NCBI GenBank assembly: GCA_903951425.1
Contig: CAJBBX010000135.1
Span: 48,836-112,835, forward strand
DNA length: 64,000 bases
Direction: 5' to 3'
Source of the DNA: an uncultured Chthonomonas sp.
GTDB taxonomy: Bacteria; Armatimonadota; Chthonomonadetes; Chthonomonadales; CAJBBX01
This document shows, one piece after another, positions 1 through 64,000 of this stretch. Every line of letters begins with the position of its first letter. The first letter of the stretch is position 1. The translations under genes were made by a program, and so were the position numbers. Below the pieces are notes generated by a model. It ran no database searches. It was not told the DNA's origin and worked only from the letters and a program-made list of their open reading frames with translations.

Positions 1-1213
1 GCTGGTAGTAGGCGTCGCGGTAGATGAAGATCACCACGTCGGCTTCAGCCTCGATGCTTCCCGACTCACGGAGGTCCGAGAGCATCGGGTGCTTGTCCTG
101 GCGGCTCTCCACGGCGCGCGAGAGCTGGGAAAGGGCCACGACGGGCACCTGGAGCTCGCGGGCCAGGCTCTTCAGGCCACGCGCTATGTCGGTGATCTCC
201 TGGACGCGGTTGTCGTTGTTGCGGTGACCGCGCATGAGCTGCAGGTAGTCCACCAACACCAGGCCCAGGCCGCGCTGCTCCGCCTTCAGGCGACGGCAGC
301 GGGAGCGCATCTCCAACACCGAGCAGTCCGTGGAGTCGTCGATGAAGATCGGAGCCGAGGAGAGCACATTACAGGTCTCGCCGACGCGCTGCCAGCCGGC
401 GGTATCGATGGAGCCCGTGCGGAGGCGGTGTGCATCCACCTCGGCCTCGGAGCATAGTACGCGAAGGCAGAGCTGCTCCTTGGCCATCTCCAGGCTGAAG
501 ATCGCCACCGGAAGGCCCGATCGGATGGCGGCCTCCTGGGCCATGCCCAGGGCTAGGGAGGTCTTGCCCATGGACGGCCTGGCCGCGATGATGATGAGGT
601 CCGAGGGCTGCAGACCGGCGGTCATGTAGTTCAGCTTATCGAAGGGCGTCGCCACGCCAATGACGGGATCGCTGCTATTGGAGCGGGCCTCGACCTGATC
701 GAAGACGGTCCAGACCAGATCCTTCATGGGCGTGAAATAGCTGGTGGAGCGCCTCTGGGCGACGGCGAACACGGCACGCTCGGCCTGATCCACCACATCA
801 TCGATGGTGTCGTACTCGCTGTGCGCGAGGCTGTTCACCTGATTGGCGGCATCGATGAGGCGACGGAGGAGGGCCTTCTCCTGCACGACGCGGGCGTAGT
901 GCTCCACGTTGGCCGCGGTAGGCACCGCATCCGTGAGCTCTACCAGATAGGGTGCGCCGCCGATCCGCTCAAGGCTACTGACAGAGCGAAGTTGCTCCTG
1001 CAGCGTCAGGAGGTCGACCGGCTCATCGCGGCTATAGAGGGCCGTGATGGCCTCGTAGATGACCCGATGGGCGTCGCGGTAGAAATCGTCCGGCTGCACG
1101 GCATCGACGGCCTTCTCAATGGCGGGCCGCTCCACCAGCATGGAGCCGAGCAGAGCCTGCTCCATCTCAAGGCTTTGAGGTGGGATGCGGTCGTGCAGGG
1201 GGCGATCTGCCAT
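1..1213 (-). CDS. dnaB: Replicative DNA helicase DnaB (C-terminal part truncated at window start)
   Basis: Own translation of the minus strand from ATG at 1213: MADRPLHDRIPPQSLEMEQALLGSMLVERPAIEKAVDAVQPDDFYRDAHRVIYEAI..., with a Walker A region ...DLIIIAARPSMGKTSLALGMA. Absent from the ORF list because it runs off the edge. Confidence 0.95.
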   Translation of the reverse strand, partial: MADRPLHDRIPPQSLEMEQALLGSMLVERPAIEKAVDAVQPDDFYRDAHRVIYEAITALYSRDEPVDLLTLQEQLRSVSSLERIGGAPYLVELTDAVPTAANVEHYARVVQEKALLRRLIDAANQVNSLAHSEYDTIDDVVDQAERAVFAVAQRRSTSYFTPMKDLVWTVFDQVEARSNSSDPVIGVATPFDKLNYMTAGLQPSDLIIIAARPSMGKTSLALGMAQEAAIRSGLPVAIFSLEMAKEQLCLRVLCSEAEVDAHRLRTGSIDTAGWQRVGETCNVLSSAPIFIDDSTDCSVLEMRSRCRRLKAEQRGLGLVLVDYLQLMRGHRNNDNRVQEITDIARGLKSLARELQVPVVALSQLSRAVESRQDKHPMLSDLRESGSIEAEADVVIFIYRDAYYQ

Positions 1214-1236
1214 AGGTTGGACCGTTGAACGCAGAA

Positions 1237-1267
1237 CCGGCGCCCCCGCAGAGCGAAGGGGCGCCGG
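1237..1267 (-). terminator. Hairpin between rplI and dnaB (terminator or attenuator-like)
   Basis: Perfect 10-bp inverted repeat CCGGCGCCCC / GGGGCGCCGG with 11-nt loop. The downstream U tract on the minus strand is weak. Confidence 0.45.
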
Positions 1268-1277
1268 AGCGTTCTTC

Positions 1278-1811
1278 CTACTCGGCGTCTGCGGCGGCGG
1301 CAGCGGCGGCGGCGGCGGCCTCGGCCTGCGCCTTGGCCTCAGCGGCCTTGCGGCGAGTCAACTCCTCCTCAGTAACCACGTCCACCTTGATGGAGACGGT
1401 CACATCGGAGTGCAGGCGCACGGGGACGCTGTAGGCGCCCAGCGAACGGATCGGATCGGCCAGACCCACGCGGCGCTTGTCAACGGTAACGCCCAGGTCG
1501 GATTTCACGCGGTCGGTGATGTCCTGCGCGGTGATGGAGCCGTACAACTTCGTCCCGGTCCCGGCCTTGGCGATGATCGTCAGGCTCTTGCCCTCGAGCT
1601 TGGACGCGCCGGCCTTGGCAGCATCAAGCTGCCGGCCGTCGCGGGTCTTCTCGAGCGCCAGGCGGGTCTCAAGCGCACGAAGCGCGCCGCCGACCGCGGC
1701 CACGGCGTACTGACGGGGGAAGAGGTAGTTGCGCGCATAGCCGTCAGCCACGTTCACGATCTCGCCGTTCTTGCCCACCTTGGGGATATCCCGCTGCAAG
1801 ATGATCTTCAT
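1278..1811 (-). CDS. rplI: 50S ribosomal protein L9 with poly-Ala C-terminal extension
   Basis: MKIILQRDIPKVGKNGEIVNVADGYARNYLFPRQYA is the canonical bL9 N-terminus. Start moved to the internal Met. Confidence 0.96.
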   Translation of the reverse strand: MKIILQRDIPKVGKNGEIVNVADGYARNYLFPRQYAVAAVGGALRALETRLALEKTRDGRQLDAAKAGASKLEGKSLTIIAKAGTGTKLYGSITAQDITDRVKSDLGVTVDKRRVGLADPIRSLGAYSVPVRLHSDVTVSIKVDVVTEEELTRRKAAEAKAQAEAAAAAAAAAADAE

Positions 1812-1824
1812 CCAGTTAGCTCCC

Positions 1825-3273
1825 TTATCGTCGCAACCGGACCCCAACCAGGGGGGTGGTGCGCTTGAATATGTTGTCTGCGCCCAGCCACAGCGAGAAA
1901 TCCTCGTTCATGCGCACCAGCGCACGAGCATCCACCTGCAGCCTGTTCGGGTCAAAAGCATCCAGCGACAGCGTTGTCCGTTGACCCAGCTTGATATCCG
2001 CGCCGTTCCCCAGCTTCCCGGCGTAGAGACCGTAGCGCAGTGCGCCGAAGCCCTGCACCGTCGTCTCGTACTGCGCGGTCAGCCGGTTCTTCTCGGCAAA
2101 GTCATAGAAGCCGAGATGCAGAGCATTCTGCCTCCCCAGCGGGAAGCGAACCCCCACATCCGACCGGAAGTGCGGCGGGTCTCCCCGCGACGCGAAATCT
2201 ATTGACAGCGACGGCTGGCCGATCCCGAATTTCGGTCCGCCGGTCGGCAGGTTGAACCTGGAGACCATTCGTGATACATCATCCGCCAGCTTCTGGCCCG
2301 TCGCGCTCGCCTGCTCCAGGTTCGACAGCGTGCTGCGCAGGTCGGATTGCACCGCGGGATCGCCTGACATCTGGTGGATGTCGCTGGCGATCTGGTGGAA
2401 CCGCGCCAACGTCGTCCGAGCCAACTCAACCGTCTCCTGCAGGGACTGCTGCAACCGCGGGTCACCTAACTGGTCGGCCAAGCGCGTCACCACGTTCTTG
2501 GCGGCGTCCATGGTCTCGGTCAGCTTCTGCAGCAGGTCGAACGCCTCACTCATCAGGTCATCGACCCGGCCGCCGTTCCGCTTGGCCATGGCCGTCAACT
2601 CGGTGCCCAGCGTCGAGGTCGCGTTGCGCGCCGAATGGGTGATCGCCTCCACGTCCTGCAAAACGGAATTCAGGGTCTTGTCGATCCTCCGGTTGTCCGC
2701 AAGCTGCGCCGCGCGAGCAGACACGCGCTCAAAGTTGCGCATGGTCCCGGCGGCGGGAGAGAGTATACCATCTACTCGGTCCATGGTTTGGGTCAAACGG
2801 GGCATCAGCCCCTTCACGGACTCCATGGAGTCGGCCATCGCCTTCATACCGCGGTCCAGATCGGGTGAGAGTTGGGCCAGCACCGAGCCGGTCTCGTCGC
2901 CCATGCAGACGGCGTTGGGCTGCAGCATCACCTTGGAGCGGCCCGGCACGATCTCGATAACCGGGTTCGCGACCAGCAGGCCCGAGGATATCCGGATCAG
3001 CGAATCCTCAGGAATGCTGCGGCGCCCCTGTATGCGCAGGTCAATGACAGGCTGCAATGAGCCTGGCTTAAGGTCCACGTCTGCCACGCTTCCCACAACC
3101 ACGCCGCTCATGCGGGCCGGAGTACCCGAGTAGATGCCCTGCGCGTTCGTGAAGAGGACATGGATGGTGTAGGTGCCGAGTTCCATGCGCGACAGGTAGG
3201 CCCAGGAGCCCACCAGCCCGACCGCCGCCATGATGATGACCACGCCGACCCTGGCTGCACTGTTCGATCGCAT
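1825..3273 (-). CDS. mlaD: MCE/MlaD-family lipid-transport substrate-binding protein
   Basis: N-terminal TM followed by MCE-like domain (VLFTNAQGIYSGTPARMSGVVVGSVADVDL), long helical region, beta-rich C-terminus. Adjacent to MlaF/MlaE-like genes. Confidence 0.85.
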   Translation of the reverse strand: MRSNSAARVGVVIIMAAVGLVGSWAYLSRMELGTYTIHVLFTNAQGIYSGTPARMSGVVVGSVADVDLKPGSLQPVIDLRIQGRRSIPEDSLIRISSGLLVANPVIEIVPGRSKVMLQPNAVCMGDETGSVLAQLSPDLDRGMKAMADSMESVKGLMPRLTQTMDRVDGILSPAAGTMRNFERVSARAAQLADNRRIDKTLNSVLQDVEAITHSARNATSTLGTELTAMAKRNGGRVDDLMSEAFDLLQKLTETMDAAKNVVTRLADQLGDPRLQQSLQETVELARTTLARFHQIASDIHQMSGDPAVQSDLRSTLSNLEQASATGQKLADDVSRMVSRFNLPTGGPKFGIGQPSLSIDFASRGDPPHFRSDVGVRFPLGRQNALHLGFYDFAEKNRLTAQYETTVQGFGALRYGLYAGKLGNGADIKLGQRTTLSLDAFDPNRLQVDARALVRMNEDFSLWLGADNIFKRTTPLVGVRLRR

Positions 3274-3308
3274 CGCCCTACCACCTGATCCAGCCGGTTC
3301 GCACCGGC

Positions 3309-4034
3309 TCACGCATCGACAAACGCACGTACACGGCTATCCGAGGAATGCCGCAGTTCGGCCGGCGTCCCTGCCTCGATGATGAGGCCCTGGTCGATCA
3401 TCGCCACACGGTCTGCTATACGGAAAATCGACGGGATATCGTGCGATACTACCACCGACGTCACGCCGCGCCGATCCCTCGTCTCGACGATGAGGTCGTC
3501 GATCGTCCTCGCGATCACCGGATCCAGCCCGCTGGTCGGCTCGTCGTACAGCAGCAAGCCTGGCTCGTTGGCGAGGGCGCGGGCTAAGCCTACCCGCTTC
3601 CGCATGCCGCCGGACAACTCGGCGGGCAGCATGCGCTCCGTGCCCGGCATGCCCACGTCGGCCAGGAGCGAAGTCACCAGTTCGGCCACAGCCGCCGGGG
3701 TCTTTGTCCGGTGCTGCAGCGGCCCAAAGCCCACGTTCGCTTGCACCGTCAGCGAGTCGAACAGCGCGGCGTACTGGAATACCAGCCCGATCCGAAGCCG
3801 TACCCGGTCGAGTTGGGTCTCGGTCATGGGTACGATGTCCTCGCCGTCTACCGTGATGCTCCCCTGCGAGGGCTTGATGAGCCCGGCGATGCACTTCAAC
3901 AACGTGGTCTTGCCACTTCCCGACATGCCCATGACGGCGAGGATTTCGCCCTGCCGAACCTCCAGGTCGACGCCCTTGAGGATCAGCCTGTCCGCGACGG
4001 CATACGAGACCCCCGCGACGCGCAGTTCGCTCAT
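3309..4034 (-). CDS. mlaF: ABC transporter ATP-binding protein, MlaF/Ttg2A type
   Basis: MSELRVAGVSYAVADRLILKGVDLEVRQGEILAVMGMSGSGKTTLLKCIAG; Walker A, LSGGMRKRVGLARAL signature, Walker B LLLYDEPTSGLDP. Confidence 0.92.
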   Translation of the reverse strand: MSELRVAGVSYAVADRLILKGVDLEVRQGEILAVMGMSGSGKTTLLKCIAGLIKPSQGSITVDGEDIVPMTETQLDRVRLRIGLVFQYAALFDSLTVQANVGFGPLQHRTKTPAAVAELVTSLLADVGMPGTERMLPAELSGGMRKRVGLARALANEPGLLLYDEPTSGLDPVIARTIDDLIVETRDRRGVTSVVVSHDIPSIFRIADRVAMIDQGLIIEAGTPAELRHSSDSRVRAFVDA

Positions 4035-4852
4035 CGCATGGACGCCGAGGCGCCGGACAGCACCTGCGCCAGGAAGAAGTCCGACACGAAGATGAAGACG
4101 ACACAGAGGACCACCGACCGCGTCGTCGCGGCTCCCACCCCGGTGGCGCCTCGCTGCGTGTTCAGGCCCTGATGGCACGCGACCACGGCGATGGTGAGGC
4201 CAAACCAGAGCGTCTTGGCGAGGCCCTTCATCAGGTCCGCGTGCGTGGCCATGGTGCGGATCGACTCCATGAAGGCGCTCTGGGTCACGCCGTGGGTCGA
4301 TGCCATGAGTAGCCCACCGAAGATGCCCGCCATGTCGGCGAAGAGGCCGCAGATCGGCATCATGAGGATGCAGGCCAGCACGCGAGGTGTCACGAGGTAG
4401 CGCACGGGCGGCACCGACATCATGCGAAGGGCGTCGATCTGCTCGGTCACCACCATGGAACCGATCTCGGCAGCGACCGCCGCACCGCTACGGGCTGCCA
4501 CCATGACACCTGCGAGGACCGGTCCCAACTCGAGCAAGAACGAGAGGGCGATCATGCCGCCCACGAAGCTGGCGCCGCCGAACCGCACGAGGACGTCGGC
4601 AACGTAGAAGGCCAGCACCGAACCCGTAGCCGCGCAGGTGAGCATGATGATGGGGATCGAGTCGACGCCCATGGCAGCCATCTGCCGGATGGTCTCGCGC
4701 AGGCTGAACTTGCCGCGCATCGCCAGCCAGGCCGCTTGTCCGGCGAGGATCGATGTCTCCCCGACGAACGTCGCAGCGACCATCAACCAACCAGGCTCCG
4801 CGGAAGCCCGGCGGACCGCCTCACGCTGTCCTCCTGAGTCGTTGGATGCCAT
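4031..4852 (-). CDS. mlaE: MlaE-family ABC transporter permease
   Basis: Multi-TM, LGPVLAGVMVAARSGAAVAAEIGSMVVTEQIDALRMMSVPPVRYLVTPRVLA is the MlaE family core motif. Overlaps mlaF by ATGA. Confidence 0.93.
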   Translation of the reverse strand: MASNDSGGQREAVRRASAEPGWLMVAATFVGETSILAGQAAWLAMRGKFSLRETIRQMAAMGVDSIPIIMLTCAATGSVLAFYVADVLVRFGGASFVGGMIALSFLLELGPVLAGVMVAARSGAAVAAEIGSMVVTEQIDALRMMSVPPVRYLVTPRVLACILMMPICGLFADMAGIFGGLLMASTHGVTQSAFMESIRTMATHADLMKGLAKTLWFGLTIAVVACHQGLNTQRGATGVGAATTRSVVLCVVFIFVSDFFLAQVLSGASASMR

Positions 4853-4874
4853 AGGCGACCAGGGCTCCGGTCCG

Positions 4875-5471
4875 TCAGCGCCCGCCCGACTGCGCTGAGC
4901 GGACCATGTCGGCAAACAGCCGGTGCATCCGGACGTCGTTCGTCAGTTCGGGATGGAACGCACTTGCCATGAAGACGCCCTGCCGCACGGCCACGATGCG
5001 ATCCTCGTACCTCGCCAGCACCTCTACGCCCGGACCCGCCTCCACGACATAGGGCGCTCGGATGAAGACGCCGCGCAGCGGGTCGGCACCCAGCAACGGA
5101 ACCGGGATGGCGGCCTCGAAGCTGTCGATCTGCCGACCGAACGCGTTCCTTGCTACGAGCATGTCCATGAGCCCCAACCGGTGCTGCTCGCTACCCTCAA
5201 TGCGCTCCGCCATGAGGATGAGGCCCGCACAGGTGCCGTAGACAGGCATGCCGCCTCGGGCGCGCTGCACGATCGGCTCGATCAGGCCCGCGCGATCCAG
5301 CAGCTTCCCAATGGTGGTACTCTCGCCACCCGGGATAATGAGCCCCTGTGCCTCGGCCAGTTCGCCGGCGTCGCGAACGTGGCAGGCATCGACGCCCGGC
5401 AACTGCCGCAGCATGGCGGCATGGGCCAGGTAGTCGCCCTGGAGGCTCAGCACTCCGATGCGCATCGGCAT
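4875..5471 (-). CDS. pdxT: Pyridoxal 5'-phosphate synthase glutaminase subunit PdxT
   Basis: MRIGVLSLQGDYLAHAAML, GLIIPGGESTTIGKLL, PVYGTCAGLILMA, FMASAFHPELTNDVRMHRLF. Confidence 0.95.
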   Translation of the reverse strand: MPMRIGVLSLQGDYLAHAAMLRQLPGVDACHVRDAGELAEAQGLIIPGGESTTIGKLLDRAGLIEPIVQRARGGMPVYGTCAGLILMAERIEGSEQHRLGLMDMLVARNAFGRQIDSFEAAIPVPLLGADPLRGVFIRAPYVVEAGPGVEVLARYEDRIVAVRQGVFMASAFHPELTNDVRMHRLFADMVRSAQSGGR

Positions 5472-5473
5472 GG

Positions 5474-6628
5474 CTAGCGCTTCCCAGCCTTGTCCTGGAC
5501 GAAGCAGAAGACGCCCTTCTTGTTAGCTGTGACGATATCGAGCAGTCCGTCGCCATTCAGGTCGGTCACGGTGAACTGAGTGCCGACGCCGGAGTCGCGA
5601 TCGACCTCGTGGCGCTCCCAAGTCACGTGGCCATTGGTGCGGCGCAGCTTATACCAGTAAATCACCGCGGCACCATTGGCGTCGGGGTCGCCGTTGGGCC
5701 CGTGCGCCCAGAAGCGTTTGCCGGTAACCAGCTCGGGTGCACCGTCACGGTCCAGGTCGGCCATCTCCACAGCGTGCGCCTCGGTGAAGCTCTCGTCGAT
5801 AATATGGCGCTCAAATTGGGGTGCACCGTCGCCGGGCTTGCGCTCGTGCCACCAGACGCCCTTGTCGTGGGCGCTACTGCTGATGATGTCCGGCAAGCGG
5901 TCTCCGTTGACGTCCAGCACGTACATCGTGGCGCAGTCGGGCCCAAGGGAGGCCGCCACAAACGGCCACGGGCACTGGCGTGGGTTCTCGGGGGCCTGGT
6001 ACCAGCCGCCAGCGGTCAGGATGTCCGGGCGACCGTCGCCGTTGGCATCACCAATACCCAGCCCGTGCGAAAAGCGCTGGCAGCCGGGTTGGCCCTTCTC
6101 CGACACGGTGTGGGCCGTCCACGCCGGACCGTCGGCAGGCTCATACCAACCCATGAAGGCCTCGTCGTACGGGAAGACCAGTACAGGAGCCTTGCCCGGC
6201 AGGAGGCGGCCGTAGATCGGGCTCTCGTTGCAGGCGCTACGCCAGATGGTGTGCTCGACCCATGGCCCGTTGCCCTTGCCGGGGTTCTCGCGCCAGACGG
6301 CCTTCTCGGCGGGCATACCGATGAGGATCTGGTCTGGGTAGCCGTCTCGGTTCACATCCTGCGAGAAGTTGATGAAGCTGTTGCTGTAGCCGGTAGCTCC
6401 GTCGAACTTGCCGGGCGGCGCAATCTCGTGCGCCGTCCACGACGGCGCCTCGTACCAGAGATTGCCCGCCAGAATGTCCTTCTTGCCGTCGCGGTTCACG
6501 TCTGCCACGGCCACGCCCTCGGACCGGAAGACCGTGTCCAGCACCGTCTTGGTGAACGTCGGCGCCTTGGGCGCCGCAGGGGCTCCCAGGCCGAGGAGGC
6601 AGCAGCAGAGGGCTACGGCTAGGCTCAT
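5474..6628 (-). CDS. Secreted FG-GAP/VCBS repeat protein
   Basis: Signal peptide-like N-terminus. Repeats DVNRDGKKDILAGNLWYE, DVNRDGYPDQILIG, DANGDGRPDILTAGGWY, DVNGDRLPDIISSS, DLDRDGAPELVTG, DLNGDGLLDIVTANKKG. Confidence 0.9.
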   Translation of the reverse strand: MSLAVALCCCLLGLGAPAAPKAPTFTKTVLDTVFRSEGVAVADVNRDGKKDILAGNLWYEAPSWTAHEIAPPGKFDGATGYSNSFINFSQDVNRDGYPDQILIGMPAEKAVWRENPGKGNGPWVEHTIWRSACNESPIYGRLLPGKAPVLVFPYDEAFMGWYEPADGPAWTAHTVSEKGQPGCQRFSHGLGIGDANGDGRPDILTAGGWYQAPENPRQCPWPFVAASLGPDCATMYVLDVNGDRLPDIISSSAHDKGVWWHERKPGDGAPQFERHIIDESFTEAHAVEMADLDRDGAPELVTGKRFWAHGPNGDPDANGAAVIYWYKLRRTNGHVTWERHEVDRDSGVGTQFTVTDLNGDGLLDIVTANKKGVFCFVQDKAGKR

Positions 6629-8436
6629 GGCTTGCTCCGTTCCGATGCGGTCCCGGCGGTCGCGTCGGCGGCCTTGGAACCGGCTTCGTCCTTGTGGTCG
6701 ATTTTGATGGGCGTCAGGTTCAGCACGACCCCCAGCGACTGGCCGCGCGTCTCGTAGCGCAGGCCGACCTCCGCGCAGTCCATGACGCGGCGGATGCTGA
6801 AGGCGGTATCGTAGGCGCGGTTGCGCTCCATGTCGTACTTCACGGTAAGGTCCGCCGCGAACCCGCTCTGGCTGTACGCCGTGCGGAGGCGCAGTTCATG
6901 GCGCACGTCGCACAGGTCGAAGAGAAACGGCGTCTCCCCGAAGGGCTGCGCCCAGCGGTAGGCCGCGCCAAGCAGCGTGCGCGGACCGGCCATCCAGTTC
7001 GCTTCCACCTCCGGCGCGAGGATCGAGTAGGCCTTCCCCTCAGAGTAGACGCTCCCGATCATGGCGCCGCCTGCGCGCACGTACACCCGGTTCGACAGAA
7101 GTAGGCTGGGACCGACGAGCGAGGCCCGCATTGAGGCGCGGTTCGAAACGATATGCGACGGCACCTCCGCGTACCGACCGGCCGAGGCCTGCGCCGAGAA
7201 CCACCAGTAGCGGGGACTGATCTGCAGCGGGCCGAACCGGGGTCCGATCCCGTCGCCTGAGGTCCGGGCGATGTCGGGCCGCACCTCCTTGGCAGGAGTG
7301 ACCACCCATTCGGCGCTCACTTCCGGCACGCGGTCGACACGAATGTCGGTGCGGTCGCGCTTCGAGATGACCGACCCCGCGGTGAGCGCTGCGGCAAGCG
7401 TAAGGCCCTGCTCCGCCGTGTCCTCGGCGAAGCCGGTACGGATCAGCGCCGGCCGAAGCTCCAGCGGAGACGCCAGCGACCGCGTGAAGCCTGACGCCAC
7501 CGTTAGCGGCGGTTCGCCATCAGTCGTCTGCGGGCCCAACCGGCGCCTGAACTCCAGCCCGCCCTGTAGCGCCCTGCGCGCCGCGATGCTGGTGTCGAGC
7601 GAGAGCGCCTGGCGGGGGCTCATGAAAAGCTGGTTGCGGACGTGCAGCGCCGGGCCGGTCTCCGTGCTGTAGCCAGGGAGCGGCCAGGGGCTCTGGGCCA
7701 TGCGGCGGAACGTCTTGACGAAATACGGGACAGCCATCACCGGTGTGCCGCCCAGCCAGAACGTGACGCCATGGGCCTCCACCCGCCCAGTGGCCGAGAC
7801 GCTGATATCACGCGCGGTGAGGCGGTAGTCGGGCTTGCCGTGGGTGCACGTCGTGAAGGTGGCGCCCTTGGCCCGCATCACCTGCTCGGGCAGGATTTCG
7901 ATCGTCTTGCCCTCAAGGCGGACCGACGAGACCTCGGCCGCCGCGTCGTAGAGGCGGCCCGTGCCCTTGGCGGAATCATACATCATCGCCTTGCCTGTGA
8001 TGGAACCCTCGGGGCGCAGAAGCTTCAGGCGACCGGTGATGGTGATCACGCCCGTAGGGCTACCCTCGGCGTCATCGGCCTCGATGATTACCTTCTCGCC
8101 GGAGACCGGATCGACCAACTCCAACTGGACTGGCGTGTTGGTCTTGAACCAGTTGTCCTCGGGGCGCCACTCAAGGCTCTTGAACTTGGTGATGGTGACG
8201 TTGCCGACACGTGGCGGGGCCTGCTGGGCGTCGACACTGGAACCCGCGTCGCATAGGATGGCGGCCAGCAATGCCAAAGATGCCGCGATACCACTGGGTA
8301 GCCGATGTCTCAATGCAGGCAGCCCCTTTCGCAGAACCGCGCACGTGGAGTTGCGCGCCACGGCCGGATAGTACCCGATGCGCCGCAGGCACGCACGAGG
8401 CCGGTAGTGCGGGGCGCCCGATGCTATACTGCACAT
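6625..8436 (-). CDS. LptD/OstA-like outer-membrane LPS-assembly protein (start may be internal)
   Basis: TFTTCTHGKPDYRLTARDISVSATGRVEAHGVTFWLGGTPVMAVPYFVK matches the OstA-LptD junction pattern, followed by a long beta-barrel-like C-terminus. Confidence 0.8.
   Translation of the reverse strand: MCSIASGAPHYRPRACLRRIGYYPAVARNSTCAVLRKGLPALRHRLPSGIAASLALLAAILCDAGSSVDAQQAPPRVGNVTITKFKSLEWRPEDNWFKTNTPVQLELVDPVSGEKVIIEADDAEGSPTGVITITGRLKLLRPEGSITGKAMMYDSAKGTGRLYDAAAEVSSVRLEGKTIEILPEQVMRAKGATFTTCTHGKPDYRLTARDISVSATGRVEAHGVTFWLGGTPVMAVPYFVKTFRRMAQSPWPLPGYSTETGPALHVRNQLFMSPRQALSLDTSIAARRALQGGLEFRRRLGPQTTDGEPPLTVASGFTRSLASPLELRPALIRTGFAEDTAEQGLTLAAALTAGSVISKRDRTDIRVDRVPEVSAEWVVTPAKEVRPDIARTSGDGIGPRFGPLQISPRYWWFSAQASAGRYAEVPSHIVSNRASMRASLVGPSLLLSNRVYVRAGGAMIGSVYSEGKAYSILAPEVEANWMAGPRTLLGAAYRWAQPFGETPFLFDLCDVRHELRLRTAYSQSGFAADLTVKYDMERNRAYDTAFSIRRVMDCAEVGLRYETRGQSLGVVLNLTPIKIDHKDEAGSKAADATAGTASERSKP
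8422..8430 (+). promoter_or_regulatory. Extended -10 element upstream of gatC
   Basis: TGCTATACT, no convincing -35. Confidence 0.35.
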
Positions 8437-8502
8437 TGGAAGCGCCGCCGGGGCGGGCCACCGGCCGCCGCCCCGTCCCTACGCCATGGAGGGTCCGCCG
8501 CT

Positions 8503-8796
8503 GTGCCGCTAACACTAGACGACGTGCGCCGCGTTGCCAGACTCGCCCGCCTCGAGCTCACCGATGACGAGGCCGCCGTGCAGCTTCGAAGTATCAACGA
8601 GCTAATGGAGCGCTTCGAGTCGCTCCGCGAACTGGACGTCGAGGGCATCGAGCCCACGGCCCACAGCGCCCCCATCAACAACGTACTGCGGGAGGATGCC
8701 GCAAGGCCCTCGCTCCCGCGCGATGAGGCCCTGGCCGGTGCGCCGGATGCCCGCGAGGGATGCTTCGCCGTCCCCCTCATCCTCGAGGCCTCCTGA
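8503..8796 (+). CDS. gatC: Aspartyl/glutamyl-tRNA amidotransferase subunit C
   Basis: GTG start, VPLTLDDVRRVARLARLELTDDEAAVQLRSINELMERFESLRELDVEGIEPTAH...NVLREDAARPSL. Confidence 0.93.
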   Translation: MPLTLDDVRRVARLARLELTDDEAAVQLRSINELMERFESLRELDVEGIEPTAHSAPINNVLREDAARPSLPRDEALAGAPDAREGCFAVPLILEAS

Positions 8797-8799
8797 GCC

Positions 8800-10266
8800 A
8801 TGAAACCCCTCACCCACTGTTCACTGCGGGCCCTGCGCGACGCCGTGCGCTCAGGCGAGGTCAGCGCTCGCGAGGTCGCCCAGGCGCACCTGGACCGCAT
8901 CACAGAGGTAGAGCCCGCCATCTCCGCCCTGCTGGCCGTGACCGCCGACGACGCCCTGGCACAGGCTGACGCAGTAGACGCCGCCCGTTCGCGAGGCGAC
9001 AAGATAGGCCCGCTGGCCGGAGTGCCCATCGCACTCAAAGACGTCATCTGCACGCGCGGCGTTGCCACCACATGCGGGAGCCGCATCCTCGCCGGCTGGA
9101 AGCCCCCCTACGACGCCACGGTGGCCGCCCGCATTCGCGAGGCAGGCGCCGTCATGCTGGGCAAGGCCAACTGCGACGAGTTCGCCATGGGTAGCTCCAC
9201 CGAGAACAGCGCCTACGGCCCAACGCGCAACCCGTGGAACCTGGCCTGCGTACCCGGCGGCTCCTCCGGCGGCTCCGCAGCGGCGGTGGCGGCCCGCGAG
9301 GTGGCGGGGTCGCTGGGCTCCGATACGGGCGGCTCCATCCGGCAACCGGCCGCGCTCTGCGGCATCGTAGGGCTCAAGCCCACCTACGGCCGGGTCAGCC
9401 GCTTCGGCCTAGTGGCCTATGCGTCGTCGCTGGACCAGATCGGACCCATGGCACGCTCCGTCGAGGACGCAGCCCTGCTGCTCGAGGCCATCTGCGGCTT
9501 GGACCCGCTCGACTCGACCTCGGTCGACGCGGCGCCCTTCACGGCAACAGCGGTTACGCGCGGCGATATTCGAGGCCTCCGCATCGGCGTGCCCAGGGAG
9601 TTCTTGGGCGACGGCGTCGACGGCCCCGTAGTCGCTGCCGTGCGAGCCGCCGTCGAGGCCTTGTGCGCCATGGGCGCCACAGCCGAAGAGTGCTCCCTGC
9701 GCACCGTGCGGCACAGCCTAGCCACCTACTACATCCTGGCGCCGGCAGAGGCGTCCAGCAACTTGGCGCGCTACGACGGCGTCCGATTTGGCCTGCGGGC
9801 GGAAGGCGGCTCCGGCCATGCGGGCATGACCGAAGCGTCCCGCGAAGCGGGATTCGGCGCCGAAACAAAGCAGCGGATACTGGTAGGCACCTACGCCCTC
9901 TCGGCGGGCTACTACGACGCCTACTACCTGCGCGCCCAGAAGGTGCGGACGCTGATCCGCCGCGACTTCGACGCTGCATTCGAGCGCTTCGACGTGCTGG
10001 TGACGCCCACCTCACCCACCGTGGCGTTCGGCATCGGTGAAAAGAGCGACGACCCGCTGGCGATGAAGCTGGCCGACGTCTGCACGCTACCGGCCAACAT
10101 GGCGGGCATCCCCGGCGTGTCGATCCCGTGCGGCATGGACAGGGGCCTGCCTATCGGGCTGCAGATCATGGGCCGCTCCTTCGACGAGGAGACCACGCTC
10201 CGGGCGGCCTATGCCTACGAGCAGGCCACGCACTGGCACACGCTTCGACCGGAGGTGAACCGCTGA
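8800..10266 (+). CDS. gatA: Aspartyl/glutamyl-tRNA amidotransferase subunit A
   Basis: Amidase signature [72 protein letters not shown]. Confidence 0.97.
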
Positions 10267-11726
10267 TGCCCGGCACGCAGACGGAGACTCCGTATGTGGG
10301 AAGCATCGGCATGGAGGTCCATGCCGAATTGCTCACCGAGAGCAAGATGTTCTGCGGGTGCCGCAACGCGTTCGGCGGAAAGCCCAACACGCGGTGCTGC
10401 CCTGTCTGCCTGGGCCTCCCCGGTTCCCTGCCCGTGGCGAACCGGCTGGCCGTAGAACTGGTGATCCGCGCCGCCCTGGCCCTCAACTGCGCCATCAGCC
10501 CCATCGCCAAGTTCGACCGAAAGAACTACTTCTATCCGGACCTGCCCAAGGGCTACCAGATATCGCAATATGACCAGCCCATCGGGTCGGGCGGGTGGCT
10601 GGATATCGAGCCCGAGGCCGGGCCGCGGCGAGTGCGCATCCGGCGCGTCCACCTCGAAGAAGACACCGGTAAGCTGATGCACCTGCCCACCGGCGAGAGC
10701 GCGGTGGATTACAACCGCTCCGGCGTGCCGCTCATGGAGATCGTCACGGAGTTTCCGCCTGACATGAGCAGCGCTGACGAGGCGCGGGCCTACCTCGTGA
10801 AGTTGCGAGCCATCCTCACCTGCATCGGCGTCTCCGACGGCAAGATGGAGCAGGGCAGCCTACGCTGCGAACCCAACATCTCCGTGCGGCCGGCAGGCTC
10901 AGCGGCCTTCGGCACCAAGACCGAGATCAAGAACCTCAACTCCTTCCGCGCCGTCCATCGAGGCGTCCAGCACGAGTTAGCGCGGCAATCCGCCCTGCTT
11001 CGGCGGGGGGATCGGGTAGCGCAGGAGACGCGCGGCTGGAATGAGGCCCGAGGCGAGACGGTGCTGCAGCGCGTCAAGGAGGTCGAGCAGGAGTACCGGT
11101 ACTTCCCAGAGCCCGACCTGCGGCCGCTCCACATCGACGACGCCTGGGTCGCCTCGATCCGCGCTAGTCTGCCTGAGCTGCCGGACACCGCGCGTGTCAG
11201 GCTGGTCGAGCAGTACGGGCTCTCCGCGACCGAGGCCGACCTGTTGACACAGACCGCGGCGTGGACTGCCTACTTCGAGCGGGCGGCCGGCCTCTGCGGC
11301 AATGCCCGGGCCACGGCGAACTGGATGATGGGCGAGCTTGCCCGCCTGCTGAACGCCGCCGGGATTGAGATCGAGCAGTGCAAGGCCGGTCCGGAGGCGC
11401 TGGCCGAACTGCTGGCGATGGTCGAAAGCAGCAAGATCAGCGGAAAGATGGCCAAGGGCGTATGGGAGGCGGCATTCGAGAGCGGCGAGGCACCGGCGGC
11501 CATTGCGGCGAGGCAGGGCGAGCAGATCAGTGACGCCGACGCCCTTGGAGCCGTACTGGATTCTGTGATCGCCGCGCAGCCTGACGTCTGGTCGGCCCTA
11601 TGCGCCGGCGACGAGAAGAAGCTCACCTTCATGGTGGGCCAGATCATGAAACAGACACGCGGCAAGGCGAACCCCGGCGAGGTGAACCGCCTGCTGCGAG
11701 ACCGGATGCCGGGAGGCGCCCAATGA
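10266..11726 (+). CDS. gatB: Aspartyl/glutamyl-tRNA amidotransferase subunit B
   Basis: [47 protein letters not shown]-terminal GatB/YqeY domain. Starts on the last base of the gatA stop. Confidence 0.97.
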
Positions 11727-12304
11727 ACCGACTTCGCCACGTTGCCTGGTCTGTCGCGGCCCTGCTGGCGGCCGCTCCAGCCCTATGCGCCGGCGCTCCG
11801 CCCAAGTCCATGAGTGACGCCATCGTCCAGCACACCCTGGATAACCTCGTGGTGCTGGAGGACAGCCACTGGCACTGGGGCGAATACAACCACATCGTGA
11901 ACCTGTGCCGTGTGCAGGTCGAGGGCGATCCCGCGAACATCGAGGCCTACTCCGACGCCGGCTGGCTGCTGGAGAGCCTCGGCCGCAATCCGGAGGCCGC
12001 AGACCTCTACACGCTGGGTGCGCTGAACAACCCGAAGACCTACCGCCTCCATTGGGAGCTGGGCTACCACTACGGCATCTTCCTGAAGGATTGGGGCAGG
12101 GCCCTACCCCACCTGGAGCGGGCCGCCGCCCAGGCTGACTGCCCACCCATCTCACTCCACCAGCTCGCGCACGCCCTGGAGCGCGCGGGTCGGCTGCAGG
12201 ACTGCCTTAGCATCTGGAAGAAGGCCGCGGACAACCCGCGCAACGAGGCCCGCGCGACGGCGGCCGTGCAGCGAGACCGTGTGCAGCGCCTCATCAACCG
12301 CTGA
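11723..12304 (+). CDS. Exported TPR-like protein
   Basis: [27 protein letters not shown] signal peptide; helical repeats ([33 protein letters not shown]). ATGA overlap with gatB. Confidence 0.7.
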
Positions 12305-12322
12305 CGCGGAACGGATGACGCC

Positions 12323-12601
12323 ATGAACCTATCCCGCCTGATCATCCTGCTCATTCTGGACGCGGCATCGCTGCTGGTGCTTGCTGATGTAGTCGTCTCC
12401 TGGTCGATCCATCTGGGCGCGCGAGCCGTTCGGCCGTGGGACCCGTGGGTCAAGACCCTGCATAAGGCGACCAATCCGATGCTGGCGCCCTTCCGCGCCC
12501 TCATCCCGCCGCAACGCACTAACGGGCTGGACCTGTCGCCTATGCTGGCCCTCCTCTGCATTCAGTTGCTTCAGTCCTTCTTCAGCGGCCTGGCGTTCTA
12601 G
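12323..12601 (+). CDS. YggT-family membrane protein
   Basis: 92 aa, 2 TM; SLLVLADVVVSWS...PWVKTLHKATNPMLAPFRALIPP...DLSPMLALLCIQLLQSFF. Confidence 0.8.
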   Translation: MNLSRLIILLILDAASLLVLADVVVSWSIHLGARAVRPWDPWVKTLHKATNPMLAPFRALIPPQRTNGLDLSPMLALLCIQLLQSFFSGLAF

Positions 12602-12605
12602 CTTC

Positions 12606-14054
12606 ATGGCCGAGAGCGTCGAGGCGTCTGCCGGAGGTCCCGCGGGTCGGCTGGCCACGGCGCTCAGCAGCTTGATCCTGGCCGCTGCGGTGGGCGCTGT
12701 GATCTGGACCGGCTGGTCACACACCCGCAACGGGCCGAAGACCACCGAGGTGGCGCGCCTGCAGTTGGAGGCGCTTGACCGAGCCCGTAGGGGCTACCTG
12801 ATGGATCCCGGCTCCGGCCCGACCGGCGCCATGCGGACCCGCTACCTCGCCGACGCCGTCCATGCCCTGGGTCAGCTGGCGCGGCTAGACCCATCGTTCG
12901 GCAACCTGCGCAAGCTCATGCTGACGGAGCATATGGCAGGTGGCGCGTGGCGCGGCACCGCGTTGCGCTTGCGGGGCCAGGGCGGGCAACGCCCCCTGCT
13001 GGAACGAGACGCCGAGATCGCGCTCTGGGCCCAGGTGCTGGGCGATGACCCCATCCCGGCCGAGGGCGTCGCGCCCGCCCGATCGCTGATCCGGACGATG
13101 GGACTGGGTTGGTTTGAGCACGTAGCCCTGAGCCGCCTCTACCAGCGGGCGGGCATGGCCCATGCCGCCGCAACCGAGACCCGTAGCGCGCGCTTCACGG
13201 CGGTCCTGATGGGTCTCTTCGACACGGGCGTGCTGGTGGCTTTGACCGCGGGCATCCTGGCCTTGGCCTTCGTCATCCGGTCCTGGCGCCGGCCGGAAGC
13301 CGAAGGCGGCGCGTCCGGCTGGCGCCTGCCCGAGCGGCTGAGCGCCGACGCCGCCCTCGCCTGCCGCGTCGCGTTCTGCGTCTACCTGGGCGGGATCCTT
13401 CTGGTGCGACTGGCCTCGCCTGCCCTACTGGGCCTGTCCCGCTCCGCGCCACGCGCCGCGGCCGACCCCATTGCCATGGGCCTGCTGTCGACGATCCTGC
13501 TGGCCCTGAGCGCGGCCCCGCCGGTGGCGGTGCTCGTGTGGCAGGGCCGCCGTGCGGGCCTCGGCATGGCCGAATTCGGGTTCACGGGCGCCCGGCCGTG
13601 GCGCGACGCGGGGCTGGCGCTGACGGGCTACCTGGCCATCTTCCCCGTGCTGACCGTGACGATCCTCGCCACCTCCAGGCTCCTGGGTGACGACCCCACG
13701 CCGCTGAACCCGGCCATTACGGCGTTCGCAGGCTCAGGTAGCTCCTTCGTTCGCGCAATGCTCCTGTGCCAAGCCGTGGTCGTAGCTCCCGTCGTGGAGG
13801 AGTTCATGTTCCGCGCGGTGCTCTTCCGCGGCCTGCAGGGCCAGATGCGGACGCGATGGGCCATACTCGGCTCCGCGGCGGTCTTCGCCGCGCTCCATCC
13901 CCAGCTTCCTGCAGGCTTTCCGGTACTCTTTGTGCTGGCGTGCGGCTTCAGCCTGCTCTACCTTAGGTCGGGCAACCTGCTGGCTTCCGTCCTGGCCCAC
14001 GCGCTCAACAACGGCGGGGTCTTCGTCTATCTGGCCCTGGTGGCCGGCACATGA
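12606..14054 (+). CDS. CPBP-family intramembrane metalloprotease
   Basis: VVVAPVVEEFMFRAVLFRGLQ (EExxxR), H in AALHPQLPAGF, and VLAHALNNGG motifs in a multi-TM context. Confidence 0.88.
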   Translation: MAESVEASAGGPAGRLATALSSLILAAAVGAVIWTGWSHTRNGPKTTEVARLQLEALDRARRGYLMDPGSGPTGAMRTRYLADAVHALGQLARLDPSFGNLRKLMLTEHMAGGAWRGTALRLRGQGGQRPLLERDAEIALWAQVLGDDPIPAEGVAPARSLIRTMGLGWFEHVALSRLYQRAGMAHAAATETRSARFTAVLMGLFDTGVLVALTAGILALAFVIRSWRRPEAEGGASGWRLPERLSADAALACRVAFCVYLGGILLVRLASPALLGLSRSAPRAAADPIAMGLLSTILLALSAAPPVAVLVWQGRRAGLGMAEFGFTGARPWRDAGLALTGYLAIFPVLTVTILATSRLLGDDPTPLNPAITAFAGSGSSFVRAMLLCQAVVVAPVVEEFMFRAVLFRGLQGQMRTRWAILGSAAVFAALHPQLPAGFPVLFVLACGFSLLYLRSGNLLASVLAHALNNGGVFVYLALVAGT

Positions 14055-14320
14055 GCAGGCTCCAGGTCCGCCTCACTCCGCGAGGAGGACGAAACTCAGT
14101 CGAGGCCCTGCGCGACGGTGTGCTGCACGTCCGGGTCAGCACACCGCCGGTGGACGGCGCCGCCAACCGCGCACTCATCGAACTCGTGGCGGATCGGCTG
14201 GGCGTCCCCAAGTCGAGCATCTGCATCACCTCGGGCTCCTCTTCGCGCCTCAAGGTGTTGGAGGTCGTCGGTCTCGATGATGCGGCGCTGGCCGCCCGCC
14301 TGCGCCGGGAGGGCGACTAG
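14051..14320 (+). CDS. DUF167 family protein (YggU-like)
   Basis: MSRLQVRLTPRGGRNSVEALRDGVLHVRVSTPPVDGAANRALIELVADRLGVPKSSICITSGSSSRLKVLEV. Confidence 0.9.
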   Translation: MSRLQVRLTPRGGRNSVEALRDGVLHVRVSTPPVDGAANRALIELVADRLGVPKSSICITSGSSSRLKVLEVVGLDDAALAARLRREGD

Positions 14321-14322
14321 CC

Positions 14323-14688
14323 ATGACTGGCACCTGGCCCGTGGCCATGATCACAGGTTCGCCGCTGCAGTGGGGCGCGCTGGCCGCCATCGTCATCGCC
14401 ATCTTCGCACCCAGGCTGATCCCTCCCCTGGTGCGCACGGTGACCGGCCTGCTGCTACGGCGCTACATCGGCGTGGCTCCTCCGCGACGGCGGAGCCAGA
14501 GCGCGTCGGACGTCCCGGCGGTTGAGGTGCTGCCGCCGGAGAAGCCCGCCCCCGCACTGCGCCGCGGCGCCAACAAGCCTGTGCGCTCCCGCGCCAAGGC
14601 CCGCCCCGCCGCCTCGCTGACCGGCGCCGTAGCGTTTGTCGGGCTGGTTGTGGCTGTGCTATCATGGTTGCTGCTGCGAGTTCGTTGA
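14323..14688 (+). CDS. Small membrane protein, N- and C-terminal TM segments, basic linker
   Basis: 121-aa ORF immediately downstream of the DUF167 gene; TM-like segments at both ends. Confidence 0.55.
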   Translation: MTGTWPVAMITGSPLQWGALAAIVIAIFAPRLIPPLVRTVTGLLLRRYIGVAPPRRRSQSASDVPAVEVLPPEKPAPALRRGANKPVRSRAKARPAASLTGAVAFVGLVVAVLSWLLLRVR

Positions 14689-14734
14689 GCAGCCATCGGT
14701 CCGGATATCGCTCGGTACCACGTAGGGAGCTACC

Positions 14735-14977
14735 ATGGCGCTAGTTAAGGTCTACATCACCCTCAAGCCGACACTGCTCGACGCGCAAGGCCGCGTGGTG
14801 CAGAACGCCTTGGCCTCGATGGGCTACGACGGCGTGAAGCAGGTCCGCGTGGGCAAGTACCTCGAGATGCATGTGGACGGCGAGGGTGACACGCTCCGCA
14901 AGCAGGTGACCGAGATGTGCGACAAGCTCCTGGCCAACCCGGTCATCGAAAACTACCGCTTCGAGGTCGGAGAGTGA
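14735..14977 (+). CDS. purS: Phosphoribosylformylglycinamidine synthase subunit PurS
   Basis: [50 protein letters not shown]...[20 protein letters not shown]. Confidence 0.96.
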
Positions 14978-15669
14978 AGTTCGGCGTCGTCCGGTTCCCC
15001 GGCTCAAACTGCGACCAGGACGCCTACTACGTCCTGCGCGACGTGCTAAACGTGCCGGTCGAGTACATCTGGCACGCCGACACGGATGTGCGGTCGTTTG
15101 ACTGCATCGTCCTCCCGGGTGGCTTCTCGTACGGCGACTATCTGCGCACCGGCGCCATCGCGCGGTTTGCCCCTGTGATGGATGCGCTTCGGGCCCATGC
15201 CGAGCGCGGCAAGTTCCTCATCGGCATCTGCAACGGCTTCCAGGTACTCTGCGAAGCCCACCTGCTGCCGGGTGCGCTGGTCCGAAATGTCGGCCTGAAG
15301 TTCATCTGCCGCCAGGTTCACCTCCGCGTCGAGAACGCCGCCACGCCCTGGACCACCGATGCGCGGACCGAGCGCCCCCTGCGCATCCCCATCGCCCATG
15401 GCGAAGGTTGCTACGTCGCCGACGCCGATACGCTTGCCGAGCTGCACGCCGGCAGTCGCATCCTCTTCCGCTACTGCGATGCGGAAGGGCACCCGACGAC
15501 CGACAGCAACCCCAACGGGTCCGTGGAGAACATAGCAGGCATAGCGAACGCGTCGTTCAACGTGCTGGGCATGATGCCCCATCCCGAGCGCGCCTCAGAG
15601 AGGCTGTTGGGATCGGATGACGGCAGGGGCATCTTCGCCTCGGTCATCAAACGCATCGCCCGGTCCTAG
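14974..15669 (+). CDS. purQ: Phosphoribosylformylglycinamidine synthase subunit PurQ
   Basis: GTG start overlapping the purS stop; [64 protein letters not shown]. Confidence 0.97.
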
Positions 15670-15684
15670 CCGCTGACGCTCGAT

Positions 15685-15713
15685 TTGACGTTCCACTGAG
15701 CGTGTGATATAAT
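15685..15713 (+). promoter_or_regulatory. Sigma70-type promoter upstream of greA-lysS
   Basis: TTGACG - 17 nt - TATAAT. Confidence 0.8.
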
Positions 15714-15811
15714 CGCCCCCACAGAGTGAGCGAGCGCATTCGAGAGCACTGGCGTCCAAATGGCGTCGGTGCTCGTTTGCGTTCATCTCGGAGTTCGGAC
15801 TGGAGCGCCCT

Positions 15812-16291
15812 ATGTCCACAGATGACATCATCACCCTGACCCCCGAAGGCTTTACCCGCATCGAGCGTGAGCTGGAGAGGCTTCGGACTGTCGAGCGCCG
15901 GGAGGTAACCGACCGGATCAGGGACTCCCAGCAGAGCGGCGAGTTCGCTGAGAACGCCGAGTACGAGGATGCGAAGATCGAGCAGGCCTTCGTGGAGGGC
16001 CGCATCCGCGACCTGCGACGCATCCTGCAGCACTCGCAGGTCCTGCAGCCTGACGAGGTGCCCACCGACCACGTTGGCCTCGGCTCCTACGTGCTCCTGC
16101 ACGACCTGGAGCATCGAGATACCTGGGAGGTGCGGCTGGTGGGTTCCGTCGAGAGCGACCCGGACCACGACCGCATCTCCGACGAGTCGCCCATCGGGCG
16201 CGCCCTCCTGGGCCGCAAGGCGGGTAACGAGATCATTGTGGCGGTGCCGGATGGCCGCCTGCGGTACCGAATCGAGGGCATTCGCCGATGA
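15812..16291 (+). CDS. greA: Transcription elongation factor GreA
   Basis: LTPEGFTRIERELERLRTVERREVTDRIRDSQQSGEFAENAEYEDAKIEQAFVEGRIRDLRRIL; ESPIGRALLGRKAGNEI. Confidence 0.95.
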   Translation: MSTDDIITLTPEGFTRIERELERLRTVERREVTDRIRDSQQSGEFAENAEYEDAKIEQAFVEGRIRDLRRILQHSQVLQPDEVPTDHVGLGSYVLLHDLEHRDTWEVRLVGSVESDPDHDRISDESPIGRALLGRKAGNEIIVAVPDGRLRYRIEGIRR

Positions 16292-17799
16292 TGTTGGACG
16301 AGAACGAGCAACGCCGCATACGGATCGACAAGCTCAGCGCGCTACGCGAGCGGGGCATCGACCCCTTCGCCATAGAGCGCTACGACCGGACACACACGGC
16401 CGCCCAGGTGCATGAAGGCTTTGAGCAACTGGCCGGCGGCAAGGTGAGCCTGGCAGGGCGCGTCTTCTCGATCCGCAAGATGGGCAAAGCTCTGTTCTCG
16501 GACATCGAGGACGAGACGGGCCGGATGCAGCTCCATGTGCGCCGCGACCTATTGGGCGACGCCTACGCCGACTTCAAGTCGCTGGACATCGCGGACATCG
16601 TCGGCGTCGAAGGCGAGGTCTTCCGCACCGAGATGGGCGAAGACACCGTGCGCGTCACCGGGTTCACGCTGCTGGCCAAGGCGGTCCGCCACGTGCCGCT
16701 GGGCAAGAAGCGCGACGGCGTGGCCCATGAGACACTCAAGGACGACGAGGCGCGCCAGCGCATGCGGTACGTGGACCTTCTGGCTAACCCTGAATCGCGC
16801 GATGCCCTGATCATGCGGTGCCGCGTGGTTCAGGCTGTGCGCGAGTTCCTCAACGCCCGGGGCTTCCTCGAGGTCGAGACACCCGTGCTGCAATCGGTGG
16901 CCGGCGGCGCGTCGGCGCGCCCGTTCATGACGTTCCATAACGACCTGAAGCTGGACCTGAAGCTGCGCATATCGCTTGAGCTTTACCTGAAGCGGCTCAT
17001 CGTGGGAGGCATCCCCAAGGTCTACGAAATCGGTCGCGTTTTCCGGAATGAGGCCGCCGACACGGACCACAACCCCGAGTTCACGCTCATGGAGCTCTAC
17101 GAGGCCTACACCGACCTCGAGGGCATGATGGACCTGGTCGAGGACATGTACGTCGATGTGGCGCAGCGGGTGATCGGCACGACCATAGTGCATCCCGTGA
17201 TGAAGGTCGGCGATGAGGCTCTGGAGACCGTGGCGGTGGACCTGGCCCAACGCCCGTGGCGCCGCCTGCCGATGCTGCAGGGCATCCATGAGAACTCGGG
17301 GCTGGACCGATCGGCTTTCCGCGACATGGAGACGGCCCGCGAGGCCGCCCGTTGGGTGGGCCTCGATCCGGAGAAGATGCCCACGATCGGCAAGATCATC
17401 GAGAAAATCCACGAGAAGGTCACGCAGCCCAAGCTAGTGCAGCCGACGTTTGTCGTCGACTACCCCATCGAGACATCGCCACTGGCCAAGAAGCACCCGG
17501 ACGACCCGACTCTGACGCGGCGATTCGAGGTCTTCATCGCCGGACAGGAACTGGGCAACGCCTTCTCGGAGATCAATGACCCCTTCGACCAACGTGAGCG
17601 GTTCGCCGACCAGTTGGAGCAGACCAAGGCGGGCGAGCAGGAGGCGCATCCCATGGACGAGGACTTCATCCGCGCCCTGGAGTGCGGTATGCCTCCCACC
17701 GGCGGGCTGGGAGTGGGCATGGACCGCCTCGCCATGGTGCTGGCGGGCGCGAAGTCGATCCGCGATGTGCTGCTGTTCCCACTGCTTCGACCGGAGTAG
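16288..17799 (+). CDS. lysS: Lysyl-tRNA synthetase, class II
   Basis: Class II motifs: RVFRNEAADTDHNPEFTLMELYEAYTD; GMPPTGGLGVGMDRLAMVLAGAKSIRDVLLFPLLRPE. Confidence 0.97.
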   Translation: MMLDENEQRRIRIDKLSALRERGIDPFAIERYDRTHTAAQVHEGFEQLAGGKVSLAGRVFSIRKMGKALFSDIEDETGRMQLHVRRDLLGDAYADFKSLDIADIVGVEGEVFRTEMGEDTVRVTGFTLLAKAVRHVPLGKKRDGVAHETLKDDEARQRMRYVDLLANPESRDALIMRCRVVQAVREFLNARGFLEVETPVLQSVAGGASARPFMTFHNDLKLDLKLRISLELYLKRLIVGGIPKVYEIGRVFRNEAADTDHNPEFTLMELYEAYTDLEGMMDLVEDMYVDVAQRVIGTTIVHPVMKVGDEALETVAVDLAQRPWRRLPMLQGIHENSGLDRSAFRDMETAREAARWVGLDPEKMPTIGKIIEKIHEKVTQPKLVQPTFVVDYPIETSPLAKKHPDDPTLTRRFEVFIAGQELGNAFSEINDPFDQRERFADQLEQTKAGEQEAHPMDEDFIRALECGMPPTGGLGVGMDRLAMVLAGAKSIRDVLLFPLLRPE

Positions 17800-17894
17800 A
17801 ACAGGGGGCGCCGCAAAGCGGGAATTACGCGCCCCGCGTTGCGTATGACCCAGCAACGAAACTACGTCGGCACTGCCGACTGGAGAGCCAACCT

Positions 17895-18251
17895 ATGGAA
17901 GCAACAGCCGTAAGCGCCGGCATCGCAATCAGTGAGCGCGCCGCGCAGATGGTGACGTCGGTCTTCAAGGAGCAGGGCGCTGAAGGCTCCGCGCTCCGTG
18001 TCTTCGTGGCGGGCCAGTCGTGCTCTGGCCTGAAGTACGGCCTGGCCGTGGAGGACACGATCAACCCCGACGACACCGAGTTCGTCCACTTCGGTGTCCG
18101 TATCGTGGTCGATGCCGACAGCCTGGGCCAGATGGACGGCAGCACCGTCGACTATGTGGAAGCCGAGGGGAACAGCGGGTTCAAGATCGACAACCCCAAC
18201 ATCCCCTCCAACTGCGGCGGCTGCTCCTGTGGTAGCGGGGGCTGCGGCTAG
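17895..18251 (+). CDS. HesB/IscA-family iron-sulfur assembly protein with Cys-rich tail
   Basis: ISERAAQMVTSVFKEQGAEGSALRVFVAGQSCSGLKYGLAVED...NSGFKIDNPNIPSNCGGCSCGSGGCG. Confidence 0.9.
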   Translation: MEATAVSAGIAISERAAQMVTSVFKEQGAEGSALRVFVAGQSCSGLKYGLAVEDTINPDDTEFVHFGVRIVVDADSLGQMDGSTVDYVEAEGNSGFKIDNPNIPSNCGGCSCGSGGCG

Positions 18252-18348
18252 GCTACCATAGAAGTCGGTGGTTGGATGTCGCGAGGGGGTGGCCTGCCGA
18301 GTGCAGGGCGCCCTCTTTCGTGAGTGCTGCGCGAAGCGGGAGGTACGC

Positions 18349-19071
18349 ATGGAGCCCAAGGACAGGATCATCGTTGCGCTGGACACCAGTGATCGCGGAA
18401 CGGCGCTACGGTGGGCCGAGCAGTTGGCCGGCACCGTGGGAGCGGTGAAGGTCGGACTGGAACTGGTAAACGCCGTGGGCTTCGGCGTGCTGGACGACCT
18501 CCGCGACGCCGGATGCGGGCGCATCTTCTACGACGCGAAGTTGCACGATATCCCGAACACCGTGGCAGGCGCCTGCCGGTCCATCGGCCGGCGCGGGCTA
18601 TGGATGACCAACGTCCACGCCTGCGGCGGCGCCCGGATGATCAAGGCCGCGGCCGACGCACTGACCAAAACCGCTGCCGACGCCGGGACCGATGCGCCGC
18701 TACTTGTGGCCGTAACGCTGCTCACGAGCCTGTCGCCGCTGGAGGCCACTGAGGAGCTGCTGCTGAACCTGCCCCCCGCCGACTACGTGCCCGCTATGGC
18801 CCGACTGGCACGCAATGCCGGCGCCCAGGGTGTCGTGGCTTCGCCCAGGGAGATTGAGGCGATCCGCTGGGCCTGCGGGCCCGACTTCCTGATCGTCACG
18901 CCCGGGGTACGGCCCGCGTGGTCTGACGCAGGCGACCAGCGCCGCACGGCAACTCCCGCCGAGGCCGTGCGGATGGGAGCCGACTACCTGGTGATCGGAC
19001 GACCCATCACCGGCGCCGCCGACGCCGCAATCGCTGCCGTGCGCATCGCCGACGAGATCGCACAGGGCTAG
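18349..19071 (+). CDS. pyrF: Orotidine 5'-phosphate decarboxylase
   Basis: RIIVALDTSDRGTALRWAEQLAGTVGAVKVGLEL, RIFYDAKLHDIPNTV, VTPGVRP...GDQRRTATPAEAVRMGADYLVIGRPIT. Confidence 0.96.
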   Translation: MEPKDRIIVALDTSDRGTALRWAEQLAGTVGAVKVGLELVNAVGFGVLDDLRDAGCGRIFYDAKLHDIPNTVAGACRSIGRRGLWMTNVHACGGARMIKAAADALTKTAADAGTDAPLLVAVTLLTSLSPLEATEELLLNLPPADYVPAMARLARNAGAQGVVASPREIEAIRWACGPDFLIVTPGVRPAWSDAGDQRRTATPAEAVRMGADYLVIGRPITGAADAAIAAVRIADEIAQG

Positions 19072-19078
19072 GGCTGCG

Positions 19079-19107
19079 TTGACATAGCCGGTCGGTTCCG
19101 GCATAAT
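19079..19107 (+). promoter_or_regulatory. Sigma70-type promoter immediately upstream of the steA-like gene
   Basis: TTGACA - 17 nt - CATAAT; -10 ends 8 nt before the GTG start at 19116. Confidence 0.72.
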
Positions 19108-19115
19108 GGCCTGTT

Positions 19116-20267
19116 GTGGGCAACACACATCCCATAAGGGGCCGTATATGGGCTGACCGGCGCACGAAGCGCCTGGTCGGTTCGCTTGCGCCGGGCGATA
19201 TCGCGCTCATCCACCATACCGACCTGGACGCTGTAGCCGCGCAATCGCTCATCGATGCCGGCGTAGCAGCGGTAGTCAACGGGGCTCCCTCCATCTCCGG
19301 CAGGTACCCCAACGTCGGCCCCAGCCTCCTCGCCGAGGCGCATGTTCCCATTCTGGACTTTGTAGGCGATACCTTCTTCGAGGCGGCGCTTCACCACGTG
19401 GGCCAGATGGCTACGCTGGACGGCAACCGCATTCGGGTCGGCGACCTTGAGGCCACCGGGACGCCGCTGACCCTTGAGTCCATCGGCGAGAGCATGGAGG
19501 CCGCCCGCCGCAACATCGGGGCCGAACTGGATGCCTTCGCGCGAAACACGCTGCAGTACATCTCTGAGGAGCGCGGACTGCTGCTTGACCCCGTCTCGGC
19601 GCCGGTCATCGATACGAAGATCGCCGGGCGGCACGTCCTGGTGGTCACCCGCGGACCGGGCTTCAAGGATGACCTGCGCGCCATCGAGGACTACCTCCGC
19701 GAGGTTCGACCGGTCCTCATCGGAGTAGACGGCGGTGCGGATGCGCTGGCGGAGGTCGGACTGAGGCCGCACATCATCGTCGGCGACATGGACAGCGTCT
19801 CCGACACGTCCTTGCGTAGCGGCGCCGAGCTGGTCGTACACGCTTACGCCGAGGGCGGACGCGCAGCGCCGGGGCTGGCCCGGATCGAGAAGCTGGGGCT
19901 CACGGCCAAGGTGTTCCCCGTGCCCGGTACGAGCGAGGACGCCGCCATGCTCATTGCCGATCAGCGGGGCGCGTCGCTGATCGTGGCGGTGGGTACGCAC
20001 TTTTCGCTGGAGGACTTCCTCGACAAGGGCCGCGGCGGCATGGCCAGCACCTTCCTGGTGCGCCTCCGCATTGGCTCCAAGCTCGTGGACGCCAAGGGGT
20101 TGGGGAGGCTCTGGTCGGCCCGGTCGCGCCCGGCCACTCGGGAGATCCTGCTCCTCATCGCTGCCGCGCTCTTCCCGCTTGGGGTGCTCGCCCTGCAATC
20201 CCCGCTGATCCGAACGGTGTTCAGCGCGACCCGGCTCCAGCTGCGATCCAGCCTGGGCCTGCCCTGA
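19116..20267 (+). CDS. SteA-like protein (thiamin-pyrophosphokinase-like domain plus C-terminal TM)
   Basis: IRGRIWADRRTKRLVGSLAPGDIALIHHTDLDAVAAQSLIDAGVAAVVNGAPSISGRYPNVGPSLLAEAHVPILDFVGD; VDGGADALAEVGLRPHIIVGDMDSVSD is TPK-like; C-terminal TM. Confidence 0.85.
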   Translation: MGNTHPIRGRIWADRRTKRLVGSLAPGDIALIHHTDLDAVAAQSLIDAGVAAVVNGAPSISGRYPNVGPSLLAEAHVPILDFVGDTFFEAALHHVGQMATLDGNRIRVGDLEATGTPLTLESIGESMEAARRNIGAELDAFARNTLQYISEERGLLLDPVSAPVIDTKIAGRHVLVVTRGPGFKDDLRAIEDYLREVRPVLIGVDGGADALAEVGLRPHIIVGDMDSVSDTSLRSGAELVVHAYAEGGRAAPGLARIEKLGLTAKVFPVPGTSEDAAMLIADQRGASLIVAVGTHFSLEDFLDKGRGGMASTFLVRLRIGSKLVDAKGLGRLWSARSRPATREILLLIAAALFPLGVLALQSPLIRTVFSATRLQLRSSLGLP

Positions 20268-20281
20268 CGGAGGGCGACAGC

Positions 20282-21139
20282 GTGTCACCTGGATTTCGAT
20301 ACCATTTTATCACCGTGGTTGCCATCTTCCTCAGCCTCGGCGTGGGGATGATCATCGGCGGCTCGTTCCTCCCCAGCGCCATCGTGGCGGGCCTCAACGG
20401 CCAGCTTCGGAGCCTGAACAGCCGATTCACCGAGGAGGTCGCACCTCTTCGGCAGGACAACCATCGCTACGCCGCCGCCATCGCGGCAGTGCGGCCACGT
20501 GTGCTGCGCCACGCCCTGCCTGGGCGGCGCGTGGCGATCATACAGACCGGCGACTATGACGAGGCAACCCAGCGCGTCGAGACGGCCCTACTGGACGCCG
20601 GCGCGGTGGTGGTGCGGACGATGGTTGCTGATGCCGGGTTCAGCCGCAAGCTAGAGTTGGCCCACAGCAACGTGCTCACATCGCTGCGTGCGGGCCACCC
20701 AAACCTGCCCGAGGGCAACGCGGCGATATTTCGCATCCTGGCGGCGTCACTGGCCATCGGCGCGCCGGAGACCGACCTATTCGTCCTGCGGGATGCAGGG
20801 CTCACAGAACACTCCGGGGCATTCGACGGCCGAGTAGACGCCGTGGTGGTGGTGGCGGGCGCATCGCTCGATGCAGGCAGTCGAGCCGATACGCTGGACC
20901 TACCGCTGGTGACGCAGCTCCGGACCTTCGCGATCGACGTGGCCCTGGTGGAGCCCTCAACGGCGGCCGTCTCCTACATGGACCGGTTCGCGGGAGTACC
21001 GATCACGACCGTGGACAACGTAGAGACCGAGATCGGCGCCATGGCGCTCGCCCTGGCGCTGCGCGAGGGGCGCGGCAACTACGGCGTGCGCCGCACTGCC
21101 ACCAGCGGCCTCCTGCCTGCGCTTGCTGCGGAGCGATGA
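20282..21139 (+). CDS. MctB/SteB-like (copper transporter family) membrane-anchored protein
   Basis: MSPGFRYHFITVVAIFLSLGVGMIIGGSFL...LRSLNSRFTEEVAPLRQDN: typical MctB N-terminal TM plus coiled coil, directly after the steA-like gene. Confidence 0.82.
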   Translation: MSPGFRYHFITVVAIFLSLGVGMIIGGSFLPSAIVAGLNGQLRSLNSRFTEEVAPLRQDNHRYAAAIAAVRPRVLRHALPGRRVAIIQTGDYDEATQRVETALLDAGAVVVRTMVADAGFSRKLELAHSNVLTSLRAGHPNLPEGNAAIFRILAASLAIGAPETDLFVLRDAGLTEHSGAFDGRVDAVVVVAGASLDAGSRADTLDLPLVTQLRTFAIDVALVEPSTAAVSYMDRFAGVPITTVDNVETEIGAMALALALREGRGNYGVRRTATSGLLPALAAER

Positions 21140-21804
21140 CCTCCGTCGTCGTTCCCGCCTACAACGAGGAGCAACGGATCGGCGAGACCGTGGCGGCCCT
21201 GCGGGCTTTGGACGGCGTTCACGAAGTGCTGGTCGTGAACGACGGCTCCTCCGACGGCACCTCCGTCGAAGCGGCGAGCGCAGGCGCCATCGTGCTCGAC
21301 ATGCCTCGCAACTCGGGCAAAGCCGCCGCCGTCGCCGTAGGCATGCGGGCGTGCAGGGGCGACATCGTAGCCATGGTGGACGCCGACCTCGGCGCCACGG
21401 CCGCCCAGGCCAGCCTTCTGATCGCCCCCGTTACGCGCGGCGAGGCGGATATGACGATCGCGGCGTTCACGGGTCGACCACGCGCGAAGGCGGGTTTCGG
21501 TCTTGTGATGCGGCTTGCACGTTGGGGCATCTTCCGCGCCACCGGCCTCAGCATGGCAAGTCCGCTATCGGGCCAGCGCGCTATGCGGCGGCAGGTCTGG
21601 GATGCGCTCCAATCGGCGACCGGGTTTGGTGTGGAGGTGGCCCTCACCATCGACGCCGCCCGCGCGGGTCACCGAGTACTAGAAGTACCGGTCGCCATGA
21701 CGCACCGGGCGACCGGGCGCGATCTGGCGGGCATCCGGCACCGGGGCAGGCAGTTCGCTGCCGTGGCCCGCGAGCTCTGGAGGAGGCGTCGGTGCCTGCT
21801 ATAG
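21136..21804 (+). CDS. Family 2 glycosyltransferase
   Basis: TSVVVPAYNEEQRIGETVAALRALDGVHEVLVVNDGSSDGT...VAMVDADLGA; ATGA overlap with the preceding gene. Confidence 0.88.
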   Translation: MTSVVVPAYNEEQRIGETVAALRALDGVHEVLVVNDGSSDGTSVEAASAGAIVLDMPRNSGKAAAVAVGMRACRGDIVAMVDADLGATAAQASLLIAPVTRGEADMTIAAFTGRPRAKAGFGLVMRLARWGIFRATGLSMASPLSGQRAMRRQVWDALQSATGFGVEVALTIDAARAGHRVLEVPVAMTHRATGRDLAGIRHRGRQFAAVARELWRRRRCLL

Positions 21805-22613
21805 ATGGCCGTGCAGGGCTCGCCGGGCTTCTCTGCGCTATCCTCCTTCATGCCGTGCTGCCGGGCCTGCTCCTCCGCGCCGGCCTGGCCCGGAGCAACT
21901 TCCGACGGCAGACCGTGCCGCTGGCCTACGGTCTGCTGCCCGTCCTGAGCGGGCTGGTGATGCTTGTGGCCAGCTCGACGGCCGGCGTATCGGCCGCTCT
22001 GCCCGTGGCGGCGACGCTGGCAACGTTCGCAGCCCTCGGCGTACTGGACGACGCACTGGGTCACACCGCCCCCAAAGGCCTGCGCGGACACCTGCGAGCC
22101 CTGGTGTGTGAACGACGGGTGACCACCGGACTGGTCAAACTCGTAGGTGGCGTGGTGGCTGGCCAGGTGATCGCGCACACTGCCACACTCCAGTCCTGGA
22201 ACCTGCGCGTCATCGACGGGCTCATCTTGGCGCTGGGCGCCAACGCCATGAACCTCCTCGACCTGCGGCCCGGCCGAGCCTGCGCGGTCTGGTTGGCCCT
22301 CTTCGGCACGCTCTGCGCGGCTAACGTTGTCAGCGGCTCGCCCGTCAGCGTTGCACTGCCGGCATTGCCGGTGGCCGTCATGGTGATCCGCGACCGTCGA
22401 GCCCAGGCCATGATGGGCGACACCGGATCCAACGGCCTCGGCGCCATGCTCGCGGCGCTCTGGCTGTCGAGCATACCCAGCCCACCTGCGCGAGTGACGG
22501 TCCTGCTCTGCCTCCTTGCGTTCCACGTGGCCGCCGAGCGCTGGTCGCTCTCCGCGGTCATCCAGCGAAATCCCCTCCTCCGCCGCCTAGACGCCCTCAC
22601 TGGCGTGCGATAG
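21792..22613 (+). CDS. MraY/WecA-like phospho-sugar transferase-family membrane protein
   Basis: GTG start overlapping the GT2 3' end. LDDALGHTAPKGLRGHLRAL, ANAMNLLDLRPGRA, MMGDTGSNGLGAML match Asp-rich MraY-family motifs in a multi-TM protein. Confidence 0.78.
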   Translation: MPAIDGRAGLAGLLCAILLHAVLPGLLLRAGLARSNFRRQTVPLAYGLLPVLSGLVMLVASSTAGVSAALPVAATLATFAALGVLDDALGHTAPKGLRGHLRALVCERRVTTGLVKLVGGVVAGQVIAHTATLQSWNLRVIDGLILALGANAMNLLDLRPGRACAVWLALFGTLCAANVVSGSPVSVALPALPVAVMVIRDRRAQAMMGDTGSNGLGAMLAALWLSSIPSPPARVTVLLCLLAFHVAAERWSLSAVIQRNPLLRRLDALTGVR

Positions 22614-22743
22614 CCGCCTAACGGCATGGCCGGCCACCGAATAGGCCCAAGGTCCCGCCCCTCCGACCGGGATTTCCTGTATAACCTGAGAGTGGATCGG
22701 CCGGCCTCGCGCAGCGCAGCCTGAGCCGATCCGGCCGGAGGAG

Positions 22744-25700
22744 ATGATGCCTATCTGCGACCGTTGCGGCGCACTGCCGCCGGACTGGGCCACGTTCTGC
22801 ACCAGCTGCGGGTTCCCCGTCTCCCTGCCGGGCCCCGACGGCGTGCAGATGATCGTCCACGAGGTTGAGCGATGGGCGTTCGAGGGGCTCGTCGATGCCG
22901 ACACGGCAGCGCGCATCCGGGCGCGCTACGCCGGCTTGGCCGCCCCCCGACCAGCCCCGTCCGCACCGCCGCCCGCCACGCCACGTCCTGCCCCTCACAG
23001 CTCGGCGGCGGTCACCGTAAGGCCGACTGCACCTGCCCCGCCGTCCCCTGGCGGCGCCTGGGTCACCGAGTTCCTAGAAGCGCACTGGTTGAAGTTGAGC
23101 GCACTCGTGGCGGCGCTCCTCGTCTTTGCCGGGCTGCGCCAGGTGCTGGGCTCCGCGTGGGCCAGCCAGATCGCGATCACTTTCATGCCGCTACTGCCCG
23201 CCGGGCTCATGGCGGCGGCGCTCTGGGCCGGGCGCGCCTCCAACGACAAGGAGATCGGCGCCTTCGCGTTCCCCTCCATCGGGATCGTGCTGGCCTTCTT
23301 CGTCGTCGGATCCATGAACAAGAACTGGCTGGGCGGTGCGCTGGAGCCACTCGCCGCCTACGGGCTGGGCGCCGCCTGCAGCACGGTCACGGCCGCCCTG
23401 GTGGGGCTCAAGAGCCGCGACGAGCGGTTTACGCACTACGTCCTGGCCGGCATACCCACCTCGGCGGCGTTGCTCGTGCAGGCCTTCTGGCCGGTCGAGA
23501 CCCGAGCCCTAGGCCATGTGGTCGTACTGGCTGTTGTGGCTTCGGTCTACGCTTCGCTGGCGGCTCGCCAGGACCCTGAGGAGGCCACACCGGCGCCGAG
23601 AGCCATGCTGGTGGCGTGGTCGTGCGCCGTCGCCGTGGCCGCAGCACTTTGGATGCCCGGCCGCGCCCTCTTCGCCGACGGTTCGCTCGACCTTGCCGGC
23701 GCCGTTGTGGTCTTCGCCATGGCGGCGGTCTTCGGCGTTGCCGCACACAGCGCATGCTCGACAAGCCTGGCATCCATGGCGGCGGCGGCGGCGGCGTTGG
23801 CCGGGTACATCGCCATGGCCGGTGCGGCCAGCCCGTCGTGGCACGGATGCAGCTTCGTGGCAGCGACCCTGGCCACCGTATGCGGCCTGGCCGCCCTGGC
23901 CTATGGGGTGGCGGGCGACGTGGAAGAGCGCGGGCCGCTGGCGTCCACCTACGGCCTCCTGTGCGGCTTCGCGGCGGGCCTGTCGGGCACACTGGCCCTT
24001 GCGGCGACCCTCTATCCCTACGTCGGGATGCCTTCGCCCGGCAGGACCGAGGGCGGATGGATCCTGCTCTGGGCCGCAGCCGGGTACGCTGCCATCGCGG
24101 CAGTCTCGCGCCGTCAATGGGTCCATTACGCGGCAGCCACCGCGCTGACCCTGGCAGGTCTGACTCTCGGCGACCAGTATGGGGCGCGGATCGCGCCGAT
24201 GGAGTCGTTCCTGCCCGGTCGATGGGTCATGCCGTCTGCGGCCCTGCTGGGTGTAGCGGGCGTCGTACTTGCCCTGGTGAACGGCGGACGCCCGCGTGTC
24301 AGCGAGGCCGCGGAGGCCTACCTGACGGCCGGGTCCCTGGCCGCGTGGCTCTGCGTGATCCTGGCGGCTCCGGCCGCCGGGTCGCACCACACCGAGGCGT
24401 GGGGGCATGTCGGCGGCGGCGTGGTGGTCCTATGTCTGACCGCATGGCTACTGCAGCGGAGCGCCGCTCTGTTCGCGGTCGGCTCTGCGGCCGCTGTCAG
24501 CTCGGCCCTGATCGCGTCCGCCATGGCGGTCGGCGCGGCATACCCGTTCCGGCTCGATCCGTGGGTCGGCGCGTTCGCAGGCGGAGCCATGGCCGCCGGA
24601 CTGCTGCTCGTGGTCTCCGACCTCGCGAGTGCAGCCAGACCCACGAGGCAGTGGCCGGCGCCTGCGGCGGTGGTGGCATGTCTGGGCGCCTTTGTGGCGG
24701 TAGTCGCCCTTGCCGCCGGCATGGTATGGCAGCCCCAGTACTCCCCGATGTGGCAGTGGGTACGGCAGGCCGAGCTGGTCCTGGCAGCCATGGCGGCGGC
24801 GTTCGGAATGCTGACAGGGCTCTCGCGAGGGGCGCAGTTGGCCGGCGGCGCTGTCGCGGTAGCCGCAGGGCTGGCTGTATGCCTACCGGAAGCACTCGGT
24901 CACTCCGGACATGGGTCTGCGCCGCTGGCCGCAGCATGCGCGGCGATTGCCGCCCTTGGGCTCTGGCGCGGGGCCCGTCGGCACTCATCGGAGGCCCTCT
25001 ATGCGGGCTGGGCCGCGCTCTGGCCTGCAACCGCATACGTCCTCGCACGTTCGTCGGCCGCTACCATGCCGTGGGCCTACCTCGCGGTCGCGGCGACCTG
25101 CGCGGCGGCGTACGCCTGGGCTGAGTGGCGCGTCGGCTCTGCCGACGCGACGTGCCGGACGGCCCGCACGCTCTGCGTGGCCGTGGCGGCCGCCTGCACC
25201 GGCATTTCGGCGCTGGACGACCCCGCAGGAACGCCGCAGCTGCTCACCGCAGGCGCATTCGCCGTCATGGGCGCGTGGGGAATGGTTCGTCGCCGCGTGG
25301 CAGCCTGGGCGTGGCTGACGTCGGCGGCCTGGTTGCTGGTCGCCGTGAGGTCATTGCAGCTAGGAACGGATAGCATGGGGCCTCGCGCGGTACTGCTGGC
25401 AGCAGCGGGCGGTCTCTTTGCGGCAGCGGCCGTCGCATGCAGGAACGCGGGCGATGGATGGGAGTTCGCCGTGCCGCCCGCGCTGGCCGGATGCGTGGGC
25501 GCCGAGGCGCTGGCGCTGGGCATCGGAATGCAGGCCGCAATGGACGACATGGGCATCTGGATGATGGTCACCTGCGCCATTGCGGGAAGCGTCTTCGTCG
25601 GGCTCCGGGTCACATTGGCGATGGAGGCGTTCCAGCACGTAGCCGTGGGGTGCTTCGCCCTCGGTTACTGGCTGATGCTCTATGATCACACGGGCGTGGG

Positions 25701-26154
25701 AGCCGGTTGGGTGGACTTCTACCTGATCCCGATGGGCATCTACCTTGCGGCGCTGGGACACATTGCCGCCCACGATGGCCGGCAGGACCGGTGCATCACG
25801 CTCTGGTGGGCAGGGGCCCTGATGGTGCTGACGCCGACCTTCGTGGCCTTCATGGCCAACAACCAGCCGGACGGCAGTCCGATCCATGCGCTACTGCTAC
25901 TGGTGGAGTGTACCGTGGGCGCCGCGTGGGGCATCGCACGCCGCATCCGGGCCTTCGTGCTTGCCGGGGCCATGCACGCAACAGCCTTCGCAGTTGTCAT
26001 CGGCGTTGGGGCGGCGTCAGCCCTCTGGGCAGGCCTCATGGCGCTGGTGGTGGGGCTCGCGATCCTGGCCGCCATCCTCTACCTAACGCGAAACCGCGAA
26101 CGGCTGGAGGCCTACCGGGACAAGCTGGCCAGAGAGTGGGAGAGCTGGCGGTAG
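22744..26154 (+). CDS. Large (1136 aa) polytopic membrane protein with N-terminal zinc ribbon
   Basis: CDRCGALPPDWATFCTSCG followed by a Pro-rich linker and many consecutive hydrophobic segments; DUF2339-like overall appearance. Confidence 0.75.
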   Translation: MMPICDRCGALPPDWATFCTSCGFPVSLPGPDGVQMIVHEVERWAFEGLVDADTAARIRARYAGLAAPRPAPSAPPPATPRPAPHSSAAVTVRPTAPAPPSPGGAWVTEFLEAHWLKLSALVAALLVFAGLRQVLGSAWASQIAITFMPLLPAGLMAAALWAGRASNDKEIGAFAFPSIGIVLAFFVVGSMNKNWLGGALEPLAAYGLGAACSTVTAALVGLKSRDERFTHYVLAGIPTSAALLVQAFWPVETRALGHVVVLAVVASVYASLAARQDPEEATPAPRAMLVAWSCAVAVAAALWMPGRALFADGSLDLAGAVVVFAMAAVFGVAAHSACSTSLASMAAAAAALAGYIAMAGAASPSWHGCSFVAATLATVCGLAALAYGVAGDVEERGPLASTYGLLCGFAAGLSGTLALAATLYPYVGMPSPGRTEGGWILLWAAAGYAAIAAVSRRQWVHYAAATALTLAGLTLGDQYGARIAPMESFLPGRWVMPSAALLGVAGVVLALVNGGRPRVSEAAEAYLTAGSLAAWLCVILAAPAAGSHHTEAWGHVGGGVVVLCLTAWLLQRSAALFAVGSAAAVSSALIASAMAVGAAYPFRLDPWVGAFAGGAMAAGLLLVVSDLASAARPTRQWPAPAAVVACLGAFVAVVALAAGMVWQPQYSPMWQWVRQAELVLAAMAAAFGMLTGLSRGAQLAGGAVAVAAGLAVCLPEALGHSGHGSAPLAAACAAIAALGLWRGARRHSSEALYAGWAALWPATAYVLARSSAATMPWAYLAVAATCAAAYAWAEWRVGSADATCRTARTLCVAVAAACTGISALDDPAGTPQLLTAGAFAVMGAWGMVRRRVAAWAWLTSAAWLLVAVRSLQLGTDSMGPRAVLLAAAGGLFAAAAVACRNAGDGWEFAVPPALAGCVGAEALALGIGMQAAMDDMGIWMMVTCAIAGSVFVGLRVTLAMEAFQHVAVGCFALGYWLMLYDHTGVGAGWVDFYLIPMGIYLAALGHIAAHDGRQDRCITLWWAGALMVLTPTFVAFMANNQPDGSPIHALLLLVECTVGAAWGIARRIRAFVLAGAMHATAFAVVIGVGAASALWAGLMALVVGLAILAAILYLTRNRERLEAYRDKLAREWESWR

Positions 26155-26201
26155 ATGGTCGGCAGGGGCGGGACGATGCCCAGCCCCTGCCGGTCCAGCG
26201 C

Positions 26202-27836
26202 CTACTTGCGGGAGCGGACCGTCTCCTTGATGCGCTGGATGTGACCGCGCCCAAGGCCCTTCACCTCGCACCCCAGCTCGAAGTACCGCTCGATAGCATC
26301 GTCCGTAAGCACACCGAAGCAGTCGATCACGGCGATAGTGCCGCCGGCGGCCGCCACCACGTCCTCGGGCTTCAGCGCGGTGTACGCCTCGTGCCGCACG
26401 GCGAGGACCAGCGCGTTCACGCCAGCCAGCGACTTGTCGAGGTCCTTGCCCACGGCCAGCGTGGCCAGAGCGTCCTGGTTGCGGAAGAAGCGGGCCAGCG
26501 AGTGGCCGTCCGGCGAGGAGTCCTGGTTCAGGAACTCGAACCACTTGTCGACATAGGGGTCGTGGACGCGGATCTCAGCGCCCATCTCTGCGAGCTTGCG
26601 AACGACCAACTCAGAGCCGCTGTAGCGGGTATCGCCCACATCCTCGCGGTAGCTGGCGCCGCAGAGGAGCACGGTGCTCTGCGCGACGGCCTTGCCCATG
26701 TTGCGCAGGGCGTCGCGCACCAGCTCCGCCGCGTGGATGCCGCGGGTGTCGTTGATGTTGATGGCCGCGGTGGTGATGCTGAAGATGTCATCCTCGAACC
26801 CGAGGATGTGCTTGTAGGCCCAGCGCCCCAGGCCGCCGTCCTTCGGCAGGCAGTAGCCGCCGATGCCGGGACCGGGGAAGATCATGTTGCTGTGCGTGGG
26901 CCGCGTCTTGATGGCCTTGATCACCTTGGTCAGGTCGACGCCATTCCGCTCGCTGAAGAGGCTCCACTCGTTGAGGAAGGCCAGAATCGTGGCGCGATAG
27001 GAGTTCTCAACGATCTTGGTCGTCTCGGACTCGATGGGCCGGTCCATGACGGTCAGCGGGAACTCAGCGACGTTGAGCACCTCGCTCAGGAACTTGACCA
27101 CGCGCTCGCGGGCCTCGGGAGTGCAGCCTGAGCAGACGCGCCAGAAGTCCCGGATCGAGCGCACGTACTCGCGGCCAGGCATCACGCGCTCGAAGCTGTG
27201 GGCCAACAGCGGCGTGCTGCCGATTCCCCGCGCCTCGAACGCCTTCTTGAGGATCGGCATGGCCACGAACTCGGTGGTGCCGGGCGCCACGGTGGTCTCG
27301 ATCAGCACCAGGCAGTGCGGCTGGATCCGGTCGCCGATGGTGCGCAGCGTGGCTTCCAGGGCCGCCATGTCGACGTCGCCGGTCTTCAGGTCGCCGAGGC
27401 TCTTTTTCAGGTAGTCGCACTGCACGTCGACGACGACGCAGTCGGCCAGACCGAGGCAATCGCTATTGAAGGTAGCCGTCAACGTCTTCTTCTCCAAGAC
27501 GCACCGACAGATCATGGGCTCGACTTCGGGATCCTCGGCCTTCACCGGCGAGATGCCCTCGTTCAGGCGCGGGATCTTCCAGTAGCTCCGCGTGCTGGGC
27601 CGCTGGCAGCCGATGACGAACTTGCTGGGTTCGCCTGTGCCCTTGTCCACCGTGTCCGCGACGATGGCCGCCATGACGGCGCCGACGAAGCCGACGCCCA
27701 TCACGACGACGACCTCCTGCCCCTGCCCGCGGGCGGCAACGCTCAGTTGCTGGAGCCGCGCCAGTTCAACCGGGTAGTCTGCCGGTTGCGGCAATGGATA
27801 CGCATGCCCTTCCGGGCTAACGGAATGCTCGCTCAA
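26202..27836 (-). CDS. UDP-glucose/GDP-mannose dehydrogenase family protein
   Basis: VVVMGVGFVGAVMAAIVAD (NAD binding), ESETTKIVENSYRATILAFLNEW, PGIGGYCLPKD, LLCGASYREDVGDTRYS. Confidence 0.88.
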   Translation of the reverse strand: MSEHSVSPEGHAYPLPQPADYPVELARLQQLSVAARGQGQEVVVVMGVGFVGAVMAAIVADTVDKGTGEPSKFVIGCQRPSTRSYWKIPRLNEGISPVKAEDPEVEPMICRCVLEKKTLTATFNSDCLGLADCVVVDVQCDYLKKSLGDLKTGDVDMAALEATLRTIGDRIQPHCLVLIETTVAPGTTEFVAMPILKKAFEARGIGSTPLLAHSFERVMPGREYVRSIRDFWRVCSGCTPEARERVVKFLSEVLNVAEFPLTVMDRPIESETTKIVENSYRATILAFLNEWSLFSERNGVDLTKVIKAIKTRPTHSNMIFPGPGIGGYCLPKDGGLGRWAYKHILGFEDDIFSITTAAININDTRGIHAAELVRDALRNMGKAVAQSTVLLCGASYREDVGDTRYSGSELVVRKLAEMGAEIRVHDPYVDKWFEFLNQDSSPDGHSLARFFRNQDALATLAVGKDLDKSLAGVNALVLAVRHEAYTALKPEDVVAAAGGTIAVIDCFGVLTDDAIERYFELGCEVKGLGRGHIQRIKETVRSRK

Positions 27837-27852
27837 TGGGTTTGCCTCCTTG

Positions 27853-28431
27853 TTACTGGTCCAGCCACCACTCCGACGTCAGGCGCTCGGCTCGTGTCAC
27901 TGGCAGCGAAAGCGCCACAGACAGGTCTCGGGCCGCAGCGGTAAGGGCATGCTGCTCACCGGGAAGGCCAACCGAGCGCCCGACCAGCACATGCCGCGTA
28001 TCCTTGAACTGCAGGAGCAGGGCCATCTCGCCTGTCCGCACGGCTCCGTCAACGGCCTCGAGGATCACCACGGACTCCAAGTCGCGCGGCTCACCACGGA
28101 CCTCGCCGTTTCGCACCACCTCGCCGCGGTCAGGATCGACGGTGACCACGTCCTGCGGCAGGGAGCGGGCCATGGTCTGCGCCCGGGCGGCCAGCGCCAG
28201 AAAGATGATGAAGACCAGGCCCGCCAGTCCCCAGTAGCCCGGATGGGTTCGCGCCACTCGGATGTATACAGCAAGCATGATGAGGAGTACGGCGCTGAAG
28301 GCGGCTCCCCAGACATACGCGCCCTTGTACGCGGCCCCGAGACGGCGCACGACCACCGCGGCGCCGTGGCGCTCAATGTTGAAGAGCACCGGTATCTTGC
28401 CCGGTCCGGCTGATGGGCTATTCATATCCAC
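27853..28431 (-). CDS. Membrane protein with cytoplasmic PH-like domain (uncharacterized)
   Basis: Two TM segments (GAAFSAVLLIMLAVYIRV, WGLAGLVFIIFLALAARA) then beta-rich region. Start overlaps the comM 3' end. Confidence 0.6.
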   Translation of the reverse strand: MDMNSPSAGPGKIPVLFNIERHGAAVVVRRLGAAYKGAYVWGAAFSAVLLIMLAVYIRVARTHPGYWGLAGLVFIIFLALAARAQTMARSLPQDVVTVDPDRGEVVRNGEVRGEPRDLESVVILEAVDGAVRTGEMALLLQFKDTRHVLVGRSVGLPGEQHALTAAARDLSVALSLPVTRAERLTSEWWLDQ

Positions 28432-29954
28432 ATCTTCCTGTCCAGCGATCGGTACTGGATCGCTTCGACCACGTGCGGGGCTCGGATATCCTCGACGCCG
28501 GCGAGGTCGGCGATTGTCCGCGCCACCTTTAGGATGCGGTCATAGGCCCGGGCGGAAAGCGACAACTGCTGGATCGCCGCCTTGAGCACGCTACGCGTCT
28601 CGTTGTCCACGACGCACTGCGCCCGTATCTCACGCTGGCCCATCTGCGCGTTGCAGTAGATGCGCGAGCCCGTCAAGCGAGCCCGCTGGCGCTCGCGCGC
28701 CGCGCTGACCCGCTTGCGGACCTCGACCGACTTCTCCGTGGGAGGGTAGTTAACCATATCATCCTCGGAGAGGCGCGGCACCTCCAGATGGATATCGATC
28801 CGGTCCAGCAGCGGCCCGGAGATGCGTTGCTGGTACTTCCGCACCATGGTCTGCGAGCAGGTGCACTGCCGGTAGAGGTCGCCCTGGTAGCCGCAGACGC
28901 AAGGGTTCATGGCGGCGGCGAGGATGAAGCTGGCGGGATACTGGAGCGAGGCCTGCACACGGGCGATCGTGACGACGCCGTCCTCCAGAGGCTGGCGCAG
29001 CACCTCCAGGGCATCGCGCTTGAACTCCGGAAGCTCGTCTAGGAAGAGGACGCCGTGGTGTGCGAGGCTCACCTCGCCGGGCCGAGGCACCGTGCCGCCG
29101 CCCACCAGCGCCGCGTTGGAGAGCGTGTGGTGCGGCGCCCGGAACGGACGCGACCGCATGAGCGCAAGGTCGGAGGGCAACAGGCCCGCGACGCTGTAGA
29201 TCCGCGTCGTGTCCAGCGCCTCGCCCACCGACAGGGGCGGCAGGATCGTCGGCAAGCGGCGCGCCAGCATGGTCTTTCCGCTGCCGGGCGGCCCGATCAT
29301 GATGATATTGTGCCCGCCCGCCGCGGCAACCTCCAGCGCCCGCTTGGCATGGGACTGGCCCTTCACGTCGGCAAAGTCGGTGGAGTACTCCGGTCCGGCG
29401 GCCAATGCGTCCTCAGGGCTCCTGCGCACGGGCTCGTGCCGCTCCGGGTTGCAGAGCAGGTCGACGACCTGCGCCAGCGTCGCCACCGGGTAAACATCTA
29501 TCTCGCCGACGATGGCGGCCTCTTCCACGTTGGCCGCGGGAACGAGCATCCGCTTGTAGCCCGCGCTCTTGGCGGCAAGCGCCATGGGCAACACGCCGTT
29601 CACCGACCGCACCGAGCCATCCAGCGAGAGTTGCCCGGTCATCAGCGTGTCGTGCAGCAGATCGCGCTCGACCTGGCCTGTCGAGGCCAGCAGGCCGACC
29701 GCGATGGGAAGGTCGAAACCTGTGCCCTCTTTCTTGATGTCGGCGGGAGCGAGGTTGATGGTGCAGCGCTTGTTGGGAAACTCGAAGCCGGTGTTCTTGA
29801 TGGCCGCCCGGACGCGCTCGCGGCTCTCCTGCACAGCGGCATCCGGCAGGCCCACGATGGCCCAGAAGAACATGCCCGGCGAGACGTCGACCTCGACGGC
29901 CACAGCGTAAGCGTCAATCCCGAGTACGGCGCTGGACATCACCTGCGACAGCAT
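28422..29954 (-). CDS. comM: YifB/ComM-family Mg-chelatase-like AAA ATPase
   Basis: VMSSAVLGIDAYAVAVEVDVSPGMFFWAIVGLPDAAVQESRERVRAAIKNTGF; MIGPPGSGKTMLARRLPTILPPL; FLDELPEF. Confidence 0.93.
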   Translation of the reverse strand: MLSQVMSSAVLGIDAYAVAVEVDVSPGMFFWAIVGLPDAAVQESRERVRAAIKNTGFEFPNKRCTINLAPADIKKEGTGFDLPIAVGLLASTGQVERDLLHDTLMTGQLSLDGSVRSVNGVLPMALAAKSAGYKRMLVPAANVEEAAIVGEIDVYPVATLAQVVDLLCNPERHEPVRRSPEDALAAGPEYSTDFADVKGQSHAKRALEVAAAGGHNIIMIGPPGSGKTMLARRLPTILPPLSVGEALDTTRIYSVAGLLPSDLALMRSRPFRAPHHTLSNAALVGGGTVPRPGEVSLAHHGVLFLDELPEFKRDALEVLRQPLEDGVVTIARVQASLQYPASFILAAAMNPCVCGYQGDLYRQCTCSQTMVRKYQQRISGPLLDRIDIHLEVPRLSEDDMVNYPPTEKSVEVRKRVSAARERQRARLTGSRIYCNAQMGQREIRAQCVVDNETRSVLKAAIQQLSLSARAYDRILKVARTIADLAGVEDIRAPHVVEAIQYRSLDRKMWI

Positions 29955-30003
29955 GCCGACTACTCCATGATCTGCGTGTTCACCCGGCCGACACAAACGA
30001 CGA

Positions 30004-30050
30004 AGCCCCGGGTTCCGCGCACCACAAGCGGGTGAGCGGGATCCGGGGCT
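30004..30050 (-). terminator. Hairpin terminator downstream of the 54-aa zinc-ribbon-like gene
   Basis: AGCCCCGG ... CCGGGGCT stem, imperfectly extendable, followed on the minus strand by a T-enriched stretch (TTCGTCGTTTGTGT). Confidence 0.5.
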
Positions 30051-30074
30051 CCTGATCTACGCGAGCGCAGTTAA

Positions 30075-30239
30075 CTAAGCGTTGGCGCCGCAGCACTTGC
30101 GGACCATCTGCTTGCGACCCGACGGGGTGAGCTGCATAACAACCTGAATCGGGTTACCGCAGAGGCGGCAGAGCTGCTGAGCCTGCTTGGCTTCCTGACG
30201 CGCGGTGACGTTGGTCTTAGACTTCTTGACGTCGGCCAC
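30075..30239 (-). CDS. Small (54 aa) basic protein with CxxC...CC motif
   Basis: GTG start at 30239: VADVKKSKTNVTARQEAKQAQQLCRLCGNPIQVVMQLTPSGRKQMVRKCCGANA. The listed 107-aa ORF is a 5' over-extension. Confidence 0.6.
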   Translation of the reverse strand: MADVKKSKTNVTARQEAKQAQQLCRLCGNPIQVVMQLTPSGRKQMVRKCCGANA

Positions 30240-30330
30240 GGCTGTCCTCTCCTGAAGCACCTGAATGCGTTGCCCATGCTGAACGCGGGTTACTATACCC
30301 CATGAACTGCACGCAGTCCCAGACCCGGGG

Positions 30331-31509
30331 TTACGACGCGGTGGCGGCGGCTGAAACCGGTATTGTGAACCAGAAGCAACTCCCCTGTCCCAGCTCACTG
30401 GCGACGCCGATGGAGCCGCCCATCGCCTCGACGGCCATCCGGCAGAAGGTGAGGCCCAGGCCTGTTGACGGGCCGCCGTTGCCGCCCTTCGGCTTGACCT
30501 GGTGGAACTTCTCGAAGACGCGCTCCAGATGCTCAGCAGGGATGCCGGGACCGGCGTCGACGACCGTCACTCGAACCATGCCGCCGGACTCCGTTTGCCC
30601 CACCGTGATGCAGGCGCCGTCCGGCGAGAACTTTATGGCGTTGCCCATGAGATTGATCAGCACACGGCGGAGCATCTCGGAATCGCCCCGGACTGCCGGG
30701 GCGCCATCTAGCTCCTGACTGACCTCCAGGCCTTTCTCCACGATGAGAGCGTCGATCATGGCGCTGGCCGTTGAGAGTACGTCCGCCAGGTTCACCTCGG
30801 TGATATCGAGCGAAAGGGCGCCGGCCTCCATCTTGTTTATATCCAGGAGGTCGTTCACCATGCGGAGGAGGCGATCAGCTCCGGCGAGCGCATTCCCCAC
30901 CAACTCGGGCGTCAGGACCGGATCGGGGCCCACCACCTGCACGGTCTGAAGTCCGGTGATCACGCTGGTCAGGGGCGTCCGCATGTCATGAACGATCATG
31001 TGGGTCAGGGCGTCCTGAGCCTCCTGGGCTTGTTGGAGCTGGACCAGCGTATCGTTGAGGGCCGTATGCATGGTCTGCAACTCGGCATGCGTGGACTGCA
31101 GTTCGTTGTGAGTGAGGCTCAGTTCCTCGTGCGCTTGCTGGAGCTGGATCCGCTGCTCCATCTCGACTTTCAACGCAGGGAACCACCGGTAGAGCAGCAC
31201 GAAGATGATGGTGAGGGCCGAGCCGACGTTGAGCAGTTTCGGCGCCAGCACGAGTTGCGGCTCGGTAAGGACATCATAGAAGTCGCGCGGAAGCACTCCG
31301 GCCTGCGAAGTGGCCACAGTGCCGAAGTAGACGCTCTCCAGCAACGTGCGCGCGCCGTCCAAGAAGACGACCACGAGCATCGTGCCGACCATGGGGCTGA
31401 GTTGTGTCAGACGGCGGTGCTCGCGCCAGTAGAAGGCCAGAATGACCGACCAACAGACGATGAGGAGCCAGTACACGCCGGCCGTAATCAGTGGGTACGG
31501 AAGGTGCAT
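30331..31509 (-). CDS. Membrane sensor histidine kinase
   Basis: N-terminal TM segments, coiled coil, HisKA DALTHMIVHDMRTPLTSVITGL, HATPase NLMGNAIKFSPDGACI, VVDAGPGIPAEHLERVFEKFHQV, GLGLTFCRMAVEAMGG. Confidence 0.93.
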   Translation of the reverse strand: MHLPYPLITAGVYWLLIVCWSVILAFYWREHRRLTQLSPMVGTMLVVVFLDGARTLLESVYFGTVATSQAGVLPRDFYDVLTEPQLVLAPKLLNVGSALTIIFVLLYRWFPALKVEMEQRIQLQQAHEELSLTHNELQSTHAELQTMHTALNDTLVQLQQAQEAQDALTHMIVHDMRTPLTSVITGLQTVQVVGPDPVLTPELVGNALAGADRLLRMVNDLLDINKMEAGALSLDITEVNLADVLSTASAMIDALIVEKGLEVSQELDGAPAVRGDSEMLRRVLINLMGNAIKFSPDGACITVGQTESGGMVRVTVVDAGPGIPAEHLERVFEKFHQVKPKGGNGGPSTGLGLTFCRMAVEAMGGSIGVASELGQGSCFWFTIPVSAAATAS

Positions 31510-31696
31510 CTCTCTTGCCCAGAACGGTACCATTCACACCGTACCGGTGTCAACGGCACGGCGAGCTCAGCCAATTCCACCGACAAGACCGGTCGCCGCT
31601 GAGGAACGACCGCCTTTTCGACGTAGTCTATACCGGTAGCTGTTCCGCGGGCCGTCGTCGGACCGAACCGGACAGCGCAATGCTGAGTGACGATCA

Positions 31697-32710
31697 ATGG
31701 AGGCGCCCCTGATGAAGAGAAACCCGATACTGATTCTAGCGTTGATGACCTCGCTGGCCGCCGTGTCGGCCATGGCGCAACAGCCAAAGGATCTCGCCGA
31801 CCCGCCGCCGGCTCCAGACCCCAATGCTCCGCGGTACCTTCTGGGCCACAAGGACGCAGTGACGGCAACTGCCTTCCTGCCGGGAGGCAAGCTGTTCTTA
31901 TCGGCCTCGCTAGACGGCACGATCCGCACCTGGAGCCTTGAGACGGGCAAGGAGACACGCGCAACCACGGTTCAGGGCGCGCAGTTCGTCTCCATGGCAC
32001 TCTCGACGGACGGCAAGTCACTGGCCGTAGGCGCCGCCGACGGCTCGGTGCGTCTGTTGGACCCCCTCACCGGCGCCCAGATTGCCGCCTACTCGATGGG
32101 CATCAAGTCGCCGGACCTGCCGATTGCGTTCTCGCCAGATGGCAAGATGCTCGCCGCCGGCTGCATCAAGGGCGACGTCAAGATCTGGGCCCTGGCCACC
32201 GGCAAAGAGGCCGCCGCGCTTGAGGCGCCCATCGGCAACCCGGTGCTATCATTGGCCTGGTCGCCCGACGGCGCCAAGCTAGTTGGCGGCGTACCCGATA
32301 CCGTCGCCCCAGTCTGGGATGTGAAGACGGCAAAAGAGACCAGCCAGCTCAAGAGCGAGAAGGACTGGATCTACCCAGTCGTCTTCACCATCGACGGCAA
32401 GAAGATGGTCTCCGGTTCCGGCAAGAAGACGCTCTACGTCTGGGATGTGACCTCGGGCCAGGCCGCTGAGCTGGGCCAGACAGCCACCAACGTCCGGCAG
32501 CTCAAGCTCTCCGCCGACGGCAAGCTTGTCATCGCCACTTCAGTGGGCCGCGTGACCGTCCTGGACCTAGCCACGAAGAAAGTGGTATTCGAGGGCGACG
32601 GATCGGCCGCGAGCCTGTCGCCGGACGGCAAGTGGGTGGTTTCGGCCGACGCCGAGGACCTGAAGGTCCAGCCGCTGAAGCCTGTGGGCGCTACCGCACC
32701 GTCGAAGTAG
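31697..32710 (+). CDS. Exported WD40-repeat protein
   Basis: Signal peptide (LILALMTSLAAVSAMAQQ); repeats GHKDAVTATAFLPGGKLFLSASLDGTIRTWSLETGKE, ALSTDGKSLAVGAADGSVRLLDPLTG, AFSPDGKMLAAGCIKGDVKIWALATGKE, etc. Confidence 0.92.
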   Translation: MEAPLMKRNPILILALMTSLAAVSAMAQQPKDLADPPPAPDPNAPRYLLGHKDAVTATAFLPGGKLFLSASLDGTIRTWSLETGKETRATTVQGAQFVSMALSTDGKSLAVGAADGSVRLLDPLTGAQIAAYSMGIKSPDLPIAFSPDGKMLAAGCIKGDVKIWALATGKEAAALEAPIGNPVLSLAWSPDGAKLVGGVPDTVAPVWDVKTAKETSQLKSEKDWIYPVVFTIDGKKMVSGSGKKTLYVWDVTSGQAAELGQTATNVRQLKLSADGKLVIATSVGRVTVLDLATKKVVFEGDGSAASLSPDGKWVVSADAEDLKVQPLKPVGATAPSK

Positions 32711-32774
32711 GCGCACACACCGGCCGGCAACGCGGGGCCGCATCGATCGGCGGCCCCGCAGATGCATGGGCAGG

Positions 32775-33863
32775 TCAGGTGTTGGCGGTGAGCCAGGCCA
32801 GGGCGTCTTCGGCCGCCTTCTGCGTCGGAGCCGAGCAGTCGTAGAAGACCAGATTCGGCTTGAGTTGCCTGTGGTAGTTCGGCAACTCCTCCACCGAGCA
32901 GGGCACCCAAACAGCCACCCCGCGCGACTGGATGTCGTGCAGCAGGTCCATCCACTCGCCGAACGCCGCGTTACGCGCCCCTGTAGTCCACTGGATGCAG
33001 TCCAGGCCTGGAATCGAGCAGAGGTCCGGGACATGGACTAAGCACTCGGGGCCGTCCAGGTGGTAGACACAATGCCCGATATGCGCGGCCTCCTCTTCCA
33101 GGGAGGGCATGGCCCACCGCCGGAACTGCCGAGGCCCGATGAGCGCCGCGAAGTCACACTGGATGGTGTTCGTCCGCACGGGATGGTAAGCCGGGACCCA
33201 GCCCGCAGTGCCCGTAGCGGACATGCCGGCGGCCTCGTAGAGCGCATCGTAGACCGGGACGAACTCGGCGCGGACATCGGCCATCGCTCGATCGATGGTC
33301 TCCGGGCAGTCGATCATATCCATACAGAGCCGCTCGCCGCCGCGCATGGCCAGCAGGGCATCCATATTGCTGTGAATATCCAGGTGAGCTACGGCCAGCT
33401 TACCGACGAACTGGCTTCGCATCTCCCGGCAGAACGCAAGCATGCGCTGCCACCAGGCGTTCTCTGCCTGAAGCCGCAGGGGGAGCCAATCGTCCCACTC
33501 CTCGATGCAGGCCTCGGCCCAGCTGGTTCCGGTCTCGAACTCAGGAAACTTCAGCTCAGCTCCGAGCCAGGCCGAGAACATGTCAGGCCCAAAGCTGGGA
33601 GTGTAGGCGGGGACAGCCTCCCCGCCCCAGAAGACGCCTGCAGCGGCCTCAACGACCTGGGCCGCCACGGCCGCCGGATCCTCGCGGGCGCCGGCCATGT
33701 AGGCAGGCCATGGAGCCTGTACGGCGCCTTCCTTGGGAGCCCTGATGCAGCAACAAGGCCGATCGAGTAGCTCGTGGTTCCAGAACGCAAGCCACCGGCG
33801 CTGGGCGTCAGCGAGGTCGGGCTTGAACTCCATGGCCTCGGTCAGAAGCGTCGCATCGGACAT
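32775..33863 (-). CDS. Uroporphyrinogen-decarboxylase-family-like protein
   Basis: 362 aa; FAALIGPRQFRRWAMPSLEEEAAHIGHCVYHLDGPECLVHVPDLCSIPGLDCIQWTTGARN resembles URO-D/MtaA-type proteins annotated in non-heme contexts. Confidence 0.65.
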   Translation of the reverse strand: MSDATLLTEAMEFKPDLADAQRRWLAFWNHELLDRPCCCIRAPKEGAVQAPWPAYMAGAREDPAAVAAQVVEAAAGVFWGGEAVPAYTPSFGPDMFSAWLGAELKFPEFETGTSWAEACIEEWDDWLPLRLQAENAWWQRMLAFCREMRSQFVGKLAVAHLDIHSNMDALLAMRGGERLCMDMIDCPETIDRAMADVRAEFVPVYDALYEAAGMSATGTAGWVPAYHPVRTNTIQCDFAALIGPRQFRRWAMPSLEEEAAHIGHCVYHLDGPECLVHVPDLCSIPGLDCIQWTTGARNAAFGEWMDLLHDIQSRGVAVWVPCSVEELPNYHRQLKPNLVFYDCSAPTQKAAEDALAWLTANT

Positions 33864-35773
33864 CAGTTGGCCTCCTCGGCAAAGTCGCGCACCTCGGGCA
33901 GCTCGTTTAGAGCGTCCCAGAGGGTGTCAACGGCCCGGTCTGCCTCCTGCTGGAGGGCATCGAACTGCTTGTCGTCCACCACCTCCGGCATGCGCTTCAC
34001 CCCCATCAGGTAGAACTTGCACTTAGGCTCGGTGCCGGAGGGACGCACGGCGAGGGTGGCCCCATCCAAGCAGCCGCCGTCGCCGGCTAGGTCGAAGATC
34101 AGCAGGTCGTCGTTGGCGCACCGAAGCGGCTGCAGGGCCCGCCCGGTAAGCGGGTCCATGATGGGCGCCACCGCAAGGAGGGGACGGCCGTGCAGGTCGA
34201 TGGTACGGCCGACCTTTCGATCCGTGATGCGCTGGACCCGCATGCCGGCAATCTCGGCCGGTGGCCGATTGCGAAGCCGCGACATAAGGTTCAGCACCTT
34301 GTCGGCGCCCGCCTTGCCCCTGGCCATTGGACTCTCCAGGCGCTCACGATGGTAGCCGTAGCGGCGGTAGATGGCCCGCAGCAGGCCATGCAGCCCCGCA
34401 TCCGCATCGATGGTGGCCAGGTATGCGGCACATTCGGCCAGGAGAACGGCGGCGTTGGCACCGTCCTTGTCGCGGGCGTGGGCGCCGCTCAGGTAGCCGT
34501 GGCTCTCCTCGGCGGCGAAGGCGATGCGCGTGGGGTCGTCGATGCTGTTAAGGACCGCCGCGACGTACTTGAAGCCCACCAGCAGGTCGTCGATGACGCC
34601 CACGCCGTAGTCACGGGCGATAGTGCCGATGAGCGGCGATGTCACCGCCGTGGTCAGCACAAGGTGATCAGGCCGCAGCAGGCCGAGCTCACGCCGCGAG
34701 TCGAGCACGTACCAGCAGAGCAACGCTCCGATCTGGTTGCCGGTGAGCGTCTCCCACACCGGGCCGCCCGCGGTCATGCGGCGTGCGGCGCAACCCACGC
34801 GGTCAGCATCCGGGTCCGTGGCGATGGCGAGGTCGGCGTCCAGTTCCATGGCCAGCGCTTGCGCCCAGTTCAGCGCACCAGGGAACTCAGGGTTCGGCGT
34901 ATGCTTGTGGACGTTGGGGAACTCGCCGTCGTGCGTCATCTGCGCCTCGACGGGATGGACGCGGGGGTAGCCCAGTGCGCTCAGGGCCGGAAGCACCGCC
35001 GTATCGCCAACCCCATGCAGGGGCGTGTAGACAAGCGTGATATCGCGCTCCGGGCGAAGGCTGCATCGGGTGACCGCCGCAATGTAGCCGGCATGCACAG
35101 TGTCGGGAGCGGTTTCGATGAGGCTGCCGTGGACTACGGGGTCGTATACCGGCAGGGGCGCCTCGCCTACGGCCTTAACTGCGTCCATCACCTCACGGTC
35201 AAAGGGCGGCACCAACTGCCCGCCGTCGGAGCTGTAGGCCTTGAAGCCGTTGTCGGCGGGCAGATTGTGCGATGCGCTGATCATGATGCCTGTGGCGGCC
35301 TTCATATGCAGGACGGCGTAGGATAGCTCGGGTGTCGACCTGGGCTCCGAGAAGAGGTAGACCCGGAAGCCCAGGGCCGCCAGGATCTGCGCCGCGCGGA
35401 CCGAGTACTCGTCGGAGGCCACGCGCGTATCGCGGGCGATCACGGCCGACGGCTGCCCCTGCCGTCCTTCCGCGACCCAGCGCGCCAGCGCCCACTGCCC
35501 CAGACCGGCCGCGCTCTCCCCGATCGTCCTCGCGTTGATGCGATTTGGCCCCACGCCCCGGGGGCCTCGGCGACCACCGGTACCGAACGGGATAGACTGG
35601 TAGAAGGCATCGCGAAGCTCCAGCCAGCGCCCGGCAGCCATCTCCTTCTCGATCTCGGGAACATAGGCCGAGTACTCCGGGTCTGTCAACCAGAGCATAA
35701 GGTTGGCGAGGGTAGCGTCGCTGAGTTCGACGTCCCCTGCCGCGTGGCGGAGGCTGAGTCCATCGTAGGCCAT
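33863..35773 (-). CDS. Phosphoglucomutase/phosphomannomutase family protein
   Basis: TGGRRGPRGVGPNRINARTI, ATGIMISASHNLPADNGFKAYSSDGGQ (catalytic Ser loop), ATDPDADRVG (metal loop), AVRPSGTEPKCKFY (phosphate loop). Confidence 0.93.
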   Translation of the reverse strand: MAYDGLSLRHAAGDVELSDATLANLMLWLTDPEYSAYVPEIEKEMAAGRWLELRDAFYQSIPFGTGGRRGPRGVGPNRINARTIGESAAGLGQWALARWVAEGRQGQPSAVIARDTRVASDEYSVRAAQILAALGFRVYLFSEPRSTPELSYAVLHMKAATGIMISASHNLPADNGFKAYSSDGGQLVPPFDREVMDAVKAVGEAPLPVYDPVVHGSLIETAPDTVHAGYIAAVTRCSLRPERDITLVYTPLHGVGDTAVLPALSALGYPRVHPVEAQMTHDGEFPNVHKHTPNPEFPGALNWAQALAMELDADLAIATDPDADRVGCAARRMTAGGPVWETLTGNQIGALLCWYVLDSRRELGLLRPDHLVLTTAVTSPLIGTIARDYGVGVIDDLLVGFKYVAAVLNSIDDPTRIAFAAEESHGYLSGAHARDKDGANAAVLLAECAAYLATIDADAGLHGLLRAIYRRYGYHRERLESPMARGKAGADKVLNLMSRLRNRPPAEIAGMRVQRITDRKVGRTIDLHGRPLLAVAPIMDPLTGRALQPLRCANDDLLIFDLAGDGGCLDGATLAVRPSGTEPKCKFYLMGVKRMPEVVDDKQFDALQQEADRAVDTLWDALNELPEVRDFAEEAN

Positions 35774-35805
35774 GTTGGGACCTCACAGGTGAAGGGAGTG
35801 ACGGC

Positions 35806-36576
35806 TTGGACCGGCAACCATCGCGTACGGCGCACATTCTAGCACCCGGTCTCCGTGGGGGTCAACGCGAACGCAACCGCGCTCGCGGTGTCCGGCTGTC
35901 ACACACCGCGTCGCTGCTGCTGCTCTGCCTCGCCGCGGCCGTGTGGTTACCGGGTTGCCGCCGCAGCACCACAGCGGCGCCCGCAGCGTCGGCATCGGCC
36001 GCTGTACCGCTGGCCGACTTCGCCGGAACCTGGCAGGTGCTCGAGGCCGATGACAAGGGCGATCGGCCGATCATCGACTTGGAGGTCTCCAGCGACCGAA
36101 TCGTGGGCCAAGTGAGCGGCACAGGCGCCTCGCTGGACCTGCGCCGTACTGCCGAGCGGAGGCTCGAGGGGACTTGCACCGTGGAGGACCAGACCTACGC
36201 AGCACGGGCCGACCTGGGCGCCGAAGGGGCCACACTGGTCGTGGTGCTGCTGCCGAAGGAGACCGAGCCGGATGTGGTCGTGGCCTGCAAGACCGGTCGC
36301 GCCGCTGCGCCGACGGCGAACCCTCGGGTAAGTACGGACGAGGACGCCATCAACGCAGTGAAGGCGCTTCCCGACGTGGCCCAGTGGCTCTCGGCCATCG
36401 GCACGACCAGTGAGGCGCGGATGGATATCGCAGCCGAGGAGCCCGACCTCTACGTAATCCACGCATACGAGGCGACCGGACCTGACGGCGACGTGATCGC
36501 CAACAGCAGCCACTGGTACATTGTGCGGCGCGACGCCGCGGTGGCACGCCGCATCTCGCCGCCCGACGGGACCTAG
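35806..36576 (+). CDS. Putative lipoprotein, uncharacterized (start uncertain)
   Basis: Lipobox-like LLLLCLAAAVWLPGC; Ala/Thr linker; soluble beta-rich region. Confidence 0.65.
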   Translation: MDRQPSRTAHILAPGLRGGQRERNRARGVRLSHTASLLLLCLAAAVWLPGCRRSTTAAPAASASAAVPLADFAGTWQVLEADDKGDRPIIDLEVSSDRIVGQVSGTGASLDLRRTAERRLEGTCTVEDQTYAARADLGAEGATLVVVLLPKETEPDVVVACKTGRAAAPTANPRVSTDEDAINAVKALPDVAQWLSAIGTTSEARMDIAAEEPDLYVIHAYEATGPDGDVIANSSHWYIVRRDAAVARRISPPDGT

Positions 36577-39473
36577 CTGGTCGTCACCTCCAGGCCTGTG
36601 CCGGAGACCGTCGGCTCCACGAACCGGGCGCGATCGTTGGGTGGAGCCTCGGTCAGGATGCGGCGAACCCGCGAGGCGGCCTCGTCGTCCTTGGCGAGCA
36701 TCAACAGGTAGCCGCCGCCGCCTGCACCCATCAGCGCAGATGCCTCGAGAAGGTCGGCCACGGGCTCGATGACGGCCTGCACACTGGGCGGATTGGTCCC
36801 GGCATCGAGACGCTGCTTTAGGCTCCACGTACACCGTACGCCCTCGCAGAGACCCGCCCAATCGTTGCGCTGCATGGCGTCCGCCACGGCCAGTGCGTTG
36901 GCGCCAATATCGCTAAGGATGGCCAGGCGCGGACCGTGGTTCAGGAACATGCCCCGCACGATCTCCTTGAGGATGCTCTTGGCCATACGGGTCAGGCCCG
37001 TGTAGTAGAGCATGATGCGCCTGCGGGATGAAGCGTCCGTCAGCAGGTAGTCGGGTAGCCACGCCACAACGGCAGTTTGGTCCATTCCGGGCGACGTCTC
37101 GACCAGCTTGACGCCGCGCAGCGCTCCGCCGATCTGGTCTTGCCATCCGCCGCCGGTGGTAAGCATCTGCTCCAGGGCAAGCACTCGCGAGACGACCGCC
37201 CGGTCGTCCCAGCCGAGCCCGCAGAGGCGGCTCAGCGCCGCCAGAAGGGCAGCGGAGAGAATGCTACTGGTGCCCAGCCCGGAGCCCTGCGGCACGGCGG
37301 CCAGAAGTGAAACCTCAAGTCCGCACCCGAAGGCGCGCAACTGGTCGGTCAGCGAGCCGTGCCCGTCCTGTGCGCTGAAGCGCGGCAGGAAGCCGGCCAG
37401 CGCCAGCGCAGCCCGAGCCAGCGTGAACTCGCAGCCGGGCTGGTCATAGGCGGCAATCTGGTCATACGTGGTAAGCAGTTCCTCGGTGCCGGCGTCGATG
37501 GAGCGGATGAGGATGCCCTGCCGCTGTGACGGCTTCACGAAGACCTGGATCGGCGGCTGGCCGTTCAGATCGACAGCCACGTTGACGACGCGTCCGCCAT
37601 GCTGGAGGCAGTAGGGCGGCGTGTCGGTCCAGCCTCCGGCCAAGTCAAGGCGCAACGGCGCCCGGGCCCAGACGATCTGGTCGCGCAGCACGCTGCAGAT
37701 CGGCTCGACACGGGCATCGGGCAGGCCGTTGAGCACCGCCTCACGCAGGCAGCCGAACGCCAGTCGCTCATCGGGCTCGGCATCGCCGCCACCCACGCGA
37801 GCCACCTCGGCGCACCACATGTGTTCGTGGACGACGTCCATCGGCTCGGAGACCTCGGCAGGGCCGTCAGGCTCGGGCAGGGCGCCGGCGGGAAGCTGCG
37901 CGGCTGCCTCAAGATCCAGGCGGTAGAAGACGCTCGTGCCACGGTGAGCGTAGATTGACGCCAGGGCATCAACGCTGCGGCGGTGGCGCTCCCGGGCAAT
38001 CTCCGCGAAGTCGAGCTTCTCGCTGATCCCGGCTGCCGAGAGGCGCGGCCCGCTGAGCCAGCGCCCAGCCCATCGCGCATCCTTGGCATCGGTCGAGGTC
38101 AGCCATTCCACGAAGGCTGGATCGATCTCGGACGGCGCCTGCAACGGGAACAGGGCCGTCTGCCGCGCGGGCATGGCGGGGTCGATCGCCGCGGTAGCCA
38201 CGTCAAGCCCCCGATCGGCCAGCCACCGCAGCGCCGGCTGCCCCAACAGGGTCGCGTCGGCAAGCGTCCCCTCCAGGCGATCGTCGAGGCCGTAGAACCG
38301 CAGGCAGACCTGACCATCGCCGACGGGGGCAAAGTCGAGGCAGGCGCCGGCGGGTAGAGGCAGCCGCCATGCGTTGCGCGGCGCGCCGGTGAGCATATGC
38401 TCGTGCTGGAGTTTCCACGTGGACGGGACGTCGGCGTTTTCGATCCAGAGGGTGTGGCTCCGCTCCAGGCGCGTCGACGGGTCGAAACGCGCGTTCTGGG
38501 CAATCTGGTCGGGGTGGCTCCGCAGTACGGCGGCGCCCCGCCGCCCCAGGCGCGAAGTCTGGAGCACGCTAACGGCCTGGATGAGGTTGCGGGCAGAGTT
38601 GAGGTGCAGGAACTCGGCGTTGGGGGCCTCCGCCACGGCGCAGGTCAGGTCCGAAAAGTCGGCATCGTGCCTCAGCGGCTGAGACCCGAGGGACTCGCCC
38701 AGGACACGGTAGAGGTCAAGCGGCGCCGCGTCCTCGTAGCCGGCGAGGCAGTTGGTCCTACGCAGAAGCCGCATCACGGCGCGCGGGCTCAACAGCCAGA
38801 CGCCGGTATCCACGAGGTACTTCCGCTCAGCCGCCAATCTGCGGATGCGGCGTGGCTCGGGCTTTTGCTCCACGAAGGCCAGGCGCCCGCCCTGTGGCTC
38901 CATGAAGAGCAGGCCGAAGCTCTGGGCCAACTCCGGCTCCAGACGAACGCCGAGGATCACGACGTCGGCCTCGGGAAGGCGGCCCAGGAGACCGGAGAAG
39001 CGGAGCAGCGTGTCCCCGCTGGCAACCAGCACGGAGCTTGCCGGATGCGCCGCGGCCAGGATGCGCTCGAGCCACGGGGCTTGCAGATCCAGCAACGTCT
39101 GGTCGAGCCGCTGACCGAAGGAGCCGCGCAGGACAGGCATGGGCGTCAGCGGAACGCCCCACGGGTCGTAGGGCGGCAACGCGTGGCTTGGGGCGCCACC
39201 GAGGACGGCAACCGAGGCCTTCGCCCTGAGCCACTCCTCCCAACACGTCGGTCCGCCCGCATGGGCTCGGGCCGACGCAAGAAGGGCGGCCAGGCCGCCA
39301 CCCGAACCCAGGGCCCTGCCCGGAGGATCGCCGGCGGCATACCACCCAGGCGCGGCTCCGCCGGCGTTGAGCCACTCGGCGGCTCGCACGGGCAACGAGA
39401 CGAGCCGCCGGACGGCCGCGGGGTCGGATCGTCGGTCTCTGGCGATCACGTGCGCCTCCTCCAGGACCGCCAA
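36573..39473 (-). CDS. Bifunctional fucokinase / fucose-1-phosphate guanylyltransferase-like (Fkp-like)
   Basis: 966 aa: N-terminal nucleotidyltransferase-like half and C-terminal GHMP kinase (WARAPLRLDLAGGWTDTPPYCLQHGGRVVNVAVDLNGQPPIQVFV; AVPQGSGLGTSSILSAALLAAL; ALMGAGGGGYLLML). Confidence 0.82.
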   Translation of the reverse strand: MAVLEEAHVIARDRRSDPAAVRRLVSLPVRAAEWLNAGGAAPGWYAAGDPPGRALGSGGGLAALLASARAHAGGPTCWEEWLRAKASVAVLGGAPSHALPPYDPWGVPLTPMPVLRGSFGQRLDQTLLDLQAPWLERILAAAHPASSVLVASGDTLLRFSGLLGRLPEADVVILGVRLEPELAQSFGLLFMEPQGGRLAFVEQKPEPRRIRRLAAERKYLVDTGVWLLSPRAVMRLLRRTNCLAGYEDAAPLDLYRVLGESLGSQPLRHDADFSDLTCAVAEAPNAEFLHLNSARNLIQAVSVLQTSRLGRRGAAVLRSHPDQIAQNARFDPSTRLERSHTLWIENADVPSTWKLQHEHMLTGAPRNAWRLPLPAGACLDFAPVGDGQVCLRFYGLDDRLEGTLADATLLGQPALRWLADRGLDVATAAIDPAMPARQTALFPLQAPSEIDPAFVEWLTSTDAKDARWAGRWLSGPRLSAAGISEKLDFAEIARERHRRSVDALASIYAHRGTSVFYRLDLEAAAQLPAGALPEPDGPAEVSEPMDVVHEHMWCAEVARVGGGDAEPDERLAFGCLREAVLNGLPDARVEPICSVLRDQIVWARAPLRLDLAGGWTDTPPYCLQHGGRVVNVAVDLNGQPPIQVFVKPSQRQGILIRSIDAGTEELLTTYDQIAAYDQPGCEFTLARAALALAGFLPRFSAQDGHGSLTDQLRAFGCGLEVSLLAAVPQGSGLGTSSILSAALLAALSRLCGLGWDDRAVVSRVLALEQMLTTGGGWQDQIGGALRGVKLVETSPGMDQTAVVAWLPDYLLTDASSRRRIMLYYTGLTRMAKSILKEIVRGMFLNHGPRLAILSDIGANALAVADAMQRNDWAGLCEGVRCTWSLKQRLDAGTNPPSVQAVIEPVADLLEASALMGAGGGGYLLMLAKDDEAASRVRRILTEAPPNDRARFVEPTVSGTGLEVTTS

Positions 39474-39496
39474 ACGCTTCGGCCCATTACGGAAGA

Positions 39497-39535
39497 GGGC
39501 CCGGCGTAGCGCGTATACGGCGCCTTGCCGGGCCC
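39497..39535 (-). terminator. Hairpin downstream of rpoC
   Basis: Perfect 9-bp inverted repeat GGGCCCGGC / GCCGGGCCC between rpoC and the fkp-like gene; weak U tract (TCTTCC). Confidence 0.5.
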
Positions 39536-39560
39536 TTGGTTACGTCAGTGCCGGCTCGGG

Positions 39561-42500
39561 TCAGTCGACAGTCAGGTCGGCGACCGCCGGAACCAGCACC
39601 TCATCATCCAGCTCGGGCGCGATATCGATATCGTCATCGATGACATCGTCCTCGCCGCTAATCTCCAGCATGCCATGGATCGTCTCGCGGTCCAGCGCGC
39701 CCGCCGCGGCCCGAGCGGCAGGCTCCACCACAATGGCGCCGCCATCCGGCAACGCGGGCTCCATGCTCCTATAGCGCGGTAGGCCCGTGCCTGCCGGGAT
39801 GAGGCGACCGATGATGACGTTCTCCTTCAGGCCGACGAGCTCGTCCTTCTTGCCCCGGACGGCGGCCTCGGTAAGGACGCGGGTCGTCTTCTGGAACGAG
39901 GCAGCCGAGAGGAAGCTGTCCGTCGCCAGCGAGGCATCGGTGATGCCGAGGAGCACCCAGTCAGCCGTGGCCTGAGTGCCGTTGGAGTCCATCACCTGCG
40001 TGTTGGCATCCTCGAAGGCGAACTTGTCCACGATCTGGCCGGGCAGGAACGGCGTGTTGCCCTGCTGGATGATGCGCCGCTTCTTCAGCATCTGGCGGAC
40101 GATGACCTCGACGTGCTTGTCGTTGATGTCCACGCCCTGGCCCTTGTAGACGTGCTGGATCTCCTGGATAAGGTACTCCTGCAGCCCCTTGGGACCCATG
40201 AGTTCCAGAACCTTGTGCGGGTCGAGCGGTCCTTCCGTTAGGCGGTCGCCGGGGGCGACCACATCGTCGACCTCCACCTCGAGTTCACCGCGGTAGGGCA
40301 CCAGAATAGTGCGCCGCACTTGGACCTCGGGCAGCTCCAGATCCTTCACCTTGCGCGACAGCTTCTCGATGATGGTCTCACCGGCGCGGACGACAACGTC
40401 GCCGGTGCCCGGATCGATGATGTCCTCGGCGATAACCTCGCCCACCAGCTTTATGGTCGGGTCCGTAAGCCGTAGCGGTGAGTGGATCACCACGTGGCGA
40501 AGCCCCTTGCGGTCGATGTCGACGACCTTGCCTTCCATCTCGGTGATGATGGCCTGACCCTTCGGCCGCCGCGCCTCGAAGAGCTCCACGACGCGCAGGA
40601 GTCCGCGGACCTGGTCTTCAAGGACCTTGAGGACCGCCTGTACCGACCGGGCGCGCTCACGGGAGCCACCCTCTTCCTCGAAGTTGACGTGGCCGCGGCG
40701 GATGTCCTCATGCAACTCGCGCAGTGCGCTCTGCCGCTTCTGCTTAACGTTGGCGACGCCCACGAGCTCCTTGCCTGCGACGCCACCGGTGTGGAACGTT
40801 CGCATGGTGAGCTGCGTTCCGGGCTCTCCGATGGACTGTGCAGCGATGATGCCCACTGCGACGCCGATGTCCACGGGCTGCCCGGTGGCAAGATCGCGGC
40901 CATAGCAGGTGGCGCAGACGCCCTGCCGCAGTTCGCAGGTCAGGACCGAGCGGACCGTGATCTCCAGCGAGCTCGTGATGTTCTGGATGGCGTCGGCCTT
41001 CTTCGGCTTGTGGCCGGCGGCGACACGGCGAACGCCGCGCGCAACCAGCTCCTCGGCCTCGGGCTTGGTCATCGCGCCGCCGACGTGGTGCAGCACCTCG
41101 CCGGTCGCCTCATCCACGATATCGCCGGTGGCGATGCGGATCCCATCGAGCCTGCGGGCCATCTCGTCGGTGATCTCGGCGTTGGCCTCCACCAAGACCT
41201 CGCCCGTGAAGGGATCGACCACGTCGTGGACCGGGTGGCGGCCGCGGACGCGCTCGCTGAGCTTCTCCAAAGGCTCGTTGTCCTTGAAGATCTCCTTGAC
41301 CTTGATGCCCTGGAGGGTGCGGCAGTCGCAATGGCGCACGATGACGTCCTGCGCCACGTCGACGAGGCGGCGGGTGAGGTACCCGGCATCGGCGGTGCGG
41401 AGCGCGGTGTCGGCGAGGCCCTTGCGGGCGCCGTGCGTCGACACGAAGTACTCGAGAACGTTGAGGCCTTCGTGGAAGTTCGACTTGATCGGCAGGTCCT
41501 CGATCAGGTTTCCGAACGGGTCGGCCATGAGGCCGCGCATACCCGACAGCTGCGTCATCTGCTTCGATGAGCCTCTGGCGCCCGAGTCGATGATCTGGTA
41601 GATCGGGTTGTACGGGTGGATGCCGTCCATGATGGCTTCGGCGACCCGCTCTGAGGCGCTCATCCAGAGGTTGAGGACGTGCTGCTTGCGCTCGCCGAGA
41701 GTGATGTTGCCGCGCCGGTACTGGCGGTTGATGCCCGCAACGTCGGCTTCCGTCTCGTTCAGGATCGAGTCGCGCTTCTCGGGGACCTCCATGTCGGTCA
41801 TGGCGATCGTCACGCCCGAGAGCGTGGCGTATTTGAAGCCGAGCTGCTTGACGTCGTCCAGGAACTTAATGGTGGTCTCCTTGCCCATGCGCTCATGGAC
41901 CTCGGCGACCATCTCGGCGATGCCCTTCTTGGTCAGCGTCTTAAAGAGGTACTTGTCCTCATAACGCATGTCCTCAGGCAGGATGCTGTTCAACACGAGC
42001 CGACCGTAGGTCGTGGGCTTGGTCGGCGGCGCACCGACGACGACCGACTCGCCGTGCCGATGCACACGCACCTGGATCGGATCGTGCAGGTGGATCTTGT
42101 TCGCGTCGTATGCCAGCGCGACCTCCTCCGGACTGGAGAAGATCTCGGGATAGGTCTCGATGGGATCGCCGTTCACATCGCGCTCACGCAGGCTCGTCAG
42201 GTAATACGAACCGAGCACGAGGTCCTGGATCGGCGCCACGATCGGGTTGCCGTTCGCAGGCGAGAAGAGGTTGTGCGAAGAGAGCATGAGTACGCGCGCC
42301 TCGGCCTGGGCGTAGGCCGACAGGGGCACGTGAACAGCCATCTGGTCGCCGTCGAAGTCCGCATTGAACGCATGGCAGACCAACGGGTGGATTTGAATCG
42401 CCTTGCCGTCGACCAGCACCGGCTCGAAGGCCTGGATGCCAAGCCTGTGGAGTGTGGGGGCGCGGTTGAGCATGACCGGGTGCTCGCGGATCACCTCTTC

Positions 42501-44009
42501 CAGGGCATCCCAGACCTCGGGGCGCATCTTGTCGATCATGCGCTTGGCGGTCTTGATGTTGGTGGTGTAGCCGCGCTCCACGAGCGTCTTCATCACGAAG
42601 GGCTTGAAGAGCTCGAGCGCCATCTCCTTGGGCAGGCCGCACTGGTGCAGCTTGAGGTGCGGGCCAACGACGATGACGGAGCGGCCCGAGTAGTCCACGC
42701 GCTTGCCGAGCAGGTTCTTGCGGAACCGGCCTTCCTTGCCCTTGAGCATGTCGCTGAGCGACTTCAACGGGCGGTTGGTGGAACCGACCACAGGGCGCGT
42801 GCGTCGGCCGTTGTCGATCAGCGCGTCGACGGCCTCCTGCAGTAGCCGCTTCTCGTGGTTGACAATGCTCTCGGGAGCGCGGATTTCCGTGATCTTGCGC
42901 AGGCGGTTGTTTCGGTTGATGATGCGGCGGTAGAGGTCGTTCAGGTCTGACGTGGCGAAGCGGCCGCCGTCCAGCTGCACCATGGGCCGAAGCTCAGGCG
43001 AGATGACGGGGATGCACTCAAGAATCATCCATGACGGGTGCGAGCCGCTCTGGATGAAGGCCTCGGTCACCTCGAGTCGCTTAATGGCGCGAAGGCGGCG
43101 CGGGCCGGGCACGTTGGCGATCTCGTTGCGAAGCGTGCGGGCCAGGGCCTCCAGGTCGATCTCGTCGAGGAGCTGCTTGACGGCGACGCCGCCCATGCCT
43201 GCCGTGACGACGGTCTCAAACGTGGGGTCGGCGTGGCGCGCGGCTGCGTCGACGAGGCGCTCCAGGGCCCGCCAGTCGTCCTCGTCGATGAGCTTCTTCT
43301 TCTCAACGCCCTCGATGACGGTCAAGGCGTGCTCGAGCTCGTGGATGCGGTCGTCGGCGTCGCGCGACTCCTGCTCCAGGCGCACCAGATGCTCACGCTC
43401 CTTCCGGGCGATGGCATCGGCGTCCCAGCGCTCTTCCTCAGGCGTCTCCTCGGAAGTGCGCCGGATGCGCTCGGTGATGAAGCTGTCGCGGATGCGCTCC
43501 AGCCCCTCGTCCCGGTCCTCACGGATCTGGTCGATCTCGGCCGAGGCTGCGTCGCGGATCTTATCCATCTCGTCTTTGATGCGCGTGTGATCGACGGACG
43601 TGACAATGTAGCTGGCGAAGTAGAGCACCTTCTCAAGGGCGCGCGGAGGCACGTCCAGAATCAGCGACAACGGGCTGGGGACGCCCTTCAGGTACCAGAT
43701 GTGGCAGACCGGCGCAGCCAGCTCGATGTGGCCCATCCGCTCGCGACGAACCTTGCTGCGGGTGACTTCAACGCCGCAACGATCGCAGGTAATGCCCCGG
43801 AACTTAACCTTCTTGTAGCGGCCGCAGTGGCACTCCCAGTCCTTGACCGGGCCGAAGATGCGCTCACAGAAGAGGCCGTCCCGCTCCGGCTTAAAGCTCC
43901 GGTAGTTGATGGTCTCGGGCTTCTTGACCTCGCCAAAAGACCAGGTCCTTATCTCGTCGGGCGATGCAATCCCGATACGAATCTTTGAGAAGGTGCTGGA
44001 GTCGGCCAT
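39561..44009 (-). CDS. rpoC: DNA-directed RNA polymerase subunit beta'
   Basis: Zn finger [23 protein letters not shown], active-site motif [16 protein letters not shown]-terminal [19 protein letters not shown]. Confidence 0.98.
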
Positions 44010-44196
44010 TTACAACCCTCCCGTCCGCTCTACACGCGAACATACCGCGCCGGCCCGCCGGGCGCTACACTGCCCGGAAACCGGTACGAACTTGCTAATG
44101 AAACAGGCGAACGCCGCCGGACCCGGAGCCTTGCGGCCCTGGACCCGGCAGCTTCGCAACGTTGCAGTCATGCCCCTCGCGGGGTGTCAAACCGAT

Positions 44197-47697
<3,501 letters not shown>

Positions 47698-47808
47698 GGC
47701 ATCGGGGCCCAGCTTCTGCTCTAGTTCCTCAAGGGCGACCCAGATCAGATCATCGCCGTTGGGCCGAGCCGTCTCCGCGTCGCGCTCGGCGATGGTATCG
47801 ATGATGCG

Positions 47809-48564
47809 CTAGCCGGCGTCGGCGATGATCTCGCCGGTGTCGGGGTCGGCCACGGGCTGATCCAGCGTCATGCGCAGAAGGAAGTCGCGGACCGGCTCCG
47901 ACTCGCCGCCGGGAAGGGCGCGCCGAATCCAGAGGTTCTGGCGGGCCGCTCTGACGGTGACGTCGATGGGTACGCAGGCCGACTGGAATGCGCTGAGGGC
48001 ACGCAGCAACGTGGTCAGCGCGAACTTCTTGGCCTGACCGATCTGAACGTTGAGTACGTCCTCACGCTGGGTGTCGGTATCGACCTCGACCCAGGCGCCC
48101 TCATTGGGGATGATGCGGGCCTGGTAGAGCACCCGACCGGAGAAACTGAGGTTCTCTTCAAAGTAGACGCCGGGCGAACGCGCCAGCTGGCTGACGACCA
48201 CGCGCTCGGCGCCGTTGACGATGAAAGTGCCCTTGTCGGTCATCAGGGGCAGGTCGCCCAGATACACCTCGGACTCGATTACGTCCTTGTTAGCCTGCGT
48301 CAGTTCTACTTTGGCCTTGATCGAGGCCTCAAACGTCATATCCCGGTCGCGGCAGTCCTCAATGGCGTACTTGGGCTCACCCAGCACGAAATCCCTGAGG
48401 GAGATCGAGGTGCTGCCAGTGAAGTCAGTGATAGGCGAGAAGCTCTCAAAGAGCTCCGGCATGCCTTCTTCGAGGAACCAGCGGTAGGAGTCAAGCTGAA
48501 TCTCGATGAGATTCGGGATGTCTACGACGTGAGGGATGCGCTTCGAGGCATGTTGGATGTCCAA
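47809..48564 (-). CDS. rpoB: RNA polymerase beta subunit, N-terminal 251 aa, ending at the in-frame TAG
   Basis: PNLIEIQLDSYRWFLEEGMPELFESFSPITDFTGSTSISLRDFVLGEPKYAIEDCRDRDMTFEASIKAKVEL...YLGDLPLMTDKGTFIVNGAERVVVSQLARSPGVYFEENL; TTG start with AGGAGG RBS 8 nt upstream. Same frame as 44197-47697. Confidence 0.95.
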   Translation of the reverse strand: MDIQHASKRIPHVVDIPNLIEIQLDSYRWFLEEGMPELFESFSPITDFTGSTSISLRDFVLGEPKYAIEDCRDRDMTFEASIKAKVELTQANKDVIESEVYLGDLPLMTDKGTFIVNGAERVVVSQLARSPGVYFEENLSFSGRVLYQARIIPNEGAWVEVDTDTQREDVLNVQIGQAKKFALTTLLRALSAFQSACVPIDVTVRAARQNLWIRRALPGGESEPVRDFLLRMTLDQPVADPDTGEIIADAG

Positions 48565-48596
48565 GTCGGGGCCCTCCTAATGACACGCGAAGCGAA

Positions 48597-48626
48597 AGGA
48601 TACCGCGTAGACGCGCAATAGGTCAA
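48597..48626 (-). promoter_or_regulatory. Sigma70-type promoter of rpoBC
   Basis: Minus strand TTGACC - 18 nt - TATCCT; RBS AGGAGG at 48573-48578 and TTG start at 48564. Confidence 0.65.
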
Positions 48627-48725
48627 GCGCCCGGCAGGATTTCCGCGCGACGGAGGGGCTCCAGATACTTCAGTTTCTAGATGATGCCTTCCACATCCTG
48701 CCTGTGTTCGCAACTCCTTGGCCGG

Positions 48726-48761
48726 AACCGGGCGGCGCCCATGCGCAACGCCCGGTTTTTT
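48726..48761 (+). terminator. Plus-strand-oriented intrinsic terminator upstream of rpoB
   Basis: AACCGGGCG - 14 nt - CGCCCGGTT followed by T run. No plus-strand CDS accounts for it. Confidence 0.6.
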
Positions 48762-48787
48762 CGGCTGATAGGCCGGCGCGATGGCGC

Positions 48788-49531
48788 CTAGTGGAGCGCC
48801 TCCTGACCCTCCATCTCGCCGATGCGGATGTCAAGGTCCTTGCGCTCTTCGACTTTGGCGATCTGCCCGTCGCGGATCCAGACGATCCTGTCCGAAACGT
48901 CGAGCATCTTCAGGTCGTGCGTCGCCGAGATGATGGTGACGCCCTGGTCCTTGTTCAGCGACTTGAGCAGGTCGATGATCTCTTTGCCCGTGTTGAGGTC
49001 CAGGTTGCCCGTGGGCTCGTCGGCGAGGATGATCGACGGATTGTTGGCCAGCGATCGGGCAATGGCCACGCGCTGCTGCTGTCCGCCGGAGAGCTCCGAG
49101 GGCTTGTGGTGCAGGCGGCCGCCCAAGCCGACCAACTCCAACAGCTCGATGCCACGCTCTACTCCTTCGTCCGTAGACATGCCGGCAAACACCGTCGGCA
49201 GCGTCACGTTCTCCAAGGCAGTCATGACGGGGATCAGGTTGAAGGTCTGGAAGATGTAGCCGATGGTATGGCAGCGGAGGTAGGCGAGCTCCTGCGCGTC
49301 CAACTGGGCCATGTCGACATCGTTGATGAACACGCTACCGCTGGACGGCTTGTCGAGGCCGCCGACGGCGTTAAAGAGCGTCGACTTGCCGGAACCGGAC
49401 GGGCCCATGATGGAGATGTACTCGCCGCGATAGATATCGAGGCTCACACCGTTCAGCGCCTTGAGGGTCTGGTCACCCATTGTGTATTCCTTGACCAGAT
49501 CCTTGGTCCGCACCACGTACTCATTGGCCAT
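48788..49531 (-). CDS. ABC transporter ATP-binding protein, LolD/MacB type
   Basis: [86 protein letters not shown]. Confidence 0.94.
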
Positions 49532-49595
49532 GCGCGACATCCTTTCGCAAGGGGCGCGCCGGTCGGCGCACCACACCCTGAGTCATACCAGAAAG

Positions 49596-50309
49596 CTATA
49601 CCTCAGCACGCAACGCCGCCACAGGCGGCATCTTGGCCGCCCGGTACGCCGGGAATATGGTTGCAAGAAACGTTAGGACGGTACCGATCGCGGCGGACTG
49701 CCCGCAGAGGCGCAGCGACTGCATCCAGAAGTAAGGGCCGAATACCTCGACGCCATCCATGGCCAGCCGGATCAGCGAGATGACCAGCCATCCGACGACA
49801 AAGCCAAGCACCGAAGCAATGAAGCCGAGGAAGCAGGACTCTATGAAGAAGAGCTTCACGATGAAGCTGTCTAGGGCCCCAAGGCACTTCATGGTGCCGA
49901 TCTCCTTGAACCGCTCGGTGACGGACATCAGCATGGAGTTGGTGATGCCCACCGTGCAGACCAGGAGCGCCATGATCGATAGCCACTGCAGGCGCGTACC
50001 GGCGGCGGCCTCTTCCTTGGCGTTGGCGGCCGCGGAGTTGATCAGGATCACATCCTCGGCAGAGAGCTTCCCGCCACGCGCCAATGTTGCGCGTTTCTCA
50101 TCGACCCGGGTCTGCTGGGCGTGGCTGAAGACGGCCGACATGCGCACCGAAGCGAAGAAGGCGATGCCCAGCAGGATGCCCGCGGCCGTGATCATTGATC
50201 GCCAGAAGCGGATGCGGATGCTCTTCAGGCTGATCTCCACGGCCTTGGTGAACGGCAGCTTGATCTGGCGCCGAATCACGGTGCCGGAAGCGCTCACCGG
50301 CTCACTCAT
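49596..50309 (-). CDS. Minimal FtsX-like ABC permease (short extracytoplasmic region)
   Basis: SIRIRFWRSMITAAGILLGIAFFASV...MLMSVTERFKEIGTMKCLGALDSFIVKLFFIESCFLGFIASVLGFVVG...FPAYRAAKMPPVAALRAEV. Confidence 0.88.
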   Translation of the reverse strand: MSEPVSASGTVIRRQIKLPFTKAVEISLKSIRIRFWRSMITAAGILLGIAFFASVRMSAVFSHAQQTRVDEKRATLARGGKLSAEDVILINSAAANAKEEAAAGTRLQWLSIMALLVCTVGITNSMLMSVTERFKEIGTMKCLGALDSFIVKLFFIESCFLGFIASVLGFVVGWLVISLIRLAMDGVEVFGPYFWMQSLRLCGQSAAIGTVLTFLATIFPAYRAAKMPPVAALRAEV

Positions 50310-50737
50310 CTTTGCTTCCCCCCTCGCTCGTAGAACCCGACAAACCGCCGCTCAGACAGCATCTGAAGGAAGGTCGTAACCGACATCTCGGCCTCGCGAC
50401 GGTTCATCTTGTACTTGCCGCTCATCTCTTTGACTATGGCCTCCAGCGTATGCTCACCGTCGCAGAGCTGCCAGACGAATGTGCCGACCTCATCAAGCTG
50501 GACCGCCTTTGCTTCCGGGAGGTGCACCAGGAAGCTCAACGCCCTGCCCAGCTTGTCCTTCCTATAGGGCACCTTCAACAGGGCCTCGCCCTGTTCGTCG
50601 CACTCCCACTCGATCGCCGAGTTCCGCACCGGCCGTAGCCTGAAGGCCACCGAACGATCCGTCGGCGGGCCCAGCTTCAGGAACGGCAGGTACTTCCCTG
50701 CCAGCATCCGCGCACGGAGGCCTAGTGGCACTCGCAC
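50306..50737 (-). CDS. PqqD-family protein (RRE-fold-like)
   Basis: KVPYRKDKLGRALSFLVHLPEAKAVQLDEVGTFVWQLCDGEHTLEAIVKEMSGKYKMNRREAEMSVTTFLQMLSERRFVGFY matches the PqqD-like pattern. ATGA overlap with the FtsX gene. Confidence 0.78.
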   Translation of the reverse strand: MRVPLGLRARMLAGKYLPFLKLGPPTDRSVAFRLRPVRNSAIEWECDEQGEALLKVPYRKDKLGRALSFLVHLPEAKAVQLDEVGTFVWQLCDGEHTLEAIVKEMSGKYKMNRREAEMSVTTFLQMLSERRFVGFYERGGKQR

Positions 50738-51753
50738 CTGGCGACCACCTCATCGATCAGGCCGACGGTCTGCTTGCCCCGCCAGACCTGAACTGCGTAT
50801 ATTCTGTTCGCTTCCGGGCAGGACCAGGCCGCTGCCTCATAATGCAGCGCCGGGTTCTTGGTTGCCGCGCCCTCGGCCAGCGCACGCGCCCACGCCGACG
50901 GCGACTTTACCGACCCAGACGTCATCACAGCCTTGTGCCCGTTGACCTCGCTCTCAGCCACGCGGCCGGCATGTTGCCGAACCGGGCACGTCTTCTCGAA
51001 CCACTCGCCCAGCGAGAAGCGCCGTAGCGCCACGTCAGCCAAACCCCACCGCTCGACAACCAGTTTTTCGCCGCCGATGCGTTGGAACTCCAGCCTCAGG
51101 TAGCCGGACATCAACTTCTGAGCCTTCAACGAGAAGTTGGACGGCACTCCGATCACCAGATCGAAAAGAGCCCACGTCTCCCAACCATCGTCGCCGTGGT
51201 CGCGCATCTCACTGAACATCACGGACGCCACCGCCGGCACCGGGTCGCGCGCGGCGCCCACGACCTGAGCGATCACCACGCGCTTGCACTCGCGGCAGTA
51301 CCAGATCTTCCCCTGCCCCTGCCCGTTTCCAGTCCACGAGAAGTTGTGGGCCATGCGCTGCCCGGCCAACTCCTCGCTCTCCGGCTTAACCTTGCACTCG
51401 AACTCGGAGCGGCTCTTCTTGGCCGCCTTGGCCGTGTCCTTCAGGAACGCATCGAGCGTCTGCTTCAGGTTCGGATCGCCGCCCGCGACGGCTCCTCCAC
51501 CCCTGTAGGTCTTCCAACTCCGCCAGGCCCACTCGGCAACCGACCGAGACTGCGTGTACTTCGGGTCCGTCCACTTCACCTGGGCGAACATGCTGCCCGG
51601 GGAGTCGACTTTCAGGTACCCGTTTGATCGATCCAGGGAAAACCCTGTTAAGTTCCACTCCGGCGGAAGGAGAAATCGGACCCCTTGCCATCCTATCAGC
51701 GTCTGCGGAGCGTCCTGCTCCACGTTACCGTCATCATTCGAACGAACCGGCAT
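50722..51753 (-). CDS. Uncharacterized 343-aa protein
   Basis: Overlaps the downstream PqqD-like gene by 16 nt; no signal peptide; IGWQGVRFLLPPEWNLTGFSLDRSNGYLKVDSPGSMFAQVKW; internal CRECKRVVIAQVVG. Confidence 0.7.
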   Translation of the reverse strand: MPVRSNDDGNVEQDAPQTLIGWQGVRFLLPPEWNLTGFSLDRSNGYLKVDSPGSMFAQVKWTDPKYTQSRSVAEWAWRSWKTYRGGGAVAGGDPNLKQTLDAFLKDTAKAAKKSRSEFECKVKPESEELAGQRMAHNFSWTGNGQGQGKIWYCRECKRVVIAQVVGAARDPVPAVASVMFSEMRDHGDDGWETWALFDLVIGVPSNFSLKAQKLMSGYLRLEFQRIGGEKLVVERWGLADVALRRFSLGEWFEKTCPVRQHAGRVAESEVNGHKAVMTSGSVKSPSAWARALAEGAATKNPALHYEAAAWSCPEANRIYAVQVWRGKQTVGLIDEVVARCECH

Positions 51754-51789
51754 AGCGCTCCTGTCACAATCTGCGACCGACCTGCAGGC

Positions 51790-52620
51790 CTACTTCTGCT
51801 CGACGTGTCCGTCGAGGTACAGCACATTGTTCCTGCCAGTATGCCTGCCCGGACTGGGCAACGACACTACGTCGTCCGCTCCATCCTGCCGCATGTCTGA
51901 GCTATCGTACAGCAAAGGTGTGGTCGCGCCCCCCTTCGTTGAGGAGACGTCGGCCCCACCCAGAGCCATATTGAACGCATAGCCAAAGCCGCCGGGCTTG
52001 CCCGCGTCCGGGCAGTGCAACCAGGCGTCCTCCGGCACATTGTCGCGGATCGCCGTCATCCACGAATTGGCCGGGGGCAGTTTGCCGTCCCAGCTGTCCG
52101 CATAGAGCATGAGGGCGGCGTGCAGCTGCTTCAGGTTCTCCGGGCACGTCTTGTTCATCTCGGCCTTGTATGACTCCGATGGCGCCAGCACCCGTGCAAA
52201 CGCCACGAGGGGCTGGAGCCGCGCGGTCGTGGCAGCCAGTCCGATGACCAGCGCCGCCACGCCGGCCACCCGGGTAGCGCCTGATCCCGCAAGGCACCCC
52301 AGAGCTGCGGCGCCCACCAGCGCGGGCGCCAGTTCAAGCAGCGGCCTGAGCGCCACGTCGGTGCCGTTCAACCTCGCCGTCTGGACCGAGGCAAGGCTGA
52401 GCAGCACGATCCATAAAACGGATGCCACAACCGCCAGCGTGGTTCGAACCAGCGGGGCCGCGCCACGTGCGCTGACCGCACCGGCGATCACCTGCCCAAC
52501 CACAGGCAACCACCCGAGCAACAGCGACAGCGCCACCAGTAGCGCGGTGCGGCCTGCGAGGCCCACGCCGCGCACCGGGCGGTCAGTCGGTTGTTCGGGT
52601 GTTCCGCTAGCCATCATCAT
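51790..52620 (-). CDS. Membrane protein with C-terminal H-X9-DG (DUF1559-like) motif
   Basis: Several TM segments, then NLKQLHAALMLYADSWDGKLPPANSWMTAIRDNV...LHCPDAGKPGGFGYAFNMAL...SLPSPGRHTGRNNVLYLDGHVE. Confidence 0.75.
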   Translation of the reverse strand: MMMASGTPEQPTDRPVRGVGLAGRTALLVALSLLLGWLPVVGQVIAGAVSARGAAPLVRTTLAVVASVLWIVLLSLASVQTARLNGTDVALRPLLELAPALVGAAALGCLAGSGATRVAGVAALVIGLAATTARLQPLVAFARVLAPSESYKAEMNKTCPENLKQLHAALMLYADSWDGKLPPANSWMTAIRDNVPEDAWLHCPDAGKPGGFGYAFNMALGGADVSSTKGGATTPLLYDSSDMRQDGADDVVSLPSPGRHTGRNNVLYLDGHVEQK

Positions 52621-52624
52621 GCAC

Positions 52625-54721
52625 CTAGAACGGCAGGTAGTTCACCGACTTGGCGATGAGGGACAGCGCGATCGATGCCATGGCGATGAGGCCGGTGCCG
52701 CAGGAGAAGCCCGCCAGCAAGACCGGCGCGTACTGCCGCCACTGGTCCACGCCAAAGCGCTTTTGGAAGTAGCGTCGACTAAGCCAGGCCCCGAAGAAGG
52801 TCGGCACGATGTCCGACGGCCACGCGCCCACGCCTCCCACCATTCCGTAGAAGAAGAGCATCGGCAGCTTCAGCACCGACATGATGCAGTAGACTACCAA
52901 GCCGATCCCCATGCCCCAGGCGATGCGCATACCGTTGATGCCCTCGAGCACCCACTTCGGCCCGTCCGGCTTGTTGATCGTCATGAACATGGCCGAGAAG
53001 GTAGCCGAAATGGGCCAGAACCGCTGGGCGTACGGATGCTGGGACGACGGGATTGAACTGGTATGCCAGAAGAACGCCCAGAAGATGAACGACGAGACCA
53101 GGAAGATCGGCAGGACCGCGAACTCAACCTTGATGACACTGGTGAACTTGGTGCCGGTCAGTTCTACCTCGCGGAAGCGCTGGGCCAGCGGGCCGTAGTC
53201 CGCCAGCGGAATTGGCGCATACCAGATATCGGCATGCGGATAGCCGCTCTTCATGATCGAAGCTTCACGCAGGAACGGGAACGAGACGCCGCTACCCGTG
53301 AGGCCCATCATTCGTGCGCTGATGAAGGAGTTGATGGGCGTCCAGACCAGACCGAAGAAGATCATGATCCAGATCGGGAACTGGCCGCCGTGCCCGTCTA
53401 CTTTCAGCAAGTACTGGGCGAGGATGATGTAGAAGCAGGTGATCGAGAACCAGGTCACCAGCGGGATCCAGATCGGGACATCGCCGCGGCCCTTGGGCAC
53501 ATCGGCAAACATGCCCTTGCCCGACAGGGTCTTCTTGAACGTCATCAGCGCTCGGACGACCTGCACGATACCCATGAACGCCACGGCCAACTGCAAGCCG
53601 ATACCGATGGACGTCCAGAACTTGATGTCCGTGACCATGCGGGTGTTGATGGCGTCCATGCCCCGCGTCCAGCCGTTGTTTGTGGCATCACCAAACATGC
53701 CCATACCGTGCAGGATGGTCGGCATGGGGAAGACCTTGCAGAAGAGCGCACTCACGACGCTGCCCGCCACGATATGGTATGGCAGCACGAACCCGACCAG
53801 CACCGCGCCGAGGTTGCCGGAGAGGCCCGTTAGGGCGCCCGGAAGCAGACTCTCGGTGCTGGATGTCAGGTCAAAGAACGGGATGGGTATGAGCTGCAGC
53901 GCCTTGCCGAAAACGACACCGGTAAAGACCGGAATACCCACATAGAAGAAGCCGAAGACCAGGCCCGCGACACTGCCGATGGAGAAGACGCGCCACCGCC
54001 ACGACTCTTCCTTGCTGGCCGCCTCGGCCAACGCCGTCGCGCCCGATGCAGCAACAGGAGCCATGGGGAACGGCAACTTCTCAACGTCCGAAGTCACCCG
54101 GAACAACACGTAGCCGACGCTCATCCAGTTCAGGCGGCCCAGCACCTCGTTGACGACCAGGAGCATGATGGGCACGGCCCACATCGAGTCGAAGAACGTC
54201 CGCTTGGTCAGGGCTGCAGAGCCTGCCGGCGGCACGACCCAGTTCGGGATTTCGCTGGCAATCAGCCCCGCCTGCGGCGCCTGCCGGAAGTACTGGTTCC
54301 AGATCAGGGCGCCGAACGGGCCGCCGGAGATACCCCTGTCTGCCATCAACAGGCTGGAGAGCATGGCGGCCACGTAGTACAGGATGTAGATCTCCTGCCG
54401 CTTCATTGGCAGGAAGGATCGCCGCATGACCTCCGAAAAGAGGACGATGGTGACCCAGGTGGCCGCTTCACCCAGCCCCTGGCCCGCCACGAGACCCAGG
54501 TAGAGGGCGCCGGGCAGCATCACGAACCCAACGAACAGGGCGCCCGCTACGGTCTTAGCGGTAAAGCCCTCTTCGAACTTGGGGGCCTGAACCTGTGCGC
54601 CCTCTTCCTTGGAGGCGTCCTCTACGACGGCCCTAGCTCGGGCAATGTCATCTACTGCCAAGCGTCCGGTCCTCCCTTGTGATCCAACACCCGGTTCCCG
54701 CGCACCGGTGCGCTTGCGCAA
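52625..54721 (-). CDS. OPT-like multi-TM protein (resembles families annotated DUF6785/DUF6784)
   Basis: ~14 hydrophobic segments; FEEGFTAKTVAGALFVGFVMLPGALYLGLVAGQGLGEAATWVTIVLFSEVMRRSFLPMKRQEIYILYY; LLAGFSCGTGLIAMASIALSLIAKSVNYLPF. Confidence 0.75.
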   Translation of the reverse strand: MRKRTGAREPGVGSQGRTGRLAVDDIARARAVVEDASKEEGAQVQAPKFEEGFTAKTVAGALFVGFVMLPGALYLGLVAGQGLGEAATWVTIVLFSEVMRRSFLPMKRQEIYILYYVAAMLSSLLMADRGISGGPFGALIWNQYFRQAPQAGLIASEIPNWVVPPAGSAALTKRTFFDSMWAVPIMLLVVNEVLGRLNWMSVGYVLFRVTSDVEKLPFPMAPVAASGATALAEAASKEESWRWRVFSIGSVAGLVFGFFYVGIPVFTGVVFGKALQLIPIPFFDLTSSTESLLPGALTGLSGNLGAVLVGFVLPYHIVAGSVVSALFCKVFPMPTILHGMGMFGDATNNGWTRGMDAINTRMVTDIKFWTSIGIGLQLAVAFMGIVQVVRALMTFKKTLSGKGMFADVPKGRGDVPIWIPLVTWFSITCFYIILAQYLLKVDGHGGQFPIWIMIFFGLVWTPINSFISARMMGLTGSGVSFPFLREASIMKSGYPHADIWYAPIPLADYGPLAQRFREVELTGTKFTSVIKVEFAVLPIFLVSSFIFWAFFWHTSSIPSSQHPYAQRFWPISATFSAMFMTINKPDGPKWVLEGINGMRIAWGMGIGLVVYCIMSVLKLPMLFFYGMVGGVGAWPSDIVPTFFGAWLSRRYFQKRFGVDQWRQYAPVLLAGFSCGTGLIAMASIALSLIAKSVNYLPF

Positions 54722-54761
54722 GCGCCTTCCGGCGCCGCCTCAACCCATTGGGTCGCCATTG

Positions 54762-57700
54762 TTAAGCCGCCGGTTCCGGAGAGGCGGCGCTGGGGCCGCC
54801 CTCCTGCTGCGCCAGGTACTTCTCGCGCTCGCCCTGCTTGAGGGTGCGCCAGATCAGGAACTGCTTCCTCAGCGTGTTCAAGAAGCGGCGGTTGACGCGC
54901 TTCCAGTTCGAGATATCGCCGCTTTCGCGGTGGATCGTCACGCTGATGTCGAACACGTCCGCCATGTCCGTAGGCTTCGTTTCGATGGCCACGCGCTGGC
55001 TCACTCCCAGGTCGAAGGGCGCCAGCCATGTCATGCAGCGAATGCTGTACATGATGCCCATCGCAGGCGGTTCGACGCTACCCGGCGCCTGTGGCACGGG
55101 CACGGGCGACTCGTCAGCTTCGACGTTCTGCGTGACGAAGTCACCGATGCTGTACTCCTCGTAGGCCGAGAACCACTCCTGGAGGAAGCCGTTGAGGCCG
55201 CTGGCCTGCTCGCCGGTAACGGAGAACGGAAGCGGAATAGTCCAGTCGTCGCCGTCAGGATCCGGAACGCGCCACGTGCGGTCGATGGCGGGCGTCGCCA
55301 CCTCAGCCGCCTTGCGCGCCGGATAGAGCGTCGATAGGAGGACCACGCCGACGACGATCAGTGTCGTCATGACCGCGGAGACAGACGAGAAGTTCAGGTA
55401 GAGGCCCTCGAAGGCGCCCGTCCAGACCAGGATCTTGGTGGCCAGTTGGCCCACGAGATATCCGGCAACGGAGCCGAGGATGGCGTAGACCATGGCCTCG
55501 GCGATGAACAGCATGGCGATATGCGACGGCGCCAGACCGATCGACGAGAAGATATGGATCTCACGCACTCGCTCGAAGACCGAGCCGAGCATCGTGTTTA
55601 GAACGATCAGGGCCGCGATGAGAACCGGGAAGAAGACCAGTTCCAGCCCCTTGCTCGAGGTGGCCGCGATAGACGAGTAGCGCACGATGGTCGGCTTGCT
55701 GCCTGCTTCCTTGGGGACGCGCCCCGCGTAGAGGTTCAGGCCAAGGCGATGCATCAGCGGACCGAGCTTCTTGGAGACGCGGTCAGCATCGCCGAAGTCG
55801 ATGGCGATGGACCGTAGCTCGGCGCCCAGGTTCGTCGCCGTCTGGTAGGGCACCAGGAAGATCGCATCGGGCTCCAGGTGCGTGTACTCGCGGAAGCCGG
55901 TTTCGCCGCCGGACTTGCCCTGCCGCGACATCTTCTGCATCAGGATGAAGTCGACGGGGGTCAGCGGCTCGCTGTCGAGGTCGACGAGCTTCTTGAACTT
56001 CTGGATGTCGTAGATGCCGACGACCTGATAGTCGACGCCCGCATAGGAGACGGTCGCTTTGCCCACGTCCTGCGGGTCGATGCGTAGCGCGGCGGCTATC
56101 ACGTCCGGGAGGATCACCGTGTAGACATCATCGGGCCCGAACCAGCGCCCGGCGATGAGGGCATCCTGCGGCCGCGTGACCATCGACTCCTGCGGCGTGA
56201 GGCCGACCAGCGCCTTGGCATCGAACTGGGCGTCGCCGCGCTTTACAGTGAGGAATGACTGCTCGCCCAGTTGCGTGCCGAAGAACCAGGAGCGCGGGGC
56301 TACGGAGTGGTTGGCCCCGTACTCATCGGCCAACAGGCGGTAGGCGGGCTCCTGCAACTGGTCCCACATGGCGGTCCGGATCATCAGGCCGTTGTAACGG
56401 GGAACGCCCGGCGCCGGAACCTGGTTGAACCGCATGGTCTGCACCACCGACGTGAACGACAAGACCGTAAAGGTCAGCAGGACGAGCGTGATGCAGGTCA
56501 GCACGGTGCGGGCCTTGCGGCGGCGCATGTTGGAGATGCCCAGGTTGAAGGCCGCCATGGCGACCGACACGCGACCGATGTCCGCCTTGTGGACGCCGGA
56601 CACCTGCTGGTTCATCTGCTTCAACTGCTCCTCGAACTTGCCGGTGATGAGCGCGATGACGATACACGAGAGCGCCAGCATCACGAACGCAAGGAGCACG
56701 ATGACCGGGTTCATGGTGATATCGAACGCCGGGTGTACCTGACTAAAGACCCAGAAGATCACCAAGAAGATGAGAGCCGCAAAGCCCAACTGGCGCTTCA
56801 GGTCATAGCTGCCGAAGACGAGCCGCTCCATGAAGTAGGCAAACGGGATCAGCAGGGCCAGATAGAAGAGGACGCCCTGGACTACGTCGATGGCCGTGCG
56901 CTGCACGTCAGGATAGGCTCGCGACGTGAAGCCCCACGCCGCGCGGCTTTCGGCGTCGAACCGTTCCCAGTTCCTGTCGGCCCTAGCCTTCTCAGCTTCA
57001 TCGATGGACGACTTAGCCATGGCGTGAAGGTCGTTGATGCCCTCATTGATGATGCGGTACTTGGCCAGGCGGCGAATGCGGAAGTCGTTCAGCGTCCACA
57101 TGTCCTTCGCCACGTGGAGCGCCGAATGGTAGATGGCGCCGCCGCGGGCGATCTCACGCTTGGGGTCATAGTTGTCCAGTGTGACCTTGCCCCGCATATC
57201 GGCGTCCTGGGCCTCATTGGGATCGCCGCCAACCAGGTAGCCTCGGCCCTCGGGTTGCTCTTTGTCCGGGTTGATGAGCAACAGCCGCGTGGCGCCGGGA
57301 CCGGCTCCCATAAGGATCTTCAGCCGCGCGCCGGGTTGCGAGAAGATGACCGCCATGTCCTCGACGTAGGAGCCCACAAGACCCGGATCCTGCGGGTCCA
57401 TGGCGAAGCCGAACATCCGCGGCTCACCGTTGCTGTCGCCATCGAGCACGTCCAGTGTAGCCAGTGCGCGAAGCGACTGCTGGTCCACCAGGTCATAGAC
57501 CGAGGTGGCGACGCACCGGAAAAGGATGACCGAGACTTCCTTCTGGGCCGTGGTGACCATAACATCGAGCGGCATGAACTTGGCGCCGGTGACGCCCAGG
57601 TCGGGCGCATAGTCGATGTCGCCTCGGCGCGGGTTCGGGATCATCTGGCCGGTAGGCTTGCCGGTTGCGGCATCCAGCTCGGGCGAGGTGTCACGCGTAT

Positions 57701-59702
57701 CGAGGTGGTACGCGGCCACGCGGGTTACAGCGTTGCCGCCGTAGGCTGTGAGCGGCGCGACGCCGCGGAACTCGAAGACGTTCTTCTCCTTCGACTTCTC
57801 GTCGGCGTAGACGGCCTGGATCATGTTGCCCCGGACGCCCATGTAGCTCTTGGTCCGGTTGCGGATGACGGCGAGTGAGTTCGCCAGGGCCGGGTCGGCG
57901 TAGGCGATGAAGGTCTTCTTCGGGTTGTAAAGCGTGACGCGGCCACGGACGGTTGCGAAGCCGCCCTGCAGTGCCATTCGAGACCACTTGGCGGGCTCGG
58001 TGATGGGCATACGCTGGGCGTTCACGTCGCCTGGCTCGTTGGTGTCGGTCAGGATGTGATAGAACTGGCAGGCCAGCAACCGGGTCTGGAACGCCAGATT
58101 GGCGACGTTCACGCGATCGGCGGTGTCGAACGGCGTATCGACCAGTGCGCGGGCATCGTCGATGCTGGCAAACGTGACACCCAGGCCCTGGGCCATGGTG
58201 ATCACTTCGGAGTCGAACGCGGGCTTGCCGGGTATGTGGTTACGCCAATTCTTGCCGTCGACCGGGTTCACGCCGTCAGCGAAGGCCTTCTTCGGGTCGA
58301 AGCCAAGCGCGTTGCCGATCTTCTCGGCGTTTTCACGGCAGACGCGGGCGATGTCCGAGAACCGGCCCTGGATGTCCTCGCGGACATCGTAGAACCAGCT
58401 CTTGTAGAAGATGCCCACGCCCCTGCTCTGGCTACTCAGGTCAAGCCCGGCCCACAGGTAGATGCTGTCGCGCTTGCGCAAGGCCTGATCACGCGGCTGA
58501 ACATAGAAGAGCACGTTCAGGACCACCGCGCATACCACGAACACAGCCAGAACCCAGGAGCCGGCGTTCATGCGCTTGCCGCCGGGCGTGACCGCCATGA
58601 CCCGCGTGGCCAGCCAGATCAGAAGCAAGACTGCTATGCCGCCCAGCCAGAGGGCCGTGCGAGTGGCGTTCTCTTTGGCGACAGCTACCTCGGCCATGCT
58701 GGGCTGCACCCAGCCGTCGATATGCGCGTTGAGGAACTCGCGGACGCCCTGCAGGGCCTGGAAGTGCGCGCTGGTGGCCACGAAGTAGATGGATCGCTTG
58801 GGCGGGTTGGCCTTGTAGAGGCGCGCCAGTTCCAGCATGCTCGCCAGGCCGCAGGCCGACTCGGCGCCGGGCGCCAGGGCGGGGACCACCGAAATCGAAT
58901 CGTAGTAGGACTGCAGGACGACGACCTGGTCCTTCATCTTCGGATCGGTCCCTTCGATGGACCCGAAGAACCACTTGGCCTTGCGCGACTCCCACGGCAT
59001 ATCGCACTTCACCGTGCAGGTGGGAGGCTGGGCGCCGGCGGTGCTCACCAGAAGCGGCGCGACGTCAGCCCTGCTCACCCAGAACCGGGGGATGTTAATA
59101 GGAATCGAGATGAATTTCGCTTCAGCCTCGCCCCGCATGGTGGTTTCGGGAGCGATGAAGATCACGGCTCGGGCGCCCAAGCGGGTGGCATTGAGCCACT
59201 CGGCCCGGCTGTTGAAGTCAGCCAGAACGATGTTGCCTTCGACATCCTTGCCGTTGAAGTTGCTGATCTTGCCGTCGCCGACGTAGACGAGCTTGCCGGT
59301 GAGGCCTTTGGTAGGCAGTTCGGACGTGCGTACGAGGTTCGGCCAGAGCGCGAACAGGGGCTTCGTCACTCCGTTCACGGTGATGCTCGCGCCCTTGTCG
59401 ATAGGCACGGTGACATCATACGAGCCGGAGCGCACTTTGTCGGTACCAAATATGTCGCCGAACTGCTGCTCGACGTAGTCGGCGGCCTGAGCATCGCCGG
59501 GATAGCCGGCCACGCGCGACCCGAAACCGGCCAGCGTGGTGACTGTCTCGGTCAGGTTCTTGGTGCTGATCTGAGCCGTTAGCTTGCGGTACTGGTCCGA
59601 TGCGTCCGCGGCGAGAGCCCTTGGCCCGACCACCACCGAACTCAGAACGAGGACCGAGACAAAGGCGTGCAGTCCCACGGTCGGAATCCGGGTCATTCTC
59701 AT
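54762..59702 (-). CDS. Giant FtsX permease fused to degenerate M28 peptidase-like/PA-like ectodomain
   Basis: Start moved to MRMTRIP... (signal peptide). PA-like and M28-like segment QVVVLQSYYDSISVVPALAPGAESACGLASMLELARLYKANPPKRSIYFVATSAHFQALQGVREFL; FtsX core NLGISNMRRRKARTVLTCITLVLLTFTVLSFTSVV ... LELVFFPVLIAALIVLNTMLGSVFERVREIHIFSSIGLAPSHIAMLFIAEA. Confidence 0.85.
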   Translation of the reverse strand: MRMTRIPTVGLHAFVSVLVLSSVVVGPRALAADASDQYRKLTAQISTKNLTETVTTLAGFGSRVAGYPGDAQAADYVEQQFGDIFGTDKVRSGSYDVTVPIDKGASITVNGVTKPLFALWPNLVRTSELPTKGLTGKLVYVGDGKISNFNGKDVEGNIVLADFNSRAEWLNATRLGARAVIFIAPETTMRGEAEAKFISIPINIPRFWVSRADVAPLLVSTAGAQPPTCTVKCDMPWESRKAKWFFGSIEGTDPKMKDQVVVLQSYYDSISVVPALAPGAESACGLASMLELARLYKANPPKRSIYFVATSAHFQALQGVREFLNAHIDGWVQPSMAEVAVAKENATRTALWLGGIAVLLLIWLATRVMAVTPGGKRMNAGSWVLAVFVVCAVVLNVLFYVQPRDQALRKRDSIYLWAGLDLSSQSRGVGIFYKSWFYDVREDIQGRFSDIARVCRENAEKIGNALGFDPKKAFADGVNPVDGKNWRNHIPGKPAFDSEVITMAQGLGVTFASIDDARALVDTPFDTADRVNVANLAFQTRLLACQFYHILTDTNEPGDVNAQRMPITEPAKWSRMALQGGFATVRGRVTLYNPKKTFIAYADPALANSLAVIRNRTKSYMGVRGNMIQAVYADEKSKEKNVFEFRGVAPLTAYGGNAVTRVAAYHLDTRDTSPELDAATGKPTGQMIPNPRRGDIDYAPDLGVTGAKFMPLDVMVTTAQKEVSVILFRCVATSVYDLVDQQSLRALATLDVLDGDSNGEPRMFGFAMDPQDPGLVGSYVEDMAVIFSQPGARLKILMGAGPGATRLLLINPDKEQPEGRGYLVGGDPNEAQDADMRGKVTLDNYDPKREIARGGAIYHSALHVAKDMWTLNDFRIRRLAKYRIINEGINDLHAMAKSSIDEAEKARADRNWERFDAESRAAWGFTSRAYPDVQRTAIDVVQGVLFYLALLIPFAYFMERLVFGSYDLKRQLGFAALIFLVIFWVFSQVHPAFDITMNPVIVLLAFVMLALSCIVIALITGKFEEQLKQMNQQVSGVHKADIGRVSVAMAAFNLGISNMRRRKARTVLTCITLVLLTFTVLSFTSVVQTMRFNQVPAPGVPRYNGLMIRTAMWDQLQEPAYRLLADEYGANHSVAPRSWFFGTQLGEQSFLTVKRGDAQFDAKALVGLTPQESMVTRPQDALIAGRWFGPDDVYTVILPDVIAAALRIDPQDVGKATVSYAGVDYQVVGIYDIQKFKKLVDLDSEPLTPVDFILMQKMSRQGKSGGETGFREYTHLEPDAIFLVPYQTATNLGAELRSIAIDFGDADRVSKKLGPLMHRLGLNLYAGRVPKEAGSKPTIVRYSSIAATSSKGLELVFFPVLIAALIVLNTMLGSVFERVREIHIFSSIGLAPSHIAMLFIAEAMVYAILGSVAGYLVGQLATKILVWTGAFEGLYLNFSSVSAVMTTLIVVGVVLLSTLYPARKAAEVATPAIDRTWRVPDPDGDDWTIPLPFSVTGEQASGLNGFLQEWFSAYEEYSIGDFVTQNVEADESPVPVPQAPGSVEPPAMGIMYSIRCMTWLAPFDLGVSQRVAIETKPTDMADVFDISVTIHRESGDISNWKRVNRRFLNTLRKQFLIWRTLKQGEREKYLAQQEGGPSAASPEPAA

Positions 59703-59787
59703 CCGCGCTATCCTTTCCGCAAGCGGCCTCCCGACAACTATGCCGGAGGCGCCCGTAGTGGTTGGGGGGGCTACGAGTGGTCGGGTT

Positions 59788-59816
59788 ATCATAACACACC
59801 GTCCGTCAAAAGGCAA
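59788..59816 (-). promoter_or_regulatory. Sigma70-type promoter of the giant FtsX operon
   Basis: Minus strand TTGCCT - 17 nt - TATGAT, about 86 nt upstream of the proposed ATG. Confidence 0.6.
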
Positions 59817-60036
59817 CAACCGCCCGCCGATTCCCGAGTAGGTCGAGGGCGCCGGAGAGCCGAGGCCCGTGGCTATTCTGTCACACAGGCGCTTCGCCGA
59901 CGTTCCGGAGGGTGTTGCGAGGTGAGCTGAGCGATGAACCGGGCACAAACGAGGCGGCGCGGGGTACGCTATTGCGCACTCGGCGTCATGCACCAGCGCT
60001 GCCGGGCATGCCTCGCACGGGAGCAGTCTCGCGCCT

Positions 60037-60519
60037 ATGTCTGCCCAGGGAAATGATGATGGTCCGGACCGTGGCCCGGCGTCCGACACCGATGAGGCGA
60101 TCCTCCTCCAGTGGACGGTGCATCTGTGGCGACAGGCGCCCGCGCGCGGCCTCGCCGTGGCCGCCGTCGCGGCCCTCGCCGCCGCCATGGGCTGGTGGAG
60201 CTTCCAATCTCCCCTGTTCGTCCTACTCGGACCGGTCTTGGTATGCACGGCGACCGCGGAGTTCCTGTTCCCTGCGCACTACCGCCTTACCGCCAGGCAC
60301 GCTTTTGCAGCCTACGGCGCCGCACGGTTGGAGATCGAGTGGGATCGGGTGAACCGGGTCCTCATCTCGGAGGAGTGCGTCAGGCTATCGCCATTCGGGC
60401 GGCCAAACCGGCTGGAGGCGTTCCGCGGCGTGCAGCTTCGCTTCTGTGATGCCGAGACGCGGAGGGCCGCCATGGCCATAGTGCGGGAGCGCGCCAGAGG
60501 GCTTCAGGACCATGCCTAG
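60037..60519 (+). CDS. Membrane protein with PH-like C-terminus
   Basis: WTVHLWRQAPARGLAVAAVAALAAAMGWWSFQSPLFVLLGPVLVCTATAEFLFPAHYRLTARHAFAAYGAARLEIEWDRVNRVLISEECVRLSPF. Confidence 0.7.
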   Translation: MSAQGNDDGPDRGPASDTDEAILLQWTVHLWRQAPARGLAVAAVAALAAAMGWWSFQSPLFVLLGPVLVCTATAEFLFPAHYRLTARHAFAAYGAARLEIEWDRVNRVLISEECVRLSPFGRPNRLEAFRGVQLRFCDAETRRAAMAIVRERARGLQDHA

Positions 60520-60823
60520 CTGGGAAGAGCCCATCAGCAACGACGAGCGCGACCGCGTGCTGGACAAGATTGCGAGCCAGGTCGTGGGACGGGGCCTCGA
60601 GACCCCTGCCATCCTGTTCCTTGAGATGCACAAGCCGTTGACCTTCATGGCCAGCCAGGGCCTAGTGGTGACGTCGCCGCTCCTGGCCCCGCTGATCGGC
60701 TTTGAGCGGGTTCACACCGTATCGCGCTTGCTTGAGGACCGCAGCAATGTCGAGCGCCTCATACGCCGGATCGAGGACCTAACCATGCAGAAGAGGACGC
60801 CTGTTGAAGGAGAGACACCTTGA
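60512..60823 (+). CDS. Small 103-aa uncharacterized protein
   Basis: MPSWEEPISNDERDRVLDKIASQVVGRGLETPAILFLEMHKPLTFMASQGLVVTSPLLAPLIGFERVHTVSRLLEDRSNVERLIRRIEDL; overlaps both neighbours. Confidence 0.72.
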   Translation: MPSWEEPISNDERDRVLDKIASQVVGRGLETPAILFLEMHKPLTFMASQGLVVTSPLLAPLIGFERVHTVSRLLEDRSNVERLIRRIEDLTMQKRTPVEGETP

Positions 60824-61602
60824 CCCACGCCAGCGACAAGTGGGAGGCCGCGTTCCTCGTGGCCCTGTGGAGCATCATCGTGCTCGTCACGGTCATCACG
60901 GCCCAGCGAGGCAGGAAGTACTTCATCCGCCGGATCCCGGGCCTGAACGCCATTGACGAGGCTGTGGGCCGCGCCACCGAGATGGGCCGCCCGATCCTGA
61001 TGGTGCCGGGCCTCAGCGGCCTGGGCGTCGTGGGCCTGCAGGCCCTGACGATCTTCAGCTACATCATCAAGACGGCTGCCAAGTTCGGCAACCGGATCAT
61101 GATGCCCGTAGCCGACCCGGCGCTCTACACCGTTGCCGAAGAGGTCGTGCGGGAGTCCTACGCTTCCGCGGGCCGCCCGGAGGACTTCGACCCGACCTCA
61201 GTCTACTTCCTGTCCGACAGGCAGTTCGCGTTCGCTTCCGGCGTGGCGGGAACGATCCACCGCGAGAAGGTTGCGGCTAGTTTCCTCTTCGGCGACTTCT
61301 TCGCGGAGTCCCTGATCTTCGCTGAATCCGGGCAGCAGGTCGGCGCGATCCAGGTGGCTGGCACAGTGCAGACCACGCAGCTACCCTTCTTCATCGCCAG
61401 CTGCGACTACACTATTATTGGCGACGAGTACTACGCAGCCTCCGCTTACATATCCCGGGAGCCGACCCTGCTCGGCAGCCTCGTGGGCCAGGATATCTGC
61501 AAGGGCATGATGCTGCTCATCGTAGTGCTCGGAACGCTGGCGCTGTCCATTAAGCCCCTGGGCGAGAAGTTCTTCTTCGTCCAGTGGTTCACGATTAAGT
61601 AG
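60820..61602 (+). CDS. Membrane protein resembling DUF6754 family
   Basis: RGRKYFIRRIPGLNAIDEAVGRATEMGRPILMVPGLSGLGVVGLQALTIFSYIIKTAAKFGNRIMMPVADP...; N- and C-terminal TMs. Confidence 0.72.
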   Translation: MTHASDKWEAAFLVALWSIIVLVTVITAQRGRKYFIRRIPGLNAIDEAVGRATEMGRPILMVPGLSGLGVVGLQALTIFSYIIKTAAKFGNRIMMPVADPALYTVAEEVVRESYASAGRPEDFDPTSVYFLSDRQFAFASGVAGTIHREKVAASFLFGDFFAESLIFAESGQQVGAIQVAGTVQTTQLPFFIASCDYTIIGDEYYAASAYISREPTLLGSLVGQDICKGMMLLIVVLGTLALSIKPLGEKFFFVQWFTIK

Positions 61603-61617
61603 GAGGCGCGGGCAACA

Positions 61618-62430
61618 ATGAACCCTATTCAGTCGTTCCTGAGCCGCGCATTCCCTGCGCTGCACGGCGGCGCGCTGGCCGGTGCGGTGGCCGGCTGCGT
61701 CGTGGCGTGCGTCATCGCCGTGGTCATCCTGCAGGCGCTGCCGGGCAAGGCGCGCAAGGCGGTGATCGCGGCCGTGACATTCGTCGCGGGCCTCTTCTAT
61801 GCGCTGGAGTTCTTCCTCCCGGCGAACGCGCAGGACGAGAACATCCTGACCTTCGCGGTTCCCACGGTCGGCAACGTCACTAATGTGCTGGGCGGCATGA
61901 CGCTTGGCCTCGGAGTGCTGAGCCTGATCCGTATCCATGGCTCCAACGTGGTTAAAGTGAAGTCGGGCTGGGAGAACAGCATGCTGCTGCTGGTCTCCAT
62001 GGTCGTGATGGCCGTGGCGGGCATCTGGTATGGGCAGACGCTCTTCTACCGATCGCTCTTCCGTGACGTGCTCAACAGCTTCGACGCAGCCATGTTCGCA
62101 GTGCTGGCCTTTTTCATCGTGTCGGCCGCCTACCGGGCGTTCCGCATTAAGTCGGCGGAGGCGACGCTGCTGATGGTTGCAGCCCTGGTCGTGATGCTGG
62201 GGCAGATTCCGATCGGCCAGTACCTAACGCACTGGCTACCCGTGAAGGGCTCCTACCTGTCGCTGTTGCGGCTCGACAACATCAGTAACTGGCTACTCTC
62301 CACGGTGAACGCGCCGGCCCAGCGAGCCATCGGCTTCGGCCTCGGCATCGGTGGACTGGCCATCGCGCTGCGCATCTGGCTCTCGCTGGAGCGCGGGGCC
62401 TACTTTGAGGCGAAGGCGGACGAGTCATGA
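61618..62430 (+). CDS. Polytopic membrane protein, uncharacterized
   Basis: Multiple TM segments; coupled to the next gene by ATGA. Confidence 0.72.
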   Translation: MNPIQSFLSRAFPALHGGALAGAVAGCVVACVIAVVILQALPGKARKAVIAAVTFVAGLFYALEFFLPANAQDENILTFAVPTVGNVTNVLGGMTLGLGVLSLIRIHGSNVVKVKSGWENSMLLLVSMVVMAVAGIWYGQTLFYRSLFRDVLNSFDAAMFAVLAFFIVSAAYRAFRIKSAEATLLMVAALVVMLGQIPIGQYLTHWLPVKGSYLSLLRLDNISNWLLSTVNAPAQRAIGFGLGIGGLAIALRIWLSLERGAYFEAKADES

Positions 62431-63263
62431 GCAACGCAGGGCACCCACTCACCCGCATCAACCGGCACTGGCTCTACGGAGCGCTCCTGGCCATCGTCGT
62501 GATCGGCCTCATCGTGCCCATCCCGCTTCCGCTTGCCGTCTCACCCGAGGCCACACGGTTCTACGACGCCATCGAGAACGCGCCGAAGGACAAGCTCGTC
62601 CTCGTCTCCACGCTCTGGAGCGCCAGCACGCAGGGCGAAAACCGACCACAGACGCAGGTCGTGCTAAAGCACCTGATGAAGCGCCGTATTCGCTTCGCCC
62701 TGATCGCGTTCGGCGACGCCCAATCGACCACGCTGGCGCAGGAGCTCGCTGAGGAGCAGGCCAGGATCTACAAGTACGAGTACGGCAAGGACTGGATCAA
62801 CCTCGGGTTCCGGCAGGACATCGCGGGAACACTCAAGGGCATGGTGCGTGACATCAATGAGACGCTCAAGACCGACTCAGTGAACCGCCGCCCGCTGGCA
62901 AGCTACCCGGTGATGGCCGGCGTGCGGAACGTCGATGACCTCAGCGTGATCGCCGAGTTCTCCGCATCCGGCAACTATAAGTCATGGGTCGGCCTCGTCG
63001 TCGGTTCCACCGATGCAGCGTTCTGCTACGCGCCCACTTCCGTCATGGCGCCCGAGCTTTACACCTACCTCGACTCGGGACAAATCCGTGGGATGCTGTT
63101 CGGCATCAAGGGCGCGGCCGAGTACGAGCAGCTGCTGGGTGAGAAGGGCTTCACCACACGGGCCATCACGCCTGTATCGCTGGCGCTGGTGCTGCTGTTC
63201 GTCCTGATCGGCCTGGGCAACTACGGCATGTACGCGACCAAGAAGATGGAGGGCAACTCCTGA
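62427..63263 (+). CDS. Bitopic membrane protein with large extracytoplasmic domain, uncharacterized
   Basis: N-terminal TM (WLYGALLAIVVIGLIVPIPLPLAV), soluble domain KDKLVLVSTLWSASTQGENRPQTQVVLKHLMKRRIRFALIAFGDAQ, C-terminal TM. Confidence 0.72.
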   Translation: MSNAGHPLTRINRHWLYGALLAIVVIGLIVPIPLPLAVSPEATRFYDAIENAPKDKLVLVSTLWSASTQGENRPQTQVVLKHLMKRRIRFALIAFGDAQSTTLAQELAEEQARIYKYEYGKDWINLGFRQDIAGTLKGMVRDINETLKTDSVNRRPLASYPVMAGVRNVDDLSVIAEFSASGNYKSWVGLVVGSTDAAFCYAPTSVMAPELYTYLDSGQIRGMLFGIKGAAEYEQLLGEKGFTTRAITPVSLALVLLFVLIGLGNYGMYATKKMEGNS

Positions 63264-63931
63264 TGCCTACCGCATCCACCTGGTCGCACCCCATCGGCGT
63301 CTGGTTCGGCGCCATCGGGACGCTGGCCCTCTTCTCACTGATCTATCGGGAGAACCGCGTCTACCGGCTCTTCGAGCATATCTTCATCGGGCTGGCGGCC
63401 GGCTACCTGATCAAGACCACCTGGACCGAGGTGCTGGGTCCCATGTGGTTCACGCCGCTCTTCCGCGACGGCCAGTGGCCCTGGGCGCTCGTGGCGGGGT
63501 TCGGGCTGCTCTTCTACACCATCTTCTCGAAGAAGCATAGCTGGATGAGCCGCATCGCCATCGGCACCCTGATGGGCTTCGCCGCAGGTCAGGCGTTCCA
63601 GACGACGGCATCGGACTACATCCCCCAGATACGCAAGTCGTTCAAGCCGCTCTACGTCACGCCGGACATGATCCCTGACGGCTCCGGCCTGACGACGCTG
63701 GGCATCGGGCTGAACAACCTGCTGTTCGTCTTCATCATGGTCACCGTCCTCACCTACTTCTTCTTCTCCTTCGAGCAGAAGAACAAGGTCATCGCCGCGT
63801 CGGCCCGGACCGGTCGGCTGATGCTCATGTTTGCATTCGGGGCCATCTTCGGCTCGACGGTCATGGCGCGCATGGCCCTGCTCATCGACCGCGTCTGGTT
63901 CCTGATGCACAACTGGCTGCACCTGCAGTAA
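63263..63931 (+). CDS. Polytopic membrane protein, uncharacterized
   Basis: ~6 hydrophobic segments; start overlaps the preceding stop. Confidence 0.72.
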   Translation: MPTASTWSHPIGVWFGAIGTLALFSLIYRENRVYRLFEHIFIGLAAGYLIKTTWTEVLGPMWFTPLFRDGQWPWALVAGFGLLFYTIFSKKHSWMSRIAIGTLMGFAAGQAFQTTASDYIPQIRKSFKPLYVTPDMIPDGSGLTTLGIGLNNLLFVFIMVTVLTYFFFSFEQKNKVIAASARTGRLMLMFAFGAIFGSTVMARMALLIDRVWFLMHNWLHLQ

Positions 63932-63943
63932 AGGGTGACCTCC

Positions 63944-64000
63944 ATGAAACGTCTGTGTCTGGGAGTTCTCTCGGCTCCGGCCGCCCTCTGGGCGAGATCG
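63944..64000 (+). CDS. Start of a further CDS, truncated by window end
   Basis: ATG at 63944, MKRLCLGVLSAPAALWARS...: signal-peptide-like, upstream GGTGACCTCC. Confidence 0.5.
   Translation, partial: MKRLCLGVLSAPAALWARS

Follow-up and report, generated by a model that had tools for sequence, protein, structure and literature searches.

In E. coli, the Type VII ABC permease YbbAP feeds substrate to TesA (PMC12646458), and the mechanics of Type VII ABC systems have been reviewed for MacB (PMC5985334). Both parts of the locus described here, a Type VII ABC complex and an M28 peptidase fold, are separately of known kinds. M28 homologs are not always peptidases, nicastrin being a eukaryotic example, and in other phyla an M1 aminopeptidase is fused to an ABC permease, a fusion for which we found no description in the literature searched. 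In that literature, with most subscription papers outside it, there was also no paper on an M28-FtsX fusion or on a system made of such a fusion, an OPT-like protein, FtsX, and an ABC ATPase, and no description of the M28/permease combination, of the replacement of its pocket, of a transmembrane (TM) hairpin within M28, or of an OPT-like partner. Here we analyzed such a fusion, encoded in a 64,000-nucleotide stretch of DNA (the window), together with its relatives (Table 1).

Table 1 Features of the fusion protein and of its operon, with the basis of each assignment
Feature	Coordinates	Strand	Basis or conservation
M28-like/MacB-FtsX fusion protein (P0001, FUS), 1646 aa	54762..59702	-	Open frame, Pfam, homologs
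Predicted signal peptide, residues 1-31 (hydrophobic core 8-26)	59610..59702	-	Sequence, hydropathy
PA domain and N-terminal half of M28-like domain, residues 35-338	58689..59600	-	Pfam, profiles, AlphaFold2/Foldseek
Y266-Y267-D268, position of M28 H97-x-D99	58899..58907	-	H to Y; D in 71/71
E281, position of bridging ligand D117	58860..58862	-	E in 59, D in 12 of 71
H313, position of catalytic E151	58764..58766	-	H in 71/71
TM hairpin inserted within M28, residues 343-401	58500..58676	-	Hydropathy, AlphaFold2 helices, inner-loop charge
C-terminal half of M28-like domain, residues 411-560	58023..58472	-	Profile-profile comparison, AlphaFold2/Foldseek
D421, position of ligand D179	58440..58442	-	D in 71/71
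D522, position of ligand H256	58137..58139	-	D in 69/71, N in 1, E in 1
Beta-rich domain, residues 561-860	57123..58022	-	AlphaFold2 model; no known sequence family
Three linker TM helices, hydropathy peaks 940-958, 972-990, 1001-1019	56646..56885	-	Hydropathy, model
Permease TM1 and probable MacB-like periplasmic domain, residues 1066-1344	55671..56507	-	Pfam, model, Foldseek
FtsX domain TM2-4, residues 1357-1466	55305..55634	-	Pfam, PDB sequence search
Conserved cytoplasmic C-terminal domain, residues 1474-1630	54813..55283	-	Homolog conservation, model
OPT-like multi-TM transporter, 698 aa, phyletic partner	52625..54721	-	Operon, co-occurrence
276-aa protein, three hydrophobic segments, weak H-X9-DG pseudopilin-like C-terminus	51790..52620	-	Operon member in nearest relatives
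P343, 343-aa soluble conserved operon protein	50722..51753	-	No known family
Minimal FtsX half-transporter, 237 aa, almost without ectodomain, phyletic partner	49596..50309	-	Pfam, operon, co-occurrence
LolD/MacB-class ABC ATPase (open frame from 49576)	48788..49531	-	Pfam, NCBIfam, operon

Results

Conservation of the fusion

The fusion gene consists of uninterrupted codons and is conserved over its whole length in relatives, which rules out a chance open reading frame; a longer open frame starting at 60248 adds a 5′ extension that lies beyond the family alignment. The gene is present as a single copy in its own genome and has matches in 55 of 61 related genomes. Conservation in relatives, on which an earlier sequence-only reading of this DNA had staked its proposal of an M28-like ectodomain fused to an FtsX permease, extends to 198 of the 292 genomes searched from the phylum Armatimonadota (the union of two different queries, which gave 194 and 193), with about one third of the 292 having no fusion. 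Its presence is patchy within one large family (f14), and it is absent from another family (f5) and from one genus of a third (f15). The named fusion-bearing records, taken from the close-match patterns of one scan (17 loci), are metagenome genomes of Armatimonadetes, Chthonomonadia, and Fimbriimonadia; none of the named matches among these 17 loci came from another phylum.

In the loci read, contig-cut fragments aside, the open frames of the fusion span ~1500-2100 aa, which indicates that what has been conserved is the fusion as such. The ectodomain is present in the full-length members among these loci, and no permease-only or M28-truncated relative was found among them. In family f19 (L050, at 9374-15670, and L097), the proteins reach ~2100 aa and carry an extra insert of ~360 aa, located after the beta-rich domain and before the linker TM helices. 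Four other members (L053, L054, L061, and L065) have no recognizable operon partners in the flanks fetched; three of them (L053, L061, and L065) have helical inserts in M28 and are second copies in their genomes. It is possible that members of this type form a second functional class.

A complete M28 fold with an inserted hairpin

Pfam detected M28 at residues 249-327 (5.8e-08), a match covering only positions 6-80 of the 193 in the profile. The possibility that the domain is truncated after residue ~330 was rejected, as profile comparison, structural model, and Foldseek all place a C-terminal half further along the protein. The AlphaFold2 model of residues 31-860 (pLDDT 89.2, pTM 0.88) was matched by Foldseek, end to end, to PA-M28 aminopeptidases (2ek8, E 5.6e-23), as well as to the transferrin receptor and GCPII, and the match to BSAP had a TM-score by target of 0.62. 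When 34 members without long inserts were compared, profile to profile, with 17 M28-family proteins from relatives, the alignment (probability 99.9, E 7e-34) ran over 400 columns and reached the end of M28, setting D421 on M28 D179 and D522 on H256 (DTPxD versus HTxxD). As modeled, the M28 fold is complete and is interrupted here by a predicted TM hairpin. The PA and M28 assignments of the sequence-only reading thus hold in the model, the structure search, and the profile comparison, but the hairpin within the M28 domain had escaped it.

This hairpin comprises two hydrophobic helices (343-369 and 380-401) with a positively charged loop between them, and it is inserted after the helix that follows the former E151-E152 motif, ahead of the strand bearing D421. 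Of the 71 members compared, 41 have a short loop at the insertion site, 18 have a TM hairpin, and the remaining 12 have a charged helical insert. All 18 hairpin loops carry a net positive charge, as expected of a cytoplasmic turn. On a permease-based tree, the hairpin state changed at least 8 times, with 6 changes forced by well-supported branches, which makes this loop an evolutionary hot spot for insertions. The same genome also encodes separate full-length M28-family proteins (L129, L138, and L150), well above the Pfam cut-off, so ordinary M28 proteins have not been replaced by the fusion.

A replaced but constrained active site

The dizinc ligands of M28 enzymes, H97, D117, E152, D179, and H256, correspond to Y266, E281, F314, D421, and D522 of the fusion, and the general base E151 has given way to H313. 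The full ligand set was found in 0/71 sampled members. Tyrosine or phenylalanine occupies the H97 position in 65/71, with histidine in L051 only, and F314, next to H313, is phenylalanine in 50/71; the loss of H97 and E152 leaves each canonical zinc site short of a ligand. Y266 and F314 are, however, the only drifting positions among the seven active-site equivalents in the 71 relatives. The other 5 are among the 24 fixed columns of the 246 in M28 (hypergeometric p 1e-4, counted in 71 homologs with D and E pooled as one class), and D476, W486, D516, R518, D526, and Q539 are further invariant residues. Decay, as a pseudogene or a relaxed domain, was rejected because the pocket columns are fixed. 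Judging from the alignment, the canonical dizinc site has not decayed; a different set of residues, itself fixed, has taken its place.

The motifs that had led the sequence-only reading to propose a pseudo-peptidase are exactly as it gave them (SYYDS at 265-269, GAESACGL at 279-286, and VATSAHFQAL at 308-317). The survey of homologs that it had suggested for the zinc ligands agrees with its view that the canonical set is lost, through changes of H97 to Y, E151 to H, E152 to F, and H256 to D. Its description of the site as altered or degenerate is apt for the zinc chemistry but not for the constraint on the pocket.

Permease half and C-terminal domain

Pfam identified FtsX with 51.8 bits (1e-13) against a curated cut-off of 25.5, in the same single frame as the M28-like ectodomain. 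The covalent link between the two that had been read from the sequence is supported. MacB_PCD at 1066-1234 (2.7e-04) scored 21.7 bits, below its cut-off of 27; Foldseek aligned this region with MacB periplasmic domains and the permease half with MacB/LolCDE, the low TM-scores of the latter following from a weaker model (pLDDT 77.7, pTM 0.67). A PDB sequence search returned MacB, LolC, and YtrF for the permease and a bacterial PA-M28 aminopeptidase over residues 40-323. The score of the fusion against NCBIfam lolCE (19.6 bits) does not reach the cut-off of 362.45, and the MacB cut-off is likewise not reached. No family match was found for the beta-rich region.

The C-terminal extension of ~130 aa noted earlier does exist but is a conserved domain rather than a tail. 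Few parts of the protein are as well conserved. It has the motif W-[LV]-A-P-[FY]-D-L-G-V-S and matched no sequence family; its model hints at a helix-grip (START/Bet v1) fold (Foldseek E 0.02-0.06). Taken with the order of the linker and permease helices, the signal peptide and the even number of helices in the hairpin would place the head outside and the C-terminus inside.

Operon and phyletic partners

The genes for the OPT-like, 276-aa, 343-aa, minimal FtsX, and ATPase proteins lie downstream of the fusion on the same strand. The order fusion-OPT-(276)-343-FtsX-ATPase is found in most of the loci read with flanks long enough, and the FtsX-ATPase pair is upstream of the fusion in other families. 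The copy number of the 276-aa protein differs among relatives, and no family match was found for P343. LolD is the best NCBIfam match of the ATPase, under its cut-off. A Pfam OPT match was obtained for 1 of 29 OPT-like members (1.4e-05) and not for the protein in the window.

Among the 292 genomes, 195 have both the fusion and the OPT-like protein, 3 the fusion only, 7 the OPT-like protein only, and 87 neither (phi 0.92), in counts that pool complete and fragmentary genomes and with a Fisher test that ignores shared ancestry. Minimal FtsX (E < 1e-40) was detected in 16/16 fusion-positive versus 0/14 fusion-negative genomes. In one genome (G182), the fusion, OPT-like, and minimal FtsX genes are all present, ~190-250 kb apart on one contig. 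A partnership with the neighboring ABC ATPase and minimal FtsX, as proposed from the sequence, is supported by the shared operon and by the distribution of minimal FtsX; the OPT-like partner was missing from that proposal.

Adjoining the fusion, a divergent cluster encoding four membrane proteins (60820-63931, plus strand) is kept in the same-genus locus L036; the first protein matches DUF6754 (1.2e-93) and the others have no Pfam family. Elsewhere in the window, rpoB contains a single in-frame stop (47809-47811) between pieces in the same frame (47809-48564 and 44197-47697). It reads through in L036, and the stop is probably an assembly base error or a rare defect.

Discussion

The fusion looks like a machine rather than a decaying enzyme. 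The explanation that we favor, with a probability of roughly one half, is a Type VII (MacB/LolCDE-like) ABC mechanotransmission complex that has a repurposed M28 head and works with an OPT-like transporter. The fusion would provide one half of the transmembrane core of this complex, and the 237-aa minimal FtsX would probably be the other half, giving an asymmetric heterodimer of permeases. A dimer of the LolD-like ATPase would be the motor and, by what is known of Type VII ABC systems, its strokes would move the periplasmic parts. The M28 head, having presumably lost its peptidase activity, may act as a receptor or effector whose pocket (Y266, D268, E281, H313, D421, and D522, with D516, R518, and D526) most likely binds a ligand, perhaps a peptide or the amino terminus of a protein. 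In such a mechanical cycle, the permease, through its ATP-driven strokes, would make the head open and close or release its ligand. Coupling to the OPT-like protein might then consist of loading or gating peptide uptake, although the OPT likeness is weak and the word peptide thus rests on the M28 ancestry and a distant transporter. A more specific proposal, that the ABC motor mechanically drives the OPT-like transporter through the M28 head, by peptide capture and loading or by gating with the pocket as substrate receptor, is speculative and rather unlikely.

The head could instead be an active hydrolase with a rebuilt center, in which H313 is the general base, a single metal is coordinated by E/D281, D421, and D522 (or H313), and the ABC complex feeds in the substrate. 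In favor of this, no part of the domain is more constrained than the pocket, and the family profile matches 2anp, which we take to be the Aeromonas aminopeptidase with the E151H mutation. A "functional E151H aminopeptidase" appears in the title of a paper referenced in PMC4320195. However, the parallel is incomplete, as that mutant keeps all five metal ligands, whereas in the fusion the H97 and E152 positions (mostly Y and F) are lost and drifting and H256 has become D. We consider an active hydrolase unlikely, but it has to be taken seriously: the invariant E/D281-H313-D421-D522 set at the old active site, with D268, could bind a single metal, a case of the shifted ligands that the sequence-only reading had named as counting against it, and an engineered E151H M28 enzyme has been called functional, so that a head that binds its ligand rather than hydrolyzing it is likely only.

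A Lol-like machine for the extraction of lipoproteins or lipids, in which the M28 head replaces LolA as the acceptor or selects amino termini, seems improbable to us. It would fit an ATPase closest to LolD, a C-terminal domain that weakly resembles START/lipid-transfer proteins, and searches of 13 and 26 genomes in which no lolCE match passed the curated threshold; Omp85 is found in relatives, which implies that an outer membrane is present. Nevertheless, near-complete genomes without the fusion (G041, G098, G099, G105, G110, and G112) also have no lolCE-like match at 1e-8, a poor fit to an essential sorting role, while sub-threshold lolCE-like permeases occur in other genomes and the co-occurrence with the OPT-like protein is left unexplained. 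Finally, an ordinary MacB-type efflux permease whose peptidase appendage has decayed and makes no difference to function would agree with the clear MacB/FtsX similarity and the loss of canonical peptidase chemistry but is very improbable given the complete fold, the pocket residues fixed phylum-wide, the phyletic partners (OPT-like and minimal FtsX), and the ectodomain kept in full-length members of the loci read.

If the mechanotransmission complex that we favor is correct, the few Type VII ABC systems known so far gain a member with a covalently attached periplasmic effector of its own, which descends from a peptidase, has been rebuilt to do something else, and is conserved across much of a phylum. 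The near-complete co-occurrence with the OPT-like protein and minimal FtsX defines a multi-gene system that can be tested. It also raises the question of what links a force-transmitting ABC motor to a substrate receptor, and perhaps to a secondary transporter as well, and it offers an example of an active site that has been wholly replaced and still is among the most conserved parts of its fold.

As in the YbbAP-TesA system of E. coli (PMC12646458), a Type VII ABC permease and a LolD-class ATPase are combined here with a periplasmic unit of hydrolase fold. TesA, however, is a separate and active GDSL esterase, whereas the M28-fold unit of the fusion is covalently N-terminal and its active site is replaced; in addition, the two transmembrane halves of the fusion system are separate and very unequal proteins. 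With MacB and LolCDE, the fusion shares the FtsX domain and probably a MacB-like periplasmic domain between TM1 and TM2, and with LolCDE a separate LolD-like ATPase, but it differs from both in its extra ectodomain of ~930 residues, its three linker TM helices, and its conserved cytoplasmic C-terminal domain. The aminopeptidases BSAP/YwaD (6hc6) and 2ek8 have the same PA and M28 fold over their whole length. Unlike them, the fusion is membrane-tethered, its metal and catalytic residues are replaced, and part of its family has a TM hairpin or helical insert within the catalytic domain. The transferrin receptor and nicalin, eukaryotic non-peptidase homologs that are both matched by the family profile, are similarly membrane proteins whose M28-derived ectodomain serves in binding or assembly, but they have other active-site residues and a single-TM tether in place of an ABC permease.
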